Virus record (IMG/VR): IMGVR_UViG_3300007541_000002 | Span: 1-42,598 of that record | DNA length: 42,598 bases | Strand: one strand, 5' to 3' | From: a virus | In this document: one piece after another, positions 1-42,598 of the stretch | Layout: each line of letters begins with the position of its first letter | Numbering within the stretch: the first letter of the stretch is position 1 | Position numbers and translations under genes: made by a program | The notes under the pieces: generated by a model | Told to the model about the DNA's origin: nothing | Seen by the model: the letters and a program-made list of their open reading frames with translations, nothing else | Databases searched by the model: none

Positions 1-123
1 GTACTCGCGTCGTTCCTACCAGTCCGGTCGAACTACGCAGTCTCGGTAACCAAGCACCTATATCTGACTCCGTCCGTAGTCGCAATCACCAGTTCGGTAC
101 TTTCGGTCGAGGTGCCGAAGGTA
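1..123. repeat. Left copy of 123-bp terminal direct repeat
   Basis: Bases 1-123 are identical to bases 42476-42598 in the same orientation. The reading frame that crosses the right copy continues uninterrupted into position 1 onward, so the two ends join in frame. This shows either a circular assembly with a k-mer-sized overlap or a short genuine terminal repeat. The repeat lies inside a coding region, which favours an assembly overlap of a circular or permuted molecule. Confidence 0.97.
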
Positions 124-798
124 CTGGTGCCGAATGCTGTTCGGATCATCACCTCGAAGCCGGTCCCCAACCCTTCACTGGTATTCTTGGGTGTAGGCAC
201 TTTGCCGGCGATCACGCCCACCTCGCTGAAGTGGGCTATCTCGTCTCCGGCCGTGAACATCGCGGTGAACGGCACGATCTCGCCGAGCGTGTCCTCCGTG
301 ACCGTCTTCTCGCTCTTCCTCCCGGCCTTGGACTTCGGACCGCTCGGAGTAGCCCCCGACTCGGCGACGGCCTCCGTGGTGGCTTCCTCTGTCTCTCTCG
401 GCCTCTCCCTTACACTGAGTCCCGACCCGGCCGTGTCAGACTGGTCCTTGCCGGCGGTCAATGTTGCCGTCAACCAGTTGCTCACCCCGGGCGGGGCGCC
501 CTTGTCCATCGGACCCGAATCTGGTCTCGGTTTCCCAAAGGTCACCGTGATATGGGGAGAGTCGGTACGGGTTGCGGAGCCGGCTTCCTACGCCTTCTTC
601 GCGCCGGAGGCGAGCGTGTCCCTTGGACCGATATCCAAGTCCGTGGGGCTTGCGTCCGTCAACTTCGGGGTGGGCTCGGTCTCGATCAATGAAACCGTTG
701 GCCACCAGTCCGCTAGGTGTTTGATAAACGACTCCTGCCCTGCGTATTGTCTCGTGACGGACTGGGTGAACGCTTACTGCGAGGTCACGGCCGAATGA
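1..798 (+). CDS. Beta-rich tail/structural protein, 3' part of seam-spanning gene
   Basis: This is the downstream 265 codons of a gene that begins at ATG 42383, giving 296 residues across the genome seam. The protein is very rich in Val, Ala, Ser and Pro and shows degenerate repeats (for example PAVNIAVN and PAVNVAVN), as expected of an extended beta-structured phage fibre or neck/tail appendage. The end is less repetitive and has three cysteines in its last 40 residues. Its TGA overlaps the ATG of the holin-like gene (ATGA). A GTG at 112 would be only a secondary start; the in-frame join across the ends is much more convincing. No family was recognised, and the tail role is inferred from composition and from its place between structural and lysis genes. 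Confidence 0.75.
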   Translation, partial: VLASFLPVRSNYAVSVTKHLYLTPSVVAITSSVLSVEVPKVLVPNAVRIITSKPVPNPSLVFLGVGTLPAITPTSLKWAISSPAVNIAVNGTISPSVSSVTVFSLFLPALDFGPLGVAPDSATASVVASSVSLGLSLTLSPDPAVSDWSLPAVNVAVNQLLTPGGAPLSIGPESGLGFPKVTVIWGESVRVAEPASYAFFAPEASVSLGPISKSVGLASVNFGVGSVSINETVGHQSARCLINDSCPAYCLVTDWVNAYCEVTAE

Positions 799-1043
799 CA
801 GTGGAAACTTTGCTTGGGATTGCCGTCCCCTTCACCGTGATCTTGGGGCCATTGTTTGCCATGCTGTACGGCATCGGTAGCCGGCTCGCGAAGATCGAAC
901 AACGACTAGAGAGCGACAACAAGCGCGTGGACGAAATCCTCATCAAGCACGACCGCCACATCCACGAGATCCGCAACTCTCTGCACCAGATCAGCCTCCA
1001 GTTGGCCGTGATGGAGGAACACAAGAAGGAGAACGAATCGTGA
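795..1043 (+). CDS. Small membrane/coiled-coil protein, holin-like (XhlA-type)
   Basis: An 82-residue protein with one N-terminal hydrophobic segment (about residues 4-25) followed by a charged, heptad-like helix (about residues 30-78), the layout of XhlA-type holin accessory proteins. It probably sits in the inner membrane with the coiled coil in the cytoplasm or periplasm. The start is ATG 795, overlapping the previous stop by four bases. An upstream in-frame start at 717 would add a stretch lying wholly inside the preceding gene and is rejected. It is followed with GTGA overlap by another small membrane protein, forming a candidate lysis cassette. Confidence 0.7.
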   Translation: MTVETLLGIAVPFTVILGPLFAMLYGIGSRLAKIEQRLESDNKRVDEILIKHDRHIHEIRNSLHQISLQLAVMEEHKKENES

Positions 1044-1255
1044 ACAACCGAAACACCACCGTCGCCGGCATCGGCGCCATCCTCGTCGCGATCGGTAGCG
1101 TTCTTACCGCCATGTTCGACGGCGATCCCGAGACCACCGCCGACTTTACTTCCGCGATTGCGGCCGTCATCGCCGGCGTCGGTCTGATCATGGCGAAGGA
1201 CGCGAAGGAGCCCGAGGCTCCCGTCGAGGCTCCCACCGGAGAGCCGGGGGCGTGA
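1040..1255 (+). CDS. Two-helix membrane protein, putative holin
   Basis: A 71-residue protein with two hydrophobic stretches (about residues 8-25 and 36-53) separated by an acidic turn and followed by a Pro/Glu-rich tail. Small proteins of this shape next to an XhlA-like gene are commonly annotated as holins or phage membrane proteins. The GTG start at 1040 overlaps the preceding TGA and has AAGGAG about eight bases upstream. Holin function is inferred from size, topology and position; no endolysin gene is adjacent to support it. Confidence 0.65.
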   Translation: MNNRNTTVAGIGAILVAIGSVLTAMFDGDPETTADFTSAIAAVIAGVGLIMAKDAKEPEAPVEAPTGEPGA

Positions 1256-1770
1256 TCGACTTGGTGCTCGTACCCTTCACCGACTGCTTCTCCGGGACGG
1301 TGTCCGTCGAGGTGAGGTTGGTGGCCGAAGAGCCCACGTGGGTTCACGCCGTCGACCTTGCCTTCGGTTGGGATCCCCGAGAGTTGCGACTGGTCGGGTG
1401 CAGTCACGCCACCGACACGGTCGGGAACACGCTCTCGGGTATTCCCGGGCTCGGCGACGTCCCCCTCATGCCGTGGGACTTCTATGGAGCGAACGCCAGT
1501 CTCGAGGACGGGAACGCCTACTTCCTGTGGCTAGGTCCACTCACCGGCGCCTCGAATCCGACTCTAATCACCAATGACGTCGTTGCCACCCTCGAGTTCG
1601 AGAGAGTCGGGAACTACAAGACCACGGTGTCGGCGTTGGAAGTCCTGGACATCGATTACCCCTTGGTCACCCGGATCTACGCCGGCGACGTTCCGGGAGC
1701 GGATCTCTTGGACGGTTCCAAGGGAGCCAAGGTTGCTCCGTGCTCCCTGATCATGATGGTGGTGCCGTGA
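1252..1770 (+). CDS. Cohesin-like beta-sandwich protein, function unknown
   Basis: A 172-residue protein starting at GTG 1252, four bases before the end of the previous gene. The pattern of hydrophobic strands, with a segment near residues 30-50 reading like the cohesin 'average structure with a hydrophobic core, F-x-W/Y-D-P-x-x-L' motif (AFGWDPRELRLVG) and a later strand TLEFERVG, resembles cohesin/carbohydrate-binding folds. Such folds in phages usually mediate protein or sugar binding on the virion surface. There is no signal peptide. The assignment is by motif only and should be treated as a fold suggestion. Confidence 0.55.
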   Translation: MIDLVLVPFTDCFSGTVSVEVRLVAEEPTWVHAVDLAFGWDPRELRLVGCSHATDTVGNTLSGIPGLGDVPLMPWDFYGANASLEDGNAYFLWLGPLTGASNPTLITNDVVATLEFERVGNYKTTVSALEVLDIDYPLVTRIYAGDVPGADLLDGSKGAKVAPCSLIMMVVP

Positions 1771-1807
1771 CTCACGACTACGATGACTGGTTCGAGGAGA
1801 ACGCTCC

Positions 1808-2077
1808 GTGCTCGAGAGGATCGTCGCCCAAATCGTTCTCGCACTCATCAACTGGCTCGAGCGTCGAACGCAGATCGGCCATGGTGCGGTTGACGCCGAC
1901 CCTGATCCTGATACTCTTGCTCGCGGTGGTGTTCGGATTCGCGAGTGGCTGCAGCAGCAGGACCGTCTTCGTACCGGAGGAGAGTCCGATGCGAGTGGGG
2001 CCGGCGGCGAACTTCCGGGTGTACCACCGAGTGAACGGGGAGTGGGTCCTGAGCGGAAACAAGATCGAGATACCTGA
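1808..2077 (+). CDS. Possible small overlapping gene (amphipathic N-terminus)
   Basis: A GTG at 1808 preceded by GAGGAG at good spacing opens an 89-residue frame beginning with an amphipathic helix (LERIVAQIVLALINWLERR). It overlaps almost all of the lipoprotein gene in another frame. The N-terminal 25 residues look like real protein, but the remainder is Arg/Gly-rich and may simply shadow the lipoprotein. If real, the pair would resemble nested spanin genes, where an outer-membrane lipoprotein is encoded inside an inner-membrane partner. Its short transmembrane-like segment is weaker than in a typical i-spanin. Confidence 0.3.
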   Translation: MLERIVAQIVLALINWLERRTQIGHGAVDADPDPDTLARGGVRIREWLQQQDRLRTGGESDASGAGGELPGVPPSERGVGPERKQDRDT

Positions 2078-2117
2078 GGGTTGGTACTTGGTGCCGCCCT
2101 CGTTCGTGAAGGAGTGA
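1881..2117 (+). CDS. Small lipoprotein, possible o-spanin or surface lipoprotein
   Basis: A 78-residue protein with a clear lipoprotein signal: a hydrophobic stretch LILILLLAVVFGF followed by a lipobox ASGC and Ser-Ser. The mature part is about 50 residues and ends in the sequence EGWYLVPPSFVKE, a tail I associate with small lipoproteins of other tailed phages. It would be exported and lipid-anchored. ATG 1881 gives a standard signal peptide; the frame is open upstream to GTG 1767, but that extension would bury the signal sequence. Its location after the holin-like genes suggests a lysis (outer membrane disruption) or superinfection role. A lipobox fits a host with an outer membrane but does not prove one. 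Confidence 0.7.
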   Translation: MVRLTPTLILILLLAVVFGFASGCSSRTVFVPEESPMRVGPAANFRVYHRVNGEWVLSGNKIEIPEGWYLVPPSFVKE

Positions 2118-2120
2118 CTC

Positions 2121-2453
2121 ATGCCTTTGTACGAGCACAAGCCCAAGATCGAAGACATCAAGAAGGGATCCGAGTCCCGGATCTACTTCTACTGTCGAAA
2201 CGTCGCCGGCGACCCGGTTGACTTCACCGGGGGCTCGGTCAGCGTGACGTTCACCCCACGGACGAACGGATCACCGTGGTCGAAGGCAGGAGTCCTTTCC
2301 GCTTCCCCCTCGGCGGAGCCCCAGTGTTACGTGATCCTCGCCGAAGCCGAGACCCAGTTCATCGACCCCCAACTGGTCGACGTCTCGGCTACCGTGATCG
2401 TCAGCGGCGTCACGTACAAACCCGGTGGGTTCTTTCGGCTCTTGGCTCCGTAA
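2121..2453 (+). CDS. Small beta-sandwich protein, putative baseplate/tail accessory
   Basis: A 110-residue protein starting at ATG 2121, just after the lipoprotein stop with GAAGGAGTGACTC upstream as ribosome binding site. It alternates polar and hydrophobic residues (IYFYCRNVAGDPVDFTGGSV and later strands), resembling Ig-like BppU N-terminal or similar phage beta domains. It is the last gene of the rightward unit and is followed directly by a strong terminator hairpin. No specific family was recognised. Confidence 0.65.
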   Translation: MPLYEHKPKIEDIKKGSESRIYFYCRNVAGDPVDFTGGSVSVTFTPRTNGSPWSKAGVLSASPSAEPQCYVILAEAETQFIDPQLVDVSATVIVSGVTYKPGGFFRLLAP

Positions 2454-2457
2454 ACGC

Positions 2458-2487
2458 CACCGCCCCGGGATCGGCTCCGGGGCGGTG
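2458..2487. terminator. Hairpin terminator between converging units
   Basis: A perfect 11-bp GC-rich stem (CACCGCCCCGG at 2458-2468, CCGGGGCGGTG at 2477-2487) with an 8-base loop lies four bases after the last rightward gene. It sits between converging operons (rightward up to 2453, leftward from 2518), so it may act in both directions. There is no run of T after it, so it may need Rho or act partly as an RNA 3'-end stabiliser. Confidence 0.8.
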
Positions 2488-2517
2488 ACGCATGGGGGAA
2501 AAGATGCCTTGTTCGCC

Positions 2518-2811
2518 TTAGTTCGCTTCGACGGCCAAGTCGCCTCCGATGTCGAACAGGTTGGGCGAGACGTTCAACATGCCGTGGGGCCGGCTGAAGG
2601 ACCGGACGAAGTCCTCGTACTCGGTACGGTCGACCTGCCACACGATCTTGAGGCCCTCGCGCAGACAGATCGTCGCGACTCCCTGAGCCCGGACCCAAAA
2701 GATGCAGTCGATGCTCGTGGGGTTCAGAAGGACGAAGTCGACGCCGTCTTGAACGAGCACGTTGTCGAAGCGCAGGAGCGAGGGAATCGGGTTGTTATTG
2801 GGGTTGGCCAT
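2518..2811 (-). CDS. Hypothetical protein, last gene of leftward island
   Basis: A 97-residue protein with no recognised family. It begins with an Asn/Pro-rich segment and then shows alternating strands (VLVQDGVDFVLLNP, CIFWVRAQGVATICL), suggesting a small beta-rich protein. It is the last gene of the leftward four-gene cluster and faces the terminator hairpin at 2458-2487. ATG 2811 is the only reasonable start. The cluster's placement inside the structural region suggests an accessory ('moron'-like) or virion-surface role, but that is speculation. Confidence 0.6.
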   Translation of the reverse strand: MANPNNNPIPSLLRFDNVLVQDGVDFVLLNPTSIDCIFWVRAQGVATICLREGLKIVWQVDRTEYEDFVRSFSRPHGMLNVSPNLFDIGGDLAVEAN

Positions 2812-2847
2812 GTTGCACCCATCACGGACGGATGAACGCTCGCCAGA

Positions 2848-3036
2848 CTACGCCCCACGGTAGACGTGCTTGTGCACTTCGCTGTGTGAGAGGACCTCGA
2901 TCTTCCTGAGTGCCTCCTTCAGCCGGCAGATCTCGTCTACCGCCACCTGCAGGATTTCGCAGGTGCTGCAGTCCCCATCACAAACACATGACTTAATGCG
3001 GCACTGGAGCCGGTCCACGGGATCGACGGCGTTCAC
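2848..3036 (-). CDS. Small Cys-containing helical protein
   Basis: A 62-residue protein starting at GTG 3036, overlapping the TGA of the preceding gene (GTGA), which argues for translational coupling. It carries a cluster C-x5-C-x-C-x3-C-x2-C near residues 12-26, plausibly a small metal or disulfide knot, followed by a helix (ILQVAVDEICRLKEALRKI). The frame is open for a further 75 codons upstream, but that extension lies within the zinc-ribbon gene in another frame. No known family was recognised. With its neighbours it makes a cysteine-rich cluster. Confidence 0.5.
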   Translation of the reverse strand: MNAVDPVDRLQCRIKSCVCDGDCSTCEILQVAVDEICRLKEALRKIEVLSHSEVHKHVYRGA

Positions 3037-3488
3037 TTTCGTACCCTCGGAATCAAGACGTTGATGACCGCAGACCGCACCCGGTCCACCAGTCTCTCGT
3101 GCCGGCCGCGCGACTCGCCCCACTTGCTCTTCGGGCACGTGCTCTTCGGCATCGTCAACTTGACGGTAAGTCTGGCTCGAGGGTTCATCCCGCACCCACA
3201 CGCCTTGCAGAACCCGATCTCGTCCTTGTCGGTCGCGTAGAGTTCGGGACAGGCCCTGCACTGCTTCGCCCTCTCGTCGAAGACTTCCTTAGGCACTGGT
3301 CCCTCGAGGTGTAGGCTCATCTCGGCGGTGACGTACGACTTGATCCGAGACATGTCAGCCTTCGTCGGCGAGGGAGGTTCGTTCTGAACAACTTCCCCGG
3401 GCTTCGGCGGTGCGGGGTTGCTCGAGTGCACGTATCCGTTGGTGAAGTAGCCTTGGCTATTCGGCATGGGTTGTTGCTTGTTGTTCAT
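3033..3488 (-). CDS. Zinc-ribbon protein
   Basis: A 151-residue protein. The N-terminal third is Pro/Asn-rich and probably disordered. Residues about 75-125 hold a cysteine array (C-x2-C-P at CRACP, C-x2-C-x-C at CKACGCG, and a further CP before KSKWG) preceded and followed by conserved-looking basic residues, typical of a structural zinc ribbon seen in uncharacterised phage proteins. It overlaps the Cys-rich gene upstream by four bases (ATGA) and the 62-residue gene downstream (GTGA), so the cluster is one transcript. Nucleic-acid or protein binding is possible; function unknown. Confidence 0.65.
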   Translation of the reverse strand: MNNKQQPMPNSQGYFTNGYVHSSNPAPPKPGEVVQNEPPSPTKADMSRIKSYVTAEMSLHLEGPVPKEVFDERAKQCRACPELYATDKDEIGFCKACGCGMNPRARLTVKLTMPKSTCPKSKWGESRGRHERLVDRVRSAVINVLIPRVRK

Positions 3489-5401
3489 CCTTCACAATCC
3501 AGTTCGTTGCACTTCAGATCCTGCCCCGCGCAGTCGATCTGTTCGGGTGTCAGTGGGTCGGGGCAACTGGTGTTACCCAACGGGAACCGAGGTGCTACAT
3601 CGGGGTCTAGACAGATCTGAGTTCCCGTGGGAGTGCCAGTGATCTCGACGTAGTCGAAGATATGAGAACCGCCACACATGTCCGTGGCGTCGTGTTCGCC
3701 GGTTCCGTTCACGATCGAGTTCACGATCGGTCTCGGCGGGTAGTGGCCGATGAGGTCCTTCCAACAGTAGTGCCACCCGAGCGTCGGGTTCTCAGGGTGA
3801 CACTGGAACGGCTCCGAACTGTACCACGAGTCGAGCGGCCTCTGCAGCGGCTTCAGTTCGCTCTTTGACGTGTACAGGCACGTAAACCGCACTGGTTGTT
3901 CGATGTTGCAGTAGTCGTTTCTAGCGTAATACTGAGCCCAAACGAAACGGATGCCAAAGCAGTTCCCTTGGGCCATGAGGTTATCGCAACTCGTCGGCGG
4001 CGTCGGCGGATTGAATGCTCCGCAACCCTGAGTAAGGGCTTGTTCGCACCGGGTCGGGCATCCGGTCGCGAGGTCGGTACAGTAATAGAACGTCTGCCCG
4101 TTGCAGTTGGTCACGCCCGGGAAAGTGCACACTTCCCAGTTCGCCGGCTTGACGTTGCCCCGTACGCCGGCGAAGCAATCAACGGAGTTGCGGCCTTCTC
4201 CCGCAAGCAGCGCCTCGTCGGTCACGTTCCAACAGCCCCAAGCCCATCCTCCACAAGCCGCTCGGAAGTACACCCACTGCCTGTCTTTCCAATACTGCTC
4301 ATCTTCGGCGCTGCCCCCGGGAAAGTCCTTCTCACAGGATAGGGGCGGCTGCAGTGGAACGGCTGAAGGAGCGACGTCCCTGCACCGGAGGAAGGGAGCG
4401 TATCTCTTCCGCACTGGACCGAGCACGTTCAACGCAGCAGGGTCGAGGTTCGCGCACGTGCTGTACCCGGCTGAAGGGAACCTATTGTTTAGTTCGTCGT
4501 AGGCTTGAGCCTGTTCGTTCCTCCAGTCCTTGGTGGTGAAGTACCCGGCTTCCCCCATCTTCTGAAGGATGCCTTGGTCGGGCTGAATCTGATTGGAGAT
4601 GGCGAAGTACAGGTCATCCCGATCCCCTGCACTGATCACGCCTCGCTCGACGGCGTCGTCGACGTCAAACCCAAATATCGGAACGCCCGAACAGGCGAAG
4701 ATCCACCACTTCGGGACGACTTGCGAAGTAACGAAGGGAACGGCAGGGCCGGGTATTCTGATCCTCACGTCGGGGTCGCACGTATCGACCGGGATCTTCC
4801 ACCACCTCTCCTTATGTACGATGCACAGGAGGAGGGAGCGCAGGTTGTACGGCCCGATCACGGGCGCCCCGTTCTTGTGACAGTACGCTTCGGTCAGGAA
4901 TCTGGAGCAGCGGTTCTCGAACAACCTCCAGTATCTGAAGGGGCTTAGGTCGGTGGAACTACAGAGGCAACCAGTGGGAAAGAAGTTACTGCAACACTGC
5001 CTCACGTCCGGAGGGTTGTAGCAATGGGTTTCGAGTTCACCCGCGCATCGTTCGGCCGGCAACTGGGGAATGCCATCGTACGCCACCCGGTACACCTCCC
5101 GGTCGTAGCGATAGAGCGCTTGGATCGGTGGCAGTTCGGGCGAGGTGCACGTGTAACTCCACTGGCACGGCTCGGGGTAGAGGATCGGGTCGATGGATTC
5201 GGCGAAGTATCTCTGAAACGTGCTCCAAGCCGGCCTCTCGCACTCCAGTAGCAGAGTGTCACAGGTCTGGCAGCACACGCCCCAGTCTCTTCGCGCTTCC
5301 TCGTCGGTGTAGAACTCGTCTTCCGGCAGGATTACGTCCCTGACGGTACACTCGCAAGACTCGCACCCGCAAGTCCCACAACACGCCTTCCGGTGGGTCA
5401 T
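3485..5401 (-). CDS. Large cysteine-rich protein, unknown function
   Basis: A 638-residue protein with about 47 cysteines by my count, spread along the whole length and concentrated at the N-terminus (CCGTCGCESCEC). It is also rich in Trp, Tyr and Pro. There is no signal peptide or membrane segment. ATG 5401 has an ideal AAGGAGG five bases upstream; the earlier in-frame codon at 5422 lies upstream of that site. The composition suggests either a heavily metal-binding or a disulfide-bonded protein on the outside of the virion. It is the first gene of a leftward cluster inserted between portal and head genes. I do not recognise a family, and few phage proteins are this cysteine-rich. Confidence 0.7.
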   Translation of the reverse strand: MTHRKACCGTCGCESCECTVRDVILPEDEFYTDEEARRDWGVCCQTCDTLLLECERPAWSTFQRYFAESIDPILYPEPCQWSYTCTSPELPPIQALYRYDREVYRVAYDGIPQLPAERCAGELETHCYNPPDVRQCCSNFFPTGCLCSSTDLSPFRYWRLFENRCSRFLTEAYCHKNGAPVIGPYNLRSLLLCIVHKERWWKIPVDTCDPDVRIRIPGPAVPFVTSQVVPKWWIFACSGVPIFGFDVDDAVERGVISAGDRDDLYFAISNQIQPDQGILQKMGEAGYFTTKDWRNEQAQAYDELNNRFPSAGYSTCANLDPAALNVLGPVRKRYAPFLRCRDVAPSAVPLQPPLSCEKDFPGGSAEDEQYWKDRQWVYFRAACGGWAWGCWNVTDEALLAGEGRNSVDCFAGVRGNVKPANWEVCTFPGVTNCNGQTFYYCTDLATGCPTRCEQALTQGCGAFNPPTPPTSCDNLMAQGNCFGIRFVWAQYYARNDYCNIEQPVRFTCLYTSKSELKPLQRPLDSWYSSEPFQCHPENPTLGWHYCWKDLIGHYPPRPIVNSIVNGTGEHDATDMCGGSHIFDYVEITGTPTGTQICLDPDVAPRFPLGNTSCPDPLTPEQIDCAGQDLKCNELDCEG

Positions 5402-5453
5402 GAGGTCCTCCTTCAAGCCCACTACGGAAGGCGTGTTGAGTGTTCTAAGGATT

Positions 5454-5539
5454 GGGGAGAGGCCGGTAGGGTGCTCCGGCCCCTCCCCGAGAGGCGAAAG
5501 GGCTCCGAAAGCCTCTCACTTCCGGGGGTGGAAGCCCCC
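5454..5539. promoter_or_regulatory. Three consecutive hairpins in divergent intergenic region
   Basis: The 183-base gap between the leftward Cys-rich gene and the rightward gpF-like gene contains three inverted repeats: a 13-bp stem with one mismatch (5454-5466 with 5476-5488), a 7-bp stem (5489-5495 with 5511-5517) and a 5-bp G/C stem (5524-5528 with 5535-5539). Read leftward, they form a structured 5' leader for the Cys-rich gene. No convincing sigma70 promoter was found for either direction, although TATAAG occurs at 5575-5580. Confidence 0.55.
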
Positions 5540-5551
5540 TAATTACGGACG
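5518..5551 (-). promoter_or_regulatory. 34-nt leader element, copy 1
   Basis: Read on the minus strand, this stretch starts CGTCCGTAATTAGG and matches positions 20831-20864 on the plus strand at 29 of 34 bases. Both copies contain a small hairpin right after the shared 14 bases and both lie 110-150 nt upstream of a gene on the same strand (here the Cys-rich gene at 5401). This suggests a shared regulatory signal such as a phage-specific promoter or a leader RNA element. Confidence 0.5.
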
Positions 5552-5584
5552 GAGCAAAGACTCGCTAGACTGCGTATAAGAGGC

Positions 5585-6466
5585 GTGGACTCCATCATTG
5601 AACCCGCCATCTCTGAGACAGTAGACGAATACCACAAGTGGGCCATGGCTCTGTGGAAGGGGGAGGAGCCGGACATCGAGTCCTTGAAGGACCGCATGGT
5701 CAAGGTCCTCACCGTTTCGATGATGGCCGGCATGTCTACGGTGAAGGATGAGGACGAGGTCTTGGAGGTCGACAAGCACTCGGACCGGGTGAATCCCGTG
5801 TTCAAGGAAGCAGTCGAGGCACTGGCGAAGAAGGCCCCTACTCTGAGGATCATGAGCCCCAAGGGTCTCTCCGAGCGACTGAGACAAACCGCGTGGTACG
5901 TCTCCGGGGTTCTGAGCGCGAGCATACTGGAGAGGATCAGGGCCAGACTGGTGGAGGCCCGGGTGAACGGTCACTCGAGAGACTGGTTCACTCAGATGAT
6001 CTACGACGATGCGCAGACGTCGGCCGCTCACATCGAGACCGTGTTTCGTACCAACTCCGCCAGTGCTGCTGCTGCCGGCCGGTGGCAACAGTACACCGAC
6101 CCCGACGTGTCGGATCTGTTCTTCGGGTATAGGTACGTGTCGCAGGGCGACCACAGGTCTCGACCACTCCACAAGGCCATGAATGGATTCGCGGCTACCA
6201 AGGACGATCCGATCTGGAAACTGATTTGGGTTCCCAACGGATACAACTGTCGATGCAAGGTTAGACCAGTCCGGAAGAAGGACGCCATCTCCATCGGGTT
6301 GGTTGACGCTGAAGGCAGACCCCTGAACAGACGAGTCTTTGCTAACGAATTACAAAGGAAGATCGTAGCAGCAGCGGAAGACGGCGTCACCATAGGAATC
6401 GAAGGCAAGCCGAGCAGGTTTCCGGATGAAGGATTCCGTGGTAACGCCATGATGGACCTAGCGTAA
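5585..6466 (+). CDS. Head morphogenesis protein, Mu gpF / SPP1 gp7-like
   Basis: A 293-residue minor head protein. The C-terminal half holds the family signature: a His-x-x-Arg-Pro-x-His segment (DHRSRPLHKAMNGF), a DP-x-W segment, then NGYNCRCKVRPV. Proteins of this family sit at the portal vertex inside the head and are injected or aid assembly with the portal. The only usual start codon after the upstream TAA (5540-5542) is GTG 5585, but the preceding 14 codons read like coding sequence (TEQRLARLRIRG), so a non-canonical upstream start is possible. It is separated from the portal gene by about 8 kb (through the seam), longer than the usual Mu-like order. Confidence 0.85.
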   Translation: MDSIIEPAISETVDEYHKWAMALWKGEEPDIESLKDRMVKVLTVSMMAGMSTVKDEDEVLEVDKHSDRVNPVFKEAVEALAKKAPTLRIMSPKGLSERLRQTAWYVSGVLSASILERIRARLVEARVNGHSRDWFTQMIYDDAQTSAAHIETVFRTNSASAAAAGRWQQYTDPDVSDLFFGYRYVSQGDHRSRPLHKAMNGFAATKDDPIWKLIWVPNGYNCRCKVRPVRKKDAISIGLVDAEGRPLNRRVFANELQRKIVAAAEDGVTIGIEGKPSRFPDEGFRGNAMMDLA

Positions 6467-6861
6467 TGAAGAAGACCACTCTCGAACCAGTCGACGGATC
6501 TCGCTCTCGCCTTACCGGGGAAACCGGCGTCGAGGTCGAGGCTTCGCCTCGCTCCACCAAGCCCGTGAAGAAGAAGGGCGAAAGCCTCGACGACGGGGTC
6601 AAGGCCGCGATCGAGGCGTTCAACGCGCCCATCGCCAACGACATCGACAAGCCGGCGGCTACCGTGAATGAGAACCTCCGGGAACTCATCGAGAAGATCG
6701 AGAAGGTCCGCGACAACTACAACTACTGGCACAACACTCTCAGCCACGTGCAGAGGACCATGCTGATCGGCGCGCTGTACGCAGCGAAGGAGGCCCTTGG
6801 TGAGACCGACAACGGAGTTCCGATCTCGTTCCAGAGGTTCCTCGGCATTACCTTCCGGTGA
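6466..6861 (+). CDS. Hypothetical head-region protein
   Basis: A 131-residue protein starting at ATG 6466, one base overlapping the TAA of the gpF-like gene (TAATG). The N-terminal 45 residues are Lys/Ser/Glu-rich and probably disordered; the rest is helical (ENLRELIEKIEKVRDNY, then a Tyr/Trp/His segment and a final helix). It could be a scaffold-like or small head accessory protein. No family recognised. The frame just downstream of its stop also encodes a convincing helical stretch, discussed in the findings. Confidence 0.65.
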   Translation: MKKTTLEPVDGSRSRLTGETGVEVEASPRSTKPVKKKGESLDDGVKAAIEAFNAPIANDIDKPAATVNENLRELIEKIEKVRDNYNYWHNTLSHVQRTMLIGALYAAKEALGETDNGVPISFQRFLGITFR

Positions 6862-6950
6862 TCCGGTCTTTGAGGACCTCGTCCTCTCGTGGGTTGCAGA
6901 TGGTTGGACAGTCGAAGATTCCGTCAAGATCGCCCTGAAGGAGTACCTAC

Positions 6951-7898
6951 GTGCCACCCGTTCCAAACCGCGTCCCAGTCCAAGGGTCCAAGCCGATGTC
7001 CGTCAGCAAGACGGTCGGGCAATGGGCCGATCACCTCGTGGAACAGGCAAAGCAGAAGGCCGCAAAGAAGATCGGCGTGGGCGACGGGGACGAGATGTCG
7101 CTCAACGACCCCCTCTTCCCGCCAAAGCCACCCGCTCGTTCCTTGCCGGCCGCAAGTGACATCGAACTGCCTCCTCAGCGTCACGCCTTCGGCGAAGGTC
7201 CTCGCGAGGGGGAAGAATCCGATGACATGATCAGTTCGTTCTTCGACGACGAGGGAGACCGCCGCCGGCGAGAGGCCCGTGATTCCGAGAAGCGCAAGGA
7301 GAAGAAGACTGGTCAGCGTTCGAACCCGACCCAGTCGTACCGGTCGGTCGAGAGGGTCGCGTACTCGAGTCGGTCCTTCCAGATTGACCGGTACGTCGCT
7401 CCCCCCGGCATGGAGAACGTGGTCCGTCGTCTGAAGACCAAGGAAGGTGTCAGCAATCCCTACGCCGTCGCTTGGGGTATGTATGACCGGGACAAGCACA
7501 CCCATGACAACGTCATCGGTGGACTCTCCCGGATCGGCGTCCTCGAGGGAGCGCTCCACCGTTCCCTTCGCGTTCTCGACGCAGTGGCCGAGGGTCACTA
7601 CGGGGTGAGCAAGGAGGTCGTGTCGAGGCTTCACTCCGACGCCTTGGAGGACATCGAGCGTTCGTTCGACCGCGAGGACCCCCTCCGCGACGCGTGGAAG
7701 CACGTGCTCAATCAGGCCAAGAGCGAGGCGCTGTCCAAGGTCAGCCGTCACTCGGAACAGGGTCCGCCCGAGGTCGAGTCCGTCGAGGAACGAGAGCCGG
7801 AGTTTCCTCGAGACGAAATGCTCGAGGAGATGACCGGCAAGGGCAAGGGCCTCGACAAGTGCGAGGAGTACCGGGTCGGGTGGATCACCTTCCGTTAG
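6951..7898 (+). CDS. Hypothetical structural/virion protein
   Basis: A 315-residue protein starting at GTG 6951 with AAGGAG seven bases upstream; ATG 6996 is an alternative. The first 130 residues are charged and low in complexity. Around residues 150-180 there is a segment GMENVVRRLKTKEGVSNPYA followed by VAWGMYDRD, which I recognise as a short conserved element (V-x-x-L-x...NPYA-x-AW) recurring in phage structural and protease proteins. The C-terminal region is helical and acidic. The stop is TAG, so amber is a true stop in this genome. A role in the capsid is inferred from its place. Confidence 0.7.
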   Translation: MPPVPNRVPVQGSKPMSVSKTVGQWADHLVEQAKQKAAKKIGVGDGDEMSLNDPLFPPKPPARSLPAASDIELPPQRHAFGEGPREGEESDDMISSFFDDEGDRRRREARDSEKRKEKKTGQRSNPTQSYRSVERVAYSSRSFQIDRYVAPPGMENVVRRLKTKEGVSNPYAVAWGMYDRDKHTHDNVIGGLSRIGVLEGALHRSLRVLDAVAEGHYGVSKEVVSRLHSDALEDIERSFDREDPLRDAWKHVLNQAKSEALSKVSRHSEQGPPEVESVEEREPEFPRDEMLEEMTGKGKGLDKCEEYRVGWITFR

Positions 7899-7907
7899 GA
7901 GCAACAC

Positions 7908-8648
7908 GTGAGCGGATTCCTTTACCGGTACCGAAGCAACGAATCAGTGGATCGGCACATCGCGGCCTCGGGGCCTCACCCTCACACCAAGGCGGTGCAA
8001 GAGATTGCCGACATGTACGACCACGATCACGACGAAACCGATGACAGTGGTGATCGTCCCATCGGCATGGGTTGGCAGGACGAAATCAACAACCGAGCCA
8101 AGCAAGCCGGCGAAGCGTTGGCTCGACCCCAACTGCACCACCACACCGCGTTCCTCGAGGAGATGGCTGACAATGTCGTCGAACCCGAACACTGGGGCAA
8201 CGACTGGATGGATCAGGACACGTACGCCGCCGGCAACCACATCGCAAACCACGCTAGGCTCGCTCTCGGAATGGAGCCTCTTCCCGACCACTGGATGGAA
8301 GCCCGGTACCGGGACAACGGCGACGTTGATCGTCACGTGAACCCTGGCAACATCCGAGACTTCGGGGACGATCTTCTTCCGGGGTTTCACGGTCCCAAGT
8401 TCGGCCTCCCCAAGCGCGAGGTTTCCGGAGAAGGTGAGCCGACTCACGGTCAGGTCCCGCCCCCGAACACCGGCATGCGTAGCGACGGTCTTCGTGACGC
8501 CTTGGAGGAACTGCACGACCGGGGCAAGATTGATCTCTTCTCCCACATGGCTGACTTCTTGTCGGGTGTTGACGAGGACGAAGCCGGCGAACACGCAGAC
8601 ATTCACCGCATGGCGCACAAGTGGGCGCTTCGACAGGGGTACATCTGA
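7908..8648 (+). CDS. His-rich hypothetical protein
   Basis: A 246-residue protein with unusually many His, Asp and Asn residues, including HPHTKAV, YDHDHDET and HHHTAF, which could bind metal. It is predicted soluble and acidic, with helical segments. It starts at GTG 7908 ten bases after the preceding gene, with TAGGAGC upstream. Similar His/Asp/Glu-rich composition appears in the proteins flanking the portal (35686-41599), so this phage seems to carry a family of such virion-associated proteins. Function unknown. Confidence 0.65.
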   Translation: MSGFLYRYRSNESVDRHIAASGPHPHTKAVQEIADMYDHDHDETDDSGDRPIGMGWQDEINNRAKQAGEALARPQLHHHTAFLEEMADNVVEPEHWGNDWMDQDTYAAGNHIANHARLALGMEPLPDHWMEARYRDNGDVDRHVNPGNIRDFGDDLLPGFHGPKFGLPKREVSGEGEPTHGQVPPPNTGMRSDGLRDALEELHDRGKIDLFSHMADFLSGVDEDEAGEHADIHRMAHKWALRQGYI

Positions 8649-8656
8649 GAACAACC

Positions 8657-8920
8657 ATGGCCAACAACAACGAACACGACTTCTACGGTGAACTCGACAA
8701 CCTCGACTCCCAGATTCAGCGTTTCGCTGATCCGGACGAGCGTCGACGCGCCTTCCTCACCAACGTGGCTTCCGGGTCCCCGCAAGGTGACAAGAACATC
8801 GGGAAGATGAAGGGCAAGCCTCTCAAGAAGGCGGCGATGATGGCCGGAGCGCTTCAGTCGGGCCGGCCTCCGGCGATGGTGAAGCAGGGCGTCGAGAAGC
8901 GCATGGAGCGCGAGGGCTGA
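8657..8920 (+). CDS. Small basic hypothetical protein
   Basis: An 87-residue protein. The N-terminal half is acidic and helical (FYGELDNLDSQIQRF), the C-terminal half is strongly basic (KNIGKMKGKPLKKAAMMAG then KQGVEKRMER). ATG 8657 is preferred over an upstream start at 8621 that would lie inside the previous gene. It lies between the His-rich protein and the paralogous pair. Nucleic acid or capsid-interior binding is possible from its charge, but no family was recognised. Confidence 0.6.
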   Translation: MANNNEHDFYGELDNLDSQIQRFADPDERRRAFLTNVASGSPQGDKNIGKMKGKPLKKAAMMAGALQSGRPPAMVKQGVEKRMEREG

Positions 8921-8921
8921 A

Positions 8922-9269
8922 GTGGCCGCTAGTCCCAACTATCTTCTAGGGGTCGGCTTCTCGCCTTCTCAGTCGCCGGTTGGGACTAAGACCGTGGTGA
9001 CTCTCCTAATCACGGGAGCGTGGGTCACCATGTCTACCTCGGACGATAGTTGTGGCGTTCTCGTCCAATACGAACTGGAGGGAGCCGGACCTGCCGGCTC
9101 GACGGTGGCGGTGTCCATCGCGAACCCCAAGGGGGCGAACTTCTCCTCTTCCGTGCTATTGGCCGAGAAGGGTGCGGTCTACCTCCACAACGTGAGACCG
9201 TCGCAGGTGACCGTGGCTCGGGCGTCCGGAACCGGATTCCCGGTTGTGAACATGTTCATTTACAAGTGA
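8922..9269 (+). CDS. Small beta-rich structural protein, paralog A
   Basis: A 115-residue beta-rich protein starting at GTG 8922, one base after the preceding TGA. It shares with the next gene the pattern CGVLV-x(n)-GA(V/I)YLHNV-x-P and a final strand, so the two are tandem paralogs. Small beta proteins of this type among head genes are often decoration or head-fibre proteins. No motif pins down the function. Confidence 0.65.
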   Translation: MAASPNYLLGVGFSPSQSPVGTKTVVTLLITGAWVTMSTSDDSCGVLVQYELEGAGPAGSTVAVSIANPKGANFSSSVLLAEKGAVYLHNVRPSQVTVARASGTGFPVVNMFIYK

Positions 9270-9276
9270 GACAACC

Positions 9277-9606
9277 ATGGCGGGTAGCGTCAACATTCAA
9301 CTCGGTGCAGGTTCTTCACCGTCTCAGAAGGTGAAGAAGATCGGTACGGTCACTGGGATTACGGGTACCTACGTTCAACTGGAGAACGACGTAAATGCCT
9401 GTGGCGTTCTCGTAATCCACGACTCGGGCTCCGGAACCGGTCTCTTCGTGTGTGTCAGTGACTCGGCTCCCGCGAACGACCTCAACTCGGTGGACGTCGG
9501 GCTCACTGGCGCGATCTACCTCCACAACGTGTACCCCGCTCGCGTGTGGGTTAAGCGCAGCACCGGGGCCTCGTCCATCACGGCCAAGTACATCACCTAT
9601 GTTTGA
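9277..9606 (+). CDS. Small beta-rich structural protein, paralog B
   Basis: A 109-residue beta-rich protein and tandem paralog of the preceding gene (shared CGVLV, TGAIYLHNVYPARVWV). It starts at ATG 9277 and ends inside the start of the protease/scaffold gene, overlapping it by eight bases. The duplication suggests two related surface or decoration subunits. Function inferred only from composition and neighbours. Confidence 0.65.
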   Translation: MAGSVNIQLGAGSSPSQKVKKIGTVTGITGTYVQLENDVNACGVLVIHDSGSGTGLFVCVSDSAPANDLNSVDVGLTGAIYLHNVYPARVWVKRSTGASSITAKYITYV

Positions 9607-10900
9607 CATCAAAGAGAACAACGACGGCACCGTCGACGTCATGAACGTCCCGGTGTTCAAGGCACACCACGATCGCAAGTACCTCTGCGACGAGGCTTGG
9701 CTCGACCGTTGCGTCGCAGACTTCCTGCATCAGAAGATCGACTCGATCGAAGTCGCGCAGGGGAACGCGAAGTACGCGATGCTTCCCAGTCTCACGATCG
9801 GCCACACCCCCGAATCCGCCGATGCTCCTGAGCCTCCCCGGGTCGGTTTCGTCGACAATCTTCGCCGAGTGGGGAAGGTACTGTACGCCGACTTCGTCGG
9901 CATTGCGAAGCATGCGTGGGAACAAATCAAACGCGGCGACTTTCCGTACAGATCTGCAGAAGTGATACCTTCAAAGCACCGGCTCACCAACGTGAGTCTC
10001 CTCGGTGGCAGGTACCCCCACTTCTCGCTTCCCGTGATGCGGTTCAATGCTCGCGGTTCTGAAATCGTTCGGTACATGTACACAGAGGACTCGAACACGA
10101 TGGACACCGACATCAACGAACTCGCTCAGAAGATCGCGCCACTGGTGGCGCAGATGCTCGCCGAAGGTGAGGCCAACGCCGTCAACAACGACATGGCTTC
10201 ATCCGGCATGGACGGCGAGGGAATGGCTACCGCCGGCGGGGTCGACACCGACCCGACTGCAGAGGGCGACGTCGAGGAAGGTTCCTCCGAGGAGGAGAAG
10301 GGGGACGGGCAGGAGTCCTACAGGTCCCGCTTCCGTCACCCCTACCGCCGAGTCCGGTACGAGACCGAACACACCTCCAAGGGCGCAGACCATGGGGATG
10401 ACCAGTTCAAGCCACCGAGTGACGCCGAGAGCGTCGACTTCAGCACTGAGGAACAAGGCGTGAGCAGCACCACCAAGAACTCGACCCAGTCGCCGGCGTC
10501 CCGCTATCAGGCGGAGATCGCTTCTCTCCGTTCGCAACTCGCAGATCTGCAGCGTCACAACGTTCGTGAGGCTCAGGCCGCGAAGCGGATGATGCTCACC
10601 GCTAAGTGCCGCGAGATCTCTTCCCTCGGTTACGCCATCGGCGACCGGGAGCAGATCGACCGTCACGTCGGCCGCATGATGAGCATGCGGTCGGAGGAAG
10701 TGCGCGACTACGTCGAAGACGTCCTCAAGCGCAGCCCGAAGGTCGAGATGGTCTCTCGGCATGGTGTCAGTGACTACATCGAGCGCCCCGGCCGCTCGCT
10801 CAGTGAGAACGAGCGTTACGTCAGTGAGAACGCTGATCAGGTTCAGCGTCTCGGTCTCGACCGGTCCGTCCTCGACCTCTCCGACGTTCTCAGCGGCTGA
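9599..10900 (+). CDS. Head maturation protease / scaffold, Mu gpI-like
   Basis: A 433-residue protein placed directly upstream of the decoration and capsid genes, as in Mu-like phages. Residues 1-160 resemble the gpI protease domain, including the segment GFVDNLRRVGKVLYADF, the RS motif in FPYRSAEVIPS and the strand LTNVSLLGGRYPHFSL. An acidic, low-complexity linker (about residues 195-290) is followed by a coiled coil (about residues 300-345, SRYQAEIASLRSQLADLQRH), as expected if the C-terminal part is scaffold cleaved after assembly. ATG 9599 overlaps the previous gene by eight bases; the much longer upstream opening is in the shadow of that gene. Confidence 0.8.
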   Translation: MFDIKENNDGTVDVMNVPVFKAHHDRKYLCDEAWLDRCVADFLHQKIDSIEVAQGNAKYAMLPSLTIGHTPESADAPEPPRVGFVDNLRRVGKVLYADFVGIAKHAWEQIKRGDFPYRSAEVIPSKHRLTNVSLLGGRYPHFSLPVMRFNARGSEIVRYMYTEDSNTMDTDINELAQKIAPLVAQMLAEGEANAVNNDMASSGMDGEGMATAGGVDTDPTAEGDVEEGSSEEEKGDGQESYRSRFRHPYRRVRYETEHTSKGADHGDDQFKPPSDAESVDFSTEEQGVSSTTKNSTQSPASRYQAEIASLRSQLADLQRHNVREAQAAKRMMLTAKCREISSLGYAIGDREQIDRHVGRMMSMRSEEVRDYVEDVLKRSPKVEMVSRHGVSDYIERPGRSLSENERYVSENADQVQRLGLDRSVLDLSDVLSG

Positions 10901-10919
10901 TCACTGAAGGAACACCACC

Positions 10920-11330
10920 ATGGCAAATCTCACTCAGAACACTTCCGTTTCCGGTCGTCTCGACGGACGCACCGCAGAGTGCCTCATCGCGAACACCGTC
11001 ACTCTCTACGAGGGTGAACTCGTCTGCATCAACGCGACGGGTTTCGCGGTCAAGGCTGTCGATACCGCCAACTTCAAGTTCTACGGCATCGCCATCAAGG
11101 GCGGCACCGGCGACGGTACCACGGTCACTTGCGTCGTGGAACGGCGCGGCACCCGTTGGCTCCCCAAGGCGTCGACTGCTCAGGCCGACATGGGGAAACT
11201 CGCCTACGTCGTTGATTCCGGAACGGTGGGGGTGTCCGCGACCACCAACATCGGCAACGTCGGCCGCATCGTCGGCATCAACACCGCCAACAACCTCGTC
11301 GAAGTCGATCTCGAGGATCGCGTCGCCTAA
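10920..11330 (+). CDS. Capsid decoration/stabilising protein, DUF2190-like
   Basis: A 136-residue beta-rich protein with AAGGA upstream of ATG 10920. The pattern of an N-terminal 'A-x-x-Q-x-T' strand, a Gly-Glu-Leu-Val turn after about residue 40 and a final 'GRIVGINTANNLVEVDL' strand fits the small capsid decoration proteins that precede the major capsid gene. It would bind the outside of the expanded head. High expression is likely given its place with the capsid gene. Confidence 0.75.
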   Translation: MANLTQNTSVSGRLDGRTAECLIANTVTLYEGELVCINATGFAVKAVDTANFKFYGIAIKGGTGDGTTVTCVVERRGTRWLPKASTAQADMGKLAYVVDSGTVGVSATTNIGNVGRIVGINTANNLVEVDLEDRVA

Positions 11331-11347
11331 TCGGAGATTGAGAACAC

Positions 11348-12442
11348 ATGCCCGTCCTCACACGCAATCGTCAGATCACTCGGAAGGAAGTTCGCGGTCT
11401 CTTCGCGAAGTCCTTCATCACCCAGTCCCGCGACGTTCTGTACCCGCTCTTCTGCGAGACGGTGGACACGTACTCCGAGCGCGAGTTCTTCGCTACCCTC
11501 GGCACCGTGCCGCAGGTTCAGCAGATCACCGATGAACTCGAGGTGCCGTTCAGCGAACTGAACGAGTACACGTTCGACTTCACCAACAAACTGTACAAGA
11601 GCCTCGTGCGCCTGAAGCGCGGTCTCGTGGACTTCGACCAGACCGGTCAGTCGCGTACGCTCCTTCACTCGATGGCCGGCCGCGTCGTGAACTTCCCGGA
11701 CAAGTTGGCGATGACTCGCCTCCGGAACGGAACGGCGGCTCCCTGCATCACCGGGGCGAACTTCTTCTCGACGTCTCACGCACTGGGCGGTCTCGCTCCT
11801 GCGAATCAGTCGAACCTCATCACCGGCAACACTGCAACCACGTCGTGGACCGGCACCACCCCGCGACCGGACACCGCCGAGAAGGTCATCAACGACCTCG
11901 ACCGTGCTCTCGTCACGATGCTCGGTTGGCAGGACGATCAGGGCGAGCCCTTCTATCAGAAGATCCGCCCCGAGGATCTCGTCGTGGTCTGCTCCCCGCT
12001 CCTCTACAGCACGATGAAGTTGGCTCTCTCGGCCAAGTTCATCAAGCAGACCGACAACGTCTACGAGGGCTTCGTCGGCGGCGTCTACTCGAGCAATTAC
12101 CTCCCGATCTCGGGCGCCGAGGCTGCAGACTGGTACCTGATGAACGTCGGCCACGTCAACCGGCCGCTCGTCTACAGCCGTTTCCGGATGCGCACCGACT
12201 CGGAGATGCAGGACACTCTCTCGCAGTTCCAGTCGGCCGGCTCGCCGTTCAACATCACGATGGAGGACCTCAAGAACCTCTCGTCGGTCGAGATCCTCAC
12301 CAATCTCGGCGAGCGCGGAGGCATGAACGCCGACAGCCACGTCATCCTCCACGAGGAGTTCCTCATGGCGGCACGTTGGCGTGGCGAGGTGTCCTACGGC
12401 ATCCCGTGGACCGCGATCAAGGTCGACAACGCCGCCTCGTAA
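11348..12442 (+). CDS. Major capsid protein, Mu gpT-like
   Basis: A 364-residue major head subunit. It has features of the gpT family: an N-terminal helix-rich arm (residues 1-60), a region around residues 120-145 with CITGANFFSTSHA, resembling the family's FF-S-x-x-H motif, and a late segment with a conserved-looking EFLMAARWRGEVSYG. It self-assembles into the icosahedral shell with an HK97-type fold. It is preceded by protease/scaffold and decoration genes and followed by a strong hairpin terminator, which would give the capsid mRNA its own end. Confidence 0.88.
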   Translation: MPVLTRNRQITRKEVRGLFAKSFITQSRDVLYPLFCETVDTYSEREFFATLGTVPQVQQITDELEVPFSELNEYTFDFTNKLYKSLVRLKRGLVDFDQTGQSRTLLHSMAGRVVNFPDKLAMTRLRNGTAAPCITGANFFSTSHALGGLAPANQSNLITGNTATTSWTGTTPRPDTAEKVINDLDRALVTMLGWQDDQGEPFYQKIRPEDLVVVCSPLLYSTMKLALSAKFIKQTDNVYEGFVGGVYSSNYLPISGAEAADWYLMNVGHVNRPLVYSRFRMRTDSEMQDTLSQFQSAGSPFNITMEDLKNLSSVEILTNLGERGGMNADSHVILHEEFLMAARWRGEVSYGIPWTAIKVDNAAS

Positions 12443-12460
12443 CGCTCTACTCCCCTCTGC

Positions 12461-12494
12461 ACGAAGGCTCCATGAGAAATCATGGGGCCTTCGT
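12461..12494 (+). terminator. Hairpin terminator after the capsid gene
   Basis: A 15-bp stem (12461-12475 with 12480-12494), perfect except for one G:T pair, closes on a GAAA tetraloop. It lies 18 bases after the capsid stop and is followed by CGTATTTA. This is a typical intrinsic terminator or processing site and would lower expression of the neck and tail genes relative to capsid. Confidence 0.8.
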
Positions 12495-12509
12495 CGTATT
12501 TAGAATGCC

Positions 12510-13016
12510 ATGCCCTACGTTTACGCCGACAAGACCGAGATTCTGAAGAGATTCGACTCGCGCGTAGTGGTGCAACTCACCAACGACGATGAACAGGTCG
12601 ACTCTAACGATCTGAACAACATCAACGAATCCGTGTTGACCACGGCCGAGAACGACGCCGCGCAGACCGTAGACAACTTCCTCCGGTACGTCTACGAGGT
12701 GCCACTGGTAGGCGCCGACCTCACGCCTGAGATCAAGGGTATCACCGCCGCCCTCACGTGGTGCCTCCTGTGGGAGAGAAGGGGCGAGGAGTCCGAGCAG
12801 GTCACCGCTCTTCGCAAGCGCATGTTCGAGCGCCTCGAGGCAATGGGCAAGCAGGACGCCGTCGAGGTCCGAGGGAAGAGGTCGAGTCAGTCGATGGCCA
12901 TCCGGTCCGTCAAGGGGAAGGTCAGGACTATCTTCGACCAGTCCGGGTACTTCGACGGGCTCAGGTTCCCGGGTGTGAGAACGCTTCCCGCTGACAATGA
13001 GGGCACCGGTGTATAA
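12510..13016 (+). CDS. Neck/head-tail connector protein, Mu gp36-like (DUF1320)
   Basis: A 168-residue protein with the DUF1320 layout: an N-terminal segment PYVYADKTEILKRF, a helix with Asp/Asn-rich loop, then VDNFLRYVYEVPL near residue 55 and a helix pair with CLLWERRGEE. In Mu-like phages gp36 follows the capsid gene and joins head and tail. ATG 12510 has no clear Shine-Dalgarno sequence; the gene begins right after the terminator hairpin. Placement and motif agree. Confidence 0.8.
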   Translation: MPYVYADKTEILKRFDSRVVVQLTNDDEQVDSNDLNNINESVLTTAENDAAQTVDNFLRYVYEVPLVGADLTPEIKGITAALTWCLLWERRGEESEQVTALRKRMFERLEAMGKQDAVEVRGKRSSQSMAIRSVKGKVRTIFDQSGYFDGLRFPGVRTLPADNEGTGV

Positions 13017-13020
13017 GACG

Positions 13021-13115
13021 AGCCACGGGAAGGCCCCTCCGGGGCCGCTCGCTTCTTCGGCCGGCTTCTGGTCCTCCCGGGCCGAAGAACGCCTCGGAGG
13101 GTCCTTCCCGTGGCT
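13021..13115 (+). promoter_or_regulatory. Long nested stem-loop covering the next gene's start
   Basis: A 21-bp inverted repeat with one mismatch (13021-13041 with 13095-13115) encloses a second perfect 10-bp stem (13053-13062 with 13080-13089). The right arm of the outer stem contains both GGAGG (13096-13100) and the GTG start (13110) of the gpG-like gene. The left arm can instead form a short local hairpin GGCCCC-TCC-GGGGCC (13032-13046). These are mutually exclusive structures, so the region could regulate translation of the downstream gene or act as a terminator. Confidence 0.7.
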
Positions 13116-13706
13116 GTGACGATCACCGTTGACCTAGGCCGTGCGTTCGAGAGGACGAAGATCAGGGGAGTCCTGAAGCAGATGGCTATCCTGTTGCAGG
13201 AGCAGACCATCGACAGGATCGAGCAGTCCGGGGACGATGAGATCAACTTCAAGCCCTTGCACCGGGACCGGCCGAACGGAAGCAGGGACCGGCCGCTCTA
13301 CGACAACGGTAGCCACCTCATCGACTCAATCACTCACGGGGTCGACGCAGACGGCGCTTGGGTGGGCTCGACCTTCACCGGCGGGAGAGTGCACCAGTTC
13401 GGTACCGTTGGGGCAAACAGCCCCGACGTGGGGGCCGGCACTCTTCCGACGATCGTTCCGGTGCGAGCGAAGGCACTATTCATCCCCCTCACTCCTCGCG
13501 CTCAGAAGAGTATCCGAGTTCCCAGTGGACCAAAGGTATTTAGGAAGGGATCTCGTAAACGCAAGGGATCGAATGTGTTGTTCGACCTGCAACCCGGCGT
13601 AGACTTCATATTCTTGAAGAAGGTGGACATTCCACCCAGACCCTTCCTCCGTGTCTCTCGTAGGAACGCGGAAGAGATCGCTGAACTGTTCGAAGGAGAC
13701 GATTAA
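13110..13706 (+). CDS. Virion morphogenesis/tail completion protein, Mu gpG-like
   Basis: A 198-residue protein of the phage virion morphogenesis family: after an N-terminal helix, residues 50-75 contain RDRPLYDNGSHLIDSI, matching the family's 'P-L-x-x-x-G-x-L-x-x-S' element, followed by a GRVHQFG motif near residue 92 and a terminal PPRPFLRVS motif. It likely closes or joins the tail after assembly. Translation starts at GTG 13110 inside the right arm of a 21-bp stem, so expression may be structurally controlled. Confidence 0.85.
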   Translation: MAVTITVDLGRAFERTKIRGVLKQMAILLQEQTIDRIEQSGDDEINFKPLHRDRPNGSRDRPLYDNGSHLIDSITHGVDADGAWVGSTFTGGRVHQFGTVGANSPDVGAGTLPTIVPVRAKALFIPLTPRAQKSIRVPSGPKVFRKGSRKRKGSNVLFDLQPGVDFIFLKKVDIPPRPFLRVSRRNAEEIAELFEGDD

Positions 13707-14158
13707 TGGCGTTCATTGCGGGACACTACAACGCGACTTGGAACGGCGCGAACATCGGTACCACCGAGGGCGGGTTCCGTCTGCAGATGACCAACCACCA
13801 CGAGACCGTTCTGATCGACGACTACGGCGACGCACTCGCCGATGGAGTTCAGCGTGGTGTCGATTACCGAATCACCCTCGAATACGTCGAGTACGACCTC
13901 ATCAAGAACGCGATGAAGGGTCAGGCCGGCACGTTCGGAGCGATGTCGAACGTCGGTAAGTTCCTGTCTACTCTCGCCGCTCCGCTCGTGCTCACCGCTC
14001 AGGCCGGCACATCGGCGGCAGGTCAGATCGCCAGTCTCACCGCGTCGAAGGCGATCATCGTCTCGGACACCGAGGTGCTGCTTGCCAACAGTCTCCGCAA
14101 GGGGCCGCTCACCTTCCTGCTGATTCCCACGGCGGGAGTTCACTTCACCACTACCTGA
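13706..14158 (+). CDS. Major tail tube protein
   Basis: A 150-residue beta-rich protein immediately after the tail completion protein (ATG 13706 overlaps the TAA as TAATG). Segments GHYNATWNGANIGTTEGGF near the N-terminus and later alternating strands are typical of tail tube monomers, and the gene order (tail completion, tube, chaperone pair, tape measure) supports it. It should polymerise in hexameric rings along the tape measure. The family is assigned by context and composition. Confidence 0.72.
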   Translation: MAFIAGHYNATWNGANIGTTEGGFRLQMTNHHETVLIDDYGDALADGVQRGVDYRITLEYVEYDLIKNAMKGQAGTFGAMSNVGKFLSTLAAPLVLTAQAGTSAAGQIASLTASKAIIVSDTEVLLANSLRKGPLTFLLIPTAGVHFTTT

Positions 14159-14165
14159 GGACCAA

Positions 14166-14447
14166 ATGACGATTAGACTGAAGGACATCAAGTCCCCCAT
14201 GATGGAGGTCGAACTCGCGGACGGAGAGATCCGGACGTACGATCCCTTCGTGATCATCCGCTCCATCTCTCCGTACATCGAGGAAGGCGAGTCCTCGTAC
14301 CCCCGTCTGCAGGCTGCTGCTCGGGAAGCGTTTGCCCTCCCTGACTCCGTTACCGACTATCAGGTCCTCTTCCTGATCCGTGAACTGGTCAAGTTCGTAG
14401 AGGAGAGCGGTGCCGTAAAGGGGCTTATGCCAGTTCCGCAGACTTGA
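14166..14447 (+). CDS. Tail assembly chaperone, short form (gpG-like)
   Basis: A 93-residue protein downstream of the tail tube gene. It begins with a beta segment around residues 1-30 and then mainly helices. Near its 3' end is an in-frame slippery heptamer A-AAG-GGG at 14417-14423. A -1 shift there bypasses the TGA and fuses it to the next frame, producing a 175-residue long form (join 14166-14423 and 14423-14692). This G/GT arrangement is conserved across long-tailed phages. The chaperone binds the tape measure while the tube is built and is not part of the virion. Confidence 0.8.
   Translation: MTIRLKDIKSPMMEVELADGEIRTYDPFVIIRSISPYIEEGESSYPRLQAAAREAFALPDSVTDYQVLFLIRELVKFVEESGAVKGLMPVPQT
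14417..14423 (+). promoter_or_regulatory. Programmed -1 frameshift slippery site
   Basis: The heptamer AAAGGGG fits X-XXY-YYZ in the zero frame (GTA AAG GGG). The zero frame is 0 and the downstream frame is -1 relative to it, which is exactly the shift needed. After slipping, translation reads AYASSADLIAFYGIQPSEL, a convincing protein sequence. The downstream frame has only a poor TTG start of its own. Confidence 0.75.
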
Positions 14448-14692
14448 TCGCCTTCTACGGCATTCAGCCTTCGGAACTGGCTGCACTCAGCGAAGAAGAG
14501 ATCCAAGGTCTTGTGGACAACATGCCTCGGATCAGTGCAAGGCGCCGGCTAGAGTTCGTGTGTGACGTCATGGCCGCAATGCCTTCAGACGGAAAGGGAG
14601 TCAGCCATTACCTGACTGCCCTGATCAAGATGGCGTTCGACGGCGATGAAACCGCCAAGGCGATCGCCATTGAAGCAATCACGAGGCACTAA
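14444..14692 (+). CDS. Tail assembly chaperone, frameshifted extension (T part)
   Basis: This 82-codon frame is best read as the C-terminal part of the long chaperone made by -1 frameshifting at 14417-14423, not as an independent gene: its own start would be a TTG at 14444 overlapping the stop of the short form, without a clear ribosome binding site. The helical sequence (SEEEIQGLVDN, RRRLEFVCDVMAA) is of chaperone type. TAA ends at the ATG of the next gene (TAATG). Confidence 0.75.
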   Translation: MIAFYGIQPSELAALSEEEIQGLVDNMPRISARRRLEFVCDVMAAMPSDGKGVSHYLTALIKMAFDGDETAKAIAIEAITRH

Positions 14693-15960
14693 TGGCTGTT
14701 GACTACACAACCACGTTTACCCGGCTCGGGACCTTCATCCACGAGACTCGTCTCGCCCTCGAGAGGCAGTCCACCGACTACATCGGTTCCGGTGTCGGTG
14801 CCGACCGGATCTTGGACCAGTTCAACGACAACAGGGATTGGGTCGACAACGTCCTGAATACCTACGAGTCTGCCACCTCGAGTCTGCGAAGTCTGGTATC
14901 TTCGCTCAACTCTCAGGCCGTTCGGTACCTCGGAAGTCAACTTCAGAACGAACTGAACTCTCCGTCGAACTCGTCGTCTTCCATCTTTCCCCTCCTCATC
15001 GAGCGGATGGTGGAGGATTCCCAGACCGTCCTAACCAATACCTGCAGCCTCTCGTCCTCCGCAGCGGTGTCTAACTCCGGGAACGGATCGCTGTACGTCT
15101 CGAGGTTGAGGAACGACGGCGTGAACAACGAAGGTCTGATCCCCGAGCAGGTCCGGCTCACGTGCACCCGCTCGGTGGTGAGTGGCGGGGCAGAACAGTT
15201 CAGTATCGTCGGGTATCAGAAGACTCAGGCGAACGATGGAGTGTCCGCCCCCGGAAGCGGTCAGGGTGGTAGCGCCCGTAGCGTGATCTCCGAATCCGTC
15301 ATCAACAACGGGGAACTGAACTCCTTCCTCGTCCTCAATACCCCCGACAACTGGACCGTCGACACCGGCACGGTGGGGACGAACATCAAGGAAACCGCGT
15401 CGGTGATCCACGCGTTCGACAAGTCCTTGGAGTTCGTAACCAGTGGTACGGCCACGATTCGAGTCACTCAGGACCTCAGCGTCGAGGGTGAGAAGGTGTA
15501 CTTCCTCAGCGTGTGGCTGAAGAGGTCGGGAGGGGCGTGGACCTCGGGGTCGACCTTTACCGTCAAGGTTAGCGGCACGGGTTGGTCGGCCGTGAACGCT
15601 TTCTCGGCAGATCCGAATACTGGTCTCTCCTCCTCGCAGTTCAACCCGTTCACCGTGTTCTTCGCCACCCCGAGGAACGTACCGGCTGACGCCAAGGTCA
15701 CGATCGAATGGACGAGCGCGTCGGGAATCGCCGTTGGGAAGTCGGTCTACATCAGCGGGTGCTTCGTTTCCGTTCCGAGGACTCACGCCGGCGTCCACTA
15801 CGCAGTCACCCGGGGAGATACCGGCTTCGACATCGGGGACTACTTCACCTGCACCACGACGAACAGTCGGAACGGGAAGTTCCAAGACTGGGTTACTCGA
15901 TTCTACGGGTACCAGTTCCCCTCGTCGGGATCTCCTACCATCTCTGATAGCCTCGTCTGA
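14692..15960 (+). CDS. Large beta-rich tail protein with carbohydrate-binding-like domain
   Basis: A 422-residue protein. Residues 1-110 are helical (with a coiled-coil stretch near SATSSLRSLVSSLNSQAV), and residues about 200-400 read like a jelly-roll/carbohydrate-binding domain: WTVDTGTV, FDKSLEFVTSGTATIRVTQ, VYFLSVWLKRSGG and a C-terminal WTSASGIAVGKSVYISGCFV. Such domains in tail proteins often bind cell-surface sugars. It lies between tail chaperone and tape measure, an odd position for a receptor-binding protein, so it may be a tail decoration or spike. Starts at ATG 14692. Confidence 0.65.
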   Translation: MAVDYTTTFTRLGTFIHETRLALERQSTDYIGSGVGADRILDQFNDNRDWVDNVLNTYESATSSLRSLVSSLNSQAVRYLGSQLQNELNSPSNSSSSIFPLLIERMVEDSQTVLTNTCSLSSSAAVSNSGNGSLYVSRLRNDGVNNEGLIPEQVRLTCTRSVVSGGAEQFSIVGYQKTQANDGVSAPGSGQGGSARSVISESVINNGELNSFLVLNTPDNWTVDTGTVGTNIKETASVIHAFDKSLEFVTSGTATIRVTQDLSVEGEKVYFLSVWLKRSGGAWTSGSTFTVKVSGTGWSAVNAFSADPNTGLSSSQFNPFTVFFATPRNVPADAKVTIEWTSASGIAVGKSVYISGCFVSVPRTHAGVHYAVTRGDTGFDIGDYFTCTTTNSRNGKFQDWVTRFYGYQFPSSGSPTISDSLV

Positions 15961-16445
15961 TGTCTGCAAACGCGAACCCCAACCTCGTACTGAACTTCGT
16001 GGTCGACAAGATCATCGAGGGTTTGCCCACCCGGTTCTCCCGTAACAACTGTAGGGCGGTGGCCGTCCCCATGGTGGTCCCGCAGAACGCCTTCAAGTAC
16101 CTGCAGGTGTTCTACTCGGGTTCTTCGTTCGAGTATGGCGAGGGGGACGCCTCCCTGATCCGCAGGATGTCGTTCGGGGTTCGCATCTACTCGAAACTGG
16201 CCTCTCACGAGTTGAACCAGATCGAGGAAACGAGTAGGGATCTCGTCAACGCCGCGTTCGAGGTGACTCAGATTCTCCACGGGTTGTATGACACGGTGGA
16301 ATCCCCGTTGGGGAATGCACCGATCTTGGAGAACGAGGCCCCGATCCGAGGAGCCGAAGTAGACTCCTCCTACCTCATGTACCTCGACCAGACTTACCGG
16401 TGCTACCTATATTCGTCGTTCTCGGAGGTGAGAGATGGCAACTGA
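15960..16445 (+). CDS. Putative tail terminator protein
   Basis: A 161-residue protein beginning at ATG 15960 (TGATG overlap with the previous gene). It mixes beta strands and helices (LNFVVDKIIEGLPTRF, RMSFGVRIYSKLA, a final strand YLDQTYRCYLYS), consistent with tail terminator/tail completion proteins that cap the tube. It overlaps the tape measure gene by 11 bases. Assignment is by size and order only. Confidence 0.55.
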   Translation: MSANANPNLVLNFVVDKIIEGLPTRFSRNNCRAVAVPMVVPQNAFKYLQVFYSGSSFEYGEGDASLIRRMSFGVRIYSKLASHELNQIEETSRDLVNAAFEVTQILHGLYDTVESPLGNAPILENEAPIRGAEVDSSYLMYLDQTYRCYLYSSFSEVRDGN

Positions 16446-17595
16446 CGATATCAAGGTAGGACTGAAGGTCACGTTGGACGAAGAGTCCATGGCCAAGTCC
16501 GTGCAGGAGGCTGAAGCCAAACTGGGGAAGAAGGGTGGTGCCGGCGGTGGTATCGGCGGCGACCTCGCGACCGTGTTGCACAGTCAACTGGTCCGGCCAG
16601 TGATAGAACAGTTGAAGCGGATCGAGCAAAGACTCGAGAAGAGCGGGGCGTCTACGGACTCTGCCGCCGGCCTCGCGAAGATGTTTATCGTCGTGAAGGT
16701 GATGCAGGAACTGTACAACGCGGTCAAGGCGGTCCTGCGCTCGATGTGGAACCTCGCCGAATCACTGGCTAGGTTCAGCCCGACCCTGATGGCATCGTTC
16801 AGAAACCTGCAGATCCTCCTGCGCATGCTGTCGATCGATCTGGGTCGACTGATCGGCAAAGAACTCGCCTCCATAGTTGACTTCATCAGGAACCTAATAG
16901 CCTTCTTCTATGTCGCGTTGCGGCCGATGATAAAGTTGTTGTTCGTCATCATCGCCGCCTTGGTCTCGATCTTGGGGAAGTTGTTCGAGGCGTACAAGGC
17001 GTTGGTCGTTTGGTCTTGGCGACTGATGGCCGACATCACGGAAGCAGTCGGTAAGTTGATGGAGTGGTTGGGGTCCTACATCCCCGGAGCACTCGGTACC
17101 GTCTTCACTGCCATGGGCGTAGGGGCCGGAGTCCTCGCCGAATCGATGAGGAAGCAAGCCAAGGCAATCGAGGAGTCCGGCAAGGCAGGGCAGAACGCTG
17201 CCCAACAGATGAATGCCGCCCTGATAAAGGGCTTCTCCGACATGGGTAAGGAGAAGTACACCGGCGTCGCGGCTCCGGGTCAGGGCGACGAACAACACGC
17301 CAAGCAGTTCATCGCTCCCCTCAAGTTGGACTCACACGGGAAGGCCAGGACTTACCAACAGACCTCCAACTCCGTGGCTACCGGCCGTAAGCCCGTTTCG
17401 ATGCAGACTCCTCAACTGGCTAGCGTGGTCAACAACGTCCAACTGAAGGCCGAAGTGAAGATGCAGCACGAGGAAGCCGTTCAGAGAGCCATCGAGGAGA
17501 TTCGTAGTCAGTTGGTGAAGGCCATCCACTCGGTGCGCAACGAGCAACTGCTCCTAGCAAACCGGGTCTACGCTCGGAGTGTGGTCGATCTATGA
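16435..17595 (+). CDS. Tape measure protein (short)
   Basis: A 386-residue protein with an Ala/Gly-rich N-terminus, long helices and a strongly hydrophobic core of several transmembrane-like helices (residues 120-235, for example MIKLLFVIIAALVSILGKLF and GALGTVFTAMGVGAG), followed by amphipathic helices rich in Gln and Lys. This is the composition of tape measure proteins, which set tail length and help form a membrane channel. Its length implies a short tail, of the order of 60 nm at about 1.5 angstrom per residue. No peptidase domain is visible. Confidence 0.8.
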   Translation: MATDDIKVGLKVTLDEESMAKSVQEAEAKLGKKGGAGGGIGGDLATVLHSQLVRPVIEQLKRIEQRLEKSGASTDSAAGLAKMFIVVKVMQELYNAVKAVLRSMWNLAESLARFSPTLMASFRNLQILLRMLSIDLGRLIGKELASIVDFIRNLIAFFYVALRPMIKLLFVIIAALVSILGKLFEAYKALVVWSWRLMADITEAVGKLMEWLGSYIPGALGTVFTAMGVGAGVLAESMRKQAKAIEESGKAGQNAAQQMNAALIKGFSDMGKEKYTGVAAPGQGDEQHAKQFIAPLKLDSHGKARTYQQTSNSVATGRKPVSMQTPQLASVVNNVQLKAEVKMQHEEAVQRAIEEIRSQLVKAIHSVRNEQLLLANRVYARSVVDL

Positions 17596-19253
17596 GCCAA
17601 CAAGCGGTACGCTACGGTTCCTTCACCTTCCCCTACCCCCGCATCACGGTACGGGAGCAGTTCGTCTATGAGAACGACGAGAGGACTCTCGTAGGCACCA
17701 AGTACCAGATTACGGTGAGCGGGTGGATCAGGGCGGTGGAGTCCAGTACGCTCACCAACGAGATCTACGACATGCGCGGGGCTCTTTCGAAGCCTTGGCA
17801 ACAGTTGACGATCTGGGATCAGACCACCGGGCAGGTCCTATACACCTTTGACCCCGTCGCCGCCGGCGGAGAACCTGCCACCGATGACTGGTCTCCTCGA
17901 CCGGAAGACCTCACCATTTCGGAAGTCACCGGAATGCGAGCCGCCCGGTACACGTGGCAGGTATCCATCTTCAAGAAGGACTGCCCCCAGTTCTCCACCC
18001 CCTCCAACATCCTCAGCGTCACTAAGTCGTTCTCGTATTCGATCGACGTCAGTGGTTACGCGACCCGACAGGTCAGCGGCACCCTGAAGGTGAGGGCTCA
18101 GGGAGCACCCGCAGACCTGTACCGGTCCTACGTCACGCCGACGCTGCCAAACAGGTTTCGGCGCACCCAACAGCAGTTCAGTCAGAGCCCGGACTGTAGG
18201 ACGCTGACCTTCAGCATCGTCGACATGGAGGAGTACCGGACTCTTCCTCCCCTCTTGTCTGACGGTGAAGCCACCTTCGGGGTGCGCGTGGCCGACTTGG
18301 GAGCGAGAGTCTTCTACACTCTAAACGGCCGCTTCAAGGCTCCGCCCTCGACGCCCAAACCCCAGTTGTTCACGTACCTCGCAAACCTCATCAATGCGAA
18401 GTTCCCGCTCACCGATCCGTCCTTCCTGTTCGAGGAGGCAAGCGTCGACGAGGCCGTCTACGGTAACGAGATCTCCTTCCACATCAGTGGGTCGGGGGTC
18501 GCCGCTCCCGTTCCGGGTCTGAACGTGCCCAACTACGGGGCGCTGTTCAAGAAGATGCTCGTACCGCCTCCGGACTCGAACAACCAGTCCCACCTCCCCA
18601 CTCCGTACGGAGATCTCCCGGGCTATCCCCACGTGTCTCCCCTCCTCGGAGATTACGACGCCTGTGGGACCGAGCCCGGAGAAGACAACTTCGTGCCTGA
18701 AGTGGTCGCCGTCGATCGAATCGAGTCCCCCGAGATTCCGGACGAGATAAAGGACGATGATATCGAGGGAACGGAGGGTGTGTCTGATCAGCACAGGCTC
18801 ACCCCGTACGTAGCGTACCACGAGAGGGTGAGTTACTTCATCGACTACAAGGTAGTGAGGATGGATGTTAAGGACCGGGCTCCTGACAAGAAGGCCGGCG
18901 GACCATACATGATCTCGACGTCGGGCTCCAGTCTGGTCACTACTCAGGCCGGTTATTACGTCTGTTACGCAAGACAGGCCAGTGACTTGCCCGAACCTCC
19001 CGAGCCGATCGACAAGTTCGGAAGGATACTGGAGGCTTACATTCAGCCGCACACTCCTGAGCCGGTTCAAGACGGCCAGTGGAAGCAATATACGCTCCAC
19101 TGGCGTTACGTAATCGACTCGGGCAGTTACTACCACGGTGATTACGACCTTTCGGCTCAGATCTTCATTCCTCCCGACCCCCGGATCGGCAACGACTTCG
19201 ACCCGACTGCCTTCGAGATCCCGTGGCTCGATGATCAAGGGTACCCCGCATGA
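17592..19253 (+). CDS. Distal tail / tail-tip protein
   Basis: A 553-residue protein directly after the tape measure (four-base overlap, ATGAG start at 17592). The N-terminal 170 residues contain paired beta segments (YGSFTFPYPRITVREQFVY, TKYQITVSGWIRA) as in distal tail or baseplate-ring proteins; the middle is rich in Pro/Asp/Glu and the C-terminus has aromatic strands. Position after the tape measure in a long-tailed phage indicates a tail-tip protein. It may combine distal tail and baseplate roles. Confidence 0.65.
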   Translation: MSQQAVRYGSFTFPYPRITVREQFVYENDERTLVGTKYQITVSGWIRAVESSTLTNEIYDMRGALSKPWQQLTIWDQTTGQVLYTFDPVAAGGEPATDDWSPRPEDLTISEVTGMRAARYTWQVSIFKKDCPQFSTPSNILSVTKSFSYSIDVSGYATRQVSGTLKVRAQGAPADLYRSYVTPTLPNRFRRTQQQFSQSPDCRTLTFSIVDMEEYRTLPPLLSDGEATFGVRVADLGARVFYTLNGRFKAPPSTPKPQLFTYLANLINAKFPLTDPSFLFEEASVDEAVYGNEISFHISGSGVAAPVPGLNVPNYGALFKKMLVPPPDSNNQSHLPTPYGDLPGYPHVSPLLGDYDACGTEPGEDNFVPEVVAVDRIESPEIPDEIKDDDIEGTEGVSDQHRLTPYVAYHERVSYFIDYKVVRMDVKDRAPDKKAGGPYMISTSGSSLVTTQAGYYVCYARQASDLPEPPEPIDKFGRILEAYIQPHTPEPVQDGQWKQYTLHWRYVIDSGSYYHGDYDLSAQIFIPPDPRIGNDFDPTAFEIPWLDDQGYPA

Positions 19254-20827
19254 AGGGGGTGAGGTCGTTCGTTCGAATCGAGTGCAACGGCAACAGTTAC
19301 GCCGTGTTAGACGCTCCCCGCTCGAGCCGCCAGTCCAACTGGTTCGAGTTGGCGCCGGCCGGTCACAAGTCTGAAGGCAGGGTTCTCATGAGAGCCCGGG
19401 ACTGGCAGGTGATGGACTCGGATCAGAGCACGTCTAACGCCGTGAAACTGGTCATCGGAACTTACGACGATGATGAAGGAAAGGAAGTAAAGCGGGAGAT
19501 ACAAGTCCTTGCTATTGGAGCGACCCCGTACGCTCAGGGAGTCACTCAGGACATCGACTATACCAAGGACAACAACGACAGCGTCGAGGTGTCCTTGGTG
19601 TCGTTGGACTGGTGGAACGAGAGAAGGACGGCCGAGATCTACAACTACAACATGCAGGACGGGCTCGGTCTTGAAGTCGGTGGCGCTCCTCGTTTCCGAG
19701 ACGACAACTTCCACAAGGACTATTCGTCCTCTTGGAGTGCGCTTCCTACCTACTTCGGGTATACGGTGGCAGACCCGGGAACGTTCAGTGAGCCCCCGTC
19801 CGAGATCCGTAATCTGTCGTGTATGTCTCGACCGAGATCGGAGACCGTTCGCCGGCTGTCCGAGGGTCTGGGCCTCGTGTTCGACGTCGAGGGAAAGAAG
19901 ATCTACAACCGAGGTCAGAAGGATTCCGCTAACCTCTCGCTCGCGGTCGACAACGCCAGACTCATCGTAACCAAGAACGTCTCGAAGTTGAGTGACGATA
20001 GGTTTCCTGCCCTCGTGCGGATCGCCTTCACCGCCACGGGTCAGACCATTCCCGGGGGAGTACACGTGGTTCCGTCGTCCACCCCCCGAGGGACTGGCGA
20101 TACCCAAACCGTCCGGGTAGGGCATTGGTTTGCGGTCTATGACGGGTCCGGAAGCGTTGCCAACACCACGGAACTGGACGACCTAGCGGACTGGTTCTCC
20201 ACCGGCAAGGGGAATGCACTCGAGATCTACGACGATTACGGCACCTTCGCGTTCGCCGGCATCATCCCCTTCACCGTAGACGGGTACTTCAGAAGGGTAC
20301 TATGGGTCTTTAGTGCCGCTGAAGTAACGACCACCGTGTGCGTCAACCACTCGATACCGATGTGGGCGTGTGACGATGAACCGCTCAGATACCACCACGA
20401 AGGTCTGGTGGTGTCCCGTTCGATAGACGGGACTACCTTCGTGACTACCACTGGTTTCGAGCCGATCGACGCCATCCTCACCGGGTCGGCTTCCTTCGCC
20501 ACCAACAAGTGGAAGTACGCGTGGACCAGTGCCACCTTGGTGGGAGACGTGTGGGTAAAGGACAATCCTCCAAAGGCGTCAGGAACGACGGCAGTGGACT
20601 ACGCCTTGAACAAGAACGAAGGTGCAAACACCTCCGTCTACGCGGGGCCGGGAACTATCGTCGACACCGCCCAAGGATACCCCGCTTCCTATCAGTTGGT
20701 GCCGGTCGGACAAGACCGCAACGGAACGGTGTACGAATATCCGGTGACGATACACAGATCGTTCAAGGATGACGGTAGCGTTCAACACTGGTTCCAAGTC
20801 GAGAACGATCACGATGGTCAGTGTTGA
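19250..20827 (+). CDS. Tail-tip / baseplate hub protein
   Basis: A 525-residue mostly beta protein, overlapping the previous stop (ATGA). The segment VSLVSLDWWNERRTAEIYN near residue 115-130 and the later strands NLSLAVDNARLIVTKNVSKL, TEVTTTVCVNH and WKYAWTSATLVGDVW resemble phage tail hub or baseplate proteins. It is the last tail gene before the replication region. No catalytic motif such as a lysozyme or peptidase domain was seen, so if an endolysin is missing it is not obviously here. Confidence 0.65.
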   Translation: MKGVRSFVRIECNGNSYAVLDAPRSSRQSNWFELAPAGHKSEGRVLMRARDWQVMDSDQSTSNAVKLVIGTYDDDEGKEVKREIQVLAIGATPYAQGVTQDIDYTKDNNDSVEVSLVSLDWWNERRTAEIYNYNMQDGLGLEVGGAPRFRDDNFHKDYSSSWSALPTYFGYTVADPGTFSEPPSEIRNLSCMSRPRSETVRRLSEGLGLVFDVEGKKIYNRGQKDSANLSLAVDNARLIVTKNVSKLSDDRFPALVRIAFTATGQTIPGGVHVVPSSTPRGTGDTQTVRVGHWFAVYDGSGSVANTTELDDLADWFSTGKGNALEIYDDYGTFAFAGIIPFTVDGYFRRVLWVFSAAEVTTTVCVNHSIPMWACDDEPLRYHHEGLVVSRSIDGTTFVTTTGFEPIDAILTGSASFATNKWKYAWTSATLVGDVWVKDNPPKASGTTAVDYALNKNEGANTSVYAGPGTIVDTAQGYPASYQLVPVGQDRNGTVYEYPVTIHRSFKDDGSVQHWFQVENDHDGQC

Positions 20828-20830
20828 TCT

Positions 20831-20864
20831 CGTCCGTAATTAGGTGGTTCCCACCCGGGGAAGT
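20831..20864 (+). promoter_or_regulatory. 34-nt leader element, copy 2
   Basis: Begins three bases after the tail hub stop and matches the minus strand of 5518-5551 at 29 of 34 positions (shared CGTCCGTAATTAGG). It contains a small hairpin GGTGG-TTC-CCACC. It stands 78 bases upstream of the ATG at 20942, on the same strand, as does the other copy relative to its gene, so a promoter or leader role is plausible. Confidence 0.5.
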
Positions 20865-20882
20865 AGTGGACTCTAACGAGTT

Positions 20883-20935
20883 CCCTTCTGTTCGAAACGG
20901 ATTTGTCGCCAATGGTGGCGGCTCCAACAGAAGGG
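20883..20935 (+). promoter_or_regulatory. Hairpin burying the ribosome binding site of the basic protein
   Basis: A perfect 10-bp stem (20883-20892 CCCTTCTGTT with 20926-20935 AACAGAAGGG) has a smaller stem in its loop (CGCCA/TGGCG). The right arm contains the AAGGG that is the only Shine-Dalgarno candidate for ATG 20942, so translation would be reduced when the stem forms. It could be an RNA switch or protein-binding operator. Confidence 0.6.
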
Positions 20936-20941
20936 ATAGTT

Positions 20942-21367
20942 ATGAAGACCAGTGCCAAGAGCCCCAAGGCCAAGAGCCCCAAGAGCCCCAAGGCCAAGAA
21001 GGTGGACCCCGCGAAGGTCCGCCGGGAGATTCAGGAGCGGATCGACAGCCTCGAGAAGAAGCCGGCCGCTCGCCGGCGCAAGACCGAGGTGGTTGCCGTC
21101 GACGGGGTGAACTGGGGAGTGCGCACTCGCGAGGGTGCCCGGATCGCGTCGGTCGGGCGTGGCGACCGGGTCGCCGAGGAACTCGCCAAGTGCACTGACG
21201 TCGATTCCCTCGTGTCGTTCGCATCGGAGTTCCTCGACCCCGCGAAGATCGCGGTCTACCGTGACCGTGCTCCGAACTTCGGCCAGTTCCGCATGGTGAT
21301 CGGGAACTGCATTCGCGGCGCCATCAATCGCGCACAGCGCGAGCGTGAGAAGGCGGCGAAGGCGTGA
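20942..21367 (+). CDS. Basic protein with histone-H1-like N-terminus
   Basis: A 141-residue protein with an N-terminal run of Lys/Ser/Pro repeats (KSPKAKSPKSPKAKK, residues 5-19) like those of H1-type nucleoid proteins, then a mixed domain (residues 40-110) and a basic Arg/Lys C-terminus. Likely a DNA-binding or packaging-related protein, possibly a head-interior or host nucleoid factor. ATG 20942 was chosen over an upstream in-frame start at 20903 that would read through the 10-bp hairpin. It is the first gene of the replication-side unit, controlled by that leader. Confidence 0.65.
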   Translation: MKTSAKSPKAKSPKSPKAKKVDPAKVRREIQERIDSLEKKPAARRRKTEVVAVDGVNWGVRTREGARIASVGRGDRVAEELAKCTDVDSLVSFASEFLDPAKIAVYRDRAPNFGQFRMVIGNCIRGAINRAQREREKAAKA

Positions 21368-21456
21368 TCTGCTACTCGATCTTCGTCGGATTCCTCGTTC
21401 TCGCCACAATCCTGCCGTTGTTCTTGAGTGACGGCGAGAACGGCTACATGAAGTGA
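21364..21456 (+). CDS. 30-residue single-pass membrane peptide
   Basis: GTG 21364 overlaps the TGA of the basic protein gene (GTGA) and opens a 30-codon frame that encodes an N-terminal hydrophobic segment (IFVGFLVLATILPLFL) followed by a short polar tail (SDGENGYMK). This is the layout of a small transmembrane peptide. It ends just before a terminator hairpin, so gene and terminator match. Function unknown; small membrane peptides in phages can act in superinfection exclusion, lysis or inhibition of host proteins. Confidence 0.5.
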   Translation: MICYSIFVGFLVLATILPLFLSDGENGYMK

Positions 21457-21474
21457 CCGTTTCTTCCACCGAGA

Positions 21475-21508
21475 GGGGGGAGCCATCGCGTGGTGGCTTC
21501 CCCCTTTT
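21475..21508 (+). terminator. Intrinsic terminator
   Basis: A GC-rich hairpin (GGGGGGAGCCA at 21475-21485 against TGGCTTCCCCC at 21494-21504, one bulge) is followed by TTTT (21505-21508). It lies between the small membrane peptide and the replication genes, separating the two units unless read through. Confidence 0.85.
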
Positions 21509-21522
21509 CACAGGAGAATACC

Positions 21523-22380
21523 ATGGCAAAGGTAAAGATACCTAAGTTGACGATTGCGACCCCGGAGGTCCAGTCTTCCCTCAGTGAGTTCGAGTCTTCG
21601 CTGATCACCGCCTCGAAGATCAACCTGCCCAAGGGGTACCTGTCCCCGTCGCAGATCGACATGTACTTGCGGTGTCCGATGCAGTACAAACTGCGCTACG
21701 TCGACGGAAAGATCTCCCCTCCCGGAATCGCTCTCGTCGAAGGCTCCTCGCACCACGAAGCCTTGGCCACCAACAACTCCAACAAGATCTCCACTGGGGA
21801 GGATCTGAAGGAGTCGGAGGTGGTGGACGCCTTCGCTGCTTCGTTTGAGAAGCGCAAGGTCGAGATCGAGGACTGGGAGGGTGATGACTTCGACAGCGTG
21901 GTCGGTCGTGGTCGCAAGATGATCCGGGCGTACATGGGTGACTTCGCCGGCGACTTCAGACCCGTGAGGCAGGAGTACGACGTCACCGCGAAGGTTGGTA
22001 CGGTCGAGGTCCGTGGGATCACCGACGCGTCCGGCGCCGTGAAGGGTCGGCCGTCGATCGTCGACTACAAGACCGTGAGTCGGTCGAAGAGTCAGGCCGA
22101 ACTCGAGTCATCGCTCCAGTTGTCCTTCTATGCCATGGTCGAGTCCGAGACTGGTGACGTCGACTTCGACGTCGGCTTCGTGAACCTCCTCAAGTCCGGG
22201 AAGGTGAACCCCCAGTTCGTCGGGTACAACCCCAAGCGCGTGAAGTGGTTCCGGGCTGTGGCTCTTTCGGTTGCGAACGCCATCAGTCTCGGCAACTTCC
22301 CGCTCACGGCTCCGGAGGCGTGGTGTTGTTCCGAGCGCTTCTGTGGTTACTGGCGCCAGTGCCGGGGGTCTTGCGGATGA
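21523..22380 (+). CDS. PD-(D/E)XK nuclease, Cas4/RecB-like exonuclease
   Basis: A 285-residue protein. Motifs include an N-terminal LSPSQIDMYLRCPMQYKLRYV element typical of the RecB-like/Cas4 families, EGSSHHEALA (conserved His region, near residue 75), VDYKTVSRSK (residues about 179-188, the D-Y-K catalytic triad part) and Q-x-x-x-Y motif in SLQLSFYAMV. The C-terminus has CC and C-x5-C-x3-C patterns ending CGYWRQCRGSC, which could bind an iron-sulfur cluster, as in Cas4 and AddB. It probably acts in recombination, DNA processing or host DNA degradation. ATG 21523 has AGGAGAA upstream. Confidence 0.85.
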   Translation: MAKVKIPKLTIATPEVQSSLSEFESSLITASKINLPKGYLSPSQIDMYLRCPMQYKLRYVDGKISPPGIALVEGSSHHEALATNNSNKISTGEDLKESEVVDAFAASFEKRKVEIEDWEGDDFDSVVGRGRKMIRAYMGDFAGDFRPVRQEYDVTAKVGTVEVRGITDASGAVKGRPSIVDYKTVSRSKSQAELESSLQLSFYAMVESETGDVDFDVGFVNLLKSGKVNPQFVGYNPKRVKWFRAVALSVANAISLGNFPLTAPEAWCCSERFCGYWRQCRGSCG

Positions 22381-22838
22381 CCGACTGGTCCTCGGTGGGC
22401 CGTCGCTCGAGGCGTAAGGGCAAGGCATTCGAACAACTGGTGGCTCGATATCTGTCGGAGGTGTCGGGCCACCAGTTTACTTCTACCCGGAACTCGGGGC
22501 GGACGGACATCAAGGGCGACGTCTATTCCTCGAGTTCCATCGACACCATGGTGATCGAGTGCAAGGACCGGGCGCTCTCCATCAAGTCGATGATGACCGG
22601 CTGCTCGTGGTTGAAGGAAGCCATCGCAAAGGCAGAGAAGGAGGCCGGCGTTGGCAACGCTGCTATCATGTTCGTCAAGGCAGACGGGGTTGTCTTCGTT
22701 TCAGGGCCTGAATGGGCTGTTTGTAGACTGCACAAGAAGACACCATTTACATCGATCGGTGATTGTGAGGTCAAGGATGTCCACGGAAGGCACTGGAGGC
22801 GAGTGGTCCTCAGCCGTTCGAGAAGCGCAGGACGGTAA
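22377..22838 (+). CDS. Holliday junction resolvase-like / restriction-fold endonuclease
   Basis: A 153-residue protein starting at ATG 22377 (ATGA overlap with the nuclease). The pattern RRSRRKGKAFEQLVARYL, then a TRNSGRTDIKGDV segment and VIECKDR fits the small PD-(D/E)XK nucleases of the archaeal resolvase/VRR-type group, with D (DIKGDV) and E-x-K (IECK) as candidate active-site residues. It probably resolves branched replication or packaging intermediates. It overlaps the next gene by 62 bases. Confidence 0.75.
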   Translation: MTDWSSVGRRSRRKGKAFEQLVARYLSEVSGHQFTSTRNSGRTDIKGDVYSSSSIDTMVIECKDRALSIKSMMTGCSWLKEAIAKAEKEAGVGNAAIMFVKADGVVFVSGPEWAVCRLHKKTPFTSIGDCEVKDVHGRHWRRVVLSRSRSAGR

Positions 22839-23340
22839 CTTCAACCAGTTGCACGATTTGATGAAACCGGTGCTTACGTCGGTGGCTCGCCGAATCGCTA
22901 GCCAATGCGTGGACGACGCGGTCCAGTGTGCTCTCATCAAGATATGGAGGAACATAGGCTACGTAGATCTAGGTAGGGAGGTCACGGTGAAGGCGTTGGT
23001 CATGAAGATCGGCGTCAGGGCCATGCGTGATGAGGTGCGAAGGGCGGTGGCCAAGTCAAAGGAAGCCAACGCTTCCGACGTTGCCTTGATATCCGTGGAC
23101 GCCGACTCCAAGCCGCTCCAGTTCGAGGGCCGACTGTTGAGCGAATACGTGAAGTACTACGAGGAGAACGGCACCTTCACCGGCGTACATTCGTTCGTGT
23201 CTAAGGTGTTGGGGGTGTCCGCGACCTCCTTACAGGCAGAGGCAAGGCGAGAGGCCCGTAGGCAAGCAGAAGCCCAAGGCTACGTCATTAGGAGTATGGA
23301 TGACATCTTCGATTCCATTATTCGCAGTCGATACGAGTGA
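22777..23340 (+). CDS. Sigma-70-like transcription factor A
   Basis: A 187-residue protein. Residues 20-75 resemble sigma region 2: FNQLHDLMKPVLTSVARR, then CVDDAVQCALIKIWRNI, and a later RAMRDEVRRAVAKSKE helix. The C-terminal region (SKVLGVSATSLQAEARREARR) looks like a helix-turn-helix of region 4. It may be a phage ECF-type sigma factor that redirects host RNA polymerase, for example to late genes. ATG 22777 overlaps the nuclease gene and its stop overlaps the polymerase start; a good AGGAG for the polymerase is inside this gene. It is plausible but not proven. Confidence 0.6.
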   Translation: MSTEGTGGEWSSAVREAQDGNFNQLHDLMKPVLTSVARRIASQCVDDAVQCALIKIWRNIGYVDLGREVTVKALVMKIGVRAMRDEVRRAVAKSKEANASDVALISVDADSKPLQFEGRLLSEYVKYYEENGTFTGVHSFVSKVLGVSATSLQAEARREARRQAEAQGYVIRSMDDIFDSIIRSRYE

Positions 23341-25468
23341 CCCGGGTGAGTACAGGTCGGTAATACCACAACAGTTTGATCTAGCCAGTGTGGGGGACCC
23401 CGTCGCCGGCGTGGTCGTAGCACTCGGCAAGAAGGCGGCAGAGAAGATCCTAGGCCGTTCCGTCAACATGAGGAAGGACGTCGGCGAGAGGTTCGAGGTC
23501 GACGGCGCGGTCGTGGTCGTTCAACACCACCCGATCAAGGTGTTGGAGGCGGCGAAGGAGAAGGGTGGAGCGGCCGAGAGGGTGGTCGAGTCGTGGGTCG
23601 ACGTGTGGGAGTACGCCATCGAACTGGCGAAGGGGGAGGAGCAGGAAATACCCGACGTGGTGTACCTGTTGGAGACTGATTCGATCATCTCGGTACTCGA
23701 GGAGGTCGCGTCCAACAAGTACCACGTGGCGTACGACTACGAGACGTGGGGAGACGTCACCGCCCTGCGTCCCGAGTTGAACTCCGACTTCAAGATCCTC
23801 AGCGTCGGCTTCGCGTTCGACGATCCCGAGTGTGGTCCGGTGTGCTTCTCCTTTCCAGTGGATCACCCGGCCGCGCGGGTGGATACCCCTAAGGTGTTGT
23901 CCGCGTGGAGGAGTGTGCTCGAGTCCTGCACCACCGTAGCGCACCACTCGAAGTACGAGCACAAGGTCAACCTCAGGGTGTACGGAAAGAGTTGGCCATC
24001 CCGGGACACCATGTTGGCCAGTTACGTCTTGGAAGAGGCTGCTAGCCACTCCTTATCCTCGTGCATGAAGAGGTTCGGGATCAGGTGGGGGCATAAGAAC
24101 GACGGCATCGGTGAGAACCCGGTGGAGGCGAAGGTCACCGATCTGCTCCGGTACAACGGTCTCGACGCGTTGGCTACTCTCGAACTGGAGACGTCGATGT
24201 CCAGGGACATGGATGAGGAGCAGTCATCTGTGTGGGAGATGGAGTGTGAGTTCGCTCTCGGATTGGCCAAACTCGAGAACACCGGGATAGCGTTCGACCC
24301 CGAGAGGTTGATCACCGTGAGAGCCGACTTGGTGGAGGACGTGGAGGAGGCTCGCCGGCGAGTCTACGACAGCGCCGAGGTCAAGTCGGTGGTCGATCAC
24401 TTCGGAAGGGACTTCAATCCGAAGAGCAACCCGATGATGCACCACCTCGTGTTCAAGGTGCTGAAGGAGAAGGTGAGGGGTCGCACCGCTTCCGGCTCCC
24501 CCAGTCTCGACAAGAGGGTACTGGAGAAACTCGAGGAGAAGCACCCAGTCCTCCGAGATCTGGCGGCGTGGAGGTCGAAGAGTGCCATGGTCACCGGTTT
24601 CGTTGACAAATGGTCGAAGTACGTGTCTCCCACGGGAACGATGCACGGGCAGTTCAGTCAGGCCGTCACGATGACCGGGAGGTTGTCGAGTACTGAGCCC
24701 AACTTTCAGAACATACCCAAGAACTCCGTGGTGAAGTCGGTCTTCGTGAGCCGGTTCGGTGGATGGTTGGTCGCGGCCGACTACGCGCAGCAGGAGCCTC
24801 GACTGGTCGCCGGAATCTCGGGTGATCAGAAGATGATCAGCGCCCTAAATGATGGTCTCGACCTTCATCGATTCGCTGCCGGCGAGATCTTCGGCGTCGG
24901 CTTCGACGAAGTCACCGACGTGCAGCGCGATGTAGGCAAGCGAATGAACCTCGGGATCATCTATGGGCAGACCGAATACGGGCTTGCTCAGAAGACTGGC
25001 ATGTCGTTGCCTGACGCTCGCTCACTGTTGAAGAGGTACGACGTCGCCTTCCCGGGAGTCGCGCGGTGGAAGCAGGAGCAGATCGCCTTCGCCATCAGGC
25101 ATGGCTACGTGAGGGACCTGTTCGGTTCTCGCCGGCACTTGCCCGACGTGTGGAGTTCGGACGATGCTACCCGGATGAGGGCGTACCGACAGGCCGGCAA
25201 TAGCCCGATCCAGTCGACCGCCGCAAAGTTGACGATGCTATCGCTCTGCATGCTTCAGGAGAGGCTGTTCCTGCGCGGGTGCGTGATGATGCAGGTCCAC
25301 GACAGTATCGTCATCGACGTCTCCGACCGGCACCTCGATCTCGGCATCGAGATCCTGCGAGAGTGCATGTTGGTGCACAACGAGATGCCGTACTGGAAAC
25401 CTCTCGGCGTCCCGTTCAAGGTGGACGTGAAGGCCGGAACTAACCTACTGGAGATGCATGATGTCTAA
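23300..25468 (+). CDS. dpoZ: DNA polymerase, family A (DpoZ-type candidate), with 3'-5' exonuclease
   Basis: A 722-residue family A DNA polymerase starting at ATG 23300 with AGGAG at ideal spacing. Residues 1-105 resemble only the C-terminal half of a uracil-DNA-glycosylase-type domain (VALGKKAAEKILG, VVVVQHHPIKVL). The 3'-5' exonuclease follows: motif I D146-Y-E148, motif III YNGLDA. Motif II reads HHSKYEH, with Glu where Asp is usual. Polymerase motifs: A (ADYAQQE, D494), B (K547 in GKRMNLGIIYG, with Leu at the usual Phe position) and C (VHDS, D668, with Ser where Glu is usual). Such changes fit a specialised polymerase that selects aminoadenine, given PurZ three genes away. The name dpoZ is inferred from context. 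Confidence 0.9.
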   Translation: MTSSIPLFAVDTSDPGEYRSVIPQQFDLASVGDPVAGVVVALGKKAAEKILGRSVNMRKDVGERFEVDGAVVVVQHHPIKVLEAAKEKGGAAERVVESWVDVWEYAIELAKGEEQEIPDVVYLLETDSIISVLEEVASNKYHVAYDYETWGDVTALRPELNSDFKILSVGFAFDDPECGPVCFSFPVDHPAARVDTPKVLSAWRSVLESCTTVAHHSKYEHKVNLRVYGKSWPSRDTMLASYVLEEAASHSLSSCMKRFGIRWGHKNDGIGENPVEAKVTDLLRYNGLDALATLELETSMSRDMDEEQSSVWEMECEFALGLAKLENTGIAFDPERLITVRADLVEDVEEARRRVYDSAEVKSVVDHFGRDFNPKSNPMMHHLVFKVLKEKVRGRTASGSPSLDKRVLEKLEEKHPVLRDLAAWRSKSAMVTGFVDKWSKYVSPTGTMHGQFSQAVTMTGRLSSTEPNFQNIPKNSVVKSVFVSRFGGWLVAADYAQQEPRLVAGISGDQKMISALNDGLDLHRFAAGEIFGVGFDEVTDVQRDVGKRMNLGIIYGQTEYGLAQKTGMSLPDARSLLKRYDVAFPGVARWKQEQIAFAIRHGYVRDLFGSRRHLPDVWSSDDATRMRAYRQAGNSPIQSTAAKLTMLSLCMLQERLFLRGCVMMQVHDSIVIDVSDRHLDLGIEILRECMLVHNEMPYWKPLGVPFKVDVKAGTNLLEMHDV

Positions 25469-25709
25469 GAAAGCAGCGGTCTCTCAATCCAACGACTCCA
25501 GTGTCGGCGCGAGAAGGGTGTACGTCGCCATCGCTAGGACCGTCTCTCTTCCCGGGTACGAATCCGTCCGGGTCGAGTACGGCGAGGGAGACCTCGTTGC
25601 CGAGGGGCAATCACACGACGACGTGAGAGATGTGTTGGTGGAGCGTGTCCACGGCACCGTGACCGAACTGGTTTCAGCCTTGAAGGAGCAGTTGACCAAT
25701 GATCGATAA
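25458..25709 (+). CDS. Small polymerase-associated hypothetical protein
   Basis: An 83-residue acidic protein between the polymerase and the single-strand-binding protein, overlapping both (ATG 25458; ATG 25461 is equally possible). A segment YESVRVEYGEGDLVAEGQS reads as a beta hairpin followed by a helix, a small fold repeatedly seen in phage replication operons. No family assigned. Its conserved position suggests a replication accessory factor. Confidence 0.6.
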   Translation: MMSKKAAVSQSNDSSVGARRVYVAIARTVSLPGYESVRVEYGEGDLVAEGQSHDDVRDVLVERVHGTVTELVSALKEQLTNDR

Positions 25710-26466
25710 GGACCTTCTCCGCCGGCAGTTGAAGGAGGCGCAGGAGCGCCGCAGCGCCGGCAACATCGCGTACGTGAAGGGTGACGTCTCCCTCCGCGTG
25801 ATCCCGTTCAAGGATGGCGACTCGATGAACTTCGCCCGGAAGTTCGTCCAGTGGCGTCCGCGTGGCGAGGGCCGGCCCGTCGCTCACCGTGGCAACTGGG
25901 ACAAGCCCGACCTGTTCGAGTCCGTGAAGCGAGAGACTCCGGATTTCCCGTGGAGGGAGACCAGTGCGTACCTCGTCAATGCGATCGACGTCTCCGGCAA
26001 CGAGCGCGAACTCCGCGTGTGGCAGTTGCCGGTCAGCGTGTACGAGGCGATCGCCGAGATCCTGCTCGATGACGATTACGACCATGCTCTCGACCCCAAG
26101 TCCGGCGTCCCGTTCAAGATCAAGCGGACCGGAACCGGACTCGCTACCAAGTATTCCGTGATGGTCGGGCAGAAGGCCGTCGACGTCTCGAAGTTCGTCT
26201 CGGCTGCTCGCGACCCCATGGACGCGGTCAGTGACCCGGGGCTCGAGACTCAGGCGAGCGCTCTCGGCGTGGATCTCGGTGACTTCGACATCGAAGCGGA
26301 CGAGCCGGCCCCGGTTGCCGAGAAGAAGAGCAAGAAGCCGGCTCCGGTCGCCGAAGACGACGATGAGGACGAGGACGAGGACGAACTGTTCCCGGCGCCG
26401 GCGAAGAAGTCGTCGACCGGCAAGGCTCCCTCGATCCGTGACCTGCTGAAGGGGGGCAAGAAGTGA
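25699..26466 (+). CDS. Single-stranded DNA-binding protein
   Basis: A 255-residue protein of gp32-like type: a mixed beta domain (residues 1-165) with FARKFVQWRPRGEGRPVAHR, WQLPVSVYEAI and a late VPFKIKRTGTGL that could be the OB-type binding face, followed by an acidic tail with DDDEDEDEDELF and a basic end (DLLKGGKK). Acidic C-termini of single-strand-binding proteins recruit polymerase, helicase and nucleases. It overlaps purZ by four bases. Placement among replication genes is decisive; the family match is by composition. Confidence 0.75.
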   Translation: MIDKDLLRRQLKEAQERRSAGNIAYVKGDVSLRVIPFKDGDSMNFARKFVQWRPRGEGRPVAHRGNWDKPDLFESVKRETPDFPWRETSAYLVNAIDVSGNERELRVWQLPVSVYEAIAEILLDDDYDHALDPKSGVPFKIKRTGTGLATKYSVMVGQKAVDVSKFVSAARDPMDAVSDPGLETQASALGVDLGDFDIEADEPAPVAEKKSKKPAPVAEDDDEDEDEDELFPAPAKKSSTGKAPSIRDLLKGGKK

Positions 26467-27476
26467 TCGACCAAGGAGCGATTTGCGTGATCGACTCACA
26501 GTGGGGTTCCTGTGGGAAGGGCAAGGTCGAGGGCGCGATCTACCAACGCTACCCCGGCATTCAGGTCGGCGTGTCCGACAACATGCCGAACGCCGGACAC
26601 ACCGTCTATTCCGAGGACGGCGAGAAGCACGTACTCAAGAGTCTGCCAGTGGCTTGCGCGTTGGGCAGGACTGGCGTACTCGGCCCCCACTCCGCGTTCT
26701 ACCCTTCGGCCATGGGGCTCGAGTGGGAGAAGATCTCGAAGTACGGTTCTCTCCTTTACATCGACAAACTCGCCTCACTGGTGCAGACTGCCGACAACAT
26801 GAAGGAGTTCAGCCTCGTCACTTCGATCGCTTCAACTGGTCAGGGCGGCGGTAGTTCGTCGATCCGGAAGATGGAGAGGCTTGGGCTCGGTACGTTGGCC
26901 GCGAGTCTCGAACTCGAGGCCAAGAACATCTTCGTGATGCGGACCAACGTCTACTGTCAGATGATCGCGTCCCGGGCTCCGATCCTCCTCGAGGGATCTC
27001 AGGGATTCGACCTCTCACTCAATCACGGGCACTCGTACCCCCACGTCACCAGTCGCGACGTCACCCCCAACCGGATGCTCGATAACGCCGGTCTCAGCCC
27101 CTTCGACTGCAAGGAAGTCATCGGGGTGGTGCGCACTTTCCCGATTCGCGTGGGTAACTATGGCGAGTTCTCGAGCGGACCCTGCTACGAGGATCAGCGG
27201 GAGATGTCGTGGTCTGAGGTCTCCGTCATCGCCGGCAAGACGGTGAGTGAGCGCACGACTGTCACCAACCGGTTGCGCCGCGTGTTCTCCTTCTCCGACA
27301 TGCAGTTCACCAAGTTCGTTCGGACGTGCCGGCCGACCCGGTTGTTCGTCACGTTTGGCGACTACCTTCCGGATAAGGAACTGGGCCAGTTCATCGACCG
27401 CGTCGAGGCAATCGCCGACGCCAAGGTGATGGCAGTGTCTCACGGACCCAAGAACGAGGATACCGAATGGCTCTGA
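26463..27476 (+). CDS. purZ: PurZ, 2-amino-adenylosuccinate synthase (Z-genome enzyme)
   Basis: A 337-residue PurA-family enzyme with a GTG start overlapping the previous TGA. The N-terminal motif is Q-W-G-S-C-G-K-G-K (residues 13-21): Ser16 stands where PurA has the catalytic Asp of GDEGKG. Other family motifs are intact: NAGHT (43-47), EGSQGFDLSLNHGHSYP and VTSRDVTPNR. This substitution is the known PurZ signature. PurZ converts dGMP plus L-aspartate to 2-amino-succino-dAMP (dSMP), which host PurB cleaves to dZMP. Its place beside the polymerase and dNTP enzymes supports a Z genome. It could still be a diverged PurA, but the Ser argues strongly against that. Confidence 0.93.
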   Translation: MIDQGAICVIDSQWGSCGKGKVEGAIYQRYPGIQVGVSDNMPNAGHTVYSEDGEKHVLKSLPVACALGRTGVLGPHSAFYPSAMGLEWEKISKYGSLLYIDKLASLVQTADNMKEFSLVTSIASTGQGGGSSSIRKMERLGLGTLAASLELEAKNIFVMRTNVYCQMIASRAPILLEGSQGFDLSLNHGHSYPHVTSRDVTPNRMLDNAGLSPFDCKEVIGVVRTFPIRVGNYGEFSSGPCYEDQREMSWSEVSVIAGKTVSERTTVTNRLRRVFSFSDMQFTKFVRTCRPTRLFVTFGDYLPDKELGQFIDRVEAIADAKVMAVSHGPKNEDTEWL

Positions 27477-27943
27477 TCGCTTGCGTCATCGGAACCACTG
27501 GTTCCGGAAAGTCGTTCACCGTCGAGAGCGGGTTCCCTCACCCCTTGTGGATCAAGGGTACCCCGGGCAAGATGATCAGGTCTTCCGTTGGAATGTACCA
27601 TGCCACGGAGGAAACGAATCCCAACCGGTTTGACCTGACCGAAGACCTTGTCAGGGACTACGTCTACCGGTTGGTGCAGGTGGCCGACAAGGTCCGAAGG
27701 CCGGTCGTGTTGGATGGTTTCCCCCGCGACAAGCAACAGGCGGACTGGTTCTTCTCCATGTTTGCCGAGCACGAGATCATGGTGTTCGTGATCAAGCCGG
27801 CGAGAGAGGTCAAGTTCGTGCACGACACGGATGAACACAGGCGGCACGAATGTAGCATCAGGGACGTTGCCGACGTGATGTACACCGCCGTGGATAGAAG
27901 GATCTTGGTCAAGGAGTTCACTACGCCATGGACAGATTACTGA
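27467..27943 (+). CDS. Nucleoside monophosphate kinase, adenylate-kinase-like
   Basis: A 158-residue kinase with a P-loop GTTGSGKS (residues 9-16) and an adenylate-kinase-like NMP-binding and lid region: LDGFPRDKQQADWF near residues 82-95. Compared with the family it is short and its N-terminal NMP-binding loop (HPLWIKGTPGKMIRSSVG) is unusual. The frame overlaps purZ by ten bases and dUTPase by 16, so the three are co-translated. I infer it acts on dZMP or another purine deoxynucleotide in the PurZ route, replacing host kinase; this is unproven. Confidence 0.75.
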   Translation: MALIACVIGTTGSGKSFTVESGFPHPLWIKGTPGKMIRSSVGMYHATEETNPNRFDLTEDLVRDYVYRLVQVADKVRRPVVLDGFPRDKQQADWFFSMFAEHEIMVFVIKPAREVKFVHDTDEHRRHECSIRDVADVMYTAVDRRILVKEFTTPWTDY

Positions 27944-28377
27944 TCAAGGTCGAACCGGTGGTGATGCTGTCGGTGCCGACTTCGCCGGCTCGCCCGGGTG
28001 ACGCCGGACTGGACCTGATGAACGCCGGACCTTCGGTGTCGATCCAAGTCGGCGAGACCGTGCAGATCCCGTGTGGCATCCGGGTGAAGATTCCCGAGGG
28101 TCACTTCGGCATGATCACCGGGCGGTCCAGTACCTTCTCGAAGAAGGGCATACTAGTCCCCACTTCGGTGATTGACGAGGGATACGTAGGTCCGCTCTAC
28201 GTGGTCGCTCACAACCCCGGGGTGAGGACTCTTGGTTCCACCCGTGACGTGAGGGTGGAACTGGGTGAGAGGATCGCCCAACTGGTGGTGATCCCTTACG
28301 CCCGGATCGATCCCCTCATCGTCGACGAACTGCCTGATACTGAGCGAGGTTCAAATGGATTTGGTTCGACGGGCTGA
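27928..28377 (+). CDS. dut: dUTP diphosphatase
   Basis: A 149-residue dUTPase with the five family motifs visible: PGDAGLDL near residue 20 (motif 1), GRSSTFSKKGILV (motif 2), VIDEGYVGPLYV (motif 3, with Asp as catalytic base), a variant motif 4 (GERIAQLVV) and RGSNGFGSTG at the C-terminus (motif 5, flexible arm with Phe stacking on uracil). It hydrolyses dUTP to dUMP, keeping uracil out of DNA. Its coupling to purZ and kinase points to control of the dNTP pool. The GSTG end is complete. Confidence 0.93.
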   Translation: MDRLLIKVEPVVMLSVPTSPARPGDAGLDLMNAGPSVSIQVGETVQIPCGIRVKIPEGHFGMITGRSSTFSKKGILVPTSVIDEGYVGPLYVVAHNPGVRTLGSTRDVRVELGERIAQLVVIPYARIDPLIVDELPDTERGSNGFGSTG

Positions 28378-29593
28378 CTGTCCTCCCTCTCTCGAGCCCA
28401 TCATCGTCGCCGCTCTCGCCACCGACCCGGATCTGCTAGCACAAGTCCGGGTCGTGGTGTCTTCGGCCATGTTCTCCGATCCGGTCAATGCGACCATCGC
28501 CGAATCCTTGCTCCGGTTGTTCGACAAGTATGGGTCCGTCCCCAGTCTTGCGGTCTTGTCTGAGTCGGTGTCGGAGTCCGGGAGCAGGGACTCGTACGAG
28601 GCATCCGAGAGGGTGATGGGGTTGTCCCCGGTCAAGGATGTCGCTTATGTCAGGGACCGCATCGTCGGATTCTCCCAGTGGAAGCAGATAGATGAGGCGT
28701 TCGCCGACGCCGACTCGATCTCCCCCGCCGAACTGGCCGAGAAGATCTTGGGCGCCAGTCGGATCGGCGCGACTCTGAGCGACTCCTACCTTACCCTCGA
28801 GGGTGACGTCGGGGCGGATGATCTTCGCCGGCCGGTTGTCCCCACCCCTTGGCCTTACGTCAACGACTTGCTCCGGGGAGGACCCGAGAAGGGAGACCTA
28901 TGCGCCATCCTGTCGTTCATCAACGTCGGCAAGACCACGCTACTGGTGAACGTCGCCGCTGCAGCGATGGCCGTGGGTAAGAGCGTCGTGTACTTCACCT
29001 TCGAGGACGGCGAGAGGAAGATCCGCCGGCGGTTCCTGCAGTGCATCACCGGAATGACCGTCGAGCAGTTGATCAAGGACCCGGTAAAGGCCGCGAAGAA
29101 CCGGGATAGGTTCGTGTCCAAGACGGGCTCCGCTCTCGCGATCAAGAGTCTACTGGTGCGGCAGTCGACTGTGCGGGACGCTTGGGACTTCGTGAAGTCC
29201 TACGAGTCGAACACTGGCAGGAAGGTCGATCTCGTTATCACTGACTACGCCGACCGTTTCCGGGCCTCCACCGCCAACCGGGAGCCTAGGCACGAGTGGA
29301 GATCGATCGCCGAAGATTGCAAGGCCATGGCCATGGATCTCGACGTAGTCCACTGGACCGCCAGTCAGGTGCAGCGCAGTCGCGCCGGCGAGGAAGTGGT
29401 GGACCTCGAGCACGTCGCCGAAAGCATGGGCAAGGTCGAGGGAGCCGACTTAGTCCTAGGGGTGGGGCAGAAGAAGGACGAGGTCAGGACGGGGCGTTTG
29501 GTGATGACCACGGCCAAGGTGAGGGACGCCGAGAAGGGGTCTCAGATCTCACTGGTGGCAGACTTCGAGGTTCAGAGAGTTGCGGAGCAGTGA
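28355..29593 (+). CDS. Replicative DNA helicase, DnaB-like
   Basis: A 412-residue RecA-fold helicase. Residues 1-150 resemble the DnaB N-terminal domain; the ATPase domain has Walker A SFINVGKTTLL (residues about 186-196, with Ser where the family's first Gly is), a strand VVYFTFEDGE, and Walker B LVITDYADRF. An S-x-Q-x-x-R segment (ASQVQRSR) near residue 335 is the arginine-finger-like region. It unwinds the replication fork and works with the adjacent primase. It starts at ATG 28355 inside the dUTPase gene (23-base overlap). Confidence 0.88.
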   Translation: MDLVRRADCPPSLEPIIVAALATDPDLLAQVRVVVSSAMFSDPVNATIAESLLRLFDKYGSVPSLAVLSESVSESGSRDSYEASERVMGLSPVKDVAYVRDRIVGFSQWKQIDEAFADADSISPAELAEKILGASRIGATLSDSYLTLEGDVGADDLRRPVVPTPWPYVNDLLRGGPEKGDLCAILSFINVGKTTLLVNVAAAAMAVGKSVVYFTFEDGERKIRRRFLQCITGMTVEQLIKDPVKAAKNRDRFVSKTGSALAIKSLLVRQSTVRDAWDFVKSYESNTGRKVDLVITDYADRFRASTANREPRHEWRSIAEDCKAMAMDLDVVHWTASQVQRSRAGEEVVDLEHVAESMGKVEGADLVLGVGQKKDEVRTGRLVMTTAKVRDAEKGSQISLVADFEVQRVAEQ

Positions 29594-30446
29594 CGTACTC
29601 GACTCCCTCTTCTCCCAGTCTCCCCTGATACGGGGGGACCAGATGGTCTTCACGTGTCCGGGTTGTGACAAGCCCGAGCACCTCTACGTCCACCGGTCCA
29701 AGGCCCTGTACATCTGCTTTCGCTGTGGTCTTCGCGGCGGTCTGCTGAAGGATCTGGTGGGGAGGAAGTCGGAGTGGCGTAGGTTGTGCCGGCTGAGTGA
29801 GGCCCGGGAAGGCCCCTCCGAGGCCGAGGTCGACTTGGGTGGCTGCTTGTACCCCCTGACCGGAGAGGCGCCTCCGAGAGGCACTCCCGTGGCCGGAGCG
29901 ACCCGCTACTGCCTACGCCGGGGCCTGAACCAGTCTCAGATCAGTCGGTACATGGTTTCGGCAAAGCCCTTCGATGGTCGCGTATGGTTCCCGTACTGGA
30001 GCAGGGGGCGCCTAACGTGGGCTATCGGAAGGTCGATGGGTGCGGTGGAGCCGAAGACCCTGGACATGGGCTCGGATAAGCCCTTGTTCGGTCTGCACGT
30101 GTACCGACCAGTCGGTGACGTGTTCTTGGTCGAGGGGGTATTTGACCACTTCGCCACACCCGGAAGTCTCGCCCTGTGTGGGTCGACCATCAGCCACACC
30201 CAACTGGCAGAGTTGGTATCTCTCGAGTTATCCCGGGTGTTCGTACTCTTGGACCCGGACGCCGAGGAGAAGGCGCTGCAGGTCGCCGAATCCTGCAGGT
30301 CGGCCGGCTTGAAGGCTTACCCGGTGCTCCTGCGTGGAAATGACAAGGACCCGGCCGACTTGGGCCGAGTCCTCGTCACGGAACTGGTCAAGGTGGTACG
30401 GGAGGGAGCCCCCGTCAGACCACAAGCAGTCCGTTTGCACGTCTGA
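29580..30446 (+). CDS. DNA primase, DnaG-like (zinc finger plus TOPRIM)
   Basis: A 288-residue primase beginning at TTG 29580, overlapping the helicase by 14 bases. The zinc finger is C26-x2-C29 and C46-x2-C49. The TOPRIM domain is visible as VFLVEGVFDHF (Glu) and VFVLLDPDAEEKA (D-x-D), which bind magnesium. A C-terminal helicase-interaction domain is not apparent, so it is a small primase. It converges with the leftward early cluster; its last 32 bases overlap the end of the sigma-like gene on the other strand. Confidence 0.85.
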   Translation: MRSSDVLDSLFSQSPLIRGDQMVFTCPGCDKPEHLYVHRSKALYICFRCGLRGGLLKDLVGRKSEWRRLCRLSEAREGPSEAEVDLGGCLYPLTGEAPPRGTPVAGATRYCLRRGLNQSQISRYMVSAKPFDGRVWFPYWSRGRLTWAIGRSMGAVEPKTLDMGSDKPLFGLHVYRPVGDVFLVEGVFDHFATPGSLALCGSTISHTQLAELVSLELSRVFVLLDPDAEEKALQVAESCRSAGLKAYPVLLRGNDKDPADLGRVLVTELVKVVREGAPVRPQAVRLHV

Positions 30447-31005
30447 CGGCCAACGCCACCCGGGACGTGCTCAGGTTGAGGGCGCGAGCCACGTGTGCTT
30501 GCGTGACGCGGGGAGCCCCGTTCACGTTCATACGGAGAGCCCCCGTCGACCTTGAGTCGTTCCGGGCCTCCGACTGTTCAGCGAACGCGATCGATATGGT
30601 CGCCTCCGAGGGTGTGGCGATCTCGATGAGGATGGCGAGGTCGACTGGTCCGATACCCGGGCAGAAGTCCTTGATCATGTTCACCACGTCGATGTCGCCG
30701 ACCGATCGGTCCGGTAGGGAGATAGGCACCGCACCCCGTGGCGCCTTGTTCTCCCGGCGAACGACGTCGATCATTCGGCTCCGCACGAAGGTGATCACGT
30801 GCGAAGGGTCGACCGGCACCACCTTCTTGAGCGCGTGGGAGAAGGTGGGCTGTCTCACCCAGTCGTTCTCGACCACCCGGATCAGGATATCGTGGTAGAG
30901 GTCCTCGGGGGAGTGAATCCGGGTCTTGAGTCGGTTCGCCCAGTACCAGATCACCTCCCCAAACCAACGCTCGGCATCGTGGAATGAGATCTTCAGCCCA
31001 TCCAT
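30415..31005 (-). CDS. Sigma-70-like transcription factor B, leftward cluster
   Basis: A 196-residue protein read leftward from ATG 31005. Residues 1-80 resemble sigma region 2 (SFHDAERWFGEVIWYWANRL, then SPEDLYHDILIRVVEND, and FVRSRMIDVVRRENK as the promoter-opening/DNA-binding part), and the C-terminus has a helix-turn-helix of region 4 (VTQAHVARALNLSTSRVALAVRRAN). Likely an early ECF-type sigma factor or anti-host regulator. The upstream region up to 31152 is open in frame but reads as Arg-rich non-protein, so ATG 31005 with overlap to the preceding zinc protein is preferred. Confidence 0.65.
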   Translation of the reverse strand: MDGLKISFHDAERWFGEVIWYWANRLKTRIHSPEDLYHDILIRVVENDWVRQPTFSHALKKVVPVDPSHVITFVRSRMIDVVRRENKAPRGAVPISLPDRSVGDIDVVNMIKDFCPGIGPVDLAILIEIATPSEATISIAFAEQSEARNDSRSTGALRMNVNGAPRVTQAHVARALNLSTSRVALAVRRANGLLVV

Positions 31006-31253
31006 CCCGACCCTCCCCCGTTCAAGTAATCGGTGTAAGACTCGTCGTCCATGCTCTCCCCAGTTCCCGACCAGTAGCGGTCTTCTGCGTCGAGTTCGTC
31101 GTCCGCGTCGCTCTCCTTCTCGGGCTCGCACGGCTCGCAATCGTTCGGGCAATCAGACTCCGCGCAGGTCCATCGGTCAATGAAGTAGCGCACGGTGCCC
31201 GTACCCCCACAGTGGGGGCAGACGTCTTCGTGTTCGGTGGTCTCGTTGTCCAT
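30993..31253 (-). CDS. Small zinc-finger protein, acidic
   Basis: An 86-residue leftward protein starting at ATG 31253 with AAGGAGG at ideal spacing. Residues 12-15 are C-P-H-C and a second cluster (C-x4-C-x3-C-x2-C) follows near residue 30, followed by a very acidic tail (ESDADDELDAEDRYW). This looks like a small zinc-ribbon plus acidic region, typical of phage host-takeover or transcription regulators. It overlaps the sigma-like gene by 13 bases, so translation may be coupled. Function unknown. Confidence 0.65.
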   Translation of the reverse strand: MDNETTEHEDVCPHCGGTGTVRYFIDRWTCAESDCPNDCEPCEPEKESDADDELDAEDRYWSGTGESMDDESYTDYLNGGGSGWMG

Positions 31254-31263
31254 GTGGTCCTCC

Positions 31264-31707
31264 TTATCCGCAGTAGACGGATGATGTGCAGTGAACGTTA
31301 GAAGCGAGGTCGCCGACACCGGCGAGGCACACCCACCGCTTGTGGTCGTTCATGATGGCGGCCATCTCTCTGAGGTCCCCGTCCGGGCTGAACGAGCCGT
31401 GACCGGAGAACGTCACGCTCACGTGCGTCTCAGCGCGGACGTCGAACGAGCAGACGTTCCGGACGTCGATCTGGTCCCGGATCCCGGAAGCAACTCGGGA
31501 GATCTCAACGACGTCGTCGAGAATCGCAGTACGCCGGCGGTTGAGGGCGTCCTGCAGGTCGTGCAACCCGGCGGCGAGCAGCGCATCGGATACCCGCACC
31601 CACTCCTCGGTGGTGATCGGGATGGGCAGGCTCCCGGCCGGCCGCATGTGGCGATGACGCGAGCGGTTGACGGACGAGTCCTGAGAACGGAACAGGTTGT
31701 TGGTCAT
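31264..31707 (-). CDS. Hypothetical early protein
   Basis: A 147-residue leftward protein starting at ATG 31707, which overlaps the next upstream gene by four bases (ATGA). The N-terminal 40 residues are Arg/Ser-rich and probably disordered; a helical region follows (EEWVRVSDALLAAGLHDLQDALNRRRTA) and then beta strands. The apparently long plus-strand frame here (31291-31929) is a shadow. No family recognised; early leftward genes often modify the host. Confidence 0.6.
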   Translation of the reverse strand: MTNNLFRSQDSSVNRSRHRHMRPAGSLPIPITTEEWVRVSDALLAAGLHDLQDALNRRRTAILDDVVEISRVASGIRDQIDVRNVCSFDVRAETHVSVTFSGHGSFSPDGDLREMAAIMNDHKRWVCLAGVGDLASNVHCTSSVYCG

Positions 31708-31943
31708 CGGGTGGCTCCCTTCAGGATCTTGTCGCCACGGGCGGCGAGGGTGGGGTTGCACATCTCCGCAAGGTCTTCGTCGTTCACCGGAGTGTCGCAA
31801 GCCCCGGTGCGGACCCGGAGCGACTCCACGAGCAGGTCGAGCAGCGCGAACTTCGAGAGCCGGCTGAGTGCGGCGACGTCCGGCCCGGAGTTGATCGGGG
31901 CCTTCTTGTTGCGGCCGACCCAAACGTAGTTCTTATCACTCAT
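31704..31943 (-). CDS. Small hypothetical early protein
   Basis: A 79-residue leftward protein starting at ATG 31943 with AAGGAG about eight bases upstream. It has a short beta segment (NYVWVGRNKKAP) and then helical, charged sequence (RLSKFALLDLLVESLRV). No family recognised. It overlaps the next gene by four bases, indicating co-translation in the early operon. Confidence 0.6.
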   Translation of the reverse strand: MSDKNYVWVGRNKKAPINSGPDVAALSRLSKFALLDLLVESLRVRTGACDTPVNDEDLAEMCNPTLAARGDKILKGATR

Positions 31944-31967
31944 GGTCGTATCTCCTTGGTTGGGGGA

Positions 31968-32555
31968 TTAGGCGTTGTTGACGTCGGTGACAGCGCGCTG
32001 CATGAGCAACTCGACGCGGTCGTAGCCGATCTTCCGGATCATCTCGCGGCACTGGCCGGCGAAGCGCTGCATCATCTTCTCCTCGGTCTCGGTGCTGACC
32101 TTCTTCGCCTTCTTCGCCTTCGGAGTCTTCTTGGCCGGCATGCCCTCGGCATCCTCGGCCGTGTACTTCACCGGCTCGTTGGGCTTGCGGGTGATCTTGA
32201 CGGTCTCGATCTCCTCGGCCTTGTCAGCGTCGGTGGCCGCGATCGCGTTGTCCCGCAGGTCCATCACGATCTTGAGGTCGTGGGCGAGGGAGTCGGCGAG
32301 CGGATTGTTGCTCTTGCTCCGTGCGTTGGCGATCCGTCCGTTGAGGTGAGTGATGGCGGCGTCGAGTTGGTCCGCAGTCAGGTGCAGTTCGGCGGTCGCG
32401 TGACGGGGTCCGGTCCACGTCACCGTGCACACCACGCCGGCGAGGATCGCGTCGAACCGGCCACTGGTGGAGCAGGAGAGGATCCGGGTCGGGTGGAGCG
32501 CGTCGACCAGTGCGTACCCGTACTTCTTGTGAGCGGCCACGTTGCGGGTGTACAT
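31968..32555 (-). CDS. First gene of leftward early operon, DNA-associated hypothetical
   Basis: A 195-residue protein (from ATG 32555) with a beta-rich N-terminus, helices, a Lys/Ala-rich stretch (AKKTPKAKKAKKVS) and a helical C-terminus. Its natural start appears to be ATG 32600, which has a GAAAGG Shine-Dalgarno, but codon 4 in that frame is TAG (32589-32591), after which the frame stays open and reads SQITLLVNGTK into ATG 32555. ATG 32555 itself lacks a Shine-Dalgarno. So translation from 32555, readthrough of the amber, or an inactive gene are the options. TAG is used as a true stop elsewhere (7896, 33298). Function unknown. Confidence 0.6.
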   Translation of the reverse strand: MYTRNVAAHKKYGYALVDALHPTRILSCSTSGRFDAILAGVVCTVTWTGPRHATAELHLTADQLDAAITHLNGRIANARSKSNNPLADSLAHDLKIVMDLRDNAIAATDADKAEEIETVKITRKPNEPVKYTAEDAEGMPAKKTPKAKKAKKVSTETEEKMMQRFAGQCREMIRKIGYDRVELLMQRAVTDVNNA

Positions 32556-32667
32556 CTTGGTGCCGTTGACGAGGAGCGTGATCTGAGACTAGTTGTTCAT
32601 TGCGAGCCTTTCGTAGTGACCCAGTGGGTCGGTGTCTTGTCGCATCGCCGGAGTTGGCGATGTGTGA

Positions 32668-32696
32668 ATTAGAACACACGCTTGAACCTCTGTCAA
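32668..32696 (-). promoter_or_regulatory. Strong sigma70-type promoter for the leftward early operon
   Basis: On the minus strand: TTGACA (32691-32696) is a perfect -35 box, followed after exactly 17 bases by TCTAAT (32668-32673), close to the TATAAT -10 box. Initiation would be near 32660, about 60 bases before ATG 32600. This is the best promoter seen in the window and would be recognised by host RNA polymerase early after infection. Confidence 0.85.
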
Positions 32697-32701
32697 GTAC
32701 A

Positions 32702-32750
32702 TTGACGTCTCTTTGTGAAAACCTTAACACAAGAAGGTGTTCGTGTTAAG
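32702..32750 (+). promoter_or_regulatory. Candidate rightward promoter with overlapping inverted-repeat operator
   Basis: A TTGACG (32702-32707) lies 17 bases from TAACAC (32725-32730), a weak but plausible rightward promoter for the terminase operon. The -10 box falls inside one arm of an 8-bp perfect inverted repeat (CTTAACAC 32723-32730, GTGTTAAG 32743-32750, 12-base spacer). A repressor or activator bound there could control the terminase operon and, given its distance, the divergent early promoter. Confidence 0.5.
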
Positions 32751-32796
32751 ACCGAAAGGTTGTCAACCCCACTCGTGGGGTCTTCGTACGGGTTGT

Positions 32797-33300
32797 ATGG
32801 ACAAGACAGGTCTTGTAAGAAACATCCCGTGGGAAGTCATCCGTGCCGAGTTCGTTCAGTCCGAAGGTCCGGTAACCATCCAAGAACTGGCCAAGAAGTA
32901 CGAGGTGCACCCGGCTACGATGTACCAACGGTGTGGTCGTGAGAAGTGGCACGATCGACGCGCCGAGTTCTGGCGCGACGTGGTGGAAGACGCCCGGAAG
33001 CAACTGGCCGACGAGTTCGCTGCTTCGAAGGTGAGGAGAGCCCGGGCGGTGTCTCGTTCGATCGATTCATGGCTCGAGCGACTCGAGGGCAAGGAAGACG
33101 TCGCGGTGAACGAACTGCTCCAGTTGGTTAGACTGGAGAAGGAACTACTCGAGGTGAGAGATGGCAGCGAAACGCAAGACGAGTTCGAGATCCACGTCGC
33201 CGCCATCCGCACCCGAATCGGTCGAGTCAACGACAGCCTCAAGGACGTCGTCGACAGCGGCCTCCGCCGGCTCGGAGTCTCGGACGGTACGCAGGGCTAG
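32797..33300 (+). CDS. Terminase small subunit
   Basis: A 167-residue protein with an N-terminal helix-turn-helix (VTIQELAKKYEVHPATMYQRC, residues about 25-45) that would bind the packaging site, followed by a long helical region and a charged end. ATG 32797 is preferred to the longer upstream frame from 32737, which lies within the promoter/operator region. Its 3' end overlaps the terminase large gene by 140 bases in another frame. Starts the late packaging/portal operon. Confidence 0.8.
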   Translation: MDKTGLVRNIPWEVIRAEFVQSEGPVTIQELAKKYEVHPATMYQRCGREKWHDRRAEFWRDVVEDARKQLADEFAASKVRRARAVSRSIDSWLERLEGKEDVAVNELLQLVRLEKELLEVRDGSETQDEFEIHVAAIRTRIGRVNDSLKDVVDSGLRRLGVSDGTQG

Positions 33301-35026
33301 GAAGGCGCTCAACCGGCGCGACATCACCCTCGACCTCGCCTTGAATCACCACCGGAACGTCCGTGGTGAGCCGATGCAGTTCGAGGACTTCTTCTATATG
33401 CTAGACATCCTAGCAGATCCCAGTCCTCACAAGGTGATCAAGAGCGCGGTGCAGACGGGAAAGACCGAGGGCTTCATCTGCTCGGCGTTGGCAGACTGTC
33501 TGTGTGGGTTGAGCGTGTTCTACGTGTTGCCGACTCAGGACACGAGAAACATCTTCGTACCCAACCGAATCGACCGGTGCATCTCTCAGGTGCCGATTTA
33601 CCAACACATGAAGAAGACGAGCATCGGCAACGCCGACAGTGTCTTGCTCAAGCACTTGGGAAAGGGTACCATCCGATTCGGCGCCAGTCACGCCATGGTC
33701 GAGTTTAAGGAGTTTCCGGCCGACGTAGTGTACGTGGACGAGTTCGACCAGTGCGAGCCTCACGGCGTGGCCTTTGCGATGGACCGAACCAAGGGATCCC
33801 CGTTCCGGTTCAGGACGGTACTGGGTAATCCGACCCTCTCCGGTAACGAGAGCCGGCACAACCTCGACTGGGAGTACCAACATTCCGACGCCAAGAAGAT
33901 CCACTACCAGTGTCGGGAGTGTGGGTTGCTTCAGCCACTCGACTGGTGGCACAACGTCGTGAAGCCGGTCTACTCGGGGTCCGTGATCTCCGATTACGAG
34001 CCTAGGATCATGGTCGACGGCAAGGTGGAAGCCTGTTGCCTCAAGTGCGGGGCCATGATCGACCGCGTGTCCGACGTCAAGGGTTGGAGACCGACCGGAG
34101 ATCCCAACAGCCCCGTGAGCGGCTATCAGATCAGTCGCATGAACAGCCTGATGGATGACTTCGACGGTCTGTACTTCTCCTTCCGGAAGGCAGTCGGTAA
34201 CGAGTTGGCTATGCAGGTGTTCGTCAACTCTGACCTCGGAGAGTGTTACGAGGGAGGAACCGGGAACAGGATAAACGACCGCCTGATCAGTTCGTGCGTC
34301 GAGCAGTACCAGTTACCGGTGCCGGGTACGTTGAGAGGCCCCTGTACGATGGGGGTTGACGTCGGCGCCACCTTGGACGTCAGGATCTCCGACTTCGTCG
34401 TAGACAACGGACGCGTACGTCGACGGCTCGTCTTCGCCGGCAAACTGCGCACGGTGGAGGAGGTCATCGAACTAGGGAGGAACTACCGGGTCGCCGTCGC
34501 GGTGATCGACGCCATGCCTGAGCAGAGGCTGAGTCTCGACTTCCAAGCCCGGGCTCCGTTCCGGGTGTGGAGGTGCCAGTACAAGGCTTCGGAAGGAAAG
34601 AATGTCCGCAGTCTGACTTGGAACGGAAACGAGGGATCAGGAGATCAGCGGTACGTTACGATCGATCGAACCGAAGCCATGGACCACGTGTTTCAGTCGT
34701 ACGTGAGGGGGGACGTGATCGAGCCTCCCAACTTCGGCAATCTCCTCGACGGTCGGTACATCACCGAGATGACTTCACCCGTAAGGGCGCAAGACGGAGA
34801 TGGTCGCTTCTATTGGATCAAGTCCGTCGATCACCAGTACCACGCGAACGTCTACGACTGGATCGCGTCACAGGACCCGATGGGCGGATTCTTTACGAAC
34901 GCGGACAGCATCCTGAGGGGGCAGATCGTTCAAAGCCCGTCTTCAGACGATTTCGGCGCTTCCCGCGTAGTTACGAGGATGAAGCGTAGCAAGCGCGTCA
35001 ATATCTGGGACACCATCACAGGGTGA
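33161..35026 (+). CDS. Terminase large subunit (packaging ATPase/nuclease)
   Basis: A 621-residue protein. ATPase part: Walker A-like KSAVQTGKTEG (residues about 93-103), Walker B VVYVDEFD (near residue 190). A four-cysteine zinc finger follows (C-x2-C in CRECG, C-x2-C in CLKCG). The nuclease starts with MGVDVGATLD (Asp of the RNase H-like fold, near residue 398). This is a GpA-like terminase, which packages DNA and cuts it. ATG 33161 with GAGGTGAGAG upstream lies within the small subunit gene; the first 50 residues are Ser/Thr/Arg-rich, likely because they share DNA with the other frame. Confidence 0.92.
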   Translation: MAAKRKTSSRSTSPPSAPESVESTTASRTSSTAASAGSESRTVRRARKALNRRDITLDLALNHHRNVRGEPMQFEDFFYMLDILADPSPHKVIKSAVQTGKTEGFICSALADCLCGLSVFYVLPTQDTRNIFVPNRIDRCISQVPIYQHMKKTSIGNADSVLLKHLGKGTIRFGASHAMVEFKEFPADVVYVDEFDQCEPHGVAFAMDRTKGSPFRFRTVLGNPTLSGNESRHNLDWEYQHSDAKKIHYQCRECGLLQPLDWWHNVVKPVYSGSVISDYEPRIMVDGKVEACCLKCGAMIDRVSDVKGWRPTGDPNSPVSGYQISRMNSLMDDFDGLYFSFRKAVGNELAMQVFVNSDLGECYEGGTGNRINDRLISSCVEQYQLPVPGTLRGPCTMGVDVGATLDVRISDFVVDNGRVRRRLVFAGKLRTVEEVIELGRNYRVAVAVIDAMPEQRLSLDFQARAPFRVWRCQYKASEGKNVRSLTWNGNEGSGDQRYVTIDRTEAMDHVFQSYVRGDVIEPPNFGNLLDGRYITEMTSPVRAQDGDGRFYWIKSVDHQYHANVYDWIASQDPMGGFFTNADSILRGQIVQSPSSDDFGASRVVTRMKRSKRVNIWDTITG

Positions 35027-35029
35027 AAC

Positions 35030-35683
35030 ATGCTTAAGAGAATCATCGAACAGTACGTTGCTCCTCTCGCAGCCGCTGCCGCCGGAGGAGCCGGAGGAGC
35101 CGGGGGTGCTGCCGGGGGTGCCGCCGGTGCCGCCGGTGCCTCCGGTGCCTCAACCGCCGGCGAGGGGAAGGCTGTCGCGGACATGGCTAAGTCCGGGGGT
35201 GGTGGCTCGATCCCCAATCCGGGCGACGTGATCGGAGGGGGAATCAGGTCGGCGGGTAGGGCAGCAGCCGCCCCCTTCAACATTCTTTCGGCCATTCCTC
35301 AGTCAGCCGGCGCCTCGTACCGTGCGGACACCGGCGAGAAGTACTCAGGTCACAACTCCGGCAGGGAACGGGCTCGGTCGATCATGAGCATGCTCAGCGA
35401 CGCGGCAAACATGTCGAGGAACGCCGCCGTGGAGCAGCGCGGTGATCCCGACTTCAAGGACTTCCACCCGGGAGACGTCGCCATGGCTAAGATGGCCGAA
35501 GACCACTACGAGGAGTGGGGTCACACCCTCAGCCCGGAGGACGATGCTCGAGCGCGGAAGATGATCGAGGGCCTCCACAACACGTACGGGGGTCTTCACA
35601 ACTTCGACGGTCGGGGCCGGCGCGTCGAACACTACACGTCGGTGGGTCATCGGTACCGGGCTCTTCTCGATCGACTGAAGTAA
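35030..35683 (+). CDS. Gly/Ala-rich protein of unknown function
   Basis: A 217-residue protein starting three bases after the terminase. Residues 10-45 are a low-complexity run of Ala and Gly, resembling a flexible collagen-like or elastic spacer. The rest is charged with His/Asp-rich helices (HPGDVAMAKMAEDHYEEWGH). Composition is similar to the His/Asp-rich proteins nearby. It could be a virion-interior protein; no family recognised. Confidence 0.6.
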   Translation: MLKRIIEQYVAPLAAAAAGGAGGAGGAAGGAAGAAGASGASTAGEGKAVADMAKSGGGGSIPNPGDVIGGGIRSAGRAAAAPFNILSAIPQSAGASYRADTGEKYSGHNSGRERARSIMSMLSDAANMSRNAAVEQRGDPDFKDFHPGDVAMAKMAEDHYEEWGHTLSPEDDARARKMIEGLHNTYGGLHNFDGRGRRVEHYTSVGHRYRALLDRLK

Positions 35684-35685
35684 AC

Positions 35686-38361
35686 GTGAATAGGAAGACT
35701 CACCTGCACCCGGGTTGGACCCACGAGCAAGAAAGCGACCTCCGTCGCTTGCATGGTGACGTGTTCGAAGAGCCAGGTATAGCCGATTTCAATGCTTACT
35801 ACCACCCCGGCTCCGATACCGTCTACCTTGACATGATCAAGGTGAAGAGTAACTACAGGAAGGGTGGCATCGGCAGTTCGATCATGGACGCGTTGACCCA
35901 GTTCGCAGACAAGCACGGGAAGGGTCTGACGCTTCAAACCGCTAATAGGGCCTCGGGTTTAGGCACCACTTCTACGGGCCGGCTGAAGAAGTTCTACAAG
36001 AGGTTCGGCTTTCAGGAGAACAGCAACCCGAAGGATTACCGACCCGAGTTGCCGGGAAACATGAATCGACCCCCGGTCGAACGACATTCCCTCGGTGGAT
36101 TCCGTCACGAAGAGGACGAACACGGTGGTCATAGGATCACCTCGGACCACGGGACCATCGAATACGTCCCTAGCGGTGACACCAACCAAGTATGGTGGGT
36201 GGAGAGCCGGCGCCGAGGTCACGCCGGCGAACTCATGGCAGAAATGCTAAAGGCGCACCCGGCCGAATACGTCGAGTGGGGAGCCACGAGTGGGCAGGGA
36301 CAGGCGTTCAGAGAGTCATGGCACCGCAAGAACCCCGACGTCAAGGACGCCACTGGTGGAGAGCGCGTTCCCTTCGACGGCCAGTTTGATCCCTATGAAC
36401 ACGGGCGTGGCGACATGGACGACGAGTTCTACCTGATCATCGACGAGATCGAACGGTTCAACCTATACCGGTCGGCTTCCATCAGGAACCCGAGGACCGG
36501 ACAGATGTTCGAGGGTTCATGGCACGGCGCTGCTTACGACGCGGCCGTGGAAGCCGGTCACGACCCGGGGGTCCTCAGTTTCTGGGACGACGGGTTCACT
36601 ACTCACGACGGGAAGTTCCACACTCGGGAACAGGCGACTAAGGAGGCGCAGAAGCGTGTTCCGAGTGACGAGGGGGCAGAATCGGTGGACCTGATGACCA
36701 AGGGTCTCCTCACGACCGACCCCGGCCTGACGAAGAACGATCGGGTGAACTCCGACCTGCGCAAGAAGTTGTCCGACCACCTTGAGCAGCACTTCTACGA
36801 CTGCTTTGGCGAACTGGACCGATACGCTTACAGGTCGGCGGCTATCTACCACAAGAATACCGGGGTCGTGTTTGAGGGACCGATGCACTTGATGGCGCAC
36901 GACGCTGCCGCTCGAGCCGGACACCCTGACGCTCACAACCCGCACATGTGGGACGATGGGTTTGTCACTGACAAGGGACATTTCGAAGAACGGGAGGGGC
37001 GAGAGTCGGTTAACCTCATGTCAAAGGGGGAACTGCCACTTGCACCGAAGGGTGCAGAAGATCGGCCCGACATTCTCCCCGAGAAGGCTGCTCAACTGAG
37101 GGCGATTCATCTCAAGCGCGAATCGACCGACCGGCACTTCTACGACCACCTTGACGAACTTGACCGACACGCCGATTTGTTCCGGTCTGCTGCCATCAAG
37201 GACCCCAAGACTGGGGCCATCTTCGAGGGAACGTGGCACGGGGACGCCCGAGACAAGGCCATCGCCGCCGGCATTCCGGACGAACACACGTGGGAGTGGG
37301 AGGACGGTTTCGTCGATCACGAGGGTAACTACTACGACCGGGAGCAAGCCGCTGTACATACTCGCGCGGTCGCAGGTATTCCGACTCCCGCAGAGTCGAT
37401 CACGATGATGACTCAGGGACTCCTTCCCGTCGACCAGTCCTTGGCTGACAACCCCACCGTTGCCTATCCTTACCGGAAGAAGTTGGACGATTTCCTTCAC
37501 AACAAGAAGGTCAGGGCTTCATGGTTTGACCCTCCATCCACTGAGACCAAGGCAAGGCGGGAGGCCAATCTCGGAGAAGAGCCTGATCTCTCGAAGGTCG
37601 ATCAACACTTCTACGACCGCCTTGGTGAGGTCGACCGGTACGAGTTGTTCCGTTCTGCGGCCATTAAGCACCGGTGGTCCGGTGATATGTTCGAAGGAAC
37701 GTGGCACGAAGCCGCTCGTCAAGCCGCCCATGAAGCCGGGTACAACAACCCTTGGGACGGTTCATCCGACTGGATCGACGGATTCGTGACTCACGACGGC
37801 GCCTTCTTGGACCGTGATGCCGCTGCGGAGTTCTCCTTCGATCCCGAGACCCGGAAGCCCGGTGGACGCGAGTCGGTCGACCTCATGATCAAGGGCCACC
37901 TTCCCGTCGACGAAGACCTCGTGAATGACGAAGACCTTCGACCTAGCCTTCGCCGTGACCTCGAGGATCACCTCAGGTCGACCGGCCGTATTTCGGAGGA
38001 TACCCCTCTGATCAACAGGACCCCGAAGTGGTTGGACCGCCACGACTTGTACCGATCTGCCGCCATCAAGCACCCTAAGACGGGCGAAGTCTTCGAGGGA
38101 GCCATTCACGTGCTCGCTAGAGATAACGCCTTGGACGCGATGGGATCTAAGGCCCTCCACGTCCCTTGGGTGGACGGATTCGTCACTAACGAAGGTGAGT
38201 TTCACACGCGAAGACAGGCGGCAGGTAGGACTAAGAACAAGGCGGAGAGCGTCGCCCTTCACGTCTCAGGGCATTTAAATAACGATGAACTGAACAACTT
38301 GATCGAACAAGATCCGCAGATACTTGAAGATCACGGGTTTGGCCCGAGTGACGAGGACTAA
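35686..38361 (+). CDS. Giant polyvalent-type protein: two GNAT domains and five tandem modules
   Basis: An 891-residue protein starting at GTG 35686, three bases after the previous stop. The first GNAT acetyltransferase domain (residues about 25-115) has the acetyl-CoA loop R58-K-G-G-I-G63 and a C-terminal KFYKRFGF. A second GNAT-like unit near residues 145-205 has RRRGHAG. Then five copies of a 115-155 residue module begin at residues 262, 383, 500, 656 and 790, each 'RSAAI...TG-x-x-FEG-x-x-H...DGFVT...G-x-F-x-x-R...ESV-x-L-M-x-KG-x-L'. Such short modules recur in polyvalent proteins, which phages carry in the capsid and inject. It may acetylate host proteins while the modules bind or block host factors. 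It is the largest gene here. Confidence 0.8.
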   Translation: MNRKTHLHPGWTHEQESDLRRLHGDVFEEPGIADFNAYYHPGSDTVYLDMIKVKSNYRKGGIGSSIMDALTQFADKHGKGLTLQTANRASGLGTTSTGRLKKFYKRFGFQENSNPKDYRPELPGNMNRPPVERHSLGGFRHEEDEHGGHRITSDHGTIEYVPSGDTNQVWWVESRRRGHAGELMAEMLKAHPAEYVEWGATSGQGQAFRESWHRKNPDVKDATGGERVPFDGQFDPYEHGRGDMDDEFYLIIDEIERFNLYRSASIRNPRTGQMFEGSWHGAAYDAAVEAGHDPGVLSFWDDGFTTHDGKFHTREQATKEAQKRVPSDEGAESVDLMTKGLLTTDPGLTKNDRVNSDLRKKLSDHLEQHFYDCFGELDRYAYRSAAIYHKNTGVVFEGPMHLMAHDAAARAGHPDAHNPHMWDDGFVTDKGHFEEREGRESVNLMSKGELPLAPKGAEDRPDILPEKAAQLRAIHLKRESTDRHFYDHLDELDRHADLFRSAAIKDPKTGAIFEGTWHGDARDKAIAAGIPDEHTWEWEDGFVDHEGNYYDREQAAVHTRAVAGIPTPAESITMMTQGLLPVDQSLADNPTVAYPYRKKLDDFLHNKKVRASWFDPPSTETKARREANLGEEPDLSKVDQHFYDRLGEVDRYELFRSAAIKHRWSGDMFEGTWHEAARQAAHEAGYNNPWDGSSDWIDGFVTHDGAFLDRDAAAEFSFDPETRKPGGRESVDLMIKGHLPVDEDLVNDEDLRPSLRRDLEDHLRSTGRISEDTPLINRTPKWLDRHDLYRSAAIKHPKTGEVFEGAIHVLARDNALDAMGSKALHVPWVDGFVTNEGEFHTRRQAAGRTKNKAESVALHVSGHLNNDELNNLIEQDPQILEDHGFGPSDED

Positions 38362-40068
38362 ATGAGCGAAATCATGGACCGATTCAACGCGCCGATTGGC
38401 GCTTCGCAGAGTCGAGCCGCTGCCCGAGAAGGCAGGGCTGAGAAGTACCGGCTCGAGTCACCGACTCCGTACGAAGGCATGCAGTTGGTGGTGCGACCTC
38501 AGCGGCCTTTCGCCGTTGGCCACCGGTCGGCGCACTTCGACACGCTGTTCTCGTCGTTCATCGACCTCGTGCACGACCCCAGTCGAGCCAAGCAGCGCGA
38601 TCCCGACGTACAGAACCGGATGAGGCAGGATCTCCAGATCCTCGGGTGCCTCAACGTACGGAAGTTGGCGACCATCCAACTCCGTCGCGAGTTCGTGCCG
38701 GCGAACAGTTCACCCGAAGCCAAACTGGTGGCGGAGCGGTTCAACCGCCTTTGGAAGCAGCAGTACCGTGAGAGCGAGACGCTGAGCAACATGCTCGACG
38801 CCATCCTCGACGGCATCAGCATCCAAGAGGTGATGTGGAAGTTGAACGAGGAGGACTACACCTTCGGCATCGGCCGAATGTTCCCCTGCTACAAGGATCG
38901 TTTCGTCTTCTCGAAGACTGGGCAACTCGCACTCCTCACGAGGCACAACGTCTTCTATGGTGATCTTGTTCATCCTTGGCAATTCGTCAAGCACGTTTAC
39001 AATCCAAGTGGTGGTTCTTACCGAAACCCCTCCGATGAAGGACGGATCTACTGGGGACAGGGTCTCGAGGACTCCATCTACCCCAACTACTTCTTCAAGA
39101 CCGTCGTGCTCAACCTCTACACCCGGTGGTTGCAGCGACTTTCCTCCGGAGTTCTCGTTGCCCGATATCCTTATAAGAATCCTGACGCGCGATCCGTCGC
39201 CCTTGAACTCCTCGAGGCGTATCAGGAGGACGAGGAACTGGCGTATCCTTCGGGGGAGGAATGGGACCTTGAAGTCAAGGAGGCGACCCGGGCTCCCGCT
39301 GACACGTACCTATCCTTCATCGAGTACGTCGACCGGCAGATCTCGAAGGCGATTCTAGGCTCCACTCTGATCATCGATCAGGGAGACGTCGGGAGCCAGT
39401 CCCTCGGCGAAGTCCACGAGCGTACCACGTTCGGGCGCATCACGGAGTTCGATCGCGTCGGCCTCATTGAGACGATCAATACGGAACTGGTTCCGGTGCT
39501 CGGATCCCTCAACAAGATCCCCGAGCAGTTGTACCCCAAGTTCGACATGCCGATCGATGAGACGAGCCCCGGAGCGATCCAGATTCTCGAGGCCTTCCAG
39601 ATCCTGCAGAGTCTTGGCTTCGACGTCACCGCCGAGATGGTGACCGAGAAGACCGGCTTCCGGTCCGCGAAGCCCGGGGAGACGCTCCTCGCCCTCCCTC
39701 AGGCCATGATGATGGGTCAGGGCGGGGAGGCCGAGCAGAAGGACGGGGAAGGCTCCCCGATGTCGTACTTGAACCTCTCCAGTCCCGAAGGCGTCGAGAA
39801 GATGCGGGACGTCGTTTACCGGGCCAGTAGCAACCACACCCGTGGGAAGCAGAAGTACAGCCTCTCCACTGGTGGAATGGGCGAGGCACACCGTCACACC
39901 GCTACCCTCGACAAGGAAGGCAACGGAGAGACCGACCGGGGGCCTGACGGACACTACCACGAGGTGCGCAAGTTCCGGTGCACCCCGGTCGACGGCCACA
40001 GCCATGACGTCATGATTCCGAATGGTGACCTTGACCGAGTGGTCAGGGCTCTTGCAGGACTGCGCTGA
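38362..40068 (+). CDS. Portal protein, Mu gp29-like (DUF935)
   Basis: A 568-residue portal. The middle resembles DUF935, with a stem region MLDAILDGISIQEVMW near residue 150, a CYKDRFVFSKTG segment, and ILGSTLIIDQGDVGSQSLGEVHERT near residues 330-355, a recognisable family signature. The portal forms the dodecameric ring for DNA entry and exit. After residue about 470 there is a His-rich extension with two H-x-H motifs (HRHTATLDKEG and DGHYHEV, DGHSHDV), absent from the core family, that could bind metal. Starts at ATG 38362, directly after the previous stop. Confidence 0.88.
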   Translation: MSEIMDRFNAPIGASQSRAAAREGRAEKYRLESPTPYEGMQLVVRPQRPFAVGHRSAHFDTLFSSFIDLVHDPSRAKQRDPDVQNRMRQDLQILGCLNVRKLATIQLRREFVPANSSPEAKLVAERFNRLWKQQYRESETLSNMLDAILDGISIQEVMWKLNEEDYTFGIGRMFPCYKDRFVFSKTGQLALLTRHNVFYGDLVHPWQFVKHVYNPSGGSYRNPSDEGRIYWGQGLEDSIYPNYFFKTVVLNLYTRWLQRLSSGVLVARYPYKNPDARSVALELLEAYQEDEELAYPSGEEWDLEVKEATRAPADTYLSFIEYVDRQISKAILGSTLIIDQGDVGSQSLGEVHERTTFGRITEFDRVGLIETINTELVPVLGSLNKIPEQLYPKFDMPIDETSPGAIQILEAFQILQSLGFDVTAEMVTEKTGFRSAKPGETLLALPQAMMMGQGGEAEQKDGEGSPMSYLNLSSPEGVEKMRDVVYRASSNHTRGKQKYSLSTGGMGEAHRHTATLDKEGNGETDRGPDGHYHEVRKFRCTPVDGHSHDVMIPNGDLDRVVRALAGLR

Positions 40069-41036
40069 TGTTCGGATCCGACACACACCCGACTCCGCTG
40101 TGGGACCACCCTGACTTTGATCACATCGGGTGGGCCAGTCAGGTGGACCTCGAGGACGCGAATCACGAGGTGTACCGTCGCCCCGAAGAAAGTCCCCACT
40201 ACTCTTTGTCCGAGGATGACTGGAGGCCCGTCTTCAGGAAGAAGGGGGGACATGGGGACGTCGTGGTTCACCACGATCCCGACGTCGGATCGATCTTCGC
40301 GCATTACCCACACGACAAGAACTTGCGCCCGATGTTGTGGACCGTCGCCGACAACCCTGACGGCACAGACATCGACATCATGTCTTCCTCGGGTGGTGGG
40401 AACTGGCAGACCTTCCACGACAAGGGTGCGCCGGGAAAGTCCACGCCGGCGGTCATCAAGGAGGTCGGTGGCATCGTCAAGATTCACCACCCGGACAAGG
40501 TGTTCAAGGGTACGCGGGTCACTGGGGCGGCTTCCAAGAACCCGGCGTCTTCCACCCGTGAGTTCGACTTCTCGCGATTCTCCGCTGAGGACGTCGAGCG
40601 TTATTACATCGAGGTGTACGGCGACGATTACAGGATTTACCACCGGCCTCCCCGCCCCGAGCATGGCGCCCCCCTGCACGACTTGACGCAGGTCTACCCG
40701 GATGACGTCTACACTCACCCCCACTATTACCATGGTCAGCGGCCGGCCAGTGCGTCAGACCGGGAAGCGACCAGTGCGTTCATGGCGGCACGGGGCAACC
40801 CCGATCACACCGTGAAGATCTACAGGGCGGTCCCCAAGCACGTGACTGACATCAACCCGGGGGACTGGATCACGACGTCACCTTCTTACGCTCGGATCCA
40901 CGCCGGCAATAAGAGCGAAGGGTTTCATGTTCTCGAGGCAACGGCCCGGGCCGGCGACCTCCACACGGACGGCAACTCCTTGGCTGAATACGGCTACAAC
41001 GGCACTTCCGCGATCAAGGGAAGGAGGATCAGGTGA
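40068..41036 (+). CDS. ADP-ribosyltransferase-like virion protein
   Basis: A 322-residue protein overlapping the portal gene by one base (TGATG). The N-terminal two-thirds share a domain with the next gene (DHPDF-x-H(I/V)G, VKIHHPDKVFKGTRVTG, AEDVERYY). The C-terminal 75 residues fit the ART fold of polyvalent proteins: R253 in IYRAVP, a GDWITTSPSYARIHAG segment with the Ser-Thr-Ser-like element, and E307 in LAEYGYNG, the three R-S-E positions. Such ARTs modify host proteins or nucleic acids. The combination with the portal and GNAT proteins suggests an injected anti-host set. ART activity is an inference. Confidence 0.75.
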   Translation: MFGSDTHPTPLWDHPDFDHIGWASQVDLEDANHEVYRRPEESPHYSLSEDDWRPVFRKKGGHGDVVVHHDPDVGSIFAHYPHDKNLRPMLWTVADNPDGTDIDIMSSSGGGNWQTFHDKGAPGKSTPAVIKEVGGIVKIHHPDKVFKGTRVTGAASKNPASSTREFDFSRFSAEDVERYYIEVYGDDYRIYHRPPRPEHGAPLHDLTQVYPDDVYTHPHYYHGQRPASASDREATSAFMAARGNPDHTVKIYRAVPKHVTDINPGDWITTSPSYARIHAGNKSEGFHVLEATARAGDLHTDGNSLAEYGYNGTSAIKGRRIR

Positions 41037-41599
41037 ACGAGGATAGGACGCCGATCTACGATCACCCCGACTTTCAGCACGTTGGCTTCGTGTCTCGAGA
41101 TGCAGTCGAGAGCAAGGGTGCCGAATCCTTGAGCGAGGTCAGGAGCAAGCAAGGTTCGAGGGACATGCCCTTGTTCAAGCACAAGGACGGAGCCCATCTA
41201 GCCGTTGATCATCACTCCGGTCCCGATGGCCAGTCGTTCAAGGCTTACCACTTCCCGAACGACGGTACTCCCGCGTTGTCGTTCGGAGCACACGACCGAG
41301 TCACCGAAGACCCGAGGGTGGTCCGAGGACACGTCGAGTCTTGGGGCAACCACTTTGAAGATCCCGAGGACGAAGACAGCGGCCAATACACCGGGTTCGG
41401 TCTGTCGGAGGGTTTCAACAAGGCGGGAGTGGGCAACGTCAGGCGTGTCGGCGAAGTGATCAAGGCTCATTTCCCGGATCACCTGTTTACTGGTGAACGA
41501 GTGACCGGAAGGAGCCCGGGCAGAGAGGTGTGGATGGACACCAAGAAGTTCACGGCCGAAGAGGTCGAGAGGTACTACAATGAGGCGTACAATGGCTGA
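41033..41599 (+). CDS. Paralog of ART-like protein without the ART domain
   Basis: A 188-residue protein starting at GTG 41033, overlapping the previous stop (GTGA) with AAGGAGG upstream. It shares the N-terminal domain with the preceding gene: DHPDFQHVGF, VIKAHFPDHLFTGERVTGR and AEEVERYYNEAYNG. It lacks the ART module, so it is a truncated or one-domain paralog. It may bind the same partner as the first protein. Ends within the next small gene. Confidence 0.7.
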   Translation: MNEDRTPIYDHPDFQHVGFVSRDAVESKGAESLSEVRSKQGSRDMPLFKHKDGAHLAVDHHSGPDGQSFKAYHFPNDGTPALSFGAHDRVTEDPRVVRGHVESWGNHFEDPEDEDSGQYTGFGLSEGFNKAGVGNVRRVGEVIKAHFPDHLFTGERVTGRSPGREVWMDTKKFTAEEVERYYNEAYNG

Positions 41600-41855
41600 A
41601 GACAAGACGTTGTTTCTCGACGATTCCTTCAACAGGGCTATCGTCGGTCACTTTCAGAGGTGTGGGAAGCCGACCGTGGTCGTTTACGACACGAACAAGG
41701 TCATCAAGGTCTTGATGGATCGTGACGGGATGACCGACGAGGAGGCGACGGAGTTCTTCAACTTCAACATAGAAGGAGCGTGGATCGGCGAAGGTACGCC
41801 GGCGTTCCTCTACCGTGGAAAGCGCAAGCAGATCGAGGACCTGATCGACTCGTAA
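41592..41855 (+). CDS. Small conserved phage protein
   Basis: An 87-residue protein (ATG 41592; ATG 41580 is also possible, with GAGAGG upstream). It begins EDKTLFLDDSFNRAIVGHFQRC, a pattern common to a family of uncharacterised phage proteins with 'FLD...FD..IIG', then VVYDTNKVIKVLMDRDGMTDEEATEFFNFNIEGAW. It is a small alpha/beta protein, perhaps a regulator or virion component. Function unknown. Confidence 0.7.
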   Translation: MAEDKTLFLDDSFNRAIVGHFQRCGKPTVVVYDTNKVIKVLMDRDGMTDEEATEFFNFNIEGAWIGEGTPAFLYRGKRKQIEDLIDS

Positions 41856-41935
41856 GAGTGAGTTCACGAGGCTCGTAAACTACGTTGTCCTCCCCCCTGT
41901 TGAATAATGAGAGAGGAACGTCAAGGTAAACAAAC

Positions 41936-42379
41936 ATGGCCAACTTCATTTACAACGAGGCAAAGCGAGCAATCGCCGAGGGAGAGATCGACTTTGGCAC
42001 TGGTGGCGCGACCATCAAGGCCATGCTCGTCATGAGCAACAGCACCACGAACACCGAGGACGACGCCAACACGCTCGCGGCGTTCACCACCCTCGACGAG
42101 ATGGATGGCGCGAACTACTCCCGGATCACGCTGTCCTCGCAGGTGGTGAATGAGGACTCGGCCAACAATCGCGCCGAGTTTGACGCCGCCGACATCACGT
42201 GGTCGTCACTCGGGGCCGGCACCCGTCAGGTGAAGGCGCTGATCGTGTACAAGCACGTGGGGGCCGACTCGAGCAACGTTCCGATCGCCTACATCGACAC
42301 CGGTGGCTTCCCCTTCAGCGCGAACGGTGGAAACGTCACGGTTCAGTGGAACGCTGAAGGAATCGTTCAGTTCGGATAA
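41936..42379 (+). CDS. Structural protein, small beta protein (tail/neck type)
   Basis: A 147-residue beta-rich protein. Strands such as ITLSSQVVNEDSANNRAEF, ADITWSSLGAGTRQVKALIVYKHVG and the end VTVQWNAEGIVQFG resemble tail or neck beta proteins of other phages. ATG 41936 has AAGG ten bases upstream; it follows an 80-base gap containing no gene. The next gene begins four bases after the stop, so the pair is co-expressed. Confidence 0.75.
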   Translation: MANFIYNEAKRAIAEGEIDFGTGGATIKAMLVMSNSTTNTEDDANTLAAFTTLDEMDGANYSRITLSSQVVNEDSANNRAEFDAADITWSSLGAGTRQVKALIVYKHVGADSSNVPIAYIDTGGFPFSANGGNVTVQWNAEGIVQFG

Positions 42380-42382
42380 CGG

Positions 42383-42598
42383 ATGCCCCGGGTCATCACT
42401 GTACTTCCGACGCCCGGTGTTCAGATGAACGCGGCACCGGGAGCGACTGTGGACTTCGGTCCCAAGGCTGTATCCGTACTCGCGTCGTTCCTACCAGTCC
42501 GGTCGAACTACGCAGTCTCGGTAACCAAGCACCTATATCTGACTCCGTCCGTAGTCGCAATCACCAGTTCGGTACTTTCGGTCGAGGTGCCGAAGGTA
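42383..42598 (+). CDS. 5' part of the seam-spanning beta-rich tail protein
   Basis: The gene begins at ATG 42383, four bases after the preceding stop. It reads MPRVITVLPTPGVQMNA and onward through the seam into the frame at position 1. The final part (42476-42598) duplicates 1-123. It is truncated here only because the molecule was cut at this point; together the two parts encode 296 residues. Confidence 0.75.
   Translation, partial: MPRVITVLPTPGVQMNAAPGATVDFGPKAVSVLASFLPVRSNYAVSVTKHLYLTPSVVAITSSVLSVEVPKV
42476..42598. repeat. Right copy of 123-bp terminal direct repeat
   Basis: Identical to bases 1-123 in the same orientation. Removing one copy gives a 42,475-bp unit with an uninterrupted gene across the join. 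Confidence 0.97.

Follow-up and report, generated by a model that had tools for sequence, protein, structure and literature searches.

A conserved, very stable hairpin over the start codon of a gpG-like gene is a candidate translational gate in a small phage clade and has a diverged copy in the primase gene

The DNA stretch analysed here, called the window throughout, comprises the 42,598 bases of an IMG/VR virus record. A 95-base hairpin is located between two of its virion-assembly genes, the head-tail adaptor gene and a downstream gpG-like/neck gene, and a second, diverged copy of the same element is found within the DNA primase gene. The features discussed below are the following:

12510..13016, + strand: head-tail adaptor gene (phrog_195, E 1.5e-14; 75-83% identity in three aligned relatives)
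13014-13016, + strand: adaptor stop codon TAA, ending 4 nt 5' of the hairpin
13021..13045, + strand: left (5') arm of the main stem
13032..13046, + strand: local competing hairpin GGCCCC-TCC-GGGGCC, seen in the window only
13053..13062, + strand: left arm of the inner 10-bp stem, based on sequence and covariation
13071..13078, + strand: invariant apical-loop segment GTCCTCCC (= GUCCUCCC), the same in five of five phages
13080..13089, + strand: right arm of the inner 10-bp stem, based on sequence and covariation
13091..13115, + strand: right (3') arm of the main stem, holding the Shine-Dalgarno (SD) sequence and the start codon
13096..13100, + strand: SD sequence GGAGG of the gpG-like gene, 9 nt 5' of the GTG and kept in five of five phages
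13110..13112, + strand: GTG with which the gpG-like gene starts, base-paired close to the foot of the main stem
13110..13706, + strand: gpG-like gene (tail completion or Neck1; phrog_26, E 6.5e-16)
29580..30446, + strand: DNA primase gene holding the second copy (phrog_47, E 8.5e-32)
29799..29893, + strand: diverged second copy, located in the primase linker that joins zinc-finger and core

The two arms of the main stem (13021-13045 and 13091-13115) comprise 25 nt each, are 92% complementary and rank at the top of 19 inverted repeats in the 42.6 kb; the second-strongest inverted repeat of the window has 22 nt at 77%. The fold of positions 13001-13135 is predicted at -83.7 kcal/mol, compared to -57.1 +/- 3.7 kcal/mol in dinucleotide shuffles (z -7.3; reached in 0 of 200). 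A preliminary description of the locus had proposed an outer 21-bp stem with a single mismatch, which hides both the SD sequence and the GTG and encloses a second, perfect 10-bp stem. This architecture was recovered in full: the mismatch is C13034 opposite T13102, the SD sequence and the GTG are both situated in the 3' arm, and the inner stem pairs 13053-13062 with 13080-13089. The start codon is further supported by an N-terminal MAV at the gpG GTG in four homologues. No known RNA family reached the Rfam gathering score in the window; two minus-strand matches (P35 and DUF3800-IV; E 1.8 and 2.4) score far under that threshold. A tRNA or tmRNA was not found in the window, nor was a close DNA match among the INPHARED phages.

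The predicted cost of opening positions -18 to +5 at the gpG start is 37.8 kcal/mol, compared to 4.3-13.8 kcal/mol at 24 other predicted starts of the window. If the mRNA up to 13026-13030 is occupied by a ribosome at the adaptor stop codon, the start codon alone is freed for 3.6-9.3 kcal/mol (3.6 kcal/mol with cover to 13028), whereas the SD sequence and the start codon together still require 19-25 kcal/mol. Hence the GUG, but not the SD sequence, could be exposed by a ribosome that terminates there. The helicase of the ribosome acts at about the eleventh base from the first base of the P-site codon. With the stop codon in the A site, the first base of the stem is this eleventh base, so that ribosomes translating the upstream gene would get as far as the stem and not need to melt it.

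To compare the locus between phages, protein and DNA scans of IMG/VR were used, which yielded four more distinct phages with a readable adaptor/gpG junction (L005, L006, L011 and L022; L007 is identical to L006 and L015 to L011, and each pair was counted once). Including the window, the comparison set comprises five phages, all of them from one small clade. The hairpin is found at the same junction in all five, where the stem begins at a distance of exactly 4 nt from the adaptor stop and has both the SD sequence and the GTG in its 3' arm. It is also carried by every contig obtained in the search with the major head protein. Between phages, identity is 82-95% in the outer arms and 75-100% in the apical loop, whereas it is only 31-53% at the fourfold-degenerate sites of the adaptor gene in the same phages. 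Sixteen of the 25 main-stem pairs are free of any variation across the five. Around the adaptor gene of the distant homologues L121-L123, no comparable spaced inverted repeat was found; the L123 record has a weak model match (18 bits, E 0.03) away from the adaptor gene. Pattern matches in L009, L010, L012-L014, L016, L018, L019, L021, L023 and L044-L046 were set aside as chance, a homologous element not being shown, and a search of genome_contigs found no head-protein relatives. A mobile palindromic (MITE-like) element was rejected as well: the flanking genes and the insertion point are the same in five of five phages, no empty sites were found and, besides the fixed site of the hairpin, the second copy is located at the same codons in three primases.

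Pairing is preserved throughout the structure. Across the five phages, 123 of 125 cells of the main stem are paired, with 11 G.U, 1 A.C and 1 C.U, and the inner stem keeps its pairing through several double changes without conservation of sequence; for the inner-stem count, a one-base gap of the window was shifted by hand to beside the inner stem. In the unmodified alignment, 95.8% of the cells of the whole structure are paired, a value reached in 0 of 500 shuffles, and the covariation score is reached in 3 of 500. Sliding the partners by one column brings a sharp drop. The earlier claim of a structured RNA over the gpG start is backed by these data together with the conservation in five phages. 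Covariation in relatives, whose absence the preliminary description had named as one half of its own refutation test, is found in the five phages. Template switching, on the other hand, can homogenise the arms of inverted repeats and keep them complementary (PMC8604942), so that covariation or complementarity alone is no proof of selection. The conservation of the aligned sequences between phages is free of this weakness. On the mRNA strand, G.U pairs outnumber A.C mismatches (17 vs 3 cells; 9 vs 3 column pairs, p = 0.07 by columns), and because of this excess, selection on an RNA of the mRNA strand appears modestly favoured.

Other parts of the preliminary description found less support. It had noted that the left arm can instead form GGCCCC-TCC-GGGGCC, and had taken such mutually exclusive structures as a hallmark of translational control. 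The competing hairpin is indeed present at 13032-13046 in the window, where it is predicted to arise as a transient of the growing chain, but it is absent from the relatives: the same stretch in L005, L006, L011 and L022 makes other, weaker local folds. With the competing fold confined to the window, the hallmark is lost, and a two-state RNA switch of the riboswitch or attenuator type, which needs two conserved exclusive structures, is not supported. An intrinsic terminator, also suggested earlier, was discarded because no G+C-rich hairpin followed by a T run is present on the + strand in 12400-13800. A recombination site, likewise suggested earlier, or a protein-binding site in the DNA is made modestly less likely by the bias of the G.U pairs towards one strand.

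The hairpin and positions 29799-29893 of the primase gene are identical at 61 of 95 positions without gaps (genome mean 25.8, sd 4.3; next best place 44), with 22 of 25 matches in the left arm and 19 of 25 in the right. Synonymous shuffles of the window primase never reached the hairpin-match score (0 of 500). Scores from the covariance model are 44.9 bits for the window copy and 13.1 bits for that of L048. In L048, which may be the same phage as L022 from the same sample, the homologous stretch at the same codons is clear (0 of 200 synonymous shuffles); in L011 it is weak, since 22 of 200 shuffles match the score against its own hairpin. At the level of sequence similarity, descent of the hairpin and the primase copy from a shared sequence is demonstrated. 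The element is absent from the distant primases L051-L057. By eye, L051 has a similar length at the position of the element, and the primase copy is therefore not insertion-like.

Between the window and L048, no other stretch of 32 codons in the primase gene is as conserved at synonymous sites as the element (fourfold sites 11/14 vs 29/82, p = 0.003), while synonymous change is not reduced in the element between the window and L011 (6/12 vs 42/86). A constraint at the nucleotide level is thus suggested for the primase element in one pair. The primase copies do not fold better than synonymous shuffles. As the primase copy is unable to gate a start in the same way, hiding a start codon is perhaps not the only job of the element. 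An in-frame GTG preceded by AGAGG is found in the primase element (29862-29893) and could start a primase without its zinc domain. As a second internal start, this GTG was rejected: it is missing in L011 and hence not conserved. Antisense pairing of the primase mRNA with the hairpin was rejected likewise, as it brings no gain over the separate folds in two of three pairs and 5 kcal/mol in the window.

Several known systems resemble the gpG hairpin in part. The replicase operator of phage MS2 is a translational operator hairpin that contains the start codon and has a sequence-specific core. The present hairpin likewise combines an enclosed SD sequence and start codon with sequence-specific positions; it differs in its much longer stem, its second copy inside a coding gene and a protein ligand that is only putative. 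Ribosome termination structures (RTSs), stable structures right after a stop codon, reduced re-initiation in a synthetic operon (PMC7518266). A stable mRNA structure just past the stop is also seen here (4 nt in five phages; z -7.3), with an intergenic gap of >25 nt, and insulation against re-initiation would be expected. In contrast to RTSs, which are generic and without shared sequence, the present hairpin is conserved in sequence, far more stable and holds the SD sequence and start codon of the next gene. In adhE and lambda cIII, the ribosome binding site (RBS) is hidden in a structure until RNase III cuts (PMC5371410). The main stem of ~25 bp provides about two helical turns of double-stranded RNA over the RBS, long enough for RNase III, but the positions of the SD sequence and start codon in the stem mean that some cuts would inactivate the gene, and cleavage is only putative here. 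The hairpin ahead of gene IX in phage f1 prevents translation that is not coupled, and coupling was lost once the upstream stop was placed well before the hairpin (PMC12548453). The f1 gene VII-IX junction thus shares with the present one a long intercistronic hairpin that silences a downstream phage gene in the absence of coupling (PMC12548453). The f1 upstream gene, however, normally runs into its hairpin, whereas the stop precedes the hairpin in five of five phages here.

We put the chances at about even that the hairpin acts as a cis-acting mRNA gate on translation of the gpG-like (neck/tail-completion) gene. By the predicted energies, the conserved main stem of ~25 bp and the inner stem, enclosing the SD sequence and the GUG, make de novo initiation very costly. 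Ribosomes ending the adaptor gene would halt at the foot of the stem and be insulated from the next gene; insulation is preferred to simple coupling because a stop before the stem resembles the uncoupled state of f1. Synthesis of the gpG-like product would then be low or controlled and confined to times when the stem is open. The least certain step is a putative opener that would read the invariant core GCCACGGGAAGG/CCUUCCCGUGGC; candidates are RNA-binding proteins of the phage or its host and nucleases specific for double-stranded RNA such as RNase III. A factor that reads sequence is proposed because the stem spacer is non-coding and yet invariant, and because of the primase copy. The core shared with the primase gene suggests that the same putative factor may act there too. 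It is rather doubtful that one structured, sequence-specific element is used twice, as the gpG gate and inside the primase gene, with a single trans-acting factor coordinating replication and assembly.

A site for mRNA processing or stability is an unlikely alternative. The stem would be cut by RNase III or block exonucleases, the head and neck/tail messages would differ in stability, and effects on the gpG start would be secondary. A continuous main stem of ~25 bp with an inner stem right between head and neck genes in all five phages fits such a site, as does the precedent of RBSs hidden until cleavage in adhE and lambda cIII (PMC5371410). It leaves unexplained, however, 12 bp that are invariant in sequence and not merely in pairing and, judged from the geometry, a cut between bp 7 and 15 would detach the SD sequence (bp 16-20) from the start codon (bp 4-6), turning the gene off rather than on. 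Translational coupling, in which adaptor stop and gpG start are held close in space by the stem and the ribosome, on terminating, opens the foot of the stem and starts again at the GUG, would account for the fixed stem-foot positions of stop and start in five of five phages and agrees with the mere 3.6 kcal/mol left for the start codon alone at cover to 13028. Coupling is nonetheless improbable, given that the SD sequence remains shut (19-25 kcal/mol with the start codon at cover to 13026-13030), that structure directly after a stop lowers re-initiation (PMC7518266) and that coupling in f1 was abolished by moving the upstream stop well before the hairpin (PMC12548453).

The invariant sequence of the palindromic arms could also reflect a DNA site present twice per genome, bound by a DNA-binding, recombination, partition or packaging protein, with the hairpin at the start as a by-product of the palindrome. 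The same orientation of the second copy in a coding gene and its reduced synonymous change between the window and L048 point in this direction, but the excess of G.U over A.C on the mRNA strand (17 vs 3 cells), the covariation of the inner stem without sequence conservation and the presence of the SD sequence and start codon within the stem in five of five phages make a DNA site quite improbable. Very little weight is given to a by-product without present function, in which part of the primase gene was duplicated into the gap between the adaptor and gpG-like genes and template switching then improved the palindrome. Such an origin would explain the homology to primase coding sequence, and template switching is known to homogenise the arms of inverted repeats (PMC8604942), but the arms are conserved between phages far beyond the fourfold sites, and the place, the spacing and the layout of SD sequence and start codon are the same in five phages.

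The proposed gate on gpG translation bears on a general demand of phage late operons, in which a single message has to supply head, adaptor and neck proteins at widely differing levels. That a hairpin of such stability stays over a start codon while nearby silent sites have become scrambled makes it a clear candidate for dosage control in this clade. A shared trans-acting regulator can be tested for directly, given the copy in the primase gene.

Some further observations concern the records and the genome as a whole. The contigs L022 and L008 end or begin shortly 3' of the gpG hairpin, and L047 and L050 have their first base within the left arm of the primase element or directly past it; assembly may have been interrupted at these four points by strong hairpins or repeats. 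A gene for a PurZ-like adenylosuccinate synthetase (26463-27476; phrog_1211, E 1e-57) adjoins the dUTPase, DnaB helicase and primase genes, and a 2-aminoadenine (Z) genome is possible from its presence. The terminase and portal genes are located near the right end of the record (33161-41033) and the head genes near its left end (5585-13706), the arrangement that a cut through a circularly permuted genome would give. Directly behind the portal gene, a match to a ParB C-terminal-domain family (40068-41033; phrog_2579, E 3e-44) marks a candidate DNA-binding protein.

Follow-up and report, generated by a model that had tools for sequence, protein, structure and literature searches.

A probable Z-genome phage with a purZ–kinase–dutZ cassette and a proposed dZMP kinase

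The closest described systems for the replacement of adenine by 2-aminoadenine (Z) are the cassettes of two groups of phages. The Z-cluster of phiVC8, SH-Ab 15497 and S-2L consists of purZ, mazZ and datZ and is accompanied by DpoZ or PrimPol. The PurZ0 phages Wayne and Ghobes carry purZ0, dutZ, dmtZ, DUF5664 and DpoZ-1 (PMC12884076). DutZ is reported from all PurZ0 phages, and PurZ phages mostly have DatZ and MazZ-type enzymes; both dATP and dGTP are hydrolysed by the DutZ of Ghobes and Wayne (PMC12884076). DpoZ is characterized by Phe at the steric gate (F459 in phiVC8; PMC8599892), and S-2L reaches full substitution with an unspecific PrimPol and a dATPase (PMC8065100, PMC8342488). On the phage genomes examined, no enzymes acting downstream of PurZ were identified (PMC8342488), and published pathways for Z-phages assign the conversion of dZMP to dZTP to enzymes of the host (PMC8342488, PMC12884076).

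The stretch of DNA analysed here (the window) is the whole of record IMGVR_UViG_3300007541_000002 (42,598 nt, positions 1–42,598) of an uncultured phage. A direct terminal repeat of 123 nt on the plus strand, with identical copies at 1–123 and 42476–42598, marks the record as a complete phage genome, or nearly so, and absences in it are therefore meaningful. As in the Z-cluster, a compact cassette lies beside replication genes. The operon, in which the genes touch or overlap, runs on the plus strand in the order PolA, a small ORF, a single-strand DNA-binding protein-like gene (25699–26466; phrog_1192, 1.2e-14; 4 nt overlap with purZ), purZ, a kinase gene, a dUTPase gene, a DnaB-like replicative helicase gene (28355–29593) and a DNA primase gene (29580–30446; phrog_47). 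The coupling of purZ to an NMP kinase and a dUTPase that had been read from the sequence in the preliminary description is borne out, as both genes are present; the kinase gene overlaps purZ by 10 nt, and the dUTPase gene overlaps the kinase gene by 16 nt. Neither tRNA genes nor Rfam families were present when the window was scanned for them. Elsewhere in the window, the interval between primase and terminase (30467–32700; ORFs searched on both strands) gave no family match, a Cys-rich ORF of 645 aa lies on the minus strand (3485–5422) amid plus-strand genes, and a long ORF between terminase and portal (35515–38361) contains about five copies of a repeat unit (RSAAIkhpkTGevFEGtwH...). A 34 nt inverted repeat pair (5518–5551 and 20831–20864; 85%) is spaced by 15 kb, and a GC-rich direct repeat of 28 nt (13020–13047 and 29799–29826; 89%) was also observed.

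The purZ frame (26463–27476, plus strand), assigned to 2-amino-adenylosuccinate (dSMP) synthase, begins with GTG, encodes 337 aa and stops at 27476. The product reads ...DSQWGSCGKGK...NMPNAGHT...LLEGSQGFDL...NHGHSYPHVTSRD. Its Ser16, in the motif GSCGKGK, aligns on the catalytic Asp13 of Escherichia coli PurA, which confirms the proposed exchange of Asp for Ser. The rest of the active site is intact at the positions checked, again as described: NAGHT, EGSQG and NHGHSYP are present, and N38, H41, T129, R143, Q224, T239 and R305 are kept. PurZ was the first-ranked match in profile searches and in the comparison with solved structures alike. The product matches PHROG 1211 (E = 1e-57), and the nearest solved structures are 6fko and 6tnh (the sequence of the phiVC8 enzyme; E = 1e-42), with 7odx (annotated as PurZ; E = 9e-34) as a further relative. 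The match to the NCBIfam PurZ model NF038379 (E = 1.6e-56) scores 192 bits and lies below the model cut-off of 300 bits.

The Ser residue had been regarded as the known signature of PurZ from Z-genome phages. This could not be upheld, as all of the cellular homologues in the alignment (28/28) carry Ser too, and Ser-type homologues occur on many bacterial and archaeal chromosomes. Because Ser is common to this large cellular family and is not diagnostic alone, the PurZ assignment is carried by the tree. The PurA/PurZ phylogeny suggested earlier as a check was calculated from 116 sequences as a quick tree with SH-aLRT support only. The window protein is located inside the phage PurZ clade together with experimentally proven PurZ (support 100), and a grouping with bacterial PurA was not found; PurA forms its own clade (100), and the window PurZ stands apart from PurA and from PurZ0. 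The window shares this clade, as well as the Asp-to-Ser exchange, with phiVC8, SH-Ab 15497 and S-2L but differs in the long stem (1.28 changes per column) that bears its group of four rows. Within the clade it belongs to a subclade of 24 rows (96), and the remaining 23 rows (23/23) have an adjoining kinase.

The cellular Ser-type homologues of Terriglobus, Nostoc and Thalassolituus resemble the phage enzyme in having Ser at the Asp13 position and a P-loop kinase that is adjoining or fused. They differ in being chromosomal, in occupying separate branches of the tree and in having RNase-H-fold or DUF7002 partners. On the Nostoc and Thalassolituus chromosomes (L136:2882–7140 and L126:2947–6843), a Ser-type PurZ-like gene is accompanied by a fusion of RNase_H_2 with an AAA_18 P-loop kinase and by a dCTP-deaminase-like (DCD) gene. 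With a DCD/dUTPase-fold neighbour, as in the phage, this gene set is the same functional triad (kinase, PurZ and dUTPase/DCD fold); it is possibly a defence or modified-nucleotide system. In Terriglobus and Edaphocola (L141:4410–6646 and L157:4395–6664), a P-loop kinase is fused to a Ser-type PurZ-like domain and followed by a DUF7002 gene, and similar fusions of kinase and Ser-type PurZ-like domains occur in several other bacteria and one archaeon.

The dutZ gene (27928–28377, plus strand) encodes a DutZ-type trimeric dUTPase-fold protein, a proposed dATP/dGTP diphosphatase. Its best phage matches are mostly dUTPases of PurZ0 Arthrobacter phages. In the dUTPase tree, the window enzyme and 14 kinase-linked relatives lie beside the DutZ of Ghobes, Wayne, Parvaparticeps and Keanu (99/92). 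With three more PurZ-linked sequences, all Z-linked enzymes (22/22) fall on one side of a branch and the 21 others on the opposite side (100/97), and the characterized DutZ of Ghobes and Wayne group with the window dUTPase, leaving every sampled non-Z dUTPase outside. As the adjoining dUTPase belongs to the DutZ clade, Z metabolism is indicated independently of PurZ, and the two placements together support the earlier suggestion that this is probably a Z-genome phage. The dUTPase-fold enzyme is thus common to the window and to Wayne and Ghobes, whereas the window has PurZ rather than PurZ0, an additional kinase and a polymerase that is not DpoZ-1; phmmer searches of the window with the NDT domain and gp51 of Wayne found no relative. 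Since DutZ was placed with PurZ0, and DatZ and MazZ-type enzymes mostly with PurZ (PMC12884076), DutZ in a PurZ genome is a new combination, the enzyme being known so far from PurZ0 phages. In the window's subclade, dutZ directly follows the kinase gene in 14 of 25 loci; it is not universal in the lineage, because the dUTPases of the large relatives L013, L015 and L017 fall outside the DutZ clade.

In place of the DatZ and MazZ of the Z-cluster, the window thus has DutZ and the kinase. DatZ was not detected in the window, and the positive controls (phiVC8, S-2L and SH-Ab) were found. A Pfam MazG search missed the positive controls; a local MazZ profile was used instead, and MazZ or DUF550 was not detected in the window. 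Searches of the window for an all-alpha dUTPase and for PurB found neither.

The kinase gene (27467–27943, plus strand) encodes an adenylate-kinase-fold (d)NMP kinase of 158 aa, for which we propose dZMP as the substrate. It is found directly after purZ in all 25 IMG/VR loci of the window's PurZ subclade; the contigs measure 5–263 kb, and their neighbouring genes are unrelated. A second PurZ clade shows the same arrangement at 10/11 loci, and at 8/11 an all-alpha dUTPase (PF08761 type) is fused or close to the kinase. Among classic purZ–mazZ–datZ loci, the kinase is found in 0/23, DatZ in 21/23 and MazZ in 18/23. As the kinase profile behind these counts had been trained on purZ neighbours, a scan that starts from the kinase is a fairer test of the pairing: a kinase pattern not seeded with purZ, run on 2.9 million viral contigs, gave 14 loci, and purZ adjoins in each (14/14). 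No relative of the window kinase was found by tblastn against 50,697 phage records; the kinase profile likewise found none when applied to 13 PurZ/PurZ0 loci from phages that are cultured or deposited in GenBank (best E 0.03). Gene 50 of Bacillus phage BpsS-140 was considered as a kinase candidate and rejected for want of a P-loop. At one locus (L072:11110–12663), purZ is directly followed by a 517 aa fusion in which the kinase and an all-alpha dUTPase_2 domain are joined by a third domain, deoxyribosyltransferase-like by eye alone. The C-terminal part of this fusion found no relative in the PDB and its model is poor, so a DmtZ-like reading of the third domain is an impression only. Nothing relevant on PurZ paired with a nucleotide or guanylate kinase was found in the open literature; an earlier mention is possible in subscription papers, including the first PurZ reports. 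The openly accessible published Z-phage pathways do not include such a kinase, and in the window's lineage PurZ is almost always accompanied by it.

The AlphaFold model of the kinase (pLDDT 90) has adenylate kinases as its top PDB fold matches, and the sequence gives weak Adk profile matches. In common with AK1, AK5 and bacterial Adk, it has the fold, the P-loop, the DGFPR motif and the Gln responsible for reading the N1/N6 edge of adenine; it differs in its identity of about 18%, its short length, the loss of Adk Thr31 and the missing LID arginines. Adk residues K13, G32, D84, P87, R88 and the adenine-reading Q92 are kept in 25/25 kinases and T31 is lost in 24/25; the LID arginines R119 and R123 are present in 22/25 and are not aligned in the window copy and in two near relatives (L004 and L006). 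The Gln of Adk reads the 6-amino purine edge, and dZMP has the same edge. The loss of Thr31 would make room for the 2-amino group, and the enzyme is probably a dedicated dZMP kinase. Alternatively, the genome could be a Z genome in which a general (d)NMP kinase recycles dAMP and dGMP or boosts all dNDPs, like other phage NMP kinases. The adenylate-kinase fold and the weak Adk matches are consistent with this, dAMP and dGMP released by DutZ could be recycled, and because the adenine-reading Gln is retained the enzyme could be a dAMP kinase working against dATP destruction. We consider this unlikely, given the near-exclusive pairing with purZ in two PurZ clades and in phages of unrelated gene content, and never with the classic cassette, the loss of Thr31, and the fact that recycling of dAMP would undo the action of DutZ.

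With a dZMP kinase, the proposed pathway would run as follows. PurZ would condense dGMP and aspartate to dSMP, from which host PurB would release dZMP; the adjoining kinase would convert dZMP to dZDP and host Ndk would convert dZDP to dZTP. DutZ would destroy dATP, keeping A out, and would hydrolyse dGTP, supplying dGMP to PurZ; since it would act on both nucleotides, DutZ alone could stand in for DatZ and MazZ. In larger relatives PurB is itself encoded by the phage: a PurB-like adenylosuccinate lyase is present in four large relatives with the purZ–kinase pair (L271, L272, L273 and L274; 126–263 kb), with TIGR00928 as the best match of each and a score over the cut-off in 2/4. In these phages every step from dGMP to dZDP would therefore be phage-owned. 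The records of Ghobes and Keanu also annotate adenylosuccinate lyase.

PolA, a family A DNA polymerase with a 3'–5' exonuclease motif (23300–25468, plus strand), lies close to purZ, as had been pointed out in support of a Z genome. The proximity stands, but it is weak as evidence because PolA falls outside both DpoZ clades and retains the Tyr gate. PolA forms its own clade (100/100), apart from DpoZ-1 and DpoZ-2 and, in this, from the Z-cluster polymerases; the steric-gate residue is Tyr, where both DpoZ groups have Phe, and Leu is found at the position of E. coli F762, as in phiVC8 DpoZ. Z nucleotides might accordingly be made and the DNA be only partly substituted, with a polymerase that is not DpoZ and an incomplete removal of dATP. 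Against such partial substitution, which we regard as quite unlikely, stand the complete substitution of S-2L by an unspecific PrimPol with a dATPase, the presence of DutZ in the window, and AU tests in which a sister relation of PolA to either DpoZ was not rejected (p = 0.07 and 0.27). In the preferred pathway, PolA would place Z at A positions mainly through the scarcity of dATP, as proposed for S-2L, and not as a DpoZ.

In PurA, D333 (E. coli numbering) reads guanine; PurZ of phiVC8 and S-2L uses ATP. The window PurZ and three near relatives have Asp at this position, which is Asn in 20/20 other members of the subclade and Asn or Gln in PurZ of phiVC8, S-2L, SH-Ab and ZP6. Asn or Gln here is a common and not a required feature of PurZ, and bears on the use of GTP or ATP rather than on dSMP synthesis. 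Because Asp occupies the guanine-reading position, the window PurZ is predicted to use GTP, and may do so instead of ATP. An ordinary PurA-type auxiliary metabolic gene supporting adenine synthesis in the infected cell, to which this Asp and the PurA fold would also conform, is highly improbable in view of the exchange of the catalytic Asp for Ser16, the position in the phage PurZ clade away from PurA, and the DutZ partner.

The interpretation that we favour, as moderately probable, is a Z-genome phage with a purZ–kinase–dutZ cassette unlike the published ones, its own dZMP kinase and exclusion of A through dATP destruction. It builds on features established at the sequence level, namely the family and active site of PurZ, the DutZ clade, the kinase fold, the conserved purZ–kinase pairing and the lack of detectable DatZ and MazZ; from these we infer the substrate of the kinase, the specificity of the window DutZ and the presence of Z in the virion. 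The retained Gln and the lacking LID arginines of the window kinase, the absence of a Phe gate, the NCBIfam score below cut-off and the dUTPases outside the DutZ clade in some large relatives speak against it. That purZ–kinase–dutZ constitutes a third type of Z-DNA cassette, with a dedicated phage dZMP kinase, PurB too in the largest relatives and perhaps a GTP-using PurZ, we hold to be an evenly balanced proposition.

A conserved phage kinase next to PurZ would explain how the gap between dZMP and dZTP is closed in one large lineage of uncultured Z-phages. The kinase would also offer an enzyme for dZTP production in synthetic ZTGC systems. The occurrence of DutZ in a PurZ genome alters the published split in which DutZ is assigned to PurZ0 phages.

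What the first reader, a model, noticed from the sequence alone, without database searches (positions are those of the whole stretch)
40068..41599. ADP-ribosyltransferase-like protein with an adjacent paralog lacking the ART module
The two genes share a domain (DHPDF..., VERYY...) but only the first has an R-S-E type ART tail. The second could be an immunity, antidote or competitor subunit, or a separate binding protein. With the GNAT protein they form a portal-adjacent set of likely effectors.
Basis: partly seen in the sequence, partly recalled or inferred. Interest (0 to 1): 0.7.

Follow-up and report, generated by a model that had tools for sequence, protein, structure and literature searches.

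The report
Phage ADP-ribosyltransferase with truncated twin
Right behind its DNA-packaging portal gene this environmental phage carries a probable ADP-ribosylating enzyme (a protein-modifying effector), plus a second gene that is a free copy of the enzyme's non-catalytic front half; the enzyme module is common in phages but is usually unnamed or labelled 'ParB C-terminal domain'.

Summary
ORF 40068-41036 (322 aa) has an orphan N-domain (residues 1-187) and a C-terminal module (188-322). ORF 41033-41599 (188 aa) is a diverged copy of the N-domain only (Smith-Waterman 185 against shuffles 37±7; no similarity to the module). The module is modelled at pLDDT about 90-98, and its PDB matches are almost all ADP-ribosyltransferase (ART) superfamily: KptA/Tpt1, CNFy, TreTu, Arr, PARPs, AvrPphF, ParT, ExoS. 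R253, T/S269 and E307 are conserved in 45/45 diverse phage sequences. The module is PHROG 2579 ('ParB C-terminal domain'), has no Pfam or NCBIfam model, and differs from the H-Y-D ART-PolyVal family beside which it is fused in some polyvalent proteins. Its neighbours elsewhere are mostly portal, terminase and head-morphogenesis genes.

Antidote is not supported for gene 2: a 41.6-kb relative (portal 89% identical) has a single-copy ART gene and no gene 2. A more distant relative (75%) lacks the whole cassette. N-domains diverge about 8-fold faster than the portal.

Best reading: a portal-coupled phage effector with a variable targeting or docking domain, gene 2 being that domain expressed alone. 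Delivery in the virion, target and gene 2's role are inferred. This is a new variant of a known kind.

The parts
40068..41036 (+). ART gene (322 aa): orphan N-domain + C-terminal ADP-ribosyltransferase-fold module
   Evidence: ORF; PHROG 2579 E 2.9e-44 over residues 69-314; model and structural matches
40068..40628 (+). N-domain, residues 1-187: no Pfam, PHROG or PDB relatives found; fold unresolved (pLDDT about 30-75)
   Evidence: homologues found only in gene 2 and in L006-L008
40629..41033 (+). ART module, residues 188-322, pLDDT about 90-98 from residue 201 (77 over 191-200); R-[T/S]-E signature
   Evidence: 354 viral contigs encode relatives
40824..40826 (+). Arg253 codon (strand 248-255), invariant 45/45
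40872..40874 (+). Thr269 codon (strand 267-269), T or S in 45/45 (this position lay inside a search pattern)
40986..40988 (+). Glu307 codon (start of strand 307-310), invariant 45/45
41033..41599 (+). Gene 2: free-standing diverged copy of the N-domain (188 aa), lacks the ART module
41592..41855 (+). Downstream small gene (87 aa, PHROG 13182, function unknown), overlaps the end of gene 2; directly follows the ART gene in L006-L008
38362..40068 (+). Mu-type portal protein (Portal_Mu), stop overlaps the ART start
   Evidence: PF06074 E 6e-57, phrog_113
35680..38361 (+). GNAT-domain protein with repeated 'FRSAAI...FEGTWH...DGF' units, on the other side of the portal; accessory like the ART gene
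   Evidence: PF13508 E 3e-8; repeat-type multiple hits in L006-L008; GTG start at 35680 inferred

Best explanation
The first gene is a phage ADP-ribosyltransferase, made late from the portal operon. It most likely acts as an effector on bacterial (host) macromolecules, in the manner of T4 Alt. The C-terminal module binds NAD+ and transfers ADP-ribose, using R253 (strand 1), T269 (strand 2) and E307 (strand 5). The N-terminal domain is a fast-changing targeting or docking part that brings the enzyme to its substrate or into the particle. Gene 2 is that targeting part expressed without the enzyme, from duplication and loss (or never gain) of the module. It probably occupies the same partner as the enzyme does, as a decoy, spacer or dosage partner. 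Shown here: domain structure, paralogy, ART fold by model, conservation of R and E, overlapping genes behind the portal, accessory status. Inferred: enzymatic activity, packaging and injection, target, and gene 2's role.
For: Fold: AlphaFold pLDDT about 90-98 over the module. Every VIA-align match above Z 3.3 is an ART-like fold: KptA/Tpt1 Z 6.6 (2.7 A, 78 residues), CNFy domain 5.7, TreTu 5.4, Arr 5.1, PARP13 4.6, AvrPphF 4.5, ParT 3.8, ExoS 3.4. R253 and E307 are invariant in 45 sequences although neither was in the search patterns. Context: start/stop overlaps with the portal gene. Among 99 neighbouring proteins of the module in other viral loci, the commonest named families are portal, terminase, minor head, head morphogenesis and head maturation protease. 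The module sits among structural genes in Rhodococcus phage E3, Gordonia phages Pupper and Skog and MW202573, and is in one protein with Phage_Mu_F in L099. Literature: phage ARTs encoded next to or fused to portal and head genes are proposed to be packaged and injected (PMC9503650, PMC5512222). Fast N-domain: dN 0.66, against 0.32 for the module and 0.083 for the portal, between the window and L006.
Against: No enzymatic or virion-proteome data. Foldseek against the PDB gave no significant hit (best E 0.43), and Z 5-7 is only moderate. The standalone forms in cluster E mycobacteriophages and in the schizotequatrovirus PVA23 are not next to head genes, so packaging is not a property of the family as a whole. 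The N-domain fold is unresolved, and 'targeting' rests on its evolutionary rate only. Catalytic geometry was inferred from strand positions, not from coordinates.
Confidence: 0.5

Rival explanations
1. Gene 2 is a cognate immunity or antidote protein that binds the ART and protects the producing cell, as Bsi does for the MuF-ART toxin Bxa.
For: Small ORF directly downstream of a head-region ART; phage ART toxins with adjacent immunity genes exist (PMC11699363; MuF toxins PMC5576092).
Against: Three sister contigs have the ART without gene 2 and with a single N-domain copy. Gene 2 is homologous to the enzyme's own N-domain rather than an unrelated inhibitor. No match to it in phage records or beyond the sister group in viral contigs, and no PADLOC hit. 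If the ART needs an antidote, the downstream 41592-41855 gene is the better-conserved candidate.
Confidence: 0.12
2. Gene 2 is a relic of a whole-gene tandem duplication that lost its ART module and is drifting, with no selected role.
For: It ends exactly at the domain boundary and is absent in sisters. L006 also carries a relic of the domain-end motif, FDMSRFTASEIERY against FDFSRFSAEDVERY (score 54 against 22±4, 0 of 1000 shuffles reach it), so copies of this domain come and go.
Against: Intact frame over 172 aligned codons at only 35% identity, dN/dS below 1, normal codon-position GC, a ribosome-binding site and coupled starts and stops.
Confidence: 0.22
3. The ART is not injected. It acts inside the infected cell late in infection on host defence or on virion parts such as the portal, for example to counter defences that sense packaging proteins.
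For: Overlapping genes in the portal operon; PMC9503650 itself names this alternative; some family members lie outside head regions.
Against: The 322-aa ART is fused to no virion protein here, so the context fits either reading. The head-gene neighbourhood of the family and the fusion in one protein with Phage_Mu_F (L099) favour packaging somewhat.
Confidence: 0.25
4. The module has an ART-like fold but is not a transferase: a NAD+ hydrolase, or a nucleic-acid-binding part as the label 'ParB C-terminal domain' would suggest.
For: PHROG label; KptA, which acts on RNA, is among the best fold matches; a standalone member lies near replication genes in PVA23.
Against: Invariant R and E in strand-1 and strand-5 positions. 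It occurs standalone and in many architectures; of 14 relatives scanned only one showed a weak ParB_N match.
Confidence: 0.15

Closest known systems
PHROG 2579 ('ParB C-terminal domain'): Mycobacterium phage Myrna gp78, cluster E gp130 (Phaux), Rhodococcus phage E3 gp206, Gordonia phages Pupper gp109 and Skog gp173
   Same: Same module, about 30-48% identity, same R..GDW[VI][TS]..YA..E.G[YWF] signature
   Different: Different N-terminal partners (GNAT-like in E3 and Skog) or standalone; none has this N-domain or a free copy of it
T4 Alt / ModA / ModB (Alt/VIP2-type R-S-E ARTs)
   Same: Phage ART with an R, S/T and E active-site pattern; proposed early effector; Alt is virion-packaged (literature)
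   Different: No Pfam or other sequence match to an Alt/VIP2-type model. PMC5512222 says that family does not occur in genuine polyvalent proteins, whereas this module does
ART-PolyVal (PF18760), ARTs of polyvalent proteins
   Same: ART superfamily, phage, found in the same proteins (L037, L085, L077)
   Different: PF18760-type uses H-Y-D (PMC5512222); this module uses R-[T/S]-E and gives no PF18760 hit at E up to 10
Bxa, the MuF-ART of a Bacteroides prophage, with immunity proteins Bsi and BAH (PMC11699363)
   Same: Head-region phage ART with a small gene downstream; modular N-terminal part plus C-terminal ART
   Different: No MuF domain in this protein; gene 2 is a copy of the enzyme's own N-domain and is not kept in sister phages

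Membership tests
ADP-ribosyltransferase superfamily | ART fold | tested here: met
   Model at pLDDT about 90-98; top structural matches are ART-like folds, Z up to 6.6; moderate Z, and Foldseek alone not significant
ADP-ribosyltransferase superfamily | Conserved R-S-E-type residues at strand 1, 2 and 5 positions | tested here: met
   R253 45/45, T/S269 45/45, E307 45/45; strands 248-255, 267-269, 307-310
ADP-ribosyltransferase superfamily | NAD+ binding and ADP-ribose transfer | not testable with these tools
   Needs biochemistry
PHROG 2579 ('ParB C-terminal domain') | Profile match | tested here: met
   E 2.9e-44, residues 69-314
ART-PolyVal PF18760 | Profile match and H-Y-D site | tested here: not met
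   No hit at E up to 10; R, not H, in strand 1
T4 Alt/VIP2 ARTs | Sequence-profile match | tested here: not met
   No Pfam ART family hit; the R-S-E pattern is shared only as a clade feature
MuF toxin family | N-terminal MuF domain fused to the toxin | tested here: not met
   No Phage_Mu_F hit in the protein; a separate minor-head protein lies at 5585-6466
Toxin-immunity pair | Immunity gene kept together with the toxin | tested here: not met
   Gene 2 absent in three sister contigs that carry the ART
Virion-packaged phage effector | Protein present in virion and injected | not testable with these tools
   Context only

The most novel reading that the evidence does not exclude
PHROG 2579 is an unrecognised R-[T/S]-E ADP-ribosyltransferase family, spread over hundreds of phages and inside polyvalent proteins, and in this lineage its targeting domain is also made as a separate, enzyme-free protein that controls or spreads the enzyme's docking: a two-part effector whose regulator is a copy of its own aiming domain.
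Probability: 0.25. Interest if true: 0.65.

Novelty: new variant of a known kind. Interest (0 to 1): 0.45.

Why it matters
A module found in at least 354 viral contigs and 171 phage records, including about 150 Mycobacterium phages with culturable hosts, is labelled 'ParB C-terminal domain' or hypothetical although its fold and invariant residues point to an ADP-ribosyltransferase. Recognising it would add a family to the known set of phage NAD+-dependent effectors, would show an R-[T/S]-E type ART inside polyvalent proteins (earlier described there as H-Y-D), and gives simple laboratory tests with M. smegmatis phages. The free N-domain copy is a small natural experiment on what such N-domains do.

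Tried and rejected
(1) N-domain as a degenerate GNAT, suggested by E3 gp206 and Skog gp173 where a GNAT-like domain precedes the ART: hhalign of the 3-sequence N-domain profile gave probabilities of 0.1-0.4%, so dropped. (2) Pfam up to E 10, NCBIfam, PADLOC and PDB sequence searches for the N-domain or gene 2: nothing usable. (3) Gene 2 as query: no match in phage records or viral contigs; alignment searches find only the three sister contigs. (4) AlphaFold of gene 2 with 3 sequences: mean pLDDT 41.6, uninformative. (5) Scan of 84,980 bacterial and archaeal genomes: the first pattern set gave none, the second only one relative, in a Methylococcales MAG contig; the patterns differ from the viral scan, so this suggests but does not prove rarity outside phages. 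(6) Weak VIA-align rows for residues 1-176 (proteasome, p32 and the like, Z under 3.3) are low-confidence noise. (7) Dating the duplication: N-domain identities wART-gene 2 35.5%, wART-L006 36.9%, gene 2-L006 28.7% cannot say whether duplication came before or after the split. (8) The 171 phage records are dominated by near-identical mycobacteriophages, so the count overstates diversity. (9) A first alignment that included gene 2 together with the module sequences (A5) misplaced gene 2 and was replaced by A7.

Full report
Observation. The window is a 42.6-kb viral record. Behind a Mu-type portal gene (38362-40068; PF06074 E 6e-57) lie ORF 40068-41036 (322 aa) and ORF 41033-41599 (188 aa). Portal, ART gene, gene 2 and the following gene all overlap at their ends (TGATG, GTGA, ATGGCTGA), and gene 2 has a GGAGG upstream of its GTG, as in one translationally coupled late operon (inference). 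Gene 2 matches residues 9-184 of the first protein: Smith-Waterman 185 against 37±7 in 500 shuffles, and nothing in residues 191-322 (34 against 33±6). A six-frame search of the own genome finds just this pair for the full protein and one copy of the module.

What the C-terminal module is. Residues 69-314 match PHROG 2579 ('ParB C-terminal domain') at E 2.9e-44; Pfam and NCBIfam give nothing usable. tblastn finds 171 phage records, 150 of them Mycobacterium phages, the rest mostly Vibrio, Gordonia and Rhodococcus phages, and three actinobacterial plasmids. A pattern scan finds 354 viral contigs with relatives, of which the best 80 were fetched. In these the module is standalone (about 130-160 aa), C-terminal, N-terminal or internal to large proteins (some ORFs are truncated by locus ends). 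In several it shares a protein with ART-PolyVal PF18760, and in single cases with LPD38 or Phage_Mu_F. Across 45 non-redundant sequences R253, E307, Y188, H192, Y215, P245, P256 and H278 are invariant and position 269 is always T or S. N263, G265, D266, W267 and T269 lay in a search pattern, so their invariance is partly imposed, and Y215 was in the alternative pattern; R253 and E307 were in neither.

Fold. AlphaFold with this alignment gives pLDDT about 90-98 over most of residues 201-322. Plain Foldseek against the PDB is not significant, though ART-like proteins (KptA, ExoS, TNT) rank first. VIA-align on Foldseek's candidates gives KptA/Tpt1 (Z 6.6, 2.7 A, 78 residues), CNFy, TreTu, Arr, PARP13/16/10/14/12, AvrPphF, IcmQ, ParT and ExoS; above Z 3.3 every row belongs to ART-like folds (family attribution from established knowledge). 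R253 lies in strand 248-255, T269 in strand 267-269 and E307 starts strand 307-310, the order expected of R-S-E ARTs. Predicted structures of other phages' members are found by Foldseek with E down to 7e-15.

Family placement. The polyvalent-protein ARTs described before use H, Y and D; Alt/VIP2-type ARTs use R, S and E and were said not to occur in genuine polyvalent proteins (PMC5512222). The present module has R-[T/S]-E, occurs in polyvalent-type proteins, and matches neither by profile. In the papers searched I found no description of PHROG 2579 as an ART; the library holds open-access papers only.

Context and comparison. Contigs L006-L008 (portal 89% identical) have one 384-aa ORF of this type at the same place, followed directly by the homologue of the 41592-41855 gene, and no gene 2. 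The whole 41.6-kb record of L008 contains one N-domain and one module. L009 (portal 75%) has neither ART nor gene 2, nor the GNAT-repeat gene on the portal's other side. These are therefore accessory genes around a conserved portal. Between window and L006, dN is 0.083 for the portal, 0.316 for the module and 0.661 for the N-domain (dS is near saturation and low-identity alignment inflates the last value). L006's N-terminus contains a relic of the domain-end motif (score 54 against 22±4, 0 of 1000 shuffles), so this domain has probably been duplicated and trimmed more than once. Among 99 neighbouring proteins of the module in other loci, the most frequent named PHROGs are portal, terminase, head maturation protease, minor head and head morphogenesis.

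Mechanism. Most likely (confidence about 0.5 as a whole): a phage ADP-ribosyltransferase effector (ART fold and active-site pattern about 0.9), made with the head proteins and possibly packaged and injected as proposed for phage ARTs in such contexts (PMC9503650; about 0.5), with a rapidly evolving N-domain for targeting or docking (inference) and gene 2 as a free copy of it (role inferred; about 0.3 for a docking competitor or partner). Antidote is disfavoured by its absence in sister phages, though the Bxa-Bsi-BAH system (PMC11699363) shows that such antidotes exist for head-region ARTs. A drifting relic remains possible. The N-domain's fold could not be resolved, and a GNAT relationship was tested and not supported.

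Verdict. Real and largely as described; an unlabelled ART family plus a lineage-specific free N-domain. New variant of a known kind, moderate interest.

Noticed in passing
window 26463-27476, with 23300-25468: PurZ-like succino-amino-deoxyadenylate synthase (NF038379 E 1.6e-56, below its cutoff) near a family-A DNA polymerase (better PolA than DpoZ match) and a dUTPase: the phage may use 2-aminoadenine (Z) DNA.
   Followed up: partly
window 35680-38361: GNAT-domain protein with about five repeats of a 'FRSAAI...FEGTWH...DGF' unit; the repeat protein in L006 has about three and lacks the GNAT part. phrog_839 matches the repeat.
   Followed up: partly
L003:3284-4717 (Mycobacterium phage Myrna gp78): Upstream of the shared module the protein has a second ART-looking segment (LYRGM...RHWTTNPDVAEDF); possibly two ART domains in one protein.
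   Followed up: no
PHROG 2579 / phage records annotated 'ParB C-terminal domain': Annotation probably misleading: the matched module has an ART-type fold and occurs standalone and in many architectures.
   Followed up: yes
L017:2516-2860 (Cutibacterium modestum plasmid): A short relative of the module lies next to a Fic protein with a VbhA-type antitoxin and recombinases.
   Followed up: no
L006:3571-3750: Collapsed extra copy of the N-domain: start motif joined directly to the end motif FDMSRFTASEIERY.
   Followed up: partly
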